The notes below the pieces were generated by a model. The model saw nothing but the letters and a program-made list of their open reading frames with translations, searched no databases and was not told the DNA's origin. DNA of 64,000 bases, from NCBI GenBank assembly GCA_033964015.1, contig JAWWUD010000056.1:785830-849829 (forward strand), read 5' to 3'. Positions 1 through 64,000 of this stretch are shown one piece after another. Origin of the DNA: Scolanthus callimorphus. Its lineage: Eukaryota; Cnidaria; Anthozoa; Actiniaria; Edwardsiidae. Position numbers and translations under genes: made by a program. The first letter of the stretch is position 1, and the number at the start of each line of letters is the position of its first letter.

Positions 1-59
1 ATGAGTAACACAGGGACTGGTTCTATTCTGGTCTACGCGCGGAATATCAGCCACTCGCT

Positions 60-391
60 ACCCGTTAATGTCACTCTTCCACTTGTGAGCGGGTATGACA
101 TCGCATGGATTTCACAGCCCTCTTCCAAGCACCCGATTCACTGTCAAGTCAGCTGACAGGTCAGACACCCTTGAGGTCTTCAGTGACTACCTCAGACCAC
201 GTTTTCCTTGGCCTGCCTCTTCGTTTGCGACCCTCGACTTCAAAGTTCCTGATGGAGAAGATTGAACTTGATGCTCTCTCCATGTGGCCAAACCACCAAA
301 ACTGTGTACGACGAAGGGCTGTCAATCTCGAGCTTATCACAAATGACTCATAGGCTGGTGTCATCATCAGCTTTTCAGGCCACACATCCAC
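60..391 (-). mobile_element. LINE retrotransposon fragment (end of reverse transcriptase ORF)
   Basis: The minus strand encodes QFWWFGHMERASSSIFSIR then GRKRRGRPRKTWSEVVTEDL, the typical C-terminal tail of non-LTR retrotransposon ORF2 (WFGHxxR ... RGRPxKxW). After a stop, a WKRAV-like remnant follows. No reverse transcriptase core is present in the window. Confidence 0.75.
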
Positions 392-1185
392 CTAATTCAA
401 AAAAGGTTGCTTTGGTCTTTCAATTATAGCGCGTAACAATGGAATGCTTTGCTTCAGTGACCACGAAACAGAGGCGTCCAATGACCAAAGCAACCTTTTC
501 TGAATTAGGTGTATACCAGTAAACAACAACCAGGACTCGAAAGATATAAAATTTATTAAAACTCTGCATCAATATTTTTAATATTTATTTACGGGATACA
601 ATTTCAGTGAATTATTAATCTGATCTAAAAATATGATATTATGAAAATATTTTTTTAGAAATTTGAATATATATGAATAGGTTAACATTCTATTCTAATT
701 GTAGCTACGTTAGATTTCTTGGGTAACTTATTATAAATGACCTCCGCACGAAATTCATCATTGTGACTTGTGAATTCTTATGACTTGTGAATTCTTGAAT
801 GTTTATTGTTATCGAAACAAACGAATCGGACATGGATTTTGATAGCGTTTCTGCCACCGTGAGCTAGTGGGACGCCGCCCCACCGACCACCCTCCCCTAG
901 CCATTAACTGATACTAGGCTGTTCGGTCCAACTTTCTCCATGTGGGTTTTGGAATTTCGTATCGCTGTCAGTTACGATGAATTTCATGGGGTTTTGATTG
1001 TTCTGCGCATGCGCGTGTAGTGCATATTTTCCAGGGCTGGAAAATAACTGATCGCCTGAACGTAACTTTCGGTCGCCAGCTGGCGCTTAAAATCCAATTT
1101 TTAGTCGCCTAGCCTTAATTTGCTGCCGCTTTTATTTTACCACATTGTGTCGGCCACTGAGGAGGACGTAGTATCGAAAGCAACC

Positions 1186-1394
1186 TCGTACCCAGAGCCC
1201 GTCATCTTTTGGCCAGCGGCAAGATTCAGGGCCCTGGGGGAATCCGATTTGTGAGCATGCGTGGTAGGTCAAAGACGTAACGAACTTTCATACAACAATC
1301 AAACCGGAAACCCAGAATCTGGGTTTTAAAAAAATCGATTCCCCCAGAGCCCTGAATCTTGCCGCTGGCCAAAGATGACGGGCTCTGGGTACGA
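1186..1394. mobile_element. MITE with ~59-bp terminal inverted repeats
   Basis: The left arm 1186-1244 and right arm 1337-1394 are near-perfect reverse complements, starting TCGTACCCAGAGCCCGTCAT. The interior is under 100 bp and has no ORF. Confidence 0.8.
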
Positions 1395-1548
1395 GATTGT
1401 ATCGAAAGGCCTTTGGCTGTTTCCAATAAACTAATAACGTGGAGCTGTATGGCGGTGTTTCTATTTGTCTATTTACTAGTTTATTTGTGGTCGCCCAGGC
1501 GACCATCTGGTCGAAATTTCCAGCCTTGGATTCCTAAAATTATTGCAT

Positions 1549-1803
1549 TAGAGCGGTTTTCACATGACTGTCGTGAAAACAATTGCAATTGAGCATCACT
1601 AGCCAATCAGAATCGAGAGAAATCACGACTTGCTCCTAAATGGCTTTTTTCTTAGCCAATCACAAGCCGAACCAATTACTAAGTAGTTACGCAATTGTTT
1701 TTACTACAGAATTTGATTGGCTGAGAAAAACGAGCAGCCAAGGAGAACGTAAAGCAATCGCAATTACATAACAAGTCTTGACAGTCATGTGAAATCCGCT
1801 CTA
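1549..1803. mobile_element. MITE, TAGAGCGG family, copy 1
   Basis: Ends TAGAGCGGTTTTCACATGAC and its inverted copy ending CCGCTCTA. Other copies occur at 8.2-8.7 kb and 36.5 kb. The TA at each end suggests a TA target as in Tc1/mariner or PIF-type elements. Confidence 0.75.
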
Positions 1804-1939
1804 TAACTACACCGAAGTTTACCGTGTTTCGTAACTAATGCCATCGCATTTCTACCAATATTATGTTGATACCATTAGTGTGTTATTTTTTCTGTTAATG
1901 TATTAAATTATAATCTAAAACTCTATGCTGTATATTTAT

Positions 1940-2031
1940 CTAATATTTTAGAGTGCGAAAGTACTCCTTTCTATCTAGACCACAGGGTTTCCGGAACTCT
2001 TGGCCAATTTCGTGAATCCAGTAGTTGGCGA
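1940..2031 (-). CDS. P4HA: P4HA exon 13 (C-terminus and stop)
   Basis: 92 nt. Encodes VANYWIHEIGQEFRKPC then a short tail ending RTLKY and TAG. Matches the family end VSNKWLHERGQEFRRPC. Acceptor CATAG. No AATAAA was found within about 400 nt downstream on this strand. Confidence 0.94.
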
Positions 2032-5000
2032 CTATGAAAGTAAAAAGAAAATCGTTACCCTTTGTCCCGTTGCGGAAATCATTCTCAAAACTTACAATTC
2101 AAAGTATGCCAACCAGAAATCTACCCCAATCCCCTATCGAGGAACTCTAAATTTTCTAATATTGCTCTACCCCTGTAGAGCAATGTCTCCTGTCAACCCC
2201 TTGTGGACATTCCTCATTTTCTTGTGTGCCTGTGGAAATTCCATAGGCACAAATGAATACCCTGTGGCAATTCTGGTTGAAATGAATGGCCCTGTGGAAA
2301 TTTCAGGGTTAAAATCAACAAACCCTGTGAAAATTCCAGAGTCAAACACAGCGACCCCTGTGGAATTTCCAGGTTCCTCGATAGGGGGTTAACGGATATA
2401 ATATGGAACAGCCCATTTGACAAAAACAACAAAATCAAAGAACAATCTAGGCCGAGCGGATTCGAACCCACGGCGTCAGAGTTAGTCGACCGCCGTTGTA
2501 CCAACTGAGCTATCAGTCCATAATGATTGGTGTGTGAACTAAATCCTCCTCTCCCATTGTGTTCACACTGTGTTTCCATTTAACAATTACACATCGAGTT
2601 CGAGTGGCGAGGATAGTCCCCTAAAGTTTCGAGGGGGGGGGGGGGGGTGCATATGCCAGCGGGCTTGCTGTGCACAGGTCTGCCTTCCTCTGCGACCTTG
2701 CCGGAATACCAATCGATTGTTTTCGCCACAGGTATCCCATTCATCACGAAACACTTACCCCATTTGCTCCCGACTAGTACGGGGCACGCTGCATGCCGGG
2801 TACTGTCGTCGCCGTCTCCATTCTTCTTCAAGTTATACCAAAACGCCGCGTCACCCTAAGTAAGAGGAAAACGAAATTTGCTGGCATCATCAAAGATTGT
2901 GAAGGCTGGTCCTCTACAGCGGGAACGATGGTTCCGTGGTTTCCTGACCGTCCCCGTCAATCCCAGTCTTATGAAAACGCATATTGGGAATTAGCGGCGA
3001 CATCGGCGATTGGCTGGGATGCGATCGGGAAACAGAAACCGTTTCTACTTTCCCGATCGCATCCCTGACGGTCGCCGAGGTCACCGATCGTTTTTTTCAT
3101 ATCTCAGGAACAAGCCATAGTCGATTCATCCCCGAGCCTAGGAAATTCTTATTTCGTGCGCTTATTTTAGCGAAAGATTTGCCAAAGATTAGCGCTCTCT
3201 TCTACTGAGTAACGACAGGGTAAAAAAATTTCTCGCTACAACTAGCGCGCGCAAAGACGTTTTTCTCGATTCACAGACGTTCGCCAAATGGGATGCTAGC
3301 AGTTTTTGGGTCATATAAAAGCTACCGGAAGACCTAACCCTAAAGGATTGATGTACGGTACAGCAAGGTAAAGATACTGGGCCATGCCTGCTGGGTGCAC
3401 AGAACCTGGTCGCTTTGTTACCGTCACGGTACGGTAACGATCACCTTACGTTACTGTCAAGGCATAGTAACAGTCGCGCCATGTTACTGTCACGGCACGG
3501 TAACGATCACTTTACGTTACTGTCACGACACGGTAACGGTTGCGCCATGTTACTGTCACGGCCATGTTACTGTCACGGCACGGTAACGGTCACGTTACTG
3601 TCACGGCTTGGTAACTGTGGCGTTACGGCACGGTTACGCCACATTATCACGGCACGGTAACGGTCGCGCCACGTTACTGCCACGGCTCGTTAACGGTCGC
3701 GTCACTGTCACGGCTCGGCAACGGTCGCGTCACGTTAAGTTTCGATCCGTGCCGTAACGTGTTTAAACCACTTTGACAGCGTCAAACGGTGCAACCTACC
3801 TTGGTCGGCCAAACTGTCGTTAACGCTCTCGTGAAAACGGTCCCTCCTCCCGCCTCCACATCAGACAGCTAAAAACGAAACGAAAGCAAACCGTTTAGTA
3901 CAAAAGGTGCACTTTTGGGGCGTTTTCCTTGTACACAGGGGCGTAGCCAGGGGGGGCCCGGGCCTCCCCTTTCTCGGAAATTTTCCAATACATTTACTGT
4001 ATTTGCTGGAGAAAATTTGCGCATTTTTTCCCCATGTTTTCTCTATCCCCCCCCCCCCTTCAGAAATTCCTGGCTACGCCGCTGGTACACTTCCCATTTT
4101 TCTGCCATGTGGAAAAAATCTACCCGTATGGGTAGATGTTTCTTGACGGAGGCCTATTCACTCTTCAAGTCTTTGACTTTGGAAATAACCTGTAAAAATA
4201 AAAAGTAAAACCTAAAACAACATATAAGGAGAATTTCTTTTAAAACTCACATAAGCAAGGAAGGTTGCTATTCTGTTTCCTGTGCCAAGCGACGTAAACT
4301 TGTCTTCTCCGTCCTAGAAAAATCATGAGAATGAATAGAGTCCTAAAGTGATTTAGCCATATTTGTCCATTATTTAGAAAGAGCATATCGATTGAAAGCT
4401 ACACACCAAAATGAGGCAAATCGGTTGCAACGCGACCGAGATACGGCCCGCTGAATACATAATTTTCTTTAACAAATCACTGTATTTTTATTTCAGTGAT
4501 TTGTCAAATAAAATATTGTATTCAGCGGAATTGGTCTTCCATTATTTCTGGACTAAAATATGAAATTCGAAAATTTTCAAATTTGTGACGTCACACTTCA
4601 GGTCTCTATTCGTCAATGCCGTACGTGCGCAAACGCACCGTCTCCATTTTCTTACGCTTGCGTTTTGCGTACCCACACATAAGGGAAATGTATGCGTTGT
4701 ATGTGTAAAGCAACCCTAATACTTCATACTCACTCGGGCAAAATCAAAATGTGGTTCGTAGTGCCCTCCGATTCCATAATTGACCACCTGTCGAGAAACA
4801 TAAATGTTCATTGCATCATTTTTATTATTATGTAGCTCCCATTCTCGAACCCAGAGCTCCCCGGCTCGTAACCTCGCGGGGGAGGCTCTGGTGACAGCCA
4901 CTGCGCATGCGCGAGATTTGATACAGAGCCGTTGAGAGAAAGATCTTTCTGCGCATGCACCAACGTTCAAAACCAGCCAATCAGCAAAGGTCCTCAAATG

Positions 5001-8000
5001 GATGTCACCAGAGCCTCCCCTGCGAGCAGACGAGCCGGGAGCTCTGGGTACGAGAATGTGTAGCTCCAAGATAGCTCGTGTTTATCCGACCAAAGCGCGC
5101 GCTCTGATTGGTACAAACTCAATGTTGCCCGCGCAGGCGACAACGCTAGAGCGGGAAATTTCGGCGGGAAAGTTGTTTGCTATTTTTACCGTGTATTTTC
5201 TCGACTTCGTCTCCGGAAACATCGAGATTCTCGGGAAAACAAATTAGCTGTTTCCCTCGCGAGCAGTCATTAAGTGTATATTATTATATAGCTCGTGTTT
5301 ATTCGATCAAAGCGCGCGCTCTCATTGGTTCTATCATGGTCACGTGATAAAGTACAAACACAATGTAGCGCGCGGGGGCGACATCACTAGAGCGAGAAAT
5401 TCTGGCGGGAGACTAATTTTACACCGAATTTTCATTTTGCTATATAATAAAACACTTAATGACTGCACCCTTGGGAAACAGCGAGTTTTGTTTTCCCTCG
5501 AATCAAGCGGAAAAGGTATATTTTCGAGTTAACATACCTGAAGATCTTCTGCTGTTTTCATGTTGAGTCCTGAGTAAGCCTCCACACGATTTCTGATCCG
5601 ACGTATGAGGTCATCATCCTGAGCTTTTAGCCAGCCACTTAATACGCATGCGTCGTGTTACAGCCAGATCCACGCATGCGCACATACACAAAACCACAAG
5701 ACACCATCACGTGACAGGCACAAGGACAAAATAACCAAAAGAAAATAAATTAGCAAGATAAATTGTGGAGATGAACTCGTATTTTAAAAATTATCAATAC
5801 ATTTTCATGTTTGACAGAAATTGTTCATGTCTATGAACACGAGTTCATAAATACACAGGAGAACTCCCGAATAACAGAGGAGGGACCACCATAACTTGGC
5901 TACGTATACACGTAGCTCTTAACGTTTTTGTTAAGGTTTTTCTCGGTGTTCTTCGTGCTCAATGTGCTATGAGGCATTGCTTCTGTGTCAGAGCTTTCAA
6001 TAAAACATATGCATAGCCACCCCAGGAATAGCCACTCCAAGCATAGCCACCCCAGACATAGCCAGCGATAAAGCTTTACTTGGCATCGGTGCAAGCACAG
6101 CGATGGCGACACAGCTTAGTCTAAATTTGCATATGATCTGAATTCTTCATAAAGACTGACTCAAATTTTTAAAGCAAAATACAGTAAACCGGTTCGAAAT
6201 AGCTACTATTGTCAGGTACATTTGTAATAATTAGATCGTACTATACGTGTAAGTCAGACTAGGCTGTTATGCCCACCGTACCAACATGAAATTTATTGGA
6301 GGTTGGGGAAGGCGGGCGCTTCAACTTTCCCCCACGGGTCATGTTTATACCCCTCCCTTCTACAAGCTGGGGAGCTTTGGGTGGCAATGCACCGATGCCA
6401 GCGAAAACTATATATTATTTTGTAGAAAGTTCCGGTACAGAAGAAATGACTTAGAACGTAGATAGCTGAACGGATCTGATATCCACTTCCTTGGATACCT
6501 CCCAATCAATCAGATTCAGGACGCTCGTCCTGCCAATTGCGCACGGTTGAAAAGTTACCCTGGCCTCGATTTCATGCGCGCGCCTCAATGATTTATGGGA
6601 AGTATCCAGGGACGTCCCGAATTTCCCGAGGTATCCCTCATCGTTATTCGGGATTTTCTCGCGACAGCGCACAACATTTTTCACGGTGTTGTAGAAGTGC
6701 ATTAAAGAGAGAAAATTAGACGATCAAAAGTAGCAAGAAAGAGGAAGACTGTTTAGTTGCATCAATAGCGTTAAAAGACGTTTAGCACAAGTGGTTACGG
6801 GACCTATTTATTTTTTAGAGATTGGCTTTATTGTCTATCGTTTTTTCGGTTCTGTTAGGGATGGATTAAGATTTAAGTACGGAGGCTTGTAAGTGCATGT
6901 AAGTCATGCCATGAGAATCTTGTGGAAGTTTATTGTCGACGAAACGGGACTATATTCGACGGACAGTGAGTCACTTACATTGTATATATTCTAGAAATAC
7001 TTAGTTTCCTTTAGAAAGGTTCTAGATGAGTGTCGAAACTTAGCCAATCAGAAAAGAAACCCATTCAATAACAAACCATCAGAGAACGACGTAATACACT
7101 TATCCAATCAGAAATCTAGAAATGAAATCCATTCAACAACAAACCAATCAGAGGACGCAGTATGACTTGTGTCAAGTCGTGATCCAAGAAACAAGAGTCG
7201 CGATGATTTTAGTTTTTCTCTCGTATTCTCATTTAAGGGGCTGTGTCACGGTCATTTGAATAAATTCGTAAATACAGCTCGTTATTTGTATGTAATCATC
7301 CCCAAATCACTTGATATTATCCTAATAGGCAATTTAGGTAAGTGCTGTCGGCAAGACTTTTAAACAATCTGCAAAATTTTCAAATATGTTAGTTCAATCT
7401 TTGAAAACTGTCCATCCCAACGAGATTTCAAAAACTCATTGTTGCAATCCGTTTCCATCCGCTCTTTAATAGGTTCATGAAGCCTACAATTATGATTGTC
7501 TTGTAGTAAAAGGGCTATTTAACAAACCTAGACTAGTATTTTGGCTATCCATCAGTTATTTTCATTTTCTTATATCACCAAAAGTGTGCTAAAATCGTTT
7601 TAGTTTATTTGCGTGTGACAGTCACATTGATAGTGATAAGAGCAGCCGTCATAACAAAAGTACGGTTGGCTAAGCGCTATGATCCGGATCGACATTCGGC
7701 CGGAAGAAATGTCATCTTATGTACGAATTTAAGCAATTATTTTTATGCGTATTATCATTATGACTGTATTTAGCAAGCTCACGCTCTCAGTTGCATCATG
7801 GCAAATCAGGAGAAGATGGCGGAAGTACTAATCAGATTCGTAGGGAAAGACAAGCCTGGAATAGGCCTCTTCACGGTTTCCGCCGCCATTTTGTTCAGTA
7901 GGCAAGCCGTGCAAATCCCACATAAACTACATAAAATATAGAAAATGTATGAAACATAGGCGTAGAAATCAAGCTCATAGAAAAAGCTATGGAGGCGAAA

Positions 8001-11000
8001 CCGTTTTGAAAGTACTATATCAAACACGAGACAGCGTGTTGAATCAGGATTTCCACTGCCCAGTTTTTTAACAGACTTCGGTGTCTTTGAAATCCTGATG
8101 AGAAACACAAATCGAGAGTTTGATATTACTTCTCAAACGAACGACGTAATGCCGAGAAAAGAAGGGAAAATATCAAAATTCTATGCAAATTAAGACCTCC
8201 TTCACGTAATGATTTTCGTTGTTTTCATTTACGTTTGATGAATTAGAGCGGTTTTCACGAGATCGAGAGAAATCTCTACTTGCTCCTAAATGGCTTTTCT
8301 CTCAGCCAATTGCAAGCCGAACCAATTACTGAGTAATTACACAATTGTATTTAGAGCGGATTTCACATGACTGTCGTGAAAACAATTGCATTGAGCAATC
8401 ACGAGCCAATCAGAATTGAGAAAAATCATGACTTGCTCCTAAATGGCTTTTTTCTCAGCCAATCGCAAGCCGAACCAATTTGATTGCTGAGAAAAACGAG
8501 TAGCCAATGAGAACGCAAAGCAATCGCAATTACATAACAAGTCTTGACAGTCATGCGAAATCCGCTCTATACTACAGAATTTTATTGGCTGAGAAAAACG
8601 AGTAGCCAATGAGAACGCAAAGCAATCGCAATAACATAACAAGTCTTGACAGTCATGTGAAATCCGCTCTATTAACGAGTTTGATAATGTTTCTGATTGG
8701 GGGAGCATTGGAGAAACTCTAAGATTTAGACTTCGAGTGACGATTTTAATCTTCCTTTTCTCCTACGATTCTGAATGTTCGCCATCTTGTCCTGATAACC
8801 CACTGAGATTGCGAACTCGACTATTTCAAACTCAGTTTGTTTGGGCCAGCGTGGCTAAATAAAACTGTACGTATGTATATACTCTTTAGTTGTTAAAATT
8901 AATACCCAAATTTAAAATCAACAATTTAAAAATAGAAGCAACTTCAAAGTGCATGCACTCAACGAAGGTTACTTGGTAGTTGAAGTAGCATGCTTAAAGT
9001 GATCAGTTTAGAGTGAGTTCTTATTGCAAGTTATTTATGCATTAAAGTTTCGATTAAAAGTCTCCTTACAATCTTTCCAACATAATAGCGTTATTGGTAT
9101 TTGAGTGTGGAACGCGAACACTTTTCGCGCATTGCCAAGGCTGAAAACATTTGCGTGGAAAATGAAAACAAACCACAAACAACGACGTGTCTGAAACCGG
9201 ATGGACACAAGGTACCAGGAATATACAAGAGACGACACAAAAGGGATTGAAACAGACTAGTCAGCTCGCAGGCTTTGGAGACTTGTTTTATTCCGAGAGC
9301 GTGGCCGCCATCTTGGATTGACCTAAACTGTTTTTTTTTACCTAAAACTGCTCTCCAACACATGCGAGCAGGCTAGAAACAGACGAAAGCCAACGTTTCG
9401 AGGTTTTACTTCGGCTATTGTTCAGTGTTTCAGTCTCCTAAAGATGGAAAATCCACGTTTTCACCGAGGGAAAGATGCGCTTTCGAGACCTTTCCAACAG
9501 CTACCAGACCAACAAAGTTATGCCAGCCAATCAAATGACACATTGCCAATGCAGCACGCAGCCGCGTGGGTGGCAAGACAGACGACCCCACGTGTCTACG
9601 GTGAGGTCATTGATCGCCTGTCATCGTTTTGTTTTGGTCTGGTTGCCGTTGGCAACATCTCGACTGAGCGCAATTGAAGCCTGCGTAGCAAGCGTTTTCG
9701 TGTGTTTTCAGGGAAAAGAAAAACCAAGAGAATCAGGAGAAAGCGGGAATAAGTTCGACGAGCGAGTGTTTGGCCGTTTTAACACTTCAACAAACGCGAA
9801 AAGTGTTCGCGGTCCACACTGACATGCAAATAGCGGTAACCTAAAGTTACCATGGCAACTGGTTACTATAGCAACACACCTTTTACTGATGCGATATTGT
9901 GCAAACTCGAGCTCGCCTGTCACGGGTTCTGAATTGTTGCACGACTGAGCTGCGTGACAAATAAGGAATCGTTGGCCAAATATGGAAAGCCGAAAATCTC
10001 ATGGTCGTTGTGGATGGGCAGGGTAATATATTTTGAAGCCATTTGCAAATGAGTTAATCAAACAGGGTACCCCTTCCATGGGTGCGACAAGGATCTTGAT
10101 ATGTTAAAAAGAACGAGTCACTAGAATTGAAGCCTGCTTGCAGGCGGCAGAAAGTTTAATTCATGCGAAAATACTAGTTACTACATCGCAGCCATCGCCA
10201 GCTTCGATTTTTGGACTCGCGTCCTTTGTTCCGAGCAAAAAAAGATATATATTTTCTTCTCTTCCCCTTCCCAATGTCTTGCTGCCAAGAACACCCGTCC
10301 AAAAATCCGAAATGGCGGCGACTTGATCGAGTAACCATCAATTTTCGCGTGAAAATGGAATTGAAAACATATTACGATCGCAATGGAGACGCAGCTTTCT
10401 CGAAATGAAATGAAGTCGACATAGATTGTCGCGGCCGATGGTACAAGAAACGTATGATATACACTACAGCCTAGTTTCTGAAACGATTTTGAGTCTAACT
10501 ATTGGGTTTTGCTTATATTTTCAAGAATGATAGTTCAGGTGCCGAATTCTAATAAAAAAAATCGATTGCATTGCGGTGCTAATATTTCGAGACTACTAAA
10601 TCAGCTCCGTACAAGATATGATTGATCATCTATTTAGTTCAAATAGTAAACTTCTTCATCTGTAGTTGACGATAAGAAATATTAAGCTTTCTTTTGTTGC
10701 GAACTCAAAATGGCAGCAAAAAGTCATTGTTCTATTAATGGAGTTCCCCAGGGGTCGTTTGTGGTACCATTTTGGAAACTGACGGTATTACTGTATTTCT
10801 ACGAATGCTGTCGCTGACCGAAGAGGGTTAAAAGCAGACGGGTTCGAGGTTTTGACCTTTCTATAGTCGAACCTGAGCAAAAGACGAAAGTCTTAAGACC
10901 ACGCGCACAGTTGTTAGCAAGCGTTGAGCTAATCCCCTTATTTTTCTTAGGGGCGTGAGAAGGGGTGTGTCAGGGGAGAAAAAAGGCAAGCCAGACCCAT

Positions 11001-14000
11001 TTGGCGCGCAGAGCCCCTTTCTCTAACCCTCAGAGAAATGTGGGGGGTGTGATTTAATAATCAAGTGTTCCATGGTTAGCGAGGAAAGGCAAGCAGATTG
11101 AAAGCAGAGTTGAGTAGCAGTGCTCAAGAGATCTAACCCTATTGGATTGAAACGCTTCACTGCCAAACAATGGAAAACACAAGAATAGAACGAGAAAAAC
11201 AATAGAACAATGAGATGTTTCAAGCCAATAGACCTTCCGAGCAAGGTGCTACAATACAGTGATAGCATGACGCACATTCAAACTCACATAAGGCTAGCGC
11301 GCGTATCATTCAGAAGACTCACAAGCAACACATCATAGAATTAGTGGGCAGTTTGCTTATAAGAGCAGCATTTATAAAAATAAATAACATAAGTAAAATA
11401 AGCAGCATGGTTAGAAGACTTTTAAATTTAACGACAGTGGCTTGTAGCCTGAAGTAGTCCCTTCGCCCTCGATCGTACCTCACTTTGCGAAAGGAGACGT
11501 CTGATTCCATGACAACGCACGCCTAATTCAAAAGTTGTGGCGCCTGATTGGTTGGCTTGGGAGATTTCGCACGCTTTTTTGCTTGGGGGAGCGTGCGTTG
11601 TCATGGAATCGCCTGCACATCTTACGGAGAAACGCAACCAATCAGACTCTACTGACCGATTTTGGGTTAGTAAATTGCGTAATGGATGAGAAAATCTCGA
11701 GGGGAATTCAGACGTCGCCTCTCGCAAAGCGATGTACGATCGCAAGTGAAGAGATGGCTGAAATTCAGGCTAAGGTTAGTGATCTGAATTACTTATGAGT
11801 TATGCAAATACCTTTTACTTATGCGATATGTTGCAGGCACCAGCGTTCCATTCACACTCGATACTATCGCTCGCTGAAGCTATTTAGCAAATTGATTGTT
11901 AGAGCTAATTAGGAGATAACGTGCGGCATGTCGAACTATCAGCAAGATCAGTGAAAACCATTGAATTGGACCCTCGAGTTAAGACTGTTTGCTCCTCTCT
12001 CTTTCTCTATGTCTAGTTTGTTCGTCTGACTGTCTGACTGACTAACTGTATGTCTGGGTCTGTCCGTCTGTCTGTTCTAGTCTTCTGTCTTTCTGTTCAG
12101 GTCTATTTGTCTGTGCAAGTCTGCATGCCTCGTTGTCTGTCTGGTTGTCTGTCTGATCTGTACAAGTCTGCCTGCCTGTCTGTATGACTGGCCGTCTGTC
12201 TGGTTGTCTATCTGGTCTGTACAAGTCTGTCTGTCTGTCTTGTCTGTCTGTTCAGGTCTTTCTGACTGTACAAGTCTGGTTGTCTGTCTGTCTGTACATA
12301 GTTCTGTATAACTGGCCGTCTGCCTGGTTGTCTGTCAGTCTGTCTGTCTGTACAAGTCTGTCTGTCTGGGTGTCTGTCTGGTTATCTGTATGGTCTGTAT
12401 AAGTCTGCGTCTGTCTGTTCTAAATTTGGAAAGCCGCTGGAATATGGAAAGGATGCAGCATAGCAACGGTCGAAATAGCAAGAATGCTTCAGTACTTCTT
12501 GCAGGTTGTGCCTCGAACTGTGATTTGTATGTGACGTGTCATTTCTCATAGGGATGCGTGCTTTGTGCTTGTGCTTGCTTTAGTTTAGAGCACAACCCGC
12601 AACTTATAGCCGCAGAATGGTTACTTATTTAGTGTTAATTCACCATTTAGTAGATATGAAGTAGCGGGCATGAGGTTGACTAGCTCATCGCTCATTTCAT
12701 CACTCACCCATAGATTCATGTAAACAAGAAACCAGGCAATAAAAAATGTCGTAATGTTACACTAAAATATCTAACAAAAACGTTTTCTTGGTCACTGTGT
12801 AGGTACCCCAATGAGCTATTGTATTCTGTGTTAGCTTCGTTCTATGTGTTATTTGTAGTCTTTTATCTCCGGTACTTTGTCTTTACAGAATTTTATGCAT
12901 TTTGACCAGCACAACTGTCAACTCAAAACGAGTTTACAACGAATTAACAACCTCCATCTCGTAGATAAACTTTTAGGGATTTTGTACGGTTAATATAATG
13001 ACGAAATCTAAGATCTTTATTTGGAAATATATGAACGTAATGCAATGAAATGTAACGTACGCTAGAAAACAACTTTTATGAGTAGTAAGAGAATTTACAC
13101 GACTGTTCTTTATTTTAGCGAAAGTTTTTTACTGTATCTTATATATGCTAGGCACTTTCTAAATAAGACAGGAAATAAAGGAAGGCATGCGCCGTTTTTG
13201 CTTGTAGGCTAATCAGACTAGGGTGTGGACGTTCCGTATGCATTTGGTTCTACAAAAAAGTTCTACTGGTGACAATTTTATTTGTATCACAACGATGGAT
13301 TTTATCTCTACCAAAAGAATATAACAGAAAAAAAAACGACAAATACTAGAAGAAACGCTTAATAGGCTACAGTTGCTAGAGGGAAGATTTGAAGTAATAG
13401 AAGTCTTATGCAAATTAGAGAGACCCCATTTAGTTAAGCAAAGTATTGATACTGGAACATTAACACCGACGAGGAAAACTGAAATTAATTTCGCTATGAC
13501 GTCAGATCCGAAATGGCGGTCCTTGAATATCTTATAAAAATGCAGGAATGATACAGCTACTTGTAAGATCTTGTGTGATTGGATAGGCAGAACAAAGCAT
13601 CCCATTGTTTCCTCGTTCTATTGTATGACCCTCTATTGTTTTGCACTGAGAATATCAATCCAATAGCTTAGATCTTACGAGAGCTGTATCATGGCCCTAA
13701 AAATGGCATTTTTAAACCACAGTCGGGGGTGGGGGGGACCTCCCTTAAAAAGTCCCCCTCCCCTAAAATTTCCAACGTGAAACAGACCCGCTCCCCTGGA
13801 ATTTCCAACGTCATAAAGGACCCCCTCACTGGAATTTCCATTTTTTTCTGGCAAAATACCCCTGGGAAATCTATTTTTGGATAAAATGTCCCTGGAAAGT
13901 CACCTTTTGTACCCCTCCCCCTTGGAATTTCCCGTCTCCAGACACACTCCCTCCCGTGGAATTTCCAGAGTCCAATACAAACCCCCTAGAAAATTATCCG

Positions 14001-17000
14001 TAGGTCCTCAACCCCCCGATGCGGTTTAAAAATGCAATCAGCCAATAACTATACAGTGCATTGAGTCTAAAATGGGGGTAAAATGGTATCATCTTGAGGT
14101 TGCCATTTCGATCTGACGCCCACTCCATGGAGTTCTCAAGCGATAAACGACCTCTTGGTCATTCTACATCATATGATAGTCAGCAGCGGCATCGTTTTAG
14201 CGTTTTAGTTCAACATGGATATGATCTTGAGGAAATCACTGAAGTTTTTTTTAGTACGGTTAAATACATAAACAGCTTGATTATGAATATTAGAGCATGG
14301 CATAGATTGGCGATAGAAATAATTATATTATTTTCTCTTGTAAAGATGTGCGCAGGAATTCGATAGCTGGTTAAAACTTATCTTTGTTTACCTTTTGCTT
14401 ATTCTATAACGCGTGTATGTGAGCTTGCCGCCTTTTTCTTTGACTGTTGCACGAGCAAGCTAAATAGAACAACAAGGATATAATAGGATGGGCAAAAAAG
14501 GGGCAGGATTTTGAAATATTTTTGTTCCTAGAGTTAAAACCAATTCAACATTTGATTCAACTTCGTTCAACATCTGTTTGACGCGCCATATTGTATGATG
14601 TAGAATGGGGGTGGTGGTGTGGGGACCGGCACCGTACAAGGTATGATTGATTAAAGTGCATGTGGACTGATAGTTGTGCTTGAATAAATAAGAATGCCAA
14701 ACATTTTGCTTCCATATCTTTTTTGTTTAACGAGATATGTAAGATCAATGTTTTATGCAAATTTGACATGACGTGGCGAGAGTAAAAAAATATCCATGCT
14801 AATATCATCAGACAGTGCGATTGTAATCCGGTGACTTTTAAGCATGAATAACGTGTATCTGGCTTCTATATCATTGTGAAAACAGCTGGTATAGGAAGAT
14901 TTATTTTAAAACAAAGTTAGAGAGTACTGTCTTAAACAATACCTCTCGCCACGTCATCAAAACCTAATTTGCATAAATATTTGATCTCACATATCTCCTG
15001 AATCAAAAAAGGTATCGAGACAGAATTCAGAATTCAAAGTTCAACTTTGTTTAACTACGATGTCATTTGCAGTTGACAAAGTTGCATTGGTTTGTCACTC
15101 CCGTTCAACATCCTTCAACATGGCTGATTCAACAAAAGCTGAACGAATCAGATGTTGCTCTAGTTTAGCTCAATCCTAACACTCAAATTAGTTTGCGAGG
15201 TTCACTCGCTAAAAAGGAAATGTTTTTCAAGGAGGGTAGCTTACAATTCAGAAGAGAAGTTTTATATGTTAAGCTATTTGTACAGAGCAAAGTTGCTTGC
15301 TGAAAATATTGCGCTTCGAAGCAATAAGTATGCAAAAAATTAGAGCTAAAGTATGAGAAAGACACAGTGTACAGTAGTGATTTTAAAAGTGCGCAGCTCA
15401 CACCACGTTTAAAATTACCTTTTGCTTATGCGATATTGAGCATATGTCAGTTTCCCAGTTCGCGGGTCTTTTACAGTAGCTCTGCGAAGCTGAATCGTAA
15501 AACGATGGAAATTTGAATAACTCACCGCACGAAACAAGTGAAATGAGTTAAATTACTTCTCGAACGACTGTAAGTACTTATAAGGACTTTGTTTCATGTC
15601 ACTTTGCAGGAACATTTGATAGTTTTATTGTTTCCTCTAACTTTATAATGGTGGTTATCTGGAATATCCACGGAATAGCCTGGGAATAAGGCTGAACAAC
15701 CAATGTTCCAAAGGCATCCTGGGTAAAATCCAAGATGGCGGAGCGTTGTAGACCTTGAAATTGACTTTTTTCAATAGCAGAACGGGGAACAATTTTGCCC
15801 ACCGAAGTTACTTAAGTAAAAAAAAAACAGAAAACTATGCGTGGTTAAAACATCAATTTCGCTAAACAAATTAAGACTGTAGCTATGTAGATTTTAGTCT
15901 TTATAGCTGTGATGCAAATAAAATTGTCACCAGCTATGGATTTTCTTCTCGTTTTGAATTCAATTTCACCATGTTAATACCTCTTACTGATTCGATACTT
16001 GGCGTAGACTTGTTTTGTGTGTGATTGGGTCAACAATCGTTGCCCTCCTGAGCTGTATATGAAAAGATGCTTGAAAAGTGAATCAACATTTCACTTCAAA
16101 TAATAATTTTTCAATTTCTGCGTGATTTATTTCGTGTTGACGATGATAGGAAATTTCTAAGGGGATTTCGTCGATATCCTAGAGAAACAAAACTTTGGAA
16201 ACATTTCGAATCTTACTACCATTTGCGATCATGCGTAAAATTTTCATCGTTCTTTCAAGTTGTAACATTAAGTTTTGTCTGCGATTTCATGTACATTGAG
16301 TAGTACACTTGCCAATCAGATACATTTCACAGTTCTTCGCTCTATTATTGTGTTTCAAATTGATTTCTATCCTTTACGCAATTTCTAAAAGAATATGAAA
16401 TTCTTGAAGCAGACACCAGCTAGATCAAGTGTCAGCTTGAGTTCCAATTGTTTTCTAGTTAGTCACCTGCAGAGCTGTAAATAATTGTTCTTACTTGTTC
16501 GGACATATGTCCATTAAAACCTTTTAATTGGCTGTCTCTGCTCGAAAATTGGCAGGACATTTGGTACCCTGGTAGCAGAGGTTTATTTCTGAAAGTCCTT
16601 TATTAGTTAGCATTAAGTTGTTCGCGTCGTGTCTGGTATGTCGCGTGGTTGTTTTGATTTGCGGCCTTGAAAAAATCGAAACAACCATACCAGACACGCG
16701 AACAACTTGCTAACTAATAAAAGACTGACAGAAAATAACCTCTGCTAGCAGGGTAGACATATGGCGATTTTGATCGAACAATGTTCGATGACTGACAGTT
16801 ATTTCCAGCTCTGCAACTGTAGACTCGATTACACAGGGGCGCTGCTAGGGAGGGGCAAGGGGGGGGGGGGCAGGGACATAGCTAGGGGGGTCCTGGGGTG
16901 CCTTTGACCCCTCATTTTTAGAAGAAAAATACAGTAAACATTAAGAAAAAAATCGGAAAGCTGGAAAGGGGAACCATACATGTGTACAGATGTGACACCC

Positions 17001-20000
17001 CCCCCCCCCCCCCTTCTCAAATCTTGGCTACGCCCCTGATTCCAGGCTAGCATTTCAATTTGAATCACAATAGAGGATAAATTATTAAAAAGTCGCCATT
17101 ACCGAAAACAATCTAGTCACACGTTCGTCTAATTATCTAACTTACCCGAGGTGTCGCAATTTCTTTGACTTTCTTGATCTCCGAGTCTCTCAAGACATCT
17201 CGATAGATTACCACTTCCGGTTTGACAAAGACTCTCTCTATCCGTCCTGGCTTTAGGATCGTCAAGGGGTGATCTCTGACTTGCCAGCAAACCATTTTAG
17301 TCATTTCCCATTTGGTCTGTGAAAATATGATCATATTTAAAGTGAGCAAAAACTGTTCTGTATTACATTAGCACTCACGATTGATAGAGGATAGAGGAAT
17401 GGCGGGATACCCTTAATTTTGAAAAAGTAACCCCTTAGCTAGCAGGGCCCAACATAGCGATCATACGGAGTTAAAGTTTGAGGAGCAAACATTTCAACCT
17501 TGTCGCCAAATGACGACTTTCCTTTCCAGTCTGCGGATTTTTAAACAATGCCCTTCTTAAAATTAGCTGTCAACAGCATAATATAGAGAAAAACATGGCG
17601 ACCAGATTTCTGTTATAGGGCGACAAAACGTCACCATTTCGGGCGACAAGATATTTTTTTAGGCGCCAATGACAGTCTCGTATCCAAATGCTTTCCGGTT
17701 TTTTTTAGGGCGCGCAAAGATTTGTGGGATAGTTTTAGCAGGGCGCGCAGGGAGCTGTGGGATAGTTTTAACAGGGCGCGCAGAGAGTTATGGGATATGC
17801 GGAGAAAACTTATTTTTTCGCGAATATCCCACAGTTCATTGCGCGCCGTGTGATACTCATTCCCAGTCCCTACGCCTCCAAAACAATTTTCACAGAGAAA
17901 ATCACCGCAAGAGATGCAAAAAAAAATAACGTCTGGGTACGAAACTGTGCCAATGACACTGCTTAGTCCACAGTCTACAACAGACTTAAATCAATCCTTC
18001 TTCAGAGTTCAGAACTCTATTTCAAAGTTTATTCTCTAAACAATATTTTTGGTGCTCTCGGGAATCAAGCTGCAATGTTTAGAGGAAAGCCGATATTTTC
18101 AAGACCATTTACAGCTAAATCGCTGCATCGCGAACCGAGTTTGTTATTTGGTTTGCTGTTCCGCCAGTCAAATATTATGAGCCAATCAGATTCTTGCCCT
18201 GTTTCATCTAGTGCAATCGCCTGGCTTTCCGTCGCGACGTTGTCTGATTTTAGTTGAGAGGGAAGCCAGTTGACTGCACTAGGCGAAACAGGGCAAGATG
18301 GTTTGATTGGCGGAACAGCAAACCTGAAAATCAAAACGTGGGTCGCGATGCAATGGTTTTAGCTGTAAAAACAATTGAACCTGATTATAGCTTACTTTGT
18401 TTGACTAACGGAACAGGAAAACCCCCAAATCCCAAACCCAGTGCTTCAACTAGTTACTTGTGTAACTAGTTGAAGGGCCCAAAACATATTTACGCCCAAG
18501 AACATCAACTACATTACTATTATTATAACTTTGGAGAGCATTGAGTACAAAAATGAGAATTTATGTATTAGAGCCCGCCAAAATGTTCATTAGAGCCCGG
18601 ATAATACGCCACAGTGCTCGCCAAAGTTATTATAATAAGTGTTAGCTGTACGATCGAAGGAAGCTGCTAGAACACACTTGAAAGTTGTTTCAGAGTTCGT
18701 AGAGTTTTGAAAACTGCAGTTTCCGTTATAGCAAAGCATGTGGCGCAGGTCAACCAAACTTACCAGTTTTCTGACGTCGCCTCTGCAAAGTTTCTCGTAA
18801 GTCTGGAAGGCTTTAGTTCTATGGAAATATTCCCTTTCCTTGGCTGGCTTGAATTTTGTATTAACAGGTTTTTTGTCCTGCAGGTTACCCGTATCTCCTT
18901 TGGCACCAGTGTGTTTGTATTTGGCAACTTCTTCGCCAAAATATGCGACATTATCTTGTGCTCTTTGGTGTGCGGGATCTAGAGATCAAAGGAGGTTATG
19001 GTAAGCAATGGCGGGTCCAAGAGGTTCCATTTTTAGTGTATTTACAGTTTGAATTCAAGTAAATTTGCTATCAGCAGAAGGGGCGCGTAATTTTACCTCT
19101 GGAGAAATTTAAGCTTGCGTAGCTGGCGGTTTTGTGGGGTTTTAGCAGGTTTTTATCCACGAAATGTTCAGTAGTTTGTTTGTTGTTCGACGAGATGGCC
19201 ACACGAGCGGTAGGGCAAGGTGCAGCTGGTTAAAAAGTGCGCCATTGGGGTCAGGGTGGGCGGAGAGAAAAGGTCTCTTCGCGAATAAAACCCTGCTAAA
19301 ACCCAGACAACCGGCAGCTACGCAGGCTAGAGAAATGTCATATGCACCATATACCAATACCTTCTTTTGACTGATATGTTCACAATCGTAGCGTGCTTCG
19401 TGCGCATAAAAAGGAAACCACGATGTCGTTTTTATACATTTTTTATAAATTTTAATGAGGTTCTCTTAAGTTTTTTCAGTGACTCCATTTCACTAATCTG
19501 CGTAAAAAAAAAAAGCCCAGACGATTCTCAGATGATGCGAAAATTCCTGGATCCGCCACTGCTAATGCTTCTCGTGGATTTAATTCCTGCCGACCCAGGT
19601 TTTTGGGGACTTTTTCGATTTCCCGCATTCTTCCTAAAGTCCGTCCGAAAATGTTCCGAACGCTCTCCGAATTCTTGTCGAGGGCACCAAAATTGAAGCC
19701 ACCGAGGATGACGAAGACCGTCGAAGTCCAAACCAATGGTTCTTTCGCAAGTCGCCCACGGCAGACGTACAATTAGAAGTTCTTGCATTTGAAAGAACAG
19801 GACGAGTATAGTTGTTATTCAAATTATAACATTTGTAACATAACATAACATAAAAAAAAAAAATTTGACTTCGATCCCGGCACTCGTCCGCCATCTTGAA
19901 TTTCGCCGACCTCTAGTCTTGCCACTAAACCACACCGGTAGTGGACTTTCTATCAACAGAGAATGCCAACGCTCTCACCGCATTTCAGCCACGTCTCCCC

Positions 20001-23000
20001 CCTCTCCCGCCTTGGGTTCAAATCTCCCGCGTATAATAGAGATGAAACAGTACAAAGACGTCTTGTAGTTCCAAATCTCCCGCATTTAAGTTCGGAGGTT
20101 GCCATTTACTGCATTTCCGTACGAAAGCCCACAGAAATATCACATCATTTTAAATTGACAGCAGCCATACTTAGCTTGATAATATATTTCTATTTACCTG
20201 TCGTTGCTCCAGGTGGACAAATGTGTAGGTTTTAGGGAACGTTCAAGCAATAATTCGAGATAGCCCTGTGTTTCTTGCACGAATTCGAATGTCATGTCAA
20301 AATGTTACGCATCAAAGGGTGCGGGGCACAGGGGTCCCGATTATAGCTGGAGTGGGTCATATTTTATAATGGAGCAAAGAACCTACAATTTAACGATATC
20401 TTCGATTTTACGATAACGTTTCTGGGTCCCTGCGAATAATACAGTAAGATGAATAAAACAAAACCGATATTCCCGATTTTACAATCAAAAATCCAAGCGT
20501 AAATTTTTGCGCGCCAATGGTCCAAATCTATGCTCTATTTCACCGATAAAGTAATGGTTCTCCCCCGCTCTATCATAAAAGCATTTGAGCACAACTTTCT
20601 ATGACTTTATCGGCAAATACCCGGTAGAGCACTTGTGAAATTGGAAGAGACACTCGAAATACTCGAAACGTTTTAAAGTCATAAAGTTGTGCTCTAATAT
20701 CAAGTGGTGCTGTCTATGGTCGAATGGTCATTATATAAACCAAAGAAGGTTTTATTGTGAGATAAAATAAAACCTCCTTGATAAAGCATACTTTATGCGC
20801 ATGGATTTATCGAGTATAAACCCTTTGCGCGTGATCAATTGTACGCCCGTCGAATTCATAGATAATTTCAAATACTAGTGACAAGGACAAAACGACATGG
20901 CTGATGATAACCTCCCCTTTCTGGATTTGCCTGGCGCACACTGTAATCGCTTGCCAACCACAGTATAGCAACAAAAGCAGCCCTTTCTTGGAAAAGATTT
21001 TAACAGTTTTATAATATAGCTACGACATAACGCACGCTCTGATTGGTCCAAATCTATGCTCTATTTTACTGACTAGTAATAGTTCTCACTAGAGCTGCCC
21101 CCGTGCTTTTTAAACTGCAGATGTATTTCAATTAACATTTTTACAGCTGTTTCAGACAACACGCGAATCCACCGTTATCAGCTTGTTGGAGTTTGTCAGT
21201 TGTATTACAAAACCGTTAAAGATACATGTGAAATTCTATAAGCCGAACTATAAACAATTCTAACCAAAGTACGAAAAGCCGTCAAAACTCTAGCGAAATA
21301 CCGAAAACTCTTCTGAAAACTATTGTGTCACAATTCCAAAACGACTATTAATACACATTCTTACTCAGAAACACTTGCGCACAAAAATCTTGTTTGAAAA
21401 CTCTATGAATATGAATACTTGAAAGCTTAAAGCCATTTGATCTTTCCGGAAATACTTACAACGGAGAACAGAACACAAGACTTTAGACTCTCGTGTCAGT
21501 CGTGTCTCGTTGGCTGTCTCTGCTTCGCACTTCGCGATTTCTCTGCTTTTGCTCTTTTTCAATCGCTGCTCCCTAATAACCTATATCTGCGTTTTTATAC
21601 CAGCTATCACCTGAAGCTGCTAAAGAGCTTATAATAGAACTTAATTTAACAGCACTAAACAACGCGTTCCGCCCTTGCCAGATTCCGGTCAACAAAGGTA
21701 GACTATTTTAACCTACTTAGTATACTTTAGAGGCAACCATTACACAGCAGACAGCGCACACATCGGAAGAAGACAAAACCGCCTACTTCTCCCTTGTACT
21801 GATGCAAAAATAATAATTCTAAAGTCCTCTTTCTGAGTGTGGTGAACTTATAAAAGGAAATCTTGTCGGTAAATTATCACATTCTTTCGTAGCGGACCTA
21901 TTGTTAAGCACAATAGCAACTATTTTGAATGCTTTACTATTATGAGGTTTAGAGCTCTTAGCTTTGTGAACATTCAAGTTTTTCTCTAGACTACACAGCC
22001 ACAGCAGCTCAACATTTGCTAATTCTGAACTATGGATTGCACTGACTGACTTCGGCTGAGCGTCTCCTTAGAGTTTTTGGTGATTTATTAAATGTCACGA
22101 CCAGTATGTTGTGAATGTTTAGAATTTTTATTATCCGCCAGTGACGTGACAACAGTAGAGGTCTCAAACCCACGCTTACGAACAACAGCTCTTTGTTAGG
22201 CTCTGCCAATCATTTGCGTTCCTTTGCGAATCACATGATCCCGTCATCCAATCATAAACGTTACCCAAGACTTTTGCGGGCTTTTTGGCAATGACCATAG
22301 CTCCTTTGCGCCAATCATTTGCGTTCCTTTGCTAATCACATGATCCCGTCATCCAATCATAAACGTTACCCAAGACCTTTTGCGGTCCCTGCTCCGACGG
22401 ATCGAGATTTTTTCTGGCATATGTACCATATACCCTTATGTTTTCTCTTTACGCGGGGGGTTCTATAATGCCTCCTCGGGTTTTGGCCTCTGGGCCAAAA
22501 CCCTGCGGGGGCAATAAAGTAATGGTTCTCCCCGCTAGGTATATCATAAAAGTATAAGCATGCAGCTTGTGATTTTACAATGTTATCGTGTCTCCCAACA
22601 TTATGCCTGCTCTATTTCACCAATAAAGTCATAGAAAGTTGTGCTTTTCTTATTTGGGTGGAAATGCCCCCTTCCCCAATAATTTGCAGCCCAAAATCTG
22701 ATTCACGGAATGGACTGATTCAACCACATTGGAGTTGAAACATTTTTCCAGGAGTTTTCCAGGATTTTCCTTAAAATTCCAGGACTTTCCAGGAAGGAAA
22801 TGAAATCCAGGATATTACAGGACGCGTATAAACCCTGGGATGGTTTTTATTATACCAGCATTCCGCACACCATATGGGACATGCCTTAGGGTAGCTCAAT
22901 CAGTGTATTCAAATGCCGAAAAAGTAATAAAAGCTACCAATTCAAGAAGTCTATCATACACGAATATGAAGATACTAGGTATTTCTTGTTTGCAATTTGG

Positions 23001-23076
23001 TAATAAATGGCCAAATTTTTGGTCCTAGCTCATGGACTATGCAGAATGTCCCACCAAAAGTCTGACTGCCTGCACC

Positions 23077-23107
<31 letters not shown>

Positions 23108-26100
23108 ACCCAAGCATCTTACCTAATGCAACCATCTCCAGAGAATAATTAAGAGCTTGCTTGAAATTCCCTCTCTGCAGAGAAACAATCAAGTGTCATT
23201 GAATATCAGAATGCACGTGTAACAACAGAAGGGCATTCAGCCAGACAAGAAGACATTAGAGACAGATCTAGGTATGTTCCAGTGCTGTAGCTAGCGAAGG
23301 GGCAGAGGGGACAGTTGCCCCCCCCCCCAAAGTGAAGTAAAAGTTTTAGTGTCAACATATGGAGAAAAATCAGTTCCCCCCCCTCCCCCTCCCCAGCAAA
23401 ACAACAGATACCCTCCCCAGCAAAACAATGGATAACCAAAGCTTGCCCCCCCCAGGCAAATATTTCTAGCTATGGCCTTGTATTCTTGGTTCTCAGAGGT
23501 GATGTCTTCCACTGTGTAGGGAGTCTACTCACAAAATTTCCTATATCATCACTGTCTGGACAATTCACCAAGGCAATTTCTGTCATGCAACCCCAGTAAC
23601 ATATTTGGGCACCAACATATAAATACTCCATATATAACTTGAGCAAAATGGCATGCATTCATTTACAAATACATTTTGGCTGGAAGGCACCTTATTGGCA
23701 TCAAATTTTGTCTAGAACCACATTTTTGCTTCCTCTCTTTAGTGTACACATTGATGGTTATGGACCATCATCTTCATACTGCACTTAATAGATACTTATA
23801 ATTCAGACCATGCTATTATTTTTAGCTTTTTTTTTTTGCTACCCAAAGAGCAGACCTCTAAGTCCGGCAGGGGGTTCATATCAACCCTCGAACCCCATGC
23901 CAATGGGCCTGGAAATTCCTGCCATTCTCCCAGGACAATTAAAGTACATGTAAATGAACGGCAGTCATTCACAAAGCAAAAAATCTTGAGACTACCAGGA
24001 GTTACACACAAAAAAGTTACACACCTGGTACTCTGAATATGCCAGGTGGTCATAAACATCAAACAGTTTTGTGTCATCTGTATCCTCTCCTCTCCTCATC
24101 TTTTTCAGTGTAACCTCCATCCATATTCGAGTGTAGAACAGATCGTTTGACAGATAAGCTGATCGACCAATTTCATATGTATCGCCAACTGACATTTTAG
24201 GCACCACTTGGGTTTTAGGCAGTCTGCCAGAAGCTAGAGTACCAGGAGTGAGTCGGTAGGTCTCCTGAAGACGCAGTAGTGCTGCAATCGCTCCATCGAC
24301 ATCTTCCTTCTTGGGAAATTCAGATTTATGTCGGGAAAGAGTTTCTGTGAAATCTAGGAAATAATAAAAAGAGTACCAAAAGTCAACACACTCAGATGTA
24401 TAACAGGGAGGGGGAGTTCCTAAAATATTTTTGTTTAAAAAGAAGGATGCCGCCAGTTCCTAATTTTCACAAGATCCTCATTAATGATTTTTTTCCCTCT
24501 GCTGCCTCCTCTGCCCTCCCCCTGTATAGGGAGCATGTCAAAAGACATGCCCCAGATAGGGATCCAATTTGTTGGACCAGAGAGTTAATGGTCACTGCTG
24601 GTACCACCCCACCCCTCTGAGGGGGGGGGGGGGGGGGCTGTGCAAAATCTGAATGCATTTAACAAAATGATAGGACATTGTGGATTGTTTGATGTGGTTC
24701 AAATCAAAATTGGTTTTATGACTAAGAGGGGTGGAAGCTTCATAAATTCCAGGGTGATCATTTCAAAATTCACTGATATTCGAGGCTGGGTATCCCAAGC
24801 TGGGCTCCTCAAAAGGGATACATTTGTTATAAGAATAAACCATGCAGTAAAAAGTGGGGTGTGTAAGTTTCAGAAGTAAATTTTTCTACAAGAAAAGGGT
24901 ATTTCAGCTGTTCATTTGCTATATTCAAAAAACTTGTTGCATTTTGACACCAACTCCCCCAAAAATTCCAGGTTGGCTAACCATAAATTGCAGGGTGATC
25001 ATTCTAGGCTCGACTTATTCACAACCAGGTGTCCTCCAATGAACCAAACTTCCATAGTATAGGGTGTGGCTTTCCTTTTTCTTTGCTTTTTTTTTCTGTG
25101 CACTGGATGCCGGGTAGGGTTAGGAAGGGGGTGGGTGGGGTTTTTGTTTTTTTGTGCTCTGTATGTATGTAGTTCTGGCCTAGGGATGGGAGAAGGGTGG
25201 TCTGGGAATGTGTTGTTGGGAGGGGTTGTTGGGGGGGATATATATGCTGTAATCTGTCTTTTAACTCTGTAATTGTTGGATAAATGGTCAATAAAAATAA
25301 AAAAAGGGTGATCATTTCAAAATTCACTGAAATTTGAGGCTGGGTATCCCAAGCTGGGCTCCTCAAAAGGGATACATTGTTATAAGGGCAGGGAGAGAAG
25401 GAGAAAGAAGTGCACTCCAACCAACGCATGGGTTAACAGTAGTGTAGCAAGCATTTCCATCAGAGTACAGAAACTATAAACAGACACCTATTCTAACATG
25501 CAGGTGGCCCCTTTCCCAAATTTGTCTAGACCTTGATAGATAGATAGATAGTTTATCTTCTTATGGGAGTAAGGAGATTGCCAAGTGCTGTTGGATTGGA
25601 GACACTGACACCAGTGACCACCTGCAGTCTTTTGACTTCTTCCACAAACCCCCTCTATTAGCGACCTTTATAAAGGAAACTGTCTATTCTATTCTAAGCA
25701 ATGTATAACAGCTATGGGAATTACACCCAGGAGACAAATGAATAGCAATTTCCAGCAACCAAACATTTGTGGTTCAATAAAGGGACAACTACTGTGGAGT
25801 TTATTGAATATGTACCTGCCAGTTCTATACTAGTCTGTCACCTGGGACAACCATAGACTCACAAAAACATCTCAGACAGGTGATTTTCCAAATGAACAAA
25901 CTCAAAAATAAAAACAAGTTTTAACCTGTTCTTTAGCTCTTGCATCTAATAATATGGAAAGAAAAATACATTCTGATTTTAAAAAGTGTTCTTTTTTTCA
26001 AATGCTATTTTAAGTGAAAATTAATATTAGCATAGAAAGGTGAGACATATTTGGAAGAAAGTAAATAAATCAAGCAACTGAACAAACAGTAAGTTCCAGA

Positions 26101-28070
26101 AATAAAGTTTTCTACAAGAAAAGGGTATTTCAGCTGTTCATTTGCAATATTCACCACCACTGTGTTGGAACTTTGCTCACCTCAGTTGTAAAGAAAATAA
26201 TTAATAGTTAATTGCAAACACTCTACTCACACAAATAAACAATAATATATCTTTCTGCGTTATACTACCATTATGCGAGAAAGCGTCAAAAAATCCATAA
26301 GATTCTATGTAACTGGAGCAAAGAAAGGATAGTTTCATTTCGATGCTATTTGTATCAGCAATCCTTGACACTGTAGAAGTGAATCATCATTGAATCCTTG
26401 ACACTGTAGAAATGAATCATCATTAAAATATCGAATTTCAATGAAACAGACAGTAAGAACGAATGATCCGAAACTTACACGTGTATACCGGCAGCACGCT
26501 CAGCGCCGGCCACTAAATAAGTAATTTTCTAGCTCAGTTTTACAGGTCTTCTAGTCTCTGATTTGACATTAGATCGATTGGACCAGTACATGTCTGAATT
26601 ACTGAGCTTCTGTACTCAAAACGCAATCGAGCGTGTGATGAGAAAGTGAGTTCAGCGCGAAATTCTTCAAAACACAACAAAGCTTCGATTCATACCTTCA
26701 CTATTATCCTTGATTGCCAGCTGCTCAACTTGATTCCATCCTGTATAAAATCTTCGTATTAAAGCAAAAGAGTTGACAGGATGTCCAAGAAACTCCCGAT
26801 GTCTTTGTATTTCTTCGCTTGTTCGTGCGCGGAATCTACTTTGGCCAAAAATTTCTTGATTGATTCGAGTCTAGCCTCTTCGACTTCTACATATTTCCTT
26901 AACGAATCCCGCATTTCGTTCTCCCTTGTGACCAAGTGTTCTAAATCAACTAAGGCTGTAAAGAATTCACACTGGATTGAAGTTAGTTAAGCTAAAATTA
27001 AAATAAAAGCGAGCAAGCAATTTCTGCACCCCGCCATTTTGACCGTCTACTCAAATTTGTGTAGTGCGATTGTATAGAAGTTGTGTGAAAGTGAGGCCGT
27101 GACCTTGTCTCGAGGTATAGAGAATTTATATATTGAACAAAACAGAATTCTGCCACTCAAATTTTAAAGCATCACCTAACAAAATCAATTGCTAGAAATA
27201 ACGTGCTTCAAAGTACTGGAAATAACATCTGGTTTAAATCAAAGCAAACTACAATTGTATGTAATCTTAAATAACGACAAACCTATACAAATCGAGAAGT
27301 TATAATGTAAATTCTCCCTAGTGGGAATGTAACACGCTTTAAATTTTTTATCAGTCCCAGATCTTGTCTGATCCACGGTTGTACTAGACCATGGCGTGCG
27401 TTTTCTCATGACTTTTTATCAAATATCTCCCAAGTTCTTTTGAAAACAAGTACGGAAGAAGTTTTCTTTTCGCTCCTAATTTTCTAAAATTCAAATAAAT
27501 TTCATTCCCCCGAAAAGTTTGAATTGTTGCACTCTCGCGCGTGACAAAGTCACGCAAAGATGCGAATCCGCCTATGAGATTCAAACACTTGGCATTTTCA
27601 GGGACGGGCGTCAACTCTCCCGGTTTTCTCAAGATTTTTCGCTCCGTGTCCGGGAAAAAATTCAAGACGACTGTCATACATTTACTGTATTTCTTCCGGG
27701 AGAATTTCATGAAAATTTCGCCATTTCAAGGCAGTCTCCAGATGTAAGTCCTGGGGTTGACATCCTTGCATTTTGAGGAAGATTCGACCGTGTACGGAGC
27801 GGGAAGAACACGCCTTGACTTCACGTGCGTTTCTGCACGTTTCAAAGATTATTCTCAAATTCACCGAATTATTCTTAATTTACAATTTTCTAAGCCCTAA
27901 GCTTGGTTGCTTTGCTTTTGCTATCATAAAAATGTGTAAAAGAAAAAAAAATAACTAAAACAAAACAAACATGAAAAACAACTCATTTCGATCATAGTTT
28001 GACTAACTATGTTTCGATTGACTATCAGGATACCTGTGGCTTGAGCCCACATTTCAGCGGTCACTACCAT
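1940..28070 (-). CDS. P4HA: Prolyl 4-hydroxylase subunit alpha (collagen P4H), 13 exon positions
   Basis: Catalytic subunit of collagen prolyl 4-hydroxylase. It hydroxylates proline in X-Pro-Gly of procollagen in the ER lumen, using Fe(II), 2-oxoglutarate and ascorbate, as an alpha2-beta2 tetramer with PDI (family knowledge). I assembled exons 28070-28034, 26955-26696, 24353-24025, 23174-23123, 18978-18764, 17316-17146, one of five alternative exon 7 copies, 5637-5538, 4787-4734, 4313-4251, 3868-3800, 2855-2759 and 2031-1940. All junctions are GT-AG and phases agree except where noted. With exon 2 repaired by one base and a 71-nt exon 7 the product is about 536 residues, close to human P4HA1. 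The order is P4Ha_N domain, TPR-like substrate-binding region, then 2OG-dioxygenase domain. The HxD pair is about H425/D427, the distal His about H495 and the 2OG-binding Lys about K505. There is no ER-retention signal at the C-terminus, as expected for alpha subunits. The true start and signal peptide are not resolved. Confidence 0.93.
2180..2390. repeat. Degenerate tandem repeat of CCTGTGGAAATTCCAG units
   Basis: About eight imperfect ~24-bp units in the P4HA intron side of exon 13. A related unit recurs at 13.73-14.0 kb. Confidence 0.6.
2451..2520 (-). mobile_element. tRNA-derived SINE head or decayed tRNA gene
   Basis: The minus strand carries a good A box (TAGCTCAGTTGGTA) and B box (GGTTCGAATCC). 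The acceptor and T-stem bases do not pair properly and the anticodon arm is irregular, so a functional tRNA is unlikely. Confidence 0.55.
2759..2855 (-). CDS. P4HA: P4HA exon 12 (distal His and 2OG-binding Lys)
   Basis: 97 nt. Encodes GDAAFWYNLKKNGDGDDS then TRHAACPVLVGSKW. The His of TRHAA and the Lys ten residues on are the third iron ligand and the 2-oxoglutarate-binding lysine. Acceptor CTTAG, donor GTAAGT, phase 1 out. Confidence 0.96.
3405..3760. repeat. Tandem repeat of GTTACTGTCACGGCACGGTAAC-like units
   Basis: Units of about 25 bp alternating GTTACTGTCACGGC and CGGTAACGGTC across 350 bp between P4HA exons 11 and 12. They are GC-rich and self-complementary, so able to form hairpins. 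Confidence 0.7.
3800..3868 (-). CDS. P4HA: P4HA exon 11
   Basis: 69 nt, phase 0 on both sides. Encodes LSDVEAGGGTVFTRALTTVW then PTK, matching LSDVSAGGATVFPEVGASVWPKK. The family AGGATVF motif is AGGGTVF here. Acceptor TTTAG, donor GTAGGT. Confidence 0.95.
3936..4084. mobile_element. MITE, CAGGGGCGTAGCCAGG family, copy 1
   Basis: Terminal inverted repeats CAGGGGCGTAGCCAGG and CCTGGCTACGCCGCTG flanked by a GTACA direct repeat. Further copies at 16.8 and 58.9 kb share ends and an AAAATACAGTAA-containing interior. Confidence 0.75.
4251..4313 (-). CDS. P4HA: P4HA exon 10
   Basis: 63 nt, phase 0 on both sides. Encodes DGEDKFTSLGTGNRIATFLA plus a final Tyr, matching the family segment FKELGTGNRIATWLFYM of the double-stranded beta-helix core. 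Acceptor TCTAG, donor GTGAGT. Confidence 0.95.
4734..4787 (-). CDS. P4HA: P4HA exon 9 (HxD iron-binding motif)
   Basis: 54 nt, encodes VVNYGIGGHYEPHFDFAR. PHFD holds the conserved His and Asp that bind Fe(II). Acceptor GACAG, donor GTGAGT, phase 0 on both sides. Confidence 0.96.
4840..5058. mobile_element. MITE with 9-bp target duplication, copy 1
   Basis: Ends CATTCTCGAACCCAGAGCTC and inverted GAGCTCTGGGTACGAGAATG. Flanked by the exact 9-bp direct repeat TGTAGCTCC (4831-4839 and 5059-5067). A 9-bp duplication is typical of Mutator-like transposons. Lies in the P4HA intron between exons 8 and 9. Confidence 0.82.
5538..5637 (-). CDS. P4HA: P4HA exon 8
   Basis: 100 nt. The first T completes the split Ser codon from any exon 7 copy; then GWLKAQDDDLIRRIRNRVEA and YSGLNMKTAEDLQ, matching the family's AWLSGYENPVVSRINMRIQD / LTGLDVSTAEELQ. 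Acceptor TTAAG, donor GTATGT. Confidence 0.94.
5638..9845 (-). other. P4HA intron between exon 7 array and exon 8
   Basis: Holds the MITE cluster at 8.2-8.7 kb, a short CATAGCCACCCCAG tandem near 6.0 kb and otherwise AT-rich DNA. I searched it for further exon 7 copies (YRISKS next to a donor) and found none. Confidence 0.5.
8244..8671. mobile_element. Clustered/nested MITEs of the TAGAGCGG family
   Basis: A truncated copy (8244-8350), a full copy (8352-8569) and a further right half (8570-8671), all with GACAGTCATG[TC]GAAATCCGCT ends. Lies in the long P4HA intron between exon 7 copy E and exon 8. Confidence 0.75.
9846..9875. promoter_or_regulatory. Two tandem RFX X-box-like palindromes next to exon 7 copy E
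   Basis: GTTACCATGGCAAC (9846-9859) fits the RFX X-box consensus GTTRCCNNGGYAAC exactly; GTTACTATAGCAAC (9862-9875) is a near match 16 bp on. Upstream, GGTAACC and AGTTACC form another inverted pair. All lie within 50 nt of the donor of copy E, so they could act as DNA sites or as RNA hairpins. Confidence 0.4.
9880..9949 (-). CDS. P4HA: P4HA alternative exon 7, copy E (frame broken)
   Basis: 70 nt between a CGCAG acceptor and a GTGTGT donor. Begins LSRATIQNP, then resumes in another frame as VTGELEFAQYRISKS. One base is missing relative to the 71-nt family length, at a CCC run in AACCCGTG (about 9923-9925 on the plus strand as GGG). Both halves are well conserved, arguing for a recent or artefactual indel. 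Confidence 0.83.
11466..11750. mobile_element. Inverted-repeat element in the exon 7 array
   Basis: Outer arms CGATCGTACCTCACTTTGCG and the matching CGCAAAGCGATGTACGATCG, plus inner arms CCATGACAACGCACGC / GCGTGCGTTGTCATGG, give a long foldback just downstream of copy D. Confidence 0.65.
11812..11879 (-). CDS. P4HA: P4HA alternative exon 7, copy D (intact, most divergent)
   Basis: 68 nt, phase 0 in and 2 out. Begins LQRAIVSSVNGTLV and ends PATYRISKS. Acceptor AATAG, donor GTATTT. The middle differs strongly from the other copies while the YRISKS end is identical, the pattern expected of variable cassette exons. Confidence 0.88.
12000..12420. repeat. CTGT/TCTG microsatellite
   Basis: An impure TCTG array with TACAAGTCTG interruptions, in the intron between exon 7 copies C and D. 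Confidence 0.85.
13730..14000. repeat. Degenerate tandem repeat of CCCTGGAATTTCCA units
   Basis: About nine imperfect 25-30-bp units; related to the repeat at 2.18-2.39 kb. Separates copies C and D of exon 7. Confidence 0.6.
14392..14459 (-). CDS. P4HA: P4HA alternative exon 7, copy C (intact, 68 nt)
   Basis: 68 nt, one codon shorter than copy B but with the same phase. Begins LARATVKEKGGKLT and ends YTRYRISKS. Acceptor TTTAG, donor GTAAAC. No frame defect. Confidence 0.9.
15419..15489 (-). CDS. P4HA: P4HA alternative exon 7, copy B (intact, canonical)
   Basis: 71 nt, the same length as vertebrate P4HA exons 9 and 10. Begins LRRATVKDPRTGKLT and ends YAQYRISKS; phase 0 in, phase 2 out, which exon 8 completes as Ser. 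Acceptor TTCAG, donor GTAATT. This is the copy closest to the family consensus. Confidence 0.92.
15981..16052 (-). CDS. P4HA: P4HA alternative exon 7, copy A (frame broken)
   Basis: 72 nt between a TACAG acceptor and a GTATTA donor. It begins LRRATIVDPITHKTSL and ends in another frame as AKYRISKS. One extra base within CTACGCC (about 15999-16005) explains the shift; 71 nt would restore the family length. First of five copies in transcription order. Confidence 0.82.
16567..16754. mobile_element. MITE upstream of the exon 7 array
   Basis: Ends ACCCTGGTAGCAGAGGTTT and AACCTCTGCTAGCAGGGT, with inner arms CTTTATTAGTTAGC / GCTAACTAATAAAAG and GTCTGGTATG / CATACCAGAC. Confidence 0.75.
16834..17038. 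mobile_element. MITE, CAGGGGCG...GCCCCTG family, copy 2
   Basis: Same ends and interior as the copies at 3.9 and 58.9 kb (AAAATACAGTAA, AAGCTGGAAA, ACAGATGTGAC, poly-C). Lies between P4HA exon 6 and exon 7 copy A. Confidence 0.75.
17146..17316 (-). CDS. P4HA: P4HA exon 6 (start of catalytic domain)
   Basis: 171 nt, 57 codons, phase 0 on both sides. Encodes CWQVRDHPLTILKPGRIERV, KPEVVIYRDVLRDSEIKKV and KEIATPR, matching the family's DKPRIIRFHDIISDAEIEIV / LAKPR segment. Acceptor CACAG, donor GTAAGT. Confidence 0.95.
18108..18369. mobile_element. MITE with long terminal inverted repeats
   Basis: Ends TTTACAGCTAAATCGCTGCA and the inverted GCGATGCAATGGTTTTAGCTGTAAA-type end; inner arms CTGCCCTGTTTC-like and GAAACAGGGCAAG also pair. 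In P4HA intron 5. Confidence 0.75.
18764..18978 (-). CDS. P4HA: P4HA exon 5 (linker to catalytic domain)
   Basis: 215 nt. Encodes DPAHQRAQDNVAYFGEEVAK, a low-complexity charged linker, then YEKLCRGDVRKL, which matches the conserved YEMLCRGE segment containing the cysteine used in a disulfide in the family. Acceptor CTCTAG, donor GTAAGT, phase 0 at the end. Confidence 0.94.
19112..19329. mobile_element. MITE in P4HA intron 4
   Basis: Ends AGCTTGCGTAGCTGGCGGTT and AACCGGCAGCTACGCAGGCT-like inverted end, with inner pairing of GGGTTTTAGCAGG and CCTGCTAAAACCC. Confidence 0.75.
19330..23077 (-). other. Rest of P4HA intron 4
   Basis: No exon seen. Contains a lone CTGGATCCGCCACTG end near 19.55 kb, related fragments at 20.52-20.70 and 22.50-22.64 kb (TCACCGATAAAGTAATGG type), and the duplication at 22.2 kb. 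Confidence 0.45.
22205..22386. repeat. Direct duplication, period about 105 bp
   Basis: GCCAATCATTTGCGTTCCTT through TAAACGTTACCCAAGAC occurs twice, with a few mismatches. Confidence 0.8.
23078..23107 (-). repeat. G30 tract (C30 on plus) just inside P4HA intron 4
   Basis: An uninterrupted run of 30 C on the plus strand. In the P4HA pre-mRNA it is a G30 tract starting 15 nt after the exon 4 donor. Its exact length in an assembly should not be trusted. Confidence 0.9.
23123..23174 (-). CDS. P4HA: P4HA exon 4 (small TPR helix exon)
   Basis: 52 nt, encodes RGNFKQALNYSLEMVAL and ends in phase 1 so that the next exon completes Asp. It matches the family segment QGDLDKALLLTKKLLELD. Acceptor CTGCAG, donor GTAAGA. 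A 30-nt homopolymer follows 15 nt into the intron. Confidence 0.92.
24025..24353 (-). CDS. P4HA: P4HA exon 3 (P4Ha_N / TPR-like region)
   Basis: 329 nt, entered in phase 1 and left in phase 0. It encodes LLRLQETYRLTPGTLASG, GDTYEIGRSAYLSNDLFYTR and FDVYDHLAYSEYQ, matching the LRLQDTYNL, CFELGKVAY and LDYLSYAVYQQG landmarks of vertebrate P4HA. This is the N-terminal and peptide-substrate-binding part of the subunit. Splice sites are CTAG/ATTTC and CCAG/GTGTGT. Confidence 0.93.
24354..26695 (-). other. P4HA intron 2
   Basis: 2.3 kb. Holds a duplicated segment (GGGTGATCATTTCAAAATTC to GGGATACAT at about 24750-24820 and 25306-25380), an interposed TG-rich stretch with an AATAAAAATAAAAAA tail at 25300 that looks like a retroposed insertion, and poly-G runs. 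No exon recognised. Confidence 0.45.
26696..26955 (-). CDS. P4HA: P4HA exon 2, with a one-base frame break
   Basis: Encodes the P4Ha_N start: LVDLEHLVTRENEMRDSLRK, then a charged helix ending KKYKDIG. The frame then breaks and continues as EFLGHPVNSF and WNQVEQLAIKDNSE. The exon is 260 nt; 261 would keep phase with both neighbours. The break is at a GGG run at about 26795-26797 (CCC on the plus strand), consistent with one lost G. The donor is GAAG followed by GTATGA. Confidence 0.88.
27600..27770. mobile_element. Dispersed element, copy 1
   Basis: Shares ACATTTACTGTATTTCT, GAGAATTTCA and CAAGGCAGTCTCCAGAT with 32070-32212 in the same order. Class unknown. Lies in P4HA intron 1. Confidence 0.6.
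28034..28070 (-). CDS. P4HA: P4HA exon 1 (start tentative)
   Basis: The open segment ends ACA G before a GTATCC donor, phase 1, which joins the phase of exon 2 to give ...EMWAQATALVDLEHLV, matching the start of the P4Ha_N domain. The first in-frame ATG gives MVVTAEMWAQAT. The frame stays open upstream to about 28160 but without an ATG, and no full hydrophobic signal peptide is visible from the chosen Met. The real start may lie in another exon or be hidden by an indel. Confidence 0.6.
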
Positions 28071-28384
28071 CAAAACTCTGCTCGCAAGGATCCTGGGTAA
28101 GGCGGCTGGTTTACATATCAACGAACAAAAATAACAAGCGCGAACACGAAGTTACCAAAGTTGAAGAAAAACCTTTGCTATTCGTGGGAATCACAGCAAA
28201 AGCAAAACTGTATCGACCAGTTAACTACATAAAAACTGCAAAACTGTATCGAAACCATGGGGTTAACTACATAACGGAGTAACTGCTAATAGAAGTTTGT
28301 AGAGTAAATCGGATAAGTAGAAATGGAATACTCGAAGCGTAACGTTCGGTGGTTCAGAAGTTGTCAAACGTGATCGAAACAGAA
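28071..28384. promoter_or_regulatory. Probable bidirectional promoter between P4HA and ENKD1
   Basis: The two genes point away from each other and only about 314 bp separate their first recognised ATGs. The interval holds an imperfect direct repeat of about 35 bp (around 28205-28238 and 28242-28276, both with AAAACTGTATCGA and GTTAACTACATAA). No TATA box at a convincing position and no full X-box was seen. Confidence 0.55.
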
Positions 28385-28592
28385 ATGCTTTCGACTTGGA
28401 CGATTCCGACTGACCCTGGTTATGTGACTAGAAGACCGCAGAGTGCAGGGGGGTATGAAAGGAGTTCATTAGAATGTCAGCCAAAACCCAGAGTGAAACC
28501 AGAAGCTCTCAGAAATGCCTTGAAAGGGCAGGGAACGCTTGCTCAACTTTTCAACCCGACTGCAAGACCTTACAACATTTTGTCAAGGCCTG
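28385..28592 (+). CDS. ENKD1: ENKD1 exon 1
   Basis: 208 nt, begins MLSTWTIPTDPGYVTRRPQS and ends in phase 1 at CCTG/GTAAGG. The IPxDP...RRPxSA opening matches vertebrate ENKD1. Confidence 0.93.
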
Positions 28593-31500
28593 GTAAGGTT
28601 TTAAGCTGTATAAGATTTACTATATTAATATGTTTGTTAAACATTTTCCCTTACTGCCTCTGGTCTTTGTTTCTTAGGTCTTTACAGCAATTCAAAATTT
28701 ACGAGGGAGTTTATTAGTTTTAGAGTTTAATCGACAGGTTTGTAGTAAGCAGCTCCCTTGTGAATATTTTTTGGCATAAGTTTGATCAAAATTCAAAAAT
28801 GTACTAGATACTGAAACAGAGAGCTGACAATTTTCTTTAGGAGATATGCCCATCAGTCTACATTAGTTTTTTTTTTTGGTAAATTACCCCCACTGAGGTA
28901 CATTATTTGATAATTACATAAAACCACATCCACCACAATCACTTATTTGCAAGTCCAGGGTGTTAATTGGTACTTCACAAGTAAAGAACACTTGTCAGCA
29001 TGTATTTACCACGGTGTTTGATCATGTGGTCTGCTGTGACCAACATACTGCCAAATAAATTGCTACTGAGTGAACCTGTAGTGCAAAGCATAAAGGTGGC
29101 AAAAATACAAGGCACAAAACCAGCCAAACTTCAGACAAAAATTGTTGCAGATTGGAGAAAATTTCATATTTGTTTCACATGTTCAATTTATCATGCAGCA
29201 TTTTGCACTTTATTATTATAGGTAATCATACAACTATTCTTGTTCAATTTGGGATTAATTGCGTGAGTGAGTTTTTCAAAAAGTATCAAAATTGCACGAG
29301 CCCGTAGGGGCATGTTTTGAAATGCTTTTCACTTAGTGTATAAAAGAGGCATAAACAGATCGTCACTCTGAAATACTACAATATCACATGTCTAAAATTC
29401 ACAAATACTGCGATATCATGGCTAGAACTCGCCAAAAAAAACTATAACAAATCATTGCATTCAACTTAAAGATCTTTGCAACTTTGAAAATATTGCTCTA
29501 CTCAGGGCCGGGGCATTGCGGGGCATTGGCAACCAAAATTTTAAAGCTAGTCGCCAAATGGCACCCCATCTTTCTGGTGACATCCACGCTTACGTGGCAA
29601 CTAAATATTGCTTTTTGGTGACTAAAATGTTTTTTAATTGGTTCGCCAATGTTGGGCCCTGCTACTAGGATAATTTGCTAGAATCATAAATATATTTACC
29701 TGCATCTGCACCATTTAATTTTCTCTGATTAATTCTATTTCACAAGGTTCTGCTCAACCAAAAAACTTTGCAAAAGAAAATGCATACAAGATAAAGAAGA
29801 TACAACAAGCCAACAGGGAGAAACAAAAAGAAATGTCTGTGGTTGGGGAGCCCGTAAAGGCTGTGTACAAGCCTGATAAGTTTGTTCATGTGGAATCAAA
29901 AGTTGCCCAGGAAGTGAAGGTAAGGGCATCATATGATTAATGTTGGTGGCTTTTAAACCAAATGAGAGATCTATACCATGCATCCCAGTAAACCATGGCA
30001 ACCTTCATTTTTTCGGCCCACCAGCAGCTGCTTAAAATTGATTGTGTGATGGCTTATGTACCACATGATGCATTGTTTATGTACTTTTTGAGCATCCATT
30101 GTTTCATTGCTCTCAAACAAAGTCATTTGATCACATGGTACATAAACAATGCATCACATGGTACATAAAAAGCGATCACACGATCAATGGTGACAAGAAA
30201 GAAAGGGTCTTCTCCTCATCATGAGGGAACTCAAAGCGGTCGAAAGTACATGACCACTGGACAAGGAGAGGTAGGAGGACTTATCAGGCTGCATTAGATG
30301 GCACAAATTGTACCTGCACTGCTTACACTCATGAGGGCTGTTTTACAGTATATATGCCTCAGAGAGCCAGGCCATTGCACCGGGAGACAATCCCCTACTC
30401 TTATGAAGAGTGCGATGGGTTCTTTAGCGTCTACCTTGAACAGGAGTAGAAGAGAAGGCAGATGGGACATTGACGGTTTATTGTCTCAAGACTAAAGATT
30501 CAAGCACAGTAGAACTAAGTTCAACCCACAATATGAACTTCTCTCAATCACGACTTAACAGAAGGAAAATTTCCTCTGTGCCAGCCGGGAATCAATCCTG
30601 GAGTCCCAGCGTCTTAACACTGAGCCAGCCATGCTTCCCAGACTACATAATGCAATAGAGACAACACAGGACTCTGAGTTTCACAACAGAACAAGCTAAA
30701 AAAGCAGTGGCAGATCAAGAAATTTAGAAAAGGGAGGGACAGAAGGAGGGGGCCCCGTTATATAAAACATATAACAAAAAAATCGATTTTCAATTCAATT
30801 CAGTTTCCTATAAATCTACAGTATGACTAGACATAGACATGTGTATTGATACCTTTGTTAATTAAGCAATAAAAGTACTTTCCAAATGCTCTCTGGTTTC
30901 TTACAAACACGAGGGGGATGTTGGGAGAACTGATCAAAACTCGAAAGACACGAGCCGCTTTCAAGTTTTATCAGTTCGACCAACATTCCCCGAGTACACA
31001 TACACGCGCGAAATCGTTTTGTGACAATCGTGTTTCTCAGGTCTCTTACAAACACGCCTTTTAACCAATCAGAATGCGCACATTCACTATATAAAATAGG
31101 TGTTATTTTCTAATGGATAATAACATTGGCATTTGTCGAATAAATATTGATAAAATAAATAAACTATAATGTGTGTCGAGTGGTGCTGAGGGATAAGGCC
31201 AGCTCTCAATTCTGAGCACTCCCAAATGTACCAGTTTACTTTTATAGACACCAGGCGACATGTGTCTCAGTGATTCAGATCCGGGTCGGTCTTCAGACAT
31301 AGTCCGAGATAATTTTTAATTGTCCGACAGAATTTACCTAAATTCGGGCAAATGACCGAACCAGAATATATATTAAAAAATTTTACAAACAACTTTTGTG
31401 GTTTCAGTGTATCTTAGAAAAGGAAAAACTGAGTTTTGTTAGAAGAGCTCAGTGTCCAAGTGGGTTTGTAGGGAAGAAGGAGTTCATGGAGAATTGAAGA

Positions 31501-34500
31501 AAAAACTGTGCAAAAATTGTCCTAAGGTTACTGGAAATGTCCTAACAAAAATAAGCCATCTAGGACAAATGTCCTAAACACACTTTTATGGATCAGAATC
31601 ACTGGTGCGTCTTGTTTTGCCACCCTGCATGAATAGAATAAACGCATCATCTTCTGAGATTTTCTTATCATCTTTTTGATAAGTTTCATTTTGATTTAAA
31701 TGTTCTTTTTTTCGTCATACATTTTGCAGTTCATGACTGACACAGTACCATTTATATCTCTTTCAGGCCCCACCACCACCACCCAGGTCCAATTCTTCTA
31801 CATTCCTGAGAGCACACTCAAGAAGTGGTCCCACTGTTAAGGACCGACCCTCCTCAGCAGAGCCAGTCATCCCTAGGAACAAAAACTAACAGTGCCAAAA
31901 GCTGATATTGCCAAAGAGGTAATGAGGGGGTTATATGCATGGTTGCTTTTCATTGAAGACTTCTTGGGCTCACTTGGGCTTCCCTCACTTGGGCTCAGGT
32001 GACAAGATTCTACTATCTTTTTACTTTCTTACAAAACTTTTTGACAAGATTTTTCTTGTCAAAAAGGTCTCAAGATTTTTCACTTTGTCTCCCAGGAAAA
32101 ATTCAAGATGACTGCCACACATTTACTGTATTTCTCCCTGGAGAATTTCAGGAAATTTTGCCATTCCAAGGCAGTCTCCAGATTGTTGAATTCCTGGAGT
32201 TGACGTCGCTGTTTTAACTACTACACAAGGAACGTAATATAACTTTAAAATTGCAAACCCCACTTGAAAGACATCAAAATGACTAGGAATGCTTTGAATT
32301 AGATAAATTCAAGTTTGATCATCATGACATGACACAACCCATATCTTAAAGAAACAAACATTATCCTACCTTTGGACATGGGTGCAAATTCCACAAAACA
32401 TGTTTCCATCACCAAAACATCGCTGGGGAGGGCCCTTTGGGGACTGCCATGAAGAATGCTGGATCTCCCAGTAACTGGGATGGTCTGATTTAGATTCACT
32501 AGATTTCCCCAAACACTTACTGGATTTGCTGGAGTGAGGCTCTAACTTTGGCCTCCATTATTTTCACTTTACCCCCACCCTCCCCCTTCTGGAGATCCTG
32601 GACCCAATCCTTTCCTTCCAAGTAGAAGTCACACAGTTTTGTCAGCTTTAGAATGCTTGCAGTCGGTGAACGTCACTCCGTGAAAACGAGTGCGTGAAAA
32701 GCCAGAGAAACAAACGTGTGAAAAGCCAGAGGAGCGACAAAGGTGCAACAATGGCCAAAGGTGTGGTTTTTTTTTTTTTGGTGCGCGGGATTCCTGTGTC
32801 GTGTCGCAAGGGGGGGGGGGGGGGGGAGGAACCACAGGAACCCCGCGCGCACCCTAACGAATTCTCTGGAAAACACTCTGGAGAGCCGGCTCGCAGGCTA
32901 ATTTTTTTCACACGCTCGGGGGGGGGGGGGGCGGGGGGGGGGGAACCACAGGAACCCCGCGCGCGCCCTAACGAATTCTCTGGAAAACACTCTGGAGAAC
33001 CGGCTCGCAGGCAAATTTTTTTCACACGCTCGGGGGGGGGGGACCACAGGAACCCCGCGCGCACCCTAACGAATTCTCTGGAAAACACTCTGGAGAGCCG
33101 GCTCGCAGGCTAACTATTGTTTTTCACACGTTCGTTTTCACAGATGGTCGCTAAAGAAGGGTCTGCAAGCAGTCTATGTCAGCTTAGGTTGCTGCTTGAT
33201 CAAATTTGAATCAAATGAAATTTTAAAATTTGTATTGTACCTTGTATTTTAGCGGAAACCAGCATTTAAAAAGACAAACTACATTGCACTAAATGCACGG
33301 CGGTCGGGCTCCCCAGTCCCTCGTAGACCCCCTTCTGCTGTTGCAATGGAGGAACTGAAAAACAAAAAGAAAGAAGGAGAGGTCAACTATGAACGACGTA
33401 CAAAAGGCAAAGTACCAAAATAGTAAGTACTGCTTAAAGGGAGGCTGTCACGCAACTTCACAGCTGTTCTGTGCATCTCTCAAATCAAAGAAGTATTGTC
33501 CCGTAACGATGGCCAGCAAGGCTAAAAAACTAAAAAAAAACAAATCGTATATAATCTTGCTACTTTTCAATCAATCCGACCATGCTTTTTAGCTTTACAT
33601 ATTCTGAAATATTTATTTGATAGGATAGTCTTATTAGTTTTGCTGATAATTCAGTGCTCGCTCCTGGAGCATGCACATGACAGGCTCCCTTTAACAAATA
33701 TCTCATTTTTCCATAAATGCACATGATATTTATAAAGAAGTGTAACACTTTTAATAGCCAAAGTCTAATATACTTGTGGTTCATGTCATGAACAAAAATA
33801 CTACCGAAATCACTAAGCCATCCAAAACCCGCCACGAGAGATCAATCAGGATTTGGATCGATCGTTTTTCCCCTTCGGTTAACTCATGTGACCATTCGAT
33901 TGTTTGAAATGATCACATGACATCAAAGTTCTTTTAAGTTTAGTATGCGATGCGATGCAATGTCATGTTATTGTTTTGATAGATCAAAATGGTCACGTGA
34001 GTTAACCGAAGAGGTAGAAACGATCTATTGAAATAAAAAGCTGGTCGATCGTTCGCGTTGGGTTTGGAACGGTTTAGTGATCTCAGTAGTAAGCATGCTA
34101 GAGATTCAGTCGAGTGGTATGACTGTTGTTCATAGTCGACCAATCAAAGCATGTATTTATAGTGTTGTATAAATAGAAATACATGTATACAAATTATGAT
34201 ATGGTTGGCCATAATATCCTCAATCAAGGTGTTCGATGTTTTTCATGTCTTCTTTTCTTTAATTTTTGGTGGCGATAATATACATATACAGTACTAATTT
34301 GTCCCACCAAGTTCACAAAGCATTTAATAGTGAGAAATTCCAACAAGGAGAAAAAAGATGCAAATAAAATTAACTGGCTACGTAATTCGTGTGACCAGAT
34401 CTGGGTTAAATACGTCATCAGTATGGAATGTCTGCTTTGAGCTCACAGACGCCACTTTGCGAGAGTCTCTTTGGACGCTCCCTAGGCTATCAGACTAAAG

Positions 34501-35480
34501 GACTTTTTCTGTTTTGCAGCCTTAGAACGAGACAAGATCAGTGGAAAAAAGAGGAAGAGATCAGGATAGCAAACACACCCGACCCCAGCATCCCTCCTGG
34601 CCATACCCTGATGCCAAGGGATGAGAGGCTCAAAACTTTAGAAGCCTTACAGAAAAGTACGTACCGCTGGATAACTTTATAAAACCAAGGTCAAAATTGT
34701 GTTGCGTGGCTAAAATGGTGGACAGAAGTCTTTAAGGCTATGTCGAAAAGACCTCTCCTCGATAAACCATCCTGTTTTCACCCCCTCGCGTGCCGATCCT
34801 CGGCACAACTTTTGCCACAAATGACCAATTTGAATGGGGGGGGGGGGGGGGGCGACTGAACCATTTCGGGTTTTAGTAAAGTTGAAGGGTAATGGGTGCA
34901 AGTGTCACTTTTGTCCGCCATTGAAGTTGGAACACTCTAAACAACTCTCTCTGCCTTCCCTTCAATGTTGTCCAAAATTGTGTCCGGTATTTTTTCCTTA
35001 ATCCCTTTTACTTGTATGGCTTGAAGAAGCTTATATGACGTATAGCAGTGCCTTATGAATTGGTTTACTGCAAGTCTCTGTTCAATTTCATGGGAAAATG
35101 TGTTTGGTCGAGATGATCATCGGGATTTTTCAGTTTCACCCCTAAAGATACCAAAAAGGGCGTGTCTAAAGAAAAATTTACTCTAAAAGATATCCATCAA
35201 AAAATGTCCGTCTTTGATTAAAATGCCGTCTTTCTTATCCTTGCTATCTCTCCCCTCTCTCCATTATCTCATGTCCCCGAAAGGTCCCTAAAAGAACATT
35301 TTACTTTGTTATTCCACAGACCAAGATGAACTACTTAACGAACTCCGACTACTCCCCGTCAGAGTCGATACGCTCCGAGTGCGAACGAGACAAGCCGAAA
35401 TCGAACGACGGCTCTCCGAAATCGAGAGTGCAATCAAGATCTTTTCTCGTCCTAAAGTGTTCGTGAAAATTGACGAGTAA
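28385..35480 (+). CDS. ENKD1: Enkurin domain-containing protein 1, six exons
   Basis: Exons 28385-28592, 29747-29919, 31767-31918, 33253-33422, 34520-34656 and 35320-35480, all GT-AG. With one base restored in exon 3 the product is about 333 residues (human ENKD1 is 346). Shared landmarks are an N-terminal IPTDPG...RRPQSA, a basic helix KENAYKIKKIQQANREKQKE, FLRAHSRSGP, KVPKYLRTRQDQWKKEEE, PDPSIPPGHTLMPRDERL, and a C-terminus AIKIFSRPKVFVKIDE almost identical to the human end. The last ~100 residues are the enkurin domain. In mammals the protein binds microtubules and centrioles, aids ciliogenesis and influences spindle orientation (family knowledge). The ATG at 28385 was chosen because the frame upstream has no ATG and the homology begins here. 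Confidence 0.95.
29747..29919 (+). CDS. ENKD1: ENKD1 exon 2
   Basis: 173 nt, encodes KENAYKIKKIQQANREKQKE and YKPDKFVHVESKVAQEVK, the predicted basic helix and the KYDKVESRV-like motif of the family. Acceptor CACAAG, donor GTAAGG. Confidence 0.94.
30300..30645 (-). mobile_element. SINE-like element in ENKD1 intron 2
   Basis: Contains CCTACTCTTATGAAGAGTGC, GGTTCTTTAGCGTC and GGTTTATTGTC, and ends in a degenerate A/B-box pair on the minus strand (GGCTGGCTCAGTGTTAAGAC and GGATTGATTCCC). I recall similar wording in dispersed cnidarian SINEs, but could not check. Confidence 0.5.
31767..31918 (+). CDS. ENKD1: ENKD1 exon 3, with a one-base frame break
   Basis: 152 nt. Encodes APPPPPRSNSSTFLRAHSRS and VIPRN, then hits TAA. 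Shifting frame after an AAAAA run (31881-31885) gives LTVPKADIAKE up to a GTAATG donor. 153 nt would keep the phase required by exon 4, so one A appears to be missing. Confidence 0.88.
32070..32212. mobile_element. Dispersed element, copy 2
   Basis: Second copy of the 27.6-kb element, same orientation, in ENKD1 intron 3. Confidence 0.6.
32831..33135. repeat. Three tandem ~100-bp units separated by poly-G, in ENKD1 intron 3
   Basis: ACCACAGGAACCCCGCGCGC ... TCGCAGGC ... TTTTTTTCACACGCTCGG repeats at about 32831, 32945 and 33043. Each unit is preceded by a poly-G run of differing length. A GTGTGAAAAGCCAGAG remnant just upstream looks like the outer edge. Confidence 0.85.
33253..33422 (+). CDS. 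ENKD1: ENKD1 exon 4
   Basis: 170 nt. Encodes RKPAFKKTNYIALNARR, a Pro/Ser-rich stretch, then NYERRTKGKVPKY split across the donor. Acceptor TTTTAG, donor GTAAGT. Corresponds to the DFIRHNARA and KGHVPHY regions of human ENKD1. Confidence 0.94.
34520..34656 (+). CDS. ENKD1: ENKD1 exon 5 (enkurin domain)
   Basis: 137 nt. Encodes LRTRQDQWKKEEEIRIANT and PDPSIPPGHTLMPRDERLKT, the PPGHxxMPxxxRLxTL signature. Acceptor TTGCAG, donor GTACGT. Confidence 0.95.
35320..35480 (+). CDS. ENKD1: ENKD1 exon 6 (enkurin domain end and stop)
   Basis: 161 nt. Encodes QDELLNELRLLPVRVDTLRV and a C-terminus IKIFSRPKVFVKIDE followed by TAA. Acceptor CCACAG. Confidence 0.96.
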
Positions 35481-35726
35481 ATTAGTTCCTTCTATTGCTA
35501 TAATGAGGAGTTTTTATATCTAGGTAAATTACTAATTTTATATAAAAAATATGTTTGAATGTCGAAAGTACTGACTGGTTTACGCTGTGACTTATCGGGT
35601 CAAATTCTTTAAGCTTCATTCGGTATCGTTTCGATCCAGATTTTTCTTTATGAGACAAATCAGTTTAGTATTGGCTGATAATTTAATATTAACTTGCAAA
35701 GTGTAAACTAGCCTTTGACGCAGGAA

Positions 35727-35954
35727 ATAGGCCATTTGCACTAACAGGGTCACGTGACCCCAACTACCTCTTAACGAGATGTTTTGTCAAAATCAATTCC
35801 AGAAATACAAAGAACCAATTGATATTAGTCAGAAACTCAAGTTTCAGCTTAAAATCTCCAACCTGGATCAAATGGCAGCGAGTTGAATTTTCTAGATTTT
35901 ATTCAGAATGTATGGGATTTGGGTCACGTGACTAAGCTAGTGCAAATGGCCTAT
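35727..35954 (+). mobile_element. MITE, ATAGGCCATTTGCACTA family, copy 1
   Basis: Ends ATAGGCCATTTGCACTA and TAGTGCAAATGGCCTAT with GGTCACGTGAC inside each end. An inverted-orientation copy sits at 59.8-60.1 kb. Confidence 0.8.
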
Positions 35955-35966
35955 TGGCTTGGAACC

Positions 35967-36186
35967 CATTCTCGAACCCAGAGCTCCCCGGCTCGTCACC
36001 TCACGGGGAGGCTCTGGTGACAGCCATTGACGCATGCGCGAAGTTTGATACAGAGCCGTTGAGAGAAACAACTTTCTGCGCATGCCCCAACGTTCAAAAT
36101 CAGCCAATCAGCGAAGGCTCTCAAATGGATGTCCCCAGAGCCTCCCCTGCGAGGTGACGAGCCGGGGAGCTCTGGGTTCGAGAATG
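35967..36186. mobile_element. MITE with CATTCTCGAACCCAGAGCTC ends, copy 2
   Basis: Same family as 4840-5058, close in length and sequence, immediately after the previous MITE. No clear 9-bp flanking repeat here. Confidence 0.8.
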
Positions 36187-36544
36187 CACAGCCCCTGATG
36201 AGAATCCCTGTTTGATCTACCCACAATTGTTAGGTAGCATTTCCATTCAACTCTGGAATTCAAAATATGGCCAAACCACTCTCCAATTTTTATATCAAAA
36301 ACCTCATGGATTATCGAATCCCATTTTGTTAGTATTTTTAGTTGCGCATCACATTGAATGATTATAGTCACGTGACTGTGAGGTAGAATATGTAATTTGA
36401 CGGGAAATCTGTCCTTTCTGCGCGGATTGGGTCAACAACCAGTGTGCAGCAATGGACGCTTCCATTCGACCAGACTTTTTAGCGTTTTTATTTGCGATTT
36501 TGACTACTTTCCGTTACAATATAAGTTGCATACGAATCAATCCA

Positions 36545-36643
36545 TAGAGCGGATTTCACATGACTGTAGTGAAACCAATCGCAAAGTGATTCCACCAGTA
36601 GCACATAGGAGTAACTCACGACAGTCATACGAAAACCGCTCTA
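36545..36643. mobile_element. Short MITE, TAGAGCGG family
   Basis: 99 bp with TAGAGCGGATTTCACATGAC and inverted GTCATACGAAAACCGCTCTA; an internally deleted form of the copy at 1.5 kb. Confidence 0.8.
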
Positions 36644-36834
36644 TTCGGCCCAACAGACCCTTCATACCTATCTGTACATATTTAAAGTATATAGTGTTTG
36701 TCGAAAGATGTAAATAAACAACATTTACAAATGAACAAAGTCGTTTCTGCATTTAGTGGAATCTCGGGAGAGAAATTTTGCATTTTATATATCCGGTGTT
36801 TCGCGCAGCAGGTAGGCTATAACTTATAGCCTAC

Positions 36835-36961
36835 TAGTAGCTCAACCAATCAGAATGCAGCATTGACAATAGACCACTAGTGTGATTTGACTAATATCTT
36901 TTAGTATAAACCAACTAATGGTCTATTACAAATCCTGCATTCTGATTGGCTGAGCTACTAA
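36835..36961. mobile_element. Foldback element
   Basis: TAGTAGCTCAACCAATCAGA pairs with TCTGATTGGCTGAGCTACTA. Related half-copies flank it (to about 37210), and at 42775-42835. Confidence 0.65.
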
Positions 36962-37253
36962 TGGTCTATTAGTGATAGACCGTGCTTGGCAAAACCACCA
37001 CCTTTCTTTGCAAGAAAACTTGATTTTTTCGACATAAAATAATGGAATTCATTGCCAAAACCGACCAACTAGTTGGTTTATACTAAAACAAATTAGACCT
37101 CTCGTCCTCATGTGCTATGATATCATAGACCATTCGGCATTCGGCCTCATGATCTATTCATCATAGCACATTCGGCCTTGAGGTCTAATTGTTAAATAGT
37201 TATCAACAGGAAACAAAGTCCAGTATTCAATTCAGCACATATCAGTATTAGTA

Positions 37254-37418
37254 TAAGGCCCCGCGTCCACACTAACGTAACGCGATTTCGTTTGAATCCG
37301 CATATTTTTTTTATCGTTTAGGTCGTCCGTCCACATTAACACGCTGATCGTTTTCATCGAATCCGTATAAGTTTGAAAACGAATACTTTTGAAAACGCGT
37401 TAGTGTGGACAGGGCCTA
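37254..37418. mobile_element. Short foldback, GTCCACACTAACG type
   Basis: TAAGGCCCCGCGTCCACACTAACG-type left end and CGTTAGTGTGGACAGGGCCTAA right end; related to the larger element at 38442. Confidence 0.7.
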
Positions 37419-38441
37419 AAAGCTGCAACATTTGGAGAAGTTTGGTTAAATATTCACCGAGAAATATATAGCATTTTTAAATTGATTATTTTACAATAAA
37501 ATGTATGGTGGTAGGCTAGTCCAGTCCCTGAACTTTCCTTCGCGGCTCCTGTTGCCCATGGTGTCGTTTCGGCGACACCATGGGCAACAGGAGCCGCGAA
37601 GGAGAGTTCAGCGCTACCAGCCACGTTTTAATATTCTTGCACATACATTTCTTTGTAAAAATAGGCCAGAAAGGCAAGCTAAGTCAATGCACCCGTTAGT
37701 GGAACCCCCCCATACCGGGAAGAATGAAGAATGAACAAAACAAAACTGATAATGTCCCACATATGAGGGTCATTTTTTTGCTTTCTATAAACCCCCCTAC
37801 CAAAGTGAACAAATTCTCCCTCCCTCTCTCTTGCCTCAAAATGACTAATCCCCACCCCCATGGACACTAAACATTTTCACGCCAATGCGAATTCAGCATA
37901 TTCACTTGACTTAAGGAAAAAAAACAGGACCATACTTCCAGACAAAGAGCTGAAGCGTCGTATGGCGACCGTACGGTTCTTACGCCCACGCCAGAGATTT
38001 CGGCCCTGACAGTCGCTATCCTGGTGTTGAATTGCTCAGTAGCTAGATACCTATGGGTGAGAGTACGCCGGCCACCAGACCATATAAGGACGCCCCTTGT
38101 ACCGTTAGTGAACAATCAACATTAATTATGCTTCACCAAACGTATTTATAGGCCTGATTTATGTGTAAGAGATCAATGTGGGACACGTTTTTTTAAACTA
38201 GCGTATCTAACGGTAACGTAGAACTCTTTCTCACAGCTGCAGTTTGGCGTGTATTATTCATCCTAATCCAATAGTACGAATCATATGGACACGAATATGG
38301 ACACGAGTTTCCTTTTCAATTTTCGTTTGCGCATGCGCATACACGTCATTTCGAATGATTTTATTTTCCGTGAACAGACGACCATTGATCCCCTAAAAAC
38401 GAATATATTTCCATTGGTGTTGTACAGTGGTGTACGAACTT

Positions 38442-38889
38442 AGACCCCGTCCACACTACACCGTTTTCAAACGAAAAACGGATACTTTTTACTCCGGATA
38501 CGGCTATCGTCCACACTACAACGCCGAAAACGATCACCGAAAACGGATCAATCCGAAAACGCTCTCCAGAGTGGAGCGATTTGAAAACGGAGCTGTTTGA
38601 AAACGCTGTTTTCTAGTGTGGACGGGCGAAAACGCGGATGCTGTCTGAAAACGATGACGTCAGCACAGCAAACCCGACCAATTTCGCGGGCCGACAGATC
38701 GAAATGCGCATACGTTGAGCTTGTTTGAGCATGCCCACTGAATGCATAAGAGCGTTTTCGTACGGATACGTGTTGTAGTGTGGACGGGCGAAAACGATAC
38801 GAAAACGATAAGTGTGGACGCAGATCTTTTTGAAAACGGAGCAAAAGTATCCGTTTTCGTTTGAAAACGGTGTAGTGTGGACGGGGTCT
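38442..38889. mobile_element. Foldback element, GTCCACACTACACCG type
   Basis: AGACCCCGTCCACACTACAC at one end and GTGTAGTGTGGACGGGGTCT at the other, with GAAAACG-rich sub-repeats between. Confidence 0.8.
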
Positions 38890-40045
38890 TAGTATCGTTC
38901 TGTCACTAGATGAAGATCACGTTTGCACCAAAGACTTTCGCTTGAAATAGTTTTTAAATTTCTTTGTTAAGTAGGGGATTAAATAAATGAATACTCGGGT
39001 ATTCATTCATTTAACGGTTCTCACTTTTGAACCTAGCACACTTATGGTGTTGTCGTCTTCTTCAAGTTCTAGTGTTCTTAATGAGGTGTGTGTGTGTGTG
39101 GGGGGGGGGGGGGTTGAACGTATTTCAGAAATCAGACACCTCACAAACTGTACACCTCATGCGGAGTCGACGACGTGTGATTTGAGAGTAAACAAATGCA
39201 TGTTGTTGTTGTTATTATGATTACTGTTATTTGTCGAATAGAGGGGATTTCACATTTGACTGTTGAAAAGTGATTACACCAAATTAAATGAAATTATATA
39301 CCATAGTTTAGCCCAGGATATAAGCTTTAAAATGAGGTATCACTTGTTAAGATACGACCATTTTTTTGTGAAATTATGCCATTTTAACCAAAAAGTACCC
39401 CGAAGGTAGTCCGTAACCTTAAAGGTAGATACGCTTCTGATCTCGGGGGGATAACATCCCCTCGACGATCTGAATAATTATCCATATCATACTCAGCTGG
39501 ATTCAGTAATTGCTAACTAGATACCACGCCACAGAAAATACAGCCAATCCGACCGCAGGGTGGCCGTTGCATATTTGACATAAACATACCTTATTTAAGA
39601 TGTTTTTTATGTAATACGGGCGGCGGATGTTTTACAATTTGTGGACGTATTTTTTCCTAGCACCGCAGGGGGAAAAATGCGAGCAACGAGCCGGTACACG
39701 TGAAAGTCAGTTGTTTATTTCTCACGACAGTTAAGGGCTCACAGAGACAGTACCTGAGGGCTTCTTGGCGGCACTTTACGACTTAAATACAGTGCAGTTT
39801 CAATAACATTTCATGCAAAAGGCGGCGAAATTAAAGATTGCAAACTCTTTGCAATAATCGATTATGGCATAGAGGCAATGATCAATTCAAACACGCCCTT
39901 TGCAATTAAGGGATTATCTCCGTTCTCCGCTCTTTTAGTCCAGGGCTAATAACACAACACAACACGTAAGCTATATAGAGTGTAGCTGTAAGGACTTAAA
40001 CTTAAGAAAAAGCCGGTTCAGGTAAGGCGAGCACGGAAATAATTT
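38890..40045. other. No gene seen
   Basis: AT-rich DNA with a GTGTGTGTG(G)n stretch near 39.09 kb and a segment (39300-39410) resembling 48150-48270. No ORF with recognisable content. Confidence 0.4.
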
Positions 40046-40314
40046 GTTACCACTGTATGCATTGCTACGCGACCTCAAAATCCAATGTTGCGATGGGCAA
40101 TTTTTAGCTGTCAATCAAACCAAAACGTTGGATTCTGCCTCTTCAGTGGCTCGAAATTGATTGCCAAATCAACCAAAATGGTTCTAAGTTCATGTGTCTT
40201 CCTTGCCCATAATGTTTAACTATCTGGTTCAAGAATATTAACATTACAGCTTCCTTGCGTAAAATCGCCAATCGCAACATTTTGAAGCCGCGTAGCAATG
40301 CATACGGTGGTAAC
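40046..40314. mobile_element. MITE
   Basis: Ends GTTACCACTGTATGCATTGC and GCAATGCATACGGTGGTAAC. Confidence 0.78.
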
Positions 40315-40891
40315 AAGCGACTGAGGCATTCCAAAATAGTGCTCCTCGAAGTACGTTTCATTAAATATCCAGAAATCATTAATAACTTTAAACCTCAGAT
40401 GCAATTTGGCACAAATGTCACCACAGTATAGATATTATTAGAGGCAAACAACACATTGGCATTTGTGATGTTTAACAGGAGATGCAAATTGGCAAGATAA
40501 ATTTTGAAACATGTTTTAGTAGTTTCTGAAATGTATAAACTCTGTGTTTCAACAGCTTCGCCGAGCGTGCCCTCGGCGAAGTTGCCGCATTGCATCTCAT
40601 GACAGCCACCATTTTGTTCGTCAAGAAACTCAACGAAAGCGACTTTGGCGATATCGTTTTTGCTGATGCAGGAGTGTGGGGATGCGGGAGTGAGACTGGA
40701 GAGTCTGCGAAAACAAAAACGTCAGCAAGTTGATGGCGAACACTATTAGCATCCAAGGACCTGGGCACAGGACCTCAACGTTTTAACAAAAGTCTGAAAA
40801 GTTGTGTTTAACACAAGTTGAGTAACAACAAAATCATGGCCACTGAATGCCGGCTTGCGTAGCATGTTTCCGGTTCAAAACTAAAAGACGT

Positions 40892-41151
40892 CCATTATTT
40901 CAATTGCTTTTAAACCAAGTACTTGCATGTTAACAACAAGTTTTGTGATAAAACATATTTTGTTCTCATGGAAGTAAATGCCGTTTTATTAATTGTGTTT
41001 TGGATTCGAGATGCCATTATTTCAATTGCTTATCGACCAAGTACTTGCGTGTTAGCAACATGTTTTGTGATAAAAGATATTTTGTTCTCATAGGTATATT
41101 AAATGCCGTTTTATCGAGTTTTATTAATTGTGTTTTGGATTCGAGATGTTA
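40892..41151. repeat. Tandem duplication, period 121 bp
   Basis: CCATTATTTCAATTGCTT ... TGTTTTGGATTCGAGATG occurs twice; the second copy has a small insertion (TTTATCGAGTTTTATT). Confidence 0.85.
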
Positions 41152-41820
41152 TCTGCGATAAGGACGTCAATTTAAATCAATCATTTCGCTTTAATTACAC
41201 CATTTAGCGGCATTAAATAGAAAACCACAGAAAATTTTTAAATACCTTCGGTTTGAAGATAATTGATAAGTCATCCTTTTGCCGCGTTGTTTTTTAAAAA
41301 AGCGGCGTTCTCATGAAGAAACTACGAAGAATATCATAAGAGCAGCAAATCGACGCATTTTGGGGCAGGTACTCGAAAGATCTCTAGGTGGTAAAATCTA
41401 CTTTCGAATTCATACATACGATTTGGCGGTCAGTTGCAATATTCCTTCACTACAAATACCTTTTCACTTCCCATGTGTTACCAGGCGTGATTTAATCATG
41501 GTAACATGCAATCCTTGACTCGTCTAATAATCTAGTACTTAGTACAACAGAACTGAAAGCTTTTAGCATTGATCTACGGCTGAAGTTCGCAAACTTTTTG
41601 CTTTACATACAAGTTGTTGCTAGGCATGGTTAAGAGTGGTCCAAGCCAGTCTCCGTTCAACATTTCTTTTGTTATTTTTAGCGCGAAATTTCCAGCGATG
41701 TCCAGTAGATACTCAACAATTTTCAAACCAGTTGAAAGACAGAACTTGTGCAGATTTGAATCACTTTACACGACGTAAACCTTAATTTCTGGGGATCCTT
41801 TCCACGAGTGTTGCATGGTT

Positions 41821-42281
41821 TAAGGTGACTCATGCGAACGTCAGAGCGCATTTCGCGAAAATATATTTTCGTCTCCAACTTAAAGAATATGCTCGCTATG
41901 AACTTCAATCTTGTTGAATATAAGCAGGTATCTTTTTTCAATATGTACGCATTATCAGATCTCCATTAGCGTTAATACTTTTAATAATATCTGAGCTTAA
42001 ATGGGCCCCTTCCTTGAGAGATCAACCCCGCGCAAAAAAAAGTTGCCGGTATTTTTGAATGAAACTCCGTTAATCATATTGAAGTCAGTTGGACTAAGTG
42101 TTAACGAAGTTTCAGGAAATTCGTTGGAAGCAAAGTGCCTATTTTAGAGTTTTAGTCGTTTTTTTTGGCCTATTTTTCTTATATTCTCCAAGATTGAAGT
42201 TCATAGCGAGTATATTCTTAATGTTGTAGACGACAATATATTTTCCCGAAATGCGCTCTGACTTTCGCATGAGTCACCTTA
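41821..42281. mobile_element. Foldback element with ~92-bp arms
   Basis: TTAAGGTGACTCATGCG...CTTCAATCTTG on the left pairs with CAAGATTGAAG...CGCATGAGTCACCTTAA on the right. Confidence 0.82.
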
Positions 42282-42410
42282 ACATCGTTGAACCGATGAT
42301 ATTCCTAAAGTTAATACGTTTCAGCGATTTAGACGACGTTAAACGTGCATTAAATAACGTTAAACAACACTGAACATGAACCTGGGACTGCACGAATTAT
42401 TCCTCAGGGA

Positions 42411-42586
42411 CGTGGCCAGAGGGGTTCCGCCCCCCCCCCCCCACACCAATCCCCTCCCCCCTCCCCCCCCCCCCCCCCCCCCCCCCCGCCCCTTTCTCAC
42501 GCCAAGGAACCCCCTTCCTCCTCTTCTATTTTTAGTGATTTTTTTTCCCAAAACCAACCAACCAAGGCAACTGTTACCTCACTGGC

Positions 42587-42620
<34 letters not shown>

Positions 42621-42888
42621 CTGGGCCGAATGGGCTATTGACTCAAAGCCCATGAGGGCGAGAGGAATAATTGTTTTAGTCAAATCACACTATAGTAGGT
42701 CAATTTGTATAGCCAAAAACGTTTTCTGGTCTGGTCATTTGCCATTTTCTGGCTTTCAAATCCGAAACGTTTCGCTACTAGTAGCGTAGCGTAACCAATC
42801 AGAACGCAGCATTGACAATAGACCACTAGTGTGATTTTACTAAAGGCCGTTATCACGCAGTATTGATTAATAATGTATATTAGTCAAA

Positions 42889-42919
<31 letters not shown>

Positions 42920-43939
42920 GAGCCCATTTGGGCTCGAGAACTGATTGTTAAATAGTTATCAGAAAATGAAATCCAGTTATCAATTCTACAGATCCGTATA
43001 TATTAGTAAACTTTCAAAAGAATTACTTGAAAACTGGCTGAGATATGAATGTTCAAAACTTCGCATCCATGCCCGTCCAGTCTCGTTTCGATGTATTTTC
43101 CCATACATTTCTTGCAAAAAAATTAGCCAGAATACGAAGTTTTGAAAATTCATATCCCAGTCAGTATTCAAGCAATCTTCACCAAACTTTGCAATTTTAC
43201 TAATACTGATGTGTTGAATTGAATAACTATAAATATTATTAACAATTCTGCGCGATAACGGCCTATTCGAATGAACGTTAGTACACTATGTCCCCCCTCT
43301 TAGAAATCCTGGCTACGCCCACGTTCTCCATATACAGGTTATGTGTAGTGGAATGAGAGACGGGACCTCGGTTAAAAGACCGATCCCTATTTTGACGATA
43401 GCTCCGCTCACTCATAGCAAACAAAGTTTCCCTACGGAGAATTCAAAATGTCCGAGCAACAAACTTGAATATCGAAGATTTTTCAATAATTATTCAGCTT
43501 TTAAAGATAAATATAAAATCCAAATTGTATGCCACAACTTCTAACACCTCCCTGCAATCGGTGTCTTTTCCGCGCTCTATGCCAAAGATAAAATTTGGCT
43601 TGTCCGACGTAGCAACAGTAACTAAGGGTATAACAATGAATGCGGGATCGGTGAATTGTCTCATACGAAGGACGTGAAGAGAAATGACAAAGAGACCAAG
43701 ATAATTGTATAGAATATTTTTTGTATTTTGTGACAATGACTATTTTCGAGTTTTCTAGGGTGACTGTGTCCGCCATGACTTCAAATAATGAAATGACAAG
43801 CGCCAAGGTCAATCCGTAAACGATTGTTCAGTGGGCGGGCGATAAGTACAGACATATTATTCTAACAAGATATTATACCGTTACTTTCGTATTTCGTCTC
43901 TTACCGTCTGCTCTATCAATCCTATCAGAAATCGGTTGT
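42411..43939. other. Repeat-derived region without gene
   Basis: Poly-C runs with a GGACGTGGCCAGAGG start (42410-42490), paired copies of the TTAACAATTATTCCTCGAGCC type (42590-42680), half-copies of the 36.8-kb foldback, and a lone GGCTACGCCCACG end near 43.3 kb. No gene recognised. Confidence 0.45.
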
Positions 43940-44151
43940 AGACCAAATCGGCTAACGGTGTTTACATCTTGTTGCCACCCAATTCAGATCATGTGATGAT
44001 TCCCTTGGGTAGTTACATTATCCAATTTTTCTCACTTGACCGATTGCACGAGCACATGTGCAGAACTAACAAAAGTATCCACCCAAGGGAATCATCACAT
44101 GACCCGAATTGGGTGGCAACAAGATGTAAACACCGTTAGCCGATTTGGTCT
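43940..44151. mobile_element. MITE with ~55-bp inverted repeats
   Basis: AGACCAAATCGGCTAACGGT and ACCGTTAGCCGATTTGGTCT; pairing runs on through the CAACAAGATGTAAACACC and AAGGGAATCATCACATGA stretches. Confidence 0.85.
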
Positions 44152-44469
44152 ATTTCCCTTGGTTTGTCTGCCTTTCCAAAATGTTCCCAAGCCATCTGGT
44201 CCTAGACTAGAGAGTTTGTCTCCACCTCTGTGTAATGTCCCGGGTAGTTTAGTCAAGCACTCGCTCTAGGGGGTCTCGGGGCACCTGTGCTTATTTTTTT
44301 CACATCACGTCTCTGTAGAGCATTAGACCCCCTGTAATGATATATATTACGAATTTAATTGCTACTAAAAAGAAAGAAGCAAAATTGCGATGGAAACCAG
44401 GCTTACATTTACATTTTAGTGAACAGGCACTAGCCTTTTCTTTTGACAAACACAGTGGCGTTGCTACCC

Positions 44470-44618
44470 CAGTGGCGGATCCAGGGGGGTTCCAAGAGTT
44501 TTGATTGCGATACCCAGACCGCTCGTGGACGAGCTCTCGATATTATATTGCACGTATCAGTCTTCGAAGGGGTGAAGAAAAAACGGAACCCCCCTGTAAA
44601 ATGCTGGATCCGCCACTG
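44470..44618. mobile_element. MITE, CAGTGGCGGATCCAGG ends (hAT-like)
   Basis: CAGTGGCGGATCCAGGGGGG at the left and CTGGATCCGCCACTG at the right. Such ends are widespread in hAT-type elements of animals (general knowledge). Flanks do not show a clean 8-bp duplication. Confidence 0.7.
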
Positions 44619-44943
44619 TTACCTCTAGCGGCAAAAAGGCATTTGCCTAAAATTTGTTTGCTGGAACCTCGTGGAATCTCAATGTATCGGACAACGAAAA
44701 GTTGGATTTGTCCCAGTACAAGTGGCTCTACCTCCGTGTAAGAACCTGGGTATTGTTCACGAGTTGCGTCACAAAGCCCCTTTTGTTTAGTAGAACGAAT
44801 CATGATGAGATATTAACTGAACACAATGGTGTCCTCTGGGAATGGTTCTTACACGGAGGTATACCCGTACAAGTGCATCAAGATGATCATGGGAATTTTT
44901 TTTAGTGTATGTTCACTATTACGTGTTTTACCCTCTTTAAATA

Positions 44944-45131
44944 AAGTATTTATTATTATTACTGTATCAAATGAATTTGAGGAAAAAAGTCATATTATGG
45001 ATTTTTAAATTTATACCGTGAAAGGATAAGCACTCATAAGTATTTATTATTATTACTGTATCAAATGAATTTGAGGAAAAAAGTCATATTATGGATTTTT
45101 TAAATTTATACCGTGAAAGGATAATCACTCA
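44944..45131. repeat. Tandem duplication, period 94 bp
   Basis: AAGTATTTATTATTATTACT through TAA[GT]CACTCA present twice with only a T-run difference and one or two substitutions, so recent. Confidence 0.9.
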
Positions 45132-45400
45132 GTGGAAGAAAAGACGGTAGAGATGGATAGGACATGTTCTGAGGATGTAGAGACACCACCACTGTGTCAC
45201 AGCATGAACATGGGAACCGGAAGAAAGGAGGAAACTAGTTGGGAGGCCATAAAAACAACATAACGCAGAACTGTAGAGGGAAAGGGATACATCAGGCTGG
45301 AGGTCGTGGGAGAAAGTTAGAGTCCTTGCTAAGGACAGGACAAAATGGCAAAGCAGTGTTGAGGCACTACGGTTGTTTGCTTGATTGATTAAGTATAAGT
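45130..45400 (+). pseudogene. Decayed LINE ORF2 C-terminal fragment
   Basis: Plus-strand translation reads RWIGHVLRM, then after stops EERRKLVGRP and AKQC, in the order of the WIGHVLR...RGRP...W tail of LINE ORF2. Several in-frame stops. Confidence 0.6.
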
Positions 45401-45668
45401 TACAGGCTCGTAGCAAGGTCAAAAATATTGGGGGGGGGGGGCTTACGTGAAAAGGCCTAACATGTTCACTAGTGAAACGATGACTAACGTTTGGCAGATA
45501 GAAGAATTATTAAGCTATGCTCAGCCTTTTTATGTACAGTTGAATTGATAAAACGTCTTTACACCCACTCACTCGCCGTTACTCGAATTTGCGCTCAGTT
45601 TAAAATTTTCAAGAGAGAAAAAATATATATATTCTCAAAACTAGCCTCTCCCCCTGCTACGGGCCTGA

Positions 45669-47632
45669 GTAAGTATAGGTCAGTTGGTTGATCGGTAGGT
45701 AGATTAATTGGTTGATCGGTAGGTAGATTAGTTGGTTGATCGGTAGGTAGATTAGTTGGTTGATCGGTAGGTAGATTAGTTGGTTGATCGGTAGGTAGGT
45801 AGATAGATTAGGTAGGTAGATTAGTTGGTTGATCGGTAGGTAGATTAGTTGGTTGATCGGTAGGTAGATTAGTTGGTTGATCGGTAGGTAGATTAGTTGG
45901 TTGATCGGTAGGTAGATTAGTTGGTTGATCGGTAGGTAGATTAGTTGGTTGATCGGTAGGTAGATTAGTTGGTTGATCGGTAGGTAGATTAGTTGGTTGA
46001 TCGGTAGGTAGATTAGTTGGCTGATCGGTAGGTAGATTAGTTGGTTGATCGGTAGGTAGATTAGTTGGTTGATCGGTAGGTAGATTAGTTGGTTGATCGG
46101 TAGGTAGATTAGTTGGTTGATCGGTAGGTAGATTAGTTGGCTGATCGGTAGGTAGATTAGTTGGTTGATCGGTAGGTAGATTAGTTGGTTGATCGGTAGG
46201 TAGATTAGTTGGTTGATCGGTAGGTAGATTAGTTGGTTGATCGGTAGGTAGATTAGTTGGTTGATCGGTAGGTAGATTAGTTGGTTGATCGGTAGGTAGA
46301 TTAGTTGGTTGATCGGTAGGTAGATTAGTTGGTTGATCGGTAGTAGATTAGTTGGTTGATCGGTAGGTAGATTAGTTGGTTGATCGGTAGGTAGATTAGT
46401 TGGCTGATCGGTAGGTAGATTAGTTGGTTGATCGGTAGGTAGATTAGTTGGCTGATCGGTAGGTAGATTAGTTGGTTGATCGGTAGGTAGATTAGTTGGT
46501 TGATCGGTAGGTAGATTAGTTGGCTGATCGGTAGGTAGATTAGTTGGTTGATCGGTAGGTAGATTAGTTGGTTGATCGGTAGGTAGATTAGTTGGTTGAT
46601 CGGTAGGTAGATTAGTTGGTTGATCGGTAGGTAGATTAGTTGGCTGATCGGTAGGTAGATTAGTTGGTTGATCGGTAGGTAGATTAGTTGGTTGATCGGT
46701 AGGTAGATAGTTGGTTGATCGGTAGGTATAGGTCAGTTGGCTGATCGGTAGGTAGATTAGTTGGTTGATCGGTAGGTAGATTAGTTGGTTGATCGGTAGG
46801 TAGATTAGTTGGTTGATCGGTAGGTAGATTAGTTGGTTGATCGGTAGGTAGATTAGTGGTTGATCGGTAGGTAGGTCTGTTAGTTGGTCGGTAAGTAAAG
46901 GTCAGTTGTTGATCGGTAGGTAGATTAGTTGGTTGATCGGTAGGTAGGTCTGTTAGTTGGTCGGTAAGTAAAGGTCAGTTGGTTGATCGGTAGGTAAGGT
47001 TAGTTGGTTGATTGGTCTATAGGTAGATCAGTTGCTTGGTTGGTCGGTAAGTATAGGTCAGTTGGTTGGTCGGTAAGTATAGGTCAGTTGGTTGGTCGGT
47101 AGTATAGGTCAGTTGGTTGGTCGGTAAGTATAGGTCAGTTGGTTGATCGGTAAGTATAGGTCAGTTGGTTGGTCGGTAAGTATAGGTCAGTTGGTTGATC
47201 GGTAGGTAAGGTTAGTTGGTTGATTGGTCTATAGGTAGATCAGTTGGTTGGTTGGTCGGTAAGTATAGGTCAGTTGGTTGGTCGGTAAGTATAGGTCAGT
47301 TGGTTGGTCGGTAAGTATAGGTCAGTTGGTTGTTCGGTAAGTATAGGTCAGTTGGTTGGTCGGTAAGAATAGATCAGTTGGTTGGTCGGTAAGTATAGGT
47401 CAGTTGGTTGATCGGTAGGTAAGGTTAGTTGGTTGATTGGTCTATAGGTAGATCAGTTGGTTGGTTGGTCGGTAAGTATAGGTCAGTTGGTTGGTCGGTA
47501 AGTATAGGTCAGTTGGTTGGTCGGTAAGTATAGGTCAGTTGGTTGGTCGGTAAGTATAGGTCAGTTGGTTGGTCGGTAAGTATAGGTCAGTTGGTTGGTC
47601 GGTAAGTATAGGTCAGTTGTTCGGTCGGTAGT
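45669..47632. repeat. Two-kilobase minisatellite, 24-26-bp units
   Basis: A long homogeneous block of the 24-bp unit TTAGTTGGTTGATCGGTAGG+TAGA (to about 46.9 kb), then a block of a 26-bp variant GGTCAGTTGGTTGGTCGGTA+AGTATA. Mixed segments with a CTATAGGTAGATCAG marker recur three times in the second block. Confidence 0.95.
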
Positions 47633-47929
47633 AGGTGAGTTCAACCAAACTGTTTCAGTTCAACCAAACATGCCAAATGGGGTTAAATCAGTGAGCCTAA
47701 ATGCAGTTCAGTTCACTAAGCAAAATAATAATATTTAGGCTTGGGTTACAGAACACTCAACACATAGTTTCGCGAAAAACAGTCATCTCTTGGCAAGTGA
47801 TTCTTCGTTGTAAAGCGTATTCTATATTCTTTTTACCGAGTTCCCTTTACGGTGCATCAGTTAAACGTTTGAGAGTTCCACGCTCGCCAATTTACGCAAC
47901 CTTCGTTTTTGACATCATTTTAGCATTTG

Positions 47930-48093
47930 CTTAGATGTGTTCTAGAAAAATGTGTCGGGGATTTTGGAAATTCGATTTCCTTTTGAATTTATGATTTTTT
48001 GTTCATTGTCAAGCGGAGTCACAGAAATAGCTCTTAATTGGATGTTTTAAAATTTCAGATTTCCCCGACACGGATTTTTAGAACACATCTAAG
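47930..48093. mobile_element. Small inverted-repeat element
   Basis: CTTAGATGTGTTCTAGAAAA and TTTTTAGAACACATCTAAG, with CGGGGA / TCCCCG next to them. 164 bp. Confidence 0.78.
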
Positions 48094-51000
48094 CCTATGG
48101 TAAAATGTTGTTAAACAACGAAAGCAATTATCTGTGTTTTATCAAATTAAAGGAATAAAGTTTCCATAGTTGAGGTGAAGAAATAACCTTTACAATGAAG
48201 TATCACTTGCCAAGATACAACCTTTTTTTGCGAAATTATATCATCTACACGAAAAAACCACAAAGGTGTCCTGTGAACTAAAACAACCATAGATCTCATG
48301 TTGAAACATTTTATAACTGCTAGCAAATGTTGCTTTTAACTTCTATATTCTGGCATTAAAAGGAACACGTCAATTTTTGCCAGCACTTTCAGAAACGTTG
48401 CTTGCCTCTAACATGCTTAGAAACCCTCTCATTTTGCATTATTACATTTCGTTTTCCTTACAATGTATGAGATTTTTCTTTTTTTCTTCGAGTGGATTGT
48501 TAAAAAAATTCATTATCTTTAGTTGGAAGGGCATTATAACTGCAAATAACCTCATCCTATTGTACAGTAATCTTGTAGTGTACAGAGAAATATCGTTAGA
48601 AATTGCAACAAACGAATGCGCGAACGTGCTGCTAGTATATCCCAAACAGGGCATTTTTGCAAACGTCTAATTAATTGAATTAATTTCCATTTAAAATTAT
48701 TGTATACTTTTTATGTTGAACACATTTTGTTGACAGGGAAGTTATCAAATGCACTGTTCAGATCTCACACGTTGATTTAATTCTATTCATTTTTATCCTC
48801 TCTGACAGTGCGTAGCCTCGAAGTCTCCACTATGTATCTCTTTCCCACATTGTCCTTACCTCTTTCTCAACAAATTTAAACGGTTTTCCAAAACAACACC
48901 TTACAGAAACCATGGAAACAGCCGAATCAAAGGACACAAGGGTAAATATTCATTATCCTCCCCTTTGCTAATGCCTCTCTTGTTTATCCCTCCGTGCGAT
49001 TAAGTCTTGAGCCGACTCAAAGAAACTATAACTTAATAAGTACTCTCTGTGTCCCATTATAAGACTAAAAGTGGTCTTGCGAGTCTAAGGCTATTCATCT
49101 TTTCTTGTACATTTAACGCCCCTATTCTTTGTGTATCTTACTTTACTGTACTCAAGCACAATGCCGCGAAAGAGCATAATCGGTGGATAATAAATACCCA
49201 AGACGATCACTTCTTTAAGAGCAGTGTTCCATTGAAACTATTCATGAAAATAGCGGGGATCCAGAATCAGTGTGCGATTCACTAGACCGCCCACAACGCT
49301 AACATTCTCGTCCATCGTAAGTCAATAACAATTGTAAATTAAGATTTTTAAGCTTTCAATAGTTTTTATTCACCCCCTAAATCATTCCCATTCTTTCAGT
49401 CAAGGATTAATTGTTTAAGGCCAAAGCTCTAAGCCTTATTAGCAAAAAAAATCCTGCTTGCGATTAACTTTTGTTTTATAGATTTTCATATCGCCTAATT
49501 AACAAGTCAAGGGAATTTCGGGACATTTTTAAGACTTCTTATTATGATATAGCCCATGTTAATTGTTCATATTTCTTATTTATTCTCTGAACATGTGTAC
49601 TAGCCTTTTCTTTTGCACTTCCAATAAAACAAACTGCACTAAAGAACGTATTATCCCTAAAAAAATCCTCGCCTTTTCCGCAATATTTATCTTCTAAAAT
49701 AATACGAATCACTTACATTCAGACCACTTTAACATCGATATGTTTGTGTTTGTGTTTAACAGGTAGTGTATTTAAACATCAGAACGGTCCTTTCACCAGC
49801 AAAGGGCTTTTTAAAATGTGGTTTGTAAAAAAGTGTTTTTCTAAACTTCAACAAACAGGTTGTTTTTGTGTTTTTCAACACAAAACTTTTCAAATGCGCT
49901 TGTTCTCAAAAACAGTGGCAACCATTCACTGATGAATAATAAGCTTCTCTTCAATGCAGTTTATACTTTACAAAGAGAAAACATGTCCTTTATTTGCTTC
50001 TTTGAGAGTTCTAAAATAATAGACAACCTATGAATTCTAAAACACGAAAAGTTTCATTTCCTTAATTTTCTGTGTTTACTTTCTAACATGTTTAACTTCT
50101 TTCCTAAGCGAGTGAAAAAGGCACACACCAAACTACATTTATAATTATGTCGTAGTATTCGTTTAAGTTTTCAAAAAGTCTAGTAAGCTCTCTCGAAAGA
50201 CCTAATAATCATGATTATGACACATTTGGTAATCGTGGCATTTTATATTACAATGTCAGAATGATGAAGTGTAGCTTTGTTTGCCTCAGGGCATTTCAAC
50301 TTCAGGCAATAAGTGGCGAAGTTAATTTAAAACGTTTTGTTTTCTAAAGATTATTAGAAATCTTAAGATTAATAGCATATTAATGCCCTTCTTAAAAGCG
50401 TGGTTCTAGTACAACATCTTTTCATGAAGTCAAGCACAAATTGAAGGTCATTCTAATCTTTCAAATGAACAAAATTTATTGACATATTTTCTATTATGAT
50501 CACTTGTCAAAGATAACCGCCACTATTTAGTGACGCAAAAAGTTCTTGGCTATGTATCCCTGATTGATTTAACCTGAATTTTCGGCTTTTACAAAGCATT
50601 TCCCTCCGTGCTAAGCAACAGGAAAACCTCGAATTCTCTGCCTGCTCTTGTTAAGATTGTAAAATGTTCGAAAATGTCGAATGGTAAAATGCAGTTGAAG
50701 TGTTTCCAAATTAGAAAAACTTTATAAAATTATGAACGAGGACCATTGTATGACCTGCGAGTCATAGCGCTTTGATAGAAAGTATTTTATTGAGTTGTTC
50801 AATTTGTGAACTGTTTGGTCTTCTATTATAATCCTGGATGATCAATTCTTTGTGGTGCTTTTTTTCCTTGAAGTTCTGAGTAAAATTGTTGAGGGGCATG
50901 AATGCAATGAAGCCGAAAACTTGGCGTTTTCACCCATGCTTGGAACCTGAAATTATCTGAGGACGAATAAGAGCGGAGAACGAGAAATATGAAAAGTTCA

Positions 51001-51924
51001 ACTAAAGGGGTTAGAGTGAATTGAAAGATATACTTGTTTTTGACAACTCACTGTGAAGTTAAAATCAGGTTGCAAGACAATAGCTCGTTATGTTTAGATT
51101 TGTCGCTTGTTGTTTTGTGTTTTATTACCAAGGTAATTGAGATTAGACTAGTAGAATCCTTGGATCATTTTCTTATAACGCCACGAATTCAGAATGAATA
51201 AATTCATTGTTTTACCAACAAAAAGTGCGACGCGCGCTGCTGACAATCATGTTTTCGGCGGGAAAACCACAGTTTTCGTGATCCAGTTGACACTGACAAT
51301 TCCACACAGTAACAATTTCAGCCCGTTCTTTTTACAACCTTAATTCTCTCTTTGTTTTGTCTAACCCTTAAATAAGCTCATAAAGAAAGTTTTTGGGTGT
51401 ATAACTGACATGAGAAATTTCGATTTTAATAAAGCTAAAAAGATTGGGACACTAAAGCGCCCTCGCTGTCTGAATAAGCTTGAGGTTGGTGCGTAAAGTG
51501 TTTGATAAATACTTGCTCAAAAAGTGCAAGTCATTAAAATAAACATTTAACAACCTCAACATATACAACGTGGATCAATTCAGTTTGTATAAAACTTGGT
51601 GTCTGTCACTTGTGTGGTTACAACGTGAATATACTTTATTGATTTTTAAAACAGCGGTTCAAAACAGAGCGAAAAGTTTTGAAAACATTCAAGCTTGGTC
51701 GACTTTATAAGGCCGTTTCTACAATGGTCGTGAATATATCGTTTAAGTCGTTCTTTAAGTTTGCAATAAATGTATTTGTGTTGCAATTGTGTGGCTAGCA
51801 ATTAAGTTTAATCTTTGCCACTCACCGCCGACTTATATCTAAACTCGAAAAATCACGCTTTTATTTTTTAAAACAAACTTCAAGTAGCAAAATCAGACGA
51901 TTTTAAGCAAGATATTTTTAATCT
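48094..51924. other. Repeat-poor AT-rich interval downstream of the bHLH gene
   Basis: No inverted-repeat element, tandem repeat or homopolymer tract of note, unlike the rest of the window, and no convincing exon. Candidate location for regulatory DNA of the bHLH gene. Confidence 0.5.
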
Positions 51925-51930
51925 TTTATT
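51925..51930 (-). terminator. Candidate poly(A) signal for the bHLH gene
   Basis: AATAAA on the minus strand about 380 nt past the stop codon. Position is plausible for a 3' UTR; not otherwise supported. Confidence 0.35.
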
Positions 51931-52307
51931 GGCTTTATGTACAAACTTTGGTGAAATAAAGGTTTCTTTTGTACTAAGTTCGACATCTGTTTCCAATACG
52001 AAACAACAGTATACAGTCCACAGTTTTAAATTTCACGAATTCCACTAACTTCTGTTCGTCGAATTATAGTACACATGTTCTAGTCACGTGACATTGTCTC
52101 ACCACTTTTGCTTTCGTTCAACGACCAGTTCCTTGAGGCCATTTAGTCAAAGCTTTCAGTCTTTCTTTTAGTGCCCTTCATCCCCAAAAGAGCCACGGTC
52201 ATCGGCAATATACAACGTTTTAAACCAATTGTCTTCATTATGCATAGCATCCACAGTTAATACTTGTATTCGTAGCGTGCATTACTTTTCAATATAAAAC
52301 CATTTAG

Positions 52308-52790
52308 TTATTCAGTATCGAACGGAACAAACGCAAAGTTATCGTCCTGCTGCAGAAGTTCTGTCAAATTCAATATATAGTTCTTAGCAAGTCGTAAAAT
52401 TTCAACTTGAGTAAGTTTTCGATCTGGAGAGCCAGTAGAAATATTCCCTGGGACAACACTTTTTAGGACCTGAAATGCAGCATTTAGTCTCGCTTTTCTC
52501 CCTCGTTCTCGCTCGTTTCTCCTAAGCTGTCTCGTAGAGCGAGGGCTCGAAGGAGAATGTCTTCGAACTCTGTGAACATCAGACGTATCCTTTAGTTTTT
52601 CTGTGCGATTGGCTGCTAATATTGCGGCGGATTTGTGCTGGGATTTCCGAGATTCAACAGTGAGAGCATATACAGTTTCTTGTACACGCTTGACCTGTTT
52701 TGTTAGTTCTTTACTAGTCTGACTTAGGTACCTCGTCGCTTGCGCTGTAGCTGCTGATAGCGTTCCAATAGCAAGCTGATCTTCCATCAT
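52308..52790 (-). CDS. Group A bHLH transcription factor, 160 aa, single coding exon
   Basis: A basic helix-loop-helix DNA-binding protein, presumably a nuclear E-box regulator acting as a dimer with a ubiquitous E-protein (family knowledge). The basic region and helix 1 are RRNERERGRKARLNAAFQVL (residues about 90-109), with the NxRER motif and the conserved Glu at about 95. The loop is SVVPGNISTGSPDR, and helix 2 KLTQVEILRLAKNYILNLTE begins near 125. The domain sits near the C-terminus with only a 13-residue tail; residues 1-89 are Ser/Thr/Lys-rich with no recognised domain. Helix 2 resembles TAL/SCL and NeuroD/Twist-type group A proteins but does not fit one family cleanly, so no symbol is given. 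It starts at tandem Met codons. A lineage-specific paralogue is plausible. Confidence 0.9.
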   Translation of the reverse strand: MMEDQLAIGTLSAATAQATRYLSQTSKELTKQVKRVQETVYALTVESRKSQHKSAAILAANRTEKLKDTSDVHRVRRHSPSSPRSTRQLRRNERERGRKARLNAAFQVLKSVVPGNISTGSPDRKLTQVEILRLAKNYILNLTELLQQDDNFAFVPFDTE

Positions 52791-52828
52791 TGTGCGCGAA
52801 TCCGAAAATTAATACAACCACCAGTATT

Positions 52829-53064
52829 CTAAACACAAAAACACGAAAAATAATCACATTATTAAAATATGACATTGTAAATATCAAATAGGTACCAGCG
52901 ATGATACTTTGTCAAATCCCCTTTCTCAAATTTGTTTCAGATTAACACGAGAGAAACAACTAAATATTTTTAAAAAGGCTCACGAGATATTGAATTAAAC
53001 AAATCTTAAGAGTATTATATTAAAATATGGTTTCTTTTAAAGTATTAAAAACTATAATTCTTAC
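52829..53064 (-). other. Likely intron in the 5' UTR of the bHLH gene
   Basis: On the minus strand a donor CAG/GTAAGA at 53064 and an acceptor TTTAG/AATACT at 52829 bracket 236 bp, 38 nt above the start codon. This implies a noncoding first exon ending at 53065. A CACGTG E-box lies at 53204-53209, upstream of it. Confidence 0.5.
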
Positions 53065-53065
53065 C

Positions 53066-56000
53066 TGACTTTGTGGAAAATCAAAGTACTTTGCGTAAAT
53101 CTGTTCTCGAGACTCTTGGATCCTTGGGGTACCGTATGAGCTAGGAAGCTGCGATAAATGTGGGTGTGCAAATTACCTATCTCTCACCCATACACGAACA
53201 GGGCACGTGGTTTTTAGCAACCAGTCTACTGGCTAACAATACAGGGCTTGGGACACTGTTATTGAGACTTCTTTCTGCAAACTGCTCCAACACAAAACTC
53301 GAGTGTACTTCACGAGTTTTCGAAAGTACAAGATCTGTCTATAATAACCCCTACAATGTGAATTCTTCCTGCTACAGCACGTGTACTTGCGGTTATTAAA
53401 CTTCATCGATTTCTAACAATGGAGTGTTTGACCCTTTCAGAACGCTGCTTTAGCTGGGAGCTATTCAGCTTAGTTAACAAATTCCAAAAATTCAATTACA
53501 TTCTGTGAGGTGCTGAGTTCCAATTGTCACATGCACAACCAATGGGAGGTTTTGCTGGGATCTAGCCCACAGAAAAAACGCACAAGTTTTAATTGAACAC
53601 TGAAGCAATTAGTTGATAATTTTAATTTCATTTCGTCGAGTTTCGTTAAAAAGGGCGAGTAAAATTAGCATCAAAAGAGGGCGATCCCCATGTGAATGTG
53701 TGAGAGGATTTGCAGGCTCCATCTCACTTTTTTCGACAGAATTCAGCTGGATTCTCAGTGTATGAACTCAGACGAGGGTACTTCCTCTTCGGATGTAGTT
53801 AACTCACAGTAAGCAATCTGTATTTTTTGCAAAATGTCTAACGCGCATGCGCAAATAGAGAAGAATACCCTTGTAGCCCGAAAAAGCTACTTTCGTGGGA
53901 ATAAGTGGGAAGAATGGTGGGTTTTGATAGTATTCTAATACGTGGCAGATAGATATTGTGATATATGTTACGTTTATTAAGTTTATTTGAAAGAAATTAG
54001 CGTTTGGAAGTCTGTTTCGCTGCAGACGCGCCCCTAAGTAACATTTGTGGGTCCACCTGGCATTGTGAACGTGCGTTTCTTATACAATACAAGCTGGAAT
54101 GAATCAGGCTCCTTCAATAGACACTGCCCCTAGCCTATAATTAGCGGCTTTGCTTTGCTTTGAAATAATAACTAGAGGAACTGCAAGTTAGGGAGATGCT
54201 TCGGTATGAAAGGAAAGAAGATTTGGGGTGCAAACAACTCAGAGTATCCCTTGCAACGGGATGGCTTAACGATGGGATTTCTAGACTCGTGGGATTTTTT
54301 ACATATCAATATTACTCCTGCTCTCTTTCTCAATTATGTATGTCATTAAAAACAGCAGTTTTAGACATAACAAAGCTTTAAATTCTCGAAAACTGGGTAG
54401 TGACAAGTCAGATGGTAATTGTCCAGCGTATTGCGAAAGAAGGTAATGGGGCATGCATCGAGTCGTGTCCCTTGGGCATAGAGCTCGCACATTGTTGTGG
54501 TTTAGATGAAGTTAATTTTAAGGTGGATGCCATCTGGCCGATTATGTGAAGGCCATAGAGAACAATGGGCCACATGGACGCGAAAGATAAGGGCAAAAAC
54601 TCAGCTCTGAATGCCAAACACCTTTACAGCTGATCCGAGGAACACGGATGAAGAAAATCACTCCCTTATCTCAGTGGCACCCTCTAGGGGACCCCTTCAC
54701 TGTTCTCTCCTCTCCGTCGACTTGTACTTCGAGAAAACCTTTGCATTTTGAGAAATATCCCCTCTGGAGATTAGCCATTATAGGGGGAAATTTAACATTA
54801 AGAAATCGCCTGCATAACTAATTAGCATTGGTGCAATGAATAGGTATTCTTTGCGAGTCATTGATCTGAGCAAATCCCCCTTTTCTCTCTCTCGTTCAAG
54901 GTGTGGTAGTGTTGAGTTTTCTTTTGATGTCTGTTTAGTCTCACTTTAAATCATTTAATTCGTAAACTGCACGAGGTATTTCCACCCTATTATTAAATTT
55001 AAGGGCTGGCATGATGCATTATTAAGCGGCAAGTCCTCTATCTCAGGGAAAAGTGCCCCATGTTGAAAATTTTGGCTCCCTTTTGGGATAAGCTTTGATT
55101 CTGGGCAAACTCTTTGATAGGAATAACTTTTAAGGAAGCCATACGAGTGAATTTTATAAACAGGCACATCCCTGGATGTGTGATATACAAATGGCACCTT
55201 TTCAAGAGCGTGGTAAGGTATTCTTGGGAAAATACCCCAGAGACACCAGGGCTATGGAGACTATTGAAGGTGAAGTGAGATTCTAAATATGAGATTACAA
55301 TGTCTCTGCGAACAAAGATCTCGTATGACGCCGGGTATTGAAGTTGCCAAACCGAGTTAGGAGCTGTCTTGATCTGAAGACAATGGAAAATGCTGTTAAG
55401 CCTTAAAAACTGCTGGAAAATCCTCGCTCAAATATCAAATATGCATATTTTTCAGCTCAAAAACGCATTAAAACTCTTATGAAGTTTATAAAGCACGACT
55501 AAAACGAAATCCAATCCTCGTAACGTAATATAGTCAGTTGTATTTTCTTTTTGTAAGACATAAAACGACATCTAATTAGCAAAAATCCGACTTGGTGATA
55601 TCATAATGAGGGGAGACAACACTGACTCATTTGCATATTCAGTTGGCCCCTGGTCTATTTTAAGAACAAATGAAAGTATTTCGTTAAGATTTCGCTCATT
55701 TATCACTTTTATGAACAAAACAGACATAATTTGACAAATTCATTGGCTTTGTGAGTACCAAGAAGCGGAAATTTAACCAATTTCACATTAAAAGATCTTT
55801 TTTTCAACAGTTGTGCCAAATCTATGTGGCCAAACAACGCCCCATTCAATTAGCCCATTTGTTTGCCGTTCTCGGTTACTGATACTGTTCTATTCAAAGT
55901 TCATCCAACATAAGCTAAGTACTATTTAGCTAATTTCGTACGGTTTGTTCAGATGACCCATAAAATGTGTGAAAGAGCTATTTTCAAGGTTTGGTAGATA

Positions 56001-57420
56001 TTTTATTGCTTTTTGTTTCAGGAACTCTTTTTGACGCTTTTTTGAAAGAAGTTATTGTTTTCTTTACATTTAACATGAGTTTTCTAAGATTTTTTTTGTT
56101 AAAACCTTTCGCGTTAGTTTGTGTTTTAAAGTGGCATAAAGAAGAGTTAAGTCCTACATTTTTAAGAACTGACTATAGGTTTTGATAGCTTTCTCAGATG
56201 AGAAAAGCGTTTCCGAGGAAGTTTAGAATAAACATTCAAGTTTTAGCTGCCGTGAAATTATGGTACACGTTTTAAGACACTGGCATATGGTTTACAAACA
56301 AACTATCACTGACGTCTTTACGTTCATAGCCTAGACAACTCGATATCCAGAAAGAAAAACATTGCGATAAAACGATCGTGAAATTTAAGCTTTACTTTTT
56401 GTAACAAAACAATATAAAACAACAGTACAAATTGAATTCGCTTTAATTTGATAAATGCTCTTAGCCATTGGATCGTACAGATTTAAAGTCGCTCCAAAAC
56501 TTGAAAAAGCCTATTTCGGCCCACGACAAATAATCTGAAACGGCATAAGGTTATGGAAACATCATTGCAAAAGCCACAATTTACACAAGAAAACATTAGT
56601 TGTGCTTCTTCTTCTCTTAACTTTCAAACATTGATCATTTTTGTTCTTTTAACTGCTGCCGTAATCAAATATAATGTCATTTTACGAATCCTAGTTCGAG
56701 CAGTCACAATTAACGCATGCGCAGAAGACGGGAACTACTGACCCAGAAACGCTGTCTTGCAAATATGAAAACACGTCGTACTAATTCGATTTATCAGCCT
56801 TAACTCCTTACTTTTCTACTTTCTTTATTCTTTCTACACATTTCTAGCCTATTTCTTCTGTTTTTCATAAGCTGAGCTATTCTGAAAATGCATTGCTTTG
56901 GTCAAAGAATATCGCTTCGTCAAAATCTTTTAAAAACCTCCACGTTTCTTGAAAATGCGTGGAGTTAAGCTCTGGTTTACCAAACGAAGCCTGACAACCA
57001 TAATGGCAAAATAAAACTTTATAAACACAGTGAAAAAGGACCCTTATTGTTCTGAAAACGGTATTTATTTTGTTTCGGGCGATTTGTCACCACAATAACA
57101 AGTGCATAAAGACGAATTTAAACAACATGCTTGCGAACACATCAGTAGAAACAACAGCGGTTTTCCCATCAGCCGGCGTATAATGGCTGAAACCGCACTT
57201 TAAATATTTCTCTGGTAGTTTAAGCCCTGGTGAATGAAGAATTTACTTTGAATTTGATACGTTTATATCATATTGACTTTGAATTTGATACGTTTATATC
57301 ACATTGACATCGCCAAGGCTAACGCTTTTATGAACCACTGAAAGTTTTACAAATAACAGAAACTTGCAAACTATACGTTCTCGATATGAAGAGTTCGAGT
57401 CGGTCGAGACGGGGACTGTT
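53066..57420. other. Repeat-poor interval upstream of the bHLH gene
   Basis: No recognised exon or transposon. Contains CACGTG (53204), a GCGCATGCGC NRF1-type palindrome (53844-53853), and long TTT/AAA-rich stretches. Likely promoter and distal regulatory DNA of the bHLH gene. Confidence 0.45.
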
Positions 57421-57827
57421 TTACTACGGATTTAATCATTCTGCGAACACTGAAGCAACAGTTAATCGTGCTTTTCTTTCGATCGCAAGACTAAAACATC
57501 ACTGAGCTGCGGTTTTGCTCAAGCTACCGGGGTTGCTTAGTTAGATGTTTGCTTCAGGAAGCGCTTTGAAAACACAATTAATTAGTCGGTGCAGAGATCC
57601 GTTATGAAAAACGCTGGCAATAATCAATTCTCTGTTGAGAACAGTTTCGGCCATGCATGCGAACGGCTGAACCTGCGATCCCGACATCCCGCCCAGCGGC
57701 AAATCACATTGAATCCAACGATATCATTTTCGGTGATTCTGTTCTGATAGAAAGAGACGGAGACGTATGAGCTTACGGGTTTGTGTGAAAATTGTCGTGA
57801 CAAAGCGGTGGTTAAGCCGGCTTTGTA

Positions 57828-58040
57828 CTAGTTAAGTAAGCGGAGACGGAGAAGGAGACGTAAGGACGCTTGCGTTCGTGTGAAAATCAAAGAACGGAGA
57901 CGGAGGAGGAGACGTAAGCGTGAAGGAAGCAGAACGGAAGGTTTCCTTTTTCTTACGTCTCCGCTTCCTTCACTAGTGAAAAGCCAGCTTTCAGAAGGAC
58001 AAGGAGACGGAGTCATAAGGACGCTTGTTTTCGTGTAAAA
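57828..58040. repeat. GGAGACGGAG-rich repeat with inverted copies
   Basis: GTAAGCGGAGACGGAG-type units in both orientations (TTTCTTACGTCTCCGCTTCC at 57950), recurring at 58340-58530. Probably a decayed foldback element split by the MITE at 58045. Confidence 0.6.
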
Positions 58041-58044
58041 ATTC

Positions 58045-58342
58045 ACTGCGATTTTAATAATTCTGCGAACTACACCGACCAACAAACCACGGTTTGGCTT
58101 CCGTCAATCAAACGAGTGAACAACGCTGGGTGATTTCACGGAGAATTTGATAGCCGGACCTTGTGAACTCTGATAGGGGCTGGTAGGCTCTTCAAAACAC
58201 ATTTTTCACTGTAAAATGCAAACCCCCCAAACTCAGAAAACAAGGGTGGACTTGACTTAAAAGGTTTGATTGACGGAAGCCAAAACGCAGTTGGGCGTTT
58301 GGAACTGTAAGTGGGAGTTCGCAGAATTATGAAAATCGCAGT
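58045..58342. mobile_element. MITE, ACTGCGATTTT...TTCTGCGAACT family, copy 1
   Basis: Ends ACTGCGATTTTAATAATTCT and GAATTATGAAAATCGCAGT; inner arms GGCTTCCGTCAATCAAAC / GTTTGATTGACGGAAGCC. It interrupts the GGAGACGGAG repeat, so it is the younger insertion. Confidence 0.82.
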
Positions 58343-58696
58343 AAATGGAGAAGGAAAGGGAGATGTAAGACGCAGAGAAGAGGACGGAGAACGGTGTGTA
58401 AGCGTGAATGAAGCAGAACTGAAGGTTTCCTTTTTCTTACGCTTCCGTCTTCTTCATTAAATTTTCACACGAACGTAAAAGCACGTCTCTGTGTTCCTAG
58501 CTTACTTCACTAGTGTAAAGCTGGCTTAAAAGTTCTACTTTGAAGTTATTCTTGCGCGCAATAGTGCACTAGGCATATGGTGTATTTACGTTTTCTACAA
58601 ATTTCGCACAAAATTCTAAGAATCCAATTGTACGCAATTGTAGTCGGGACTCCTTAAAATGTTCATTTCGTTAGTTTTCTCAGAAAACCATGATCT

Positions 58697-58859
58697 TACT
58701 GCCTTCATAATTCTGCGAACTCTCGCGGTCTATTTCCAAACATCCCACGTGCGTACCGGTCGAGGGACGAAGTCGGCAACGCTTCGATAATTGTTTGACC
58801 GCCGTCCGAGAGATGTGAAAAAGTCAAAGTTTGATCGCAAAATTATGAAACCGTAGTAA
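58697..58859. mobile_element. MITE, short divergent member of the same family
   Basis: TTACTGCCTTCATAATTCTG at the left and CAAAATTATGAAACCGTAGTAA at the right; interior different. Confidence 0.6.
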
Positions 58860-58884
58860 TTAAGTTTACAGTCTATCTGCTATC

Positions 58885-59040
58885 CAGGGCGTAGTCAAAG
58901 GGGGTCCTGGGGTGCCTGGGACCCCCCTCCCCCTTTTTTATAAGAAAAATACAGTAATCGGTAAGCTGGAAATTGGCACCATACATTTTTACAGATGTGA
59001 CCTCCCCCCCCCCCCTTTCTAAATCCTGGCTACGCCCCTG
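58885..59040. mobile_element. MITE, CAGGGGCGTAGCC family, copy 3
   Basis: CAGGGCGTAGTCAAAG ... GGCTACGCCCCTG flanked by a CTATC direct repeat (58880-58884 and 59041-59045). Interior matches copy 2 at 16.8 kb. Confidence 0.82.
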
Positions 59041-59839
59041 CTATCCATTCTATTCTACATTTAGCAGGTTTTACGTTAATTCCTTTACGTTAACTTTTCA
59101 AGTTTGAAAACAGTTCATCCGCCTGGTAAGAAAAAAAATGCCAATTCGCAATCTAAGTGTTGGTTTTCACTACGACATAAGTGACGTAAGCATAAGAATA
59201 AGAAGAACGGAAGCCTTTGATCCTCCTCTGGCAGTATTTTGCGTATTTCTTGAGCAGTTCGGAGGTTTTAAAGAGGAAAAGTTGCATAGTGCAACTATTG
59301 TGCAAACATAAGAAGATTAGAATGTCGAGCAATGAGAAACAATGGCCAAAATTTGAGTCACTCAAAAGTTTAGAACCTCTTGGCTTGATTTTGTTTGCTT
59401 TGGAAGAACTACATGTAAACACTTACTTTGGTTCGTCCCACGTTCGAAACTCTTTGCAACTTGATGCGATTTAAAGAAAAGAGAGCACAGAAATCGCACC
59501 GGATTTGCATCTTGTCTACACAAGAGAGTTGGAATCGCAACTCGCGCGAGACAAATCGCCACTCTAGTTATCATAGCACACGCCTTTCTCACGAAACCGT
59601 TTAGCACCGTTTAGCAAAATCTTGTTCGGTGATTGGCTGAGTGAGATTCCAAAGCCAATTGAAATTCATGTATTGGCAAGGCTCGTGAAATTCTTTCGAT
59701 TTTGATTGGATGGCTGACAGGGAAGCCAATCAACGGTAAGTAGTACTGTAATTCTATCACCGCAATTTTAGCAGTTGGGCATTGATTTGGTATTCGCGTT
59801 ACTTTTTATTTATTTTCTATGCTGAAATACCCAAAAACA
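59041..59839. other. No gene recognised
   Basis: Contains a 54-codon open frame from an ATG at 59321 (MSSNEKQWPKFESLKSLEP...) with no recognised homology; probably chance. Confidence 0.35.
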
Positions 59840-60068
59840 ATAGGCGATTTGCACTAACTGGGTCACGTGACCCAAGTCCCATACATTCTGAATAAAATCT
59901 TGAAAATTCAACTCGCTGCCATTTGCTCCAGGTTAGAGATTTTAAGCTGAAACTTGGGTTTCTGACTAATATCGATTGGTTCTTTGTTTTTTCTAGAATG
60001 GATTTCGACAAAACACCTCGTTAAAAGGTAGTTGGGGTCACGTGACCGGGGTAGTGCAAATGGCCTAT
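59840..60068 (-). mobile_element. MITE, ATAGGCCATTTGCACTA family, copy 2 (inverted)
   Basis: Nearly the full reverse complement of 35727-35954, including CAACTCGCTGCCATTTG and the paired GGTCACGTGAC boxes. Confidence 0.82.
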
Positions 60069-60609
60069 TGGCCGGACAGAAACGGTTTCTAAAACTGTTG
60101 ACGAAAGAGGTATGGTGAATTCAATAGCGCACAGCGGCGACCTCGATGAAACATTTTTTTTGTAAGCCCCAAGTTGTCGCCAAACCATCATCTTTTTAGA
60201 CGCCATGGTTTTCAGTCAGGAGCAGAGAACTCGCACGTCAGTGCTCAACAACACGCAAGTCCATAACACGAGCTGGCAGATGACATTTTTATGCAAAACA
60301 AGACGTTTGTTGCCAAACGTTGTCGACTTGTCAAGGGTTTCCTTATTAGGAAATCCCACTTACCCTTTTGGAAGGTCTGTAAGTATTTTTCCTCATAATT
60401 TAGCGAAAAGAGCAGAAAAAACACCGCAACTATATGCAGATGTCCAAGGAACATGCCACTCTTGGTCGCCATGTTTTTTTTCTCGGTTAAAGGGCCTGGG
60501 GTAAAACACAGGAAACGACAACGCTCGATATCGTTGATATGGAGCTGCATAACTTACACTCTCCTAAATAAGTATACTATAGATAAATTCATCGTATTCG
60601 TATGACGTG
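60069..60609. other. Unassigned region with overlapping ~100-codon ORFs on both strands
   Basis: A plus-strand frame 60205-60504 (begins MVFSQEQRTRTSVL) and a minus-strand frame 60245-60550. Neither has a recognisable domain, and the two overlap completely; at most one can be real. Confidence 0.25.
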
Positions 60610-60903
60610 TGAATTCCACGTTAAATCTCACTCGTTTTAGCCAATCAACGCGCTTAAGAATTAAGCTATGGGATTCCATTCAGGATTTTCACCCATGTAC
60701 CCCGATATACCGTTCCTGAATAAGTTGTCAGTCTGTCTAATTTTTGTGCTTATCTGGCAGTGGAAAGCTTACTTTACAAACCTAGACTTATTTCTTGTGA
60801 ACTGAACTTCATTTAAGGTAGCTAAACTAACACAAAAATCGCGACATTCTATCTCGCGACTCGTGCGATATCGTTTTCCAAGTGAAATTTAACATGGAAT
60901 TCA
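60610..60903. mobile_element. Inverted-repeat element, GAATTCCACGTTAAAT family, copy 1
   Basis: GAATTCCACGTTAAATCTCA and the inverted end TGAAATTTAACATGGAATTC. Confidence 0.72.
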
Positions 60904-61010
60904 CGAGTCGAGTGATGAATATGTCTTCAATCCCATAGCAAAGATAAGATATTAATTTTATACTGTAATGATTGGAGCGTTGAACTTTCTTTGGCGCGCG
61001 GCGGTACCGT

Positions 61011-61121
61011 TGAATTCCACGTTAAATTTCACTCGTCTTTACCCAATCAACGCGCGCTTAAGAACTAAGCTGCGCGACTCGGGCGATATCGATTTTTCGC
61101 GTGAGATTTAGTGTGGAATTC
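61011..61121. mobile_element. Inverted-repeat element, GAATTCCACGTTAAAT family, copy 2
   Basis: Shorter copy with the same left end and GTGAGATTTAGTGTGGAATTC at the right; both contain CCAATCAACGCGC next to the left arm. A third, more diverged relative spans about 61436-61700. Confidence 0.7.
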
Positions 61122-61700
61122 CCTCGTCGGGTAATAGATTTTCTTTGAATCCCATACAGTAGGTTTTATTGATTTAATAATTTACAAAAAAACGCTTTAC
61201 GCGCGCCAAAGAAGCCATTGCCAAAATGTTTCAATTTCAGGAAAATGCAACTTAAAAATCTTGCTAGCGAAGCGTCTTCGTTGACGAAAAGACGTTTCAT
61301 ACAGTGTTTGACAGAGTTTAAAACTTTAGAAAGTAATTGTTCTTGCTTTCTCGCTTGATAAATTGTTTATTTGTCGTGTAGAAATTTAATTTCGTGGTGT
61401 CCTGTGTTTTCATTGAATTCTACTTTTGCAGCCATGTAATTCCACAAAAAATCTCCCTCGATTTCAGCCAATCAGCACGCGAGATAGAGTCATAGCATGG
61501 GATTCTAGGATTATTCAAAGCTTCAGGAGGCTAGATTCCGCTAAGAAAATAACACGAAAAAAGCGATATCGCACGAGTCGCGCAGCGACGAGGGCGATAT
61601 CGCCTTTTTGAGTGCTATTTTCGGCGGAATCTACCGACTGAACGCTTTGAATAGACTTGAATCCTATGATATCTCGTCCTCAATTTACAGAAAAAAGAGA

Positions 61701-63035
61701 TATCATAGGATTCTACGGTGAATGTGCTCGCAGAACGTGAGCTATGTCCTCAAGTGCTCGCAAAACGTTTACTGCGAAAATCTTAAGTTTTCGGACTCGC
61801 AAAAATAATACTCGCAATCTCGCCGTGCTTGCAAAGAACCATTTCATGTCTCTAAGGGTCGGGATCCGGGAATCAAGGACTGGGATCCGGGATTCATGGG
61901 TCGGGATCCAGGATCCAAAACTTCTGTGGATCCATTTACATGGGGCGAGAGCTTGCAAAGAACCATTTAACACCTATTGACATTCTATTGTTTTTCAAAG
62001 CGTAAAATGTTCAGCGATGCTCAAGAGATACTCAGTATTTTTCAAACCAGTTGAAAGCAATTGGCTAAGAGATGGCACCTGTGAAGTTTTGAATTATTGT
62101 ACGCGACTGGAATCTTGACTTTCACTATTCTTTTTTACGAATAGAATGTTGAACGCGGTGTTCAACTTGATTCAACGCGGTTCAACTTTTCCGGCCCGAA
62201 GTAGCATTTCAGTGATTTAGAAAACAACAAACATCATTGAACAACGTTAAACATCGCTGAACATGCAATATTCACCGAGTTTCGTCTGGTTTTGTAAAAG
62301 CTTGTTCATGAAGAAATTGTTGAATGAAAATTCACAAATTTTGAATCAAATGTTGAACAGTTATAGCCCAAGCCTAACATGCCGGCTATAAGTCTTCCGT
62401 GAGAGTTTGACTTATCAAATCGCTTTGTTATCAAACCAATCACGTTCATAAATCATACTATCCATGACACTTAGTTTTATTGCCTCTTAAGAAACAATAA
62501 CGAAGGCAATTAAGCTGTTTGATATATCGCAAAACCGAAATCTCGCTGTCACTTTGTACAAGATTGAACAAGACGTCCTCAATATTGAGCTGCACGCGAC
62601 TCTTATAGCGTTTGACTATGTCATCTTTTAAGTTTACGTGATACTTAAACAACACCAAGCATGTGGGACAAAAATAGCTGAAATAATCATGCTACTTTAA
62701 TTGAGTAATGACAGTTGTAATTTTCGTTTATTTAAAAGCGGAATGACCACGCTCAAGGTGTTGTACAAATATTTGTTGTACCTATAATCACTTTATTAGG
62801 GTTATGCGGAGAAAACAGCACCAGAGACAATGCAAGGGATTTATAAGGGCGTGCTCCTAGCGGCTGTGTTATGTAAAATGAATGGCCGAGGTTGGGGGGC
62901 ATCATGATATCGAAAACATGAACTTTATCATTGGGATCGACGGGAGTCTCACAGTGTTGCAATTTGATAGTCATTAAAATTTTGTGGGAAAATCTATGCG
63001 TTTTGGGCTGATTTACAAAGTAAAAAGAGTTCATT
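61701..63035. other. No gene seen
   Basis: Holds a short GGGATCCGGGATTC tandem (61858-61920) and TTCAAC/GTTGAAC-rich sequence resembling 41.6-42.3 kb and 14.5-15.2 kb. No recognisable coding exon. Confidence 0.4.
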
Positions 63036-63344
63036 ACTGCGATTTTCATAATTCTGCGAACTCACACTTGACATTTCCGAACAGCAAACTGCGTTTTGGC
63101 TTCCGTCAATCAAACCTTTTAAGACACAGGCGCATGGATATTTTATAAGTTTCGTTTGCATTTTCTGGTCTTTATGGTGGAAAATTTTGGTTTTGAAGCT
63201 ACAAGCTCTAGCTAGTCCGTATTAGTTCAAAAAACTCTCATTGCCGCGTGAAATCACCCAGAGCTGTTCACTCGTTTGATTGACGGAAGCCAAACCGCGG
63301 TTTGTTTAGTTGGCGAAGAGTTCGCAGAATTATGAAAATTGCAG
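63036..63344. mobile_element. MITE, ACTGCGATTTT...TTCTGCGAACT family, copy 2
   Basis: ACTGCGATTTTCATAATTCT and AGAATTATGAAAATTGCAG ends, and GGCTTCCGTCAATCAAAC / GTTTGATTGACGGAAGCC inner arms, as in 58045-58342. Confidence 0.82.
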
Positions 63345-64000
63345 CAATTACTAATATGGGGTTTAAGATTTGACAATCAATTTGTCAGAAAGCATGTTTA
63401 AAGCTCAACAAAAGGTGGCCCCCTACCATTACACGCGACTATCAACATGTATCAAGGGCAAATTACCCCTCACGGGTCAAGAGACGCGTACGTTCGGTTT
63501 ATTAGATCACTTTAACGAATTTGTTTGTTCAGCACTTTCTCATGGCGGTTTATTTAAGCCCACTAATGCATAACAAAGCTTAAAAGGCATATGATTTATT
63601 ACCAGTAGGCTTTCGCAAAGTCCCTCGTTGTCCCACAGTTTGAATATCACGTCCGAAGGACGACCTCTCGCGACTACGTCGCTCACACATCGCTTCGCGA
63701 CTTACAAAAGCTCGCTTCGCCCTCACTCTCGGCTCGCTTCGCTCGCTTTATCAGTATCTAAGAGAGGTTGACTTGTGGCAAGTCTAATCTACCAGAGTTA
63801 TTAATAGCAAAATGCAGTTGCAAAATGCAAAATGAGTTTTCGTGCACGATACTTAGTCCCGTCGTTAATTTTGTGTCTCTGCACTCGCGCTCCTTTAACC
63901 CCTCTTTTTCGCTCGTCTCTTTTTTCTGGAGACTGCATTCGTGAAAAAGCTTAATAAAGCTACCGTCTTTTAGCCATTACAAACTAAACACATAAACAAT
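63345..64000. other. Window end, no gene recognised
   Basis: A 67-codon open frame (63370-63573) without recognised content, then CGCTTCGC-rich sub-repeats at 63640-63750 that look like repeat-derived sequence. Confidence 0.35.

Follow-up and report, generated by a model that had tools for sequence, protein, structure and literature searches.

Locus and gene identity

The window analysed here, a 64-kb stretch of Scolanthus callimorphus DNA, carries on its minus strand (27037-1940) an anthozoan collagen prolyl 4-hydroxylase alpha (P4HA) gene, whose nearest named relative is that of Nematostella vectensis (73%). The spliced product from exon 2 onward matches the Pfam families TPR_P4H (5e-21), 2OG-FeII_Oxy_3 (6e-15) and P4Ha_N (9.8e-10), and exon 1, with its TAA taken as X, also matches P4Ha_N (8.2e-8). 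The catalytic motifs HFD, RHAACP and GSK, whose residue roles were assigned after PMC9676403, align to the human alpha(II) chain (7zsc). The domains and this motif alignment uphold the identification of the gene in the initial annotation. A tRNA scan of the 64-kb window found none.

Exons of the P4HA gene and of its hairpin-loop array (window positions; C15, second contig of the same assembly)
Feature	Position	Strand	Remarks
Exon 1	26696..27037	-	Signal peptide and P4Ha_N start; window: stop and frame break; C15: open
Exon 2	24025..24353	-	P4Ha_N end, peptide-substrate-binding domain
Exon 3	23123..23174	-	Peptide-substrate-binding domain
Exon 4	18764..18978	-	Peptide-substrate-binding domain end and linker; window: open; C15: one A short
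Exon upstream of array (exon 6 of the initial annotation)	17146..17316	-	ATPR ending, phase 0
Hairpin-loop exon copy A	15981..16052	-	72 nt, one extra base in window; C15: 71 nt, in frame
Hairpin-loop exon copy B	15419..15489	-	71 nt, in frame
Hairpin-loop exon copy C	14392..14459	-	68 nt, in frame
Hairpin-loop exon copy D	11812..11879	-	68 nt, in frame
Hairpin-loop exon copy E	9880..9949	-	70 nt, one C short in window; C15: 71 nt, in frame
Exon downstream of array (exon 8 of the initial annotation)	5538..5637	-	Completes Ser codon: SGWL
Catalytic exon, His-X-Asp iron ligands	4734..4787	-	HYEPHFDFAR
Catalytic-domain exon	4251..4313	-	
Catalytic-domain exon	3800..3868	-	
Catalytic exon, distal His and 2-oxoglutarate Lys	2759..2855	-	STRHAACPVLVGSK
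Last coding exon, with stop codon	1940..2031	-	

Five copies of one exon

Between the upstream and downstream exons lie the five homologous exons that had been proposed (copies A to E), each at its claimed place on the minus strand with AG before it and GT after it. All five end in the codons for YRISK followed by AG, so that the last Ser is completed by the following exon. An nhmmer model of the five copies matched the same five places across the 64-kb window and no sixth at E<=10, and a search for the exon-tail pattern in 35 kb of C15 found no extra copies there. In leave-one-out nhmmer runs the omitted copy was the best non-training match in all five, with E-values of 2e-7 for E and 6e-7 for B, but weakly or partially for D (0.0015, part of the exon), C (0.058) and A (0.19, 26 nt). 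A profile built solely from 56 outside protein blocks scored 71 bits on B, 33 on C, 24 on D and 25 on the tail frame of E (21 in a shorter form); it missed A, where the frame is broken, and gave no other match in the window above its thresholds.

In alignments to 7zsc and to Cr-P4H the exon spans the hairpin loop, which runs over Ser77-Thr94 in Cr-P4H and Arg363-Val376 in C-P4H-II (PMC9676403). Each copy is thus predicted to encode this loop, also called the lid, which closes over the proline-rich substrate in the active site. Copy B shares 20 of 24 residues with the P4HA1 exon-10-type block of a fish protein (P0027), and copy E resembles the common anthozoan exon. Copy A has Asn (C15) or His at a position that is Gly in 36/36 aligned relatives; Asn occurs at this position in P0153 too, a protein not included in that alignment.

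Frame breaks and a second copy of the locus

The coordinates given earlier for exons of 68-72 nt hold, but the implied in-frame status does not extend to all: A, at 72 nt, and E, at 70 nt, each deviate by one base, and only B, C and D therefore read through in the window. Contig C15 of the same assembly contains a second copy of the P4HA locus, probably the other haplotype, and there all five copies are in frame. With the C15 alleles the array is a cluster of neighbouring homologous exons, similar in length and identical in phase (A to E, 71/71/68/68/71 nt), from which A and E depart in the window's own sequence. If the breaks in A and E are real alleles, the window haplotype has three usable copies.

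In the window, exon 1 contains a stop and a frame break, and A and E are each off by one base, which could mean that the gene there is a pseudogene copy and its array a fossil. We regard this as very unlikely and mostly reject it on the evidence of C15. What is broken in one contig is intact in the other, a complementarity expected of errors in the consensus: C15 has exon 1, A and E open but exon 4 broken, and the window has exon 4 open. Beyond the array, every exon is open in both contigs, with three residues differing between them.

A reading-frame gate

As initially annotated, the exon before the array leaves off in phase 0, and the one after it opens by finishing a codon of which two bases are already in place. 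We tested all 32 copy combinations from exon 2 onward. With the C15 alleles the open ones (5/32) are precisely the five single-copy mRNAs, and the proposed rule of exactly one copy stands; with the window's own alleles 3/32 are open, namely B, C and D each alone. The mRNA without any copy stops in the next exon and, with the main acceptors, 26/26 multi-copy mRNAs stop within their second copy. Joint inclusion and skipping thus both break the frame; a frame shift upon joint inclusion is an accepted criterion for mutually exclusive exons (PMC5740500). We consider it likely, judging from the DNA, that these are five tandemly duplicated, mutually exclusive hairpin-loop exons in an anthozoan P4HA gene, of which one would be chosen per mRNA.

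Restriction to one copy is not a universal rule, because two copies are joined in frame in 19/154 proteins, every one a fish model. The joined forms carry 22 extra residues (for example, P0030 versus P0061), which implies, as judged from the proteins, that the second exon has an acceptor some five bases in from its start. Copy E has an AG at about this offset, whose use opens E in the window. The anemone copies might likewise be cassette exons, free to be spliced together at internal acceptors into longer lids, without mutual exclusion. However, use of the internal AG costs E its conserved LxRAT start, every cnidarian protein among the 120 listed has a single exon block, and the main acceptors permit no open multi-copy mRNA; we regard joining as very unlikely.

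Constraint and splice signals

Differences between the copies fall at codon positions 1, 2 and 3 in the numbers 75, 66 and 147, a third-position skew reached in 0 of 20,000 within-codon permutations, and pS exceeds pN in 10/10 copy pairs with the codons at the breaks masked. This bias suggests protein-level constraint on the copies. Synonymous divergence is saturated in 6/10 pairs and did not date them.

Splice signals are retained in all five copies. Only 1/5 array exons has G at donor position +5, a base that 10/10 exons outside the array carry (Fisher p 0.0037). Every donor is GT and, by eye, U2-like, which speaks against U2/U12 incompatibility as the mechanism of exclusion; steric exclusion through too-short introns is ruled out by the 491-2512 nt that separate the copies. 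A search of 5638-17145 for docking and selector pairing gave 11 pairs of inverted repeats with a minimum length of 20 nt; in none does one arm pair beside several copies, and sites below this floor would escape the search. Two of the pairs have a common arm, but inside the last intron. B and C lie between the arms of a 31-nt, 90% complementary pair (13266-13296 and 15903-15933), which may be transposon debris.

Relatives and origin of the copies

Among the stretches fetched for seven other P4HA loci, 5/7 have one hairpin exon and 2/7 none; with two loci giving no match, this paralogue control is incomplete. Of the five paralogous hairpin exons, one is likewise without the +5 G, and another is out of frame at its start in the assembly.

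In neither the 120 proteins listed nor the 41 matches (E<=10) of a chimeric C/D/A query to full-length proteins did we see a close match to A, C or D; the protein set was clustered at 90% identity, which would hide isoforms. A short-fragment protein search with the alignment of the copies and their flanks gave seven matches, none close to any copy. One fly protein, P0145, whose exon is shortened, had its best score with D, at 8/24 residues. A second exon type at the hairpin site is suggested in a stony coral: Oculina isoform X2 and the transcript-derived protein P0006 agree in 15/23 exon residues and 467/516 elsewhere, while P0006 and P0013 agree in 23/23 and 419/499, respectively.

These comparisons bear on a reading that partly overlaps with five mutually exclusive exons, in which one or two default exons (B and/or E) are the ones used to any extent, the other copies being relics or of low use. 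The B and E kinds are seen in other animals, as A, C and D are not among the relatives inspected; A lacks the common glycine and is frame-broken in the window, and C and D have one residue fewer than the rest. Against this, all five copies are open in C15 and C and D in both contigs, and the third-position bias and the kept splice signals extend to every copy. We take a default-exon array to be possible, though improbable.

An origin tree was built from 35 exon peptides of 22-24 residues each. In AU tests, grouping B with the vertebrate exon-10 type gave p 0.73, and placing the window copies in a single clade was not rejected (p 0.106). The tree thus fits an inherited pair and local duplication alike, and does not bear out the proposed expansion from a vertebrate-like pair.

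Discussion

Vertebrate P4HA1 exons 9/10 (also 9a/9b, 10a/10b) resemble the anemone array in sequence and in their site, the hairpin substrate-binding loop. The initial annotation had placed such a pair at this position in both P4HA1 and P4HA2, which is right for P4HA1 only: the P4HA2 splice variants, including exon 12b, alter a different loop, betaII-betaIII, and only P4HA1 variants alter the hairpin loop (PMC9676403). The human P4HA2 variants remain comparable as members of the same gene family in which a substrate-binding loop of the catalytic domain is altered. According to PMC11868403, human 9a and 9b are mutually exclusive in cells and differ in collagen deposition; there are two copies, with exclusive use reported in human cells, in P4HA1 and five putatively exclusive ones in the anemone. 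The order also differs, with the I-type block before the V-type in fish models and the V-type-like B before the I-type-like E here.

Multi-copy clusters are familiar elsewhere, including 71 human clusters of 3-10 mutually exclusive exons (PMC5740500). Insect Dscam and Mhc and the human clusters share with this array tandem homologous exons in a single phase. In contrast to those clusters, the anemone introns have no visible docking/selector layout (pairs of at least 20 nt), the exons encode an enzyme lid, and the host is a non-bilaterian.

In the mechanism that we propose for the five mutually exclusive exons, one copy would be picked per mRNA, the weak donors of the array exons leaving the choice to regulators, and mis-spliced mRNAs with zero or several copies would stop early and presumably be degraded. 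The isoforms would differ in the lid tip alone, in an otherwise identical enzyme, and the tip may adjust affinity for peptides, or reaction rate, to suit different collagens, cells or conditions. A bolder version has the frame gate select among five cell-type-specific enzymes for different proline-rich substrates, with the B/E (V/I) split inherited from the cnidarian-vertebrate ancestor; we judge it unlikely. Minicollagen is a collagen of stinging capsules, and cells that make it might use other lids than those of the jelly layer.

Two versions of the lid exon were already known in vertebrates; new here are the five apparent versions in one anthozoan gene. They would give a natural set of five lids, with the rest of the enzyme unchanged, by which substrate choice could be mapped to the lid alone. 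If the copies are used, exon choice at the hairpin site is no vertebrate peculiarity, and its age can be tested across anthozoans. If the V/I split is ancestral, the vertebrate P4HA1 pair would be the remnant of a very old device.

Architecture of the gene and its exon array

The window holds a complete collagen prolyl 4-hydroxylase alpha (P4HA) gene on the minus strand, with coding exons from 27037 to a TAG stop codon ending at 1940. Its spliced product contains the Pfam domains of the P4HA family in family order, aligns with 7zsc, the human alpha(II) catalytic chain, at 1.3e-87 and also matches N-terminal structures of human alpha(I); the closest named relative is from Nematostella vectensis (73% identity), followed by Actinostola and stony corals (60–66%). 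These identities point to an anthozoan, and probably to an anemone-like animal. The region between exon 17146–17316 and exon 5538–5637 contains five homologous exons (A to E), each preceded by AG and followed by GT, exactly where the initial annotation placed them, and five exons, rather than its six, were counted 5' of the array. A model built from the five copies found no sixth at E ≤ 10 in the 64-kb window. When each copy was left out in turn, the omitted copy was the top new match in 5/5 runs, with the weakest recoveries for C (E 0.058) and A (0.19 over 26 nt). A profile of 56 outside protein blocks, searched against the window, recovered B, C, D and the tail frame of E, and missed A. The array is genuine and regularly laid out, an unusual enlargement of a device known with two exons, and its structural meaning is clear.

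Features of the window and its left flank
Feature	Position	Strand	Details
Copy A	15981-16052	-	72 nt
Copy B	15419-15489	-	
Copy C	14392-14459	-	
Copy D	11812-11879	-	
Copy E	9880-9949	-	70 nt
Candidate exons of a gene oriented divergently to P4HA	28343-28714, 34410-34679	+	ORFs; Pfam match in the second only (Enkurin, E 0.0076, below curated cut-off)
Long minisatellite	45660-46974		translates as TDQPTNLP / INQLIYLP repeats
Uninterrupted ORF, bHLH domain	52311-52808	-	PF00010, 1.5e-14
Second P4HA gene, left of window	C56:770001-785829 (L013, L014)	+	convergent with the window's P4HA gene

The interval 8352–8672 is a short MITE-like repeated element in which GAGCGGATTTCACATGACTGTC occurs as inverted copies; by eye, similar sequence occurs near 1540–1800.

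A reading-frame gate and its breaks

All 32 combinations of the copies were enumerated from exon 2 on, using the copy alleles of contig C15, which carries the locus a second time, and the window's other exons. Exactly five are open to the stop codon, namely the five single-copy mRNAs; all 26 mRNAs with at least two copies meet a stop codon within the second one, and the copy-free mRNA terminates in the following exon. The earlier proposal that only one copy gives a full-length enzyme is borne out by these alleles. The rule can be bypassed, as fish P4HA1 gene models show, in which both hairpin exons are joined in frame (19 of 154 proteins, for example P0026, P0030 and P0031). Because these predicted double-lid proteins carry 22 extra residues, we infer that the second exon has an internal acceptor, about five bases in; copy E shows an AG at the same offset.

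With the window's own alleles, A and E each meet a stop within the copy, so that full-length products can be read from B, C and D alone (3/32). The initial annotation overlooked the frame breaks in A and E. Exon 1 of the window also has one stop and one frame break. Contig C56 (849,829 bases; assembly 597 Mb) ends with the window, and seven blocks of >1 kb align the window to C15 (25.7 Mb) at 91.7–96.8% identity, a level as for two haplotypes, although the two gene copies may represent a recent duplication. On C15, A to E measure 71, 71, 68, 68 and 71 nt and are all in frame, exon 1 is open and exon 4, open in the window, is one A short; the breaks are therefore complementary between the contigs. 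Those in E and exon 4, and one of those in exon 1, each change a single base within a short run; the two A alleles differ by one base and one substitution in an A/C-rich stretch, and the part of exon 1 that encodes the signal peptide differs more extensively. Consensus errors are the simplest reading, but the breaks may be real allelic lesions.

Signs of constraint on the copies, and the other P4HA loci

Differences at codon positions 1, 2 and 3, summed over the ten copy pairs, number 75, 66 and 147, a skew matched by none of 20,000 within-codon permutations. In every one of the ten pairs pS exceeds pN, with synonymous saturation in six, which makes the copies appear old and constrained at the protein level. 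A donor +5 G is present in 1/5 array exons versus 10/10 donors elsewhere in the gene (Fisher p 0.0037; p 0.0049 when five paralogous hairpin exons are included, four with G), as expected of regulated exons.

After pairing of likely haplotypes, seven other P4HA loci are seen in the assembly. The stretches fetched around five of them each showed exactly one hairpin exon, and none was found in those fetched around the other two, both on C3. The second P4HA gene on C56 has its single hairpin exon at C56:778936-779004 (C15 counterpart, 17701832-17701900), and that of the C4 paralogue starts out of frame as assembled. A paralogue on C8 (L021) has an apparent GC donor, GCAAGA, after its single hairpin exon at C8:1953598-1953666. 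In the stretches covered, expansion is specific to the window's gene among these loci. Third-position bias, donors and single-copy paralogues provide indirect, sequence-level signs that the copies are used.

The exon encodes the lid

The hairpin loop is described as Ser77–Thr94 in Chlamydomonas P4H and Arg363–Val376 in human alpha(II), forming with the betaII–betaIII loop a tunnel around the peptide and disordered in the human structure without ligand (PMC9676403). Alignments to 7zsc and Chlamydomonas P4H place the whole loop within the alternative exon. The invariant Arg of its YRISK motif is followed six residues later by an invariant Trp, a spacing shared with P4H-TM Arg273 and Trp279, to which the pair would correspond and whose counterparts are reported to contact lid or peptide (PMC7948501). 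This spacing suggests that contact residues sit in the constant exon tail and that variation falls in the tip. A variant pair at this position had also been claimed for P4HA2; according to PMC9676403, splice variants alter the hairpin loop in human alpha(I) and the other loop in alpha(II), and the claim does not stand.

Origin and proposed use of the array

Copy B closely resembles vertebrate P4HA1 exon 10 (20/24 residues with a fish); E matches a hemichordate exon at 20/24 residues, the coral and Actinostola exon at 19 and vertebrate P4HA1 exon 9 at 18. Oculina isoform X2 and the unnamed transcript-derived protein P0006 agree at 15/23 residues in the exon and 467/516 elsewhere, which suggests at least two types of hairpin exon in stony corals. 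In a tree of 35 peptides, AU tests rejected neither an inherited exon-10 type including B (p 0.73) nor a single local clade of window copies (p 0.106). Searches of open-licence literature, judged by title and abstract start, turned up no description of three or more lid exons or of such an array in cnidarians, which is weak evidence because most subscription papers lie outside that set. A frame criterion for mutually exclusive clusters, and human clusters of three to ten exons, are described in PMC5740500.

Steric exclusion between copies is ruled out because the introns between them (491–2512 nt) are too long. Intronic arms at 13266–13296 and 15903–15933 (31 nt, 90% complementary) flank B and C; the pair could loop both out of the pre-mRNA, or could be transposon remains. 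The human P4HA1 pair is listed as U2AF-regulated, with branch points that differ between its exons (PMC5224494), and by analogy control of the array may be similar. The two P4HA1 lids are reported to affect collagen deposition differently in human cells, and 9a to increase under hypoxia (PMC11868403). In this gene, a single copy would probably be spliced into each mRNA and splicing errors would be discarded by the frame gate, such that every isoform would combine a common enzyme body with a lid of its own.
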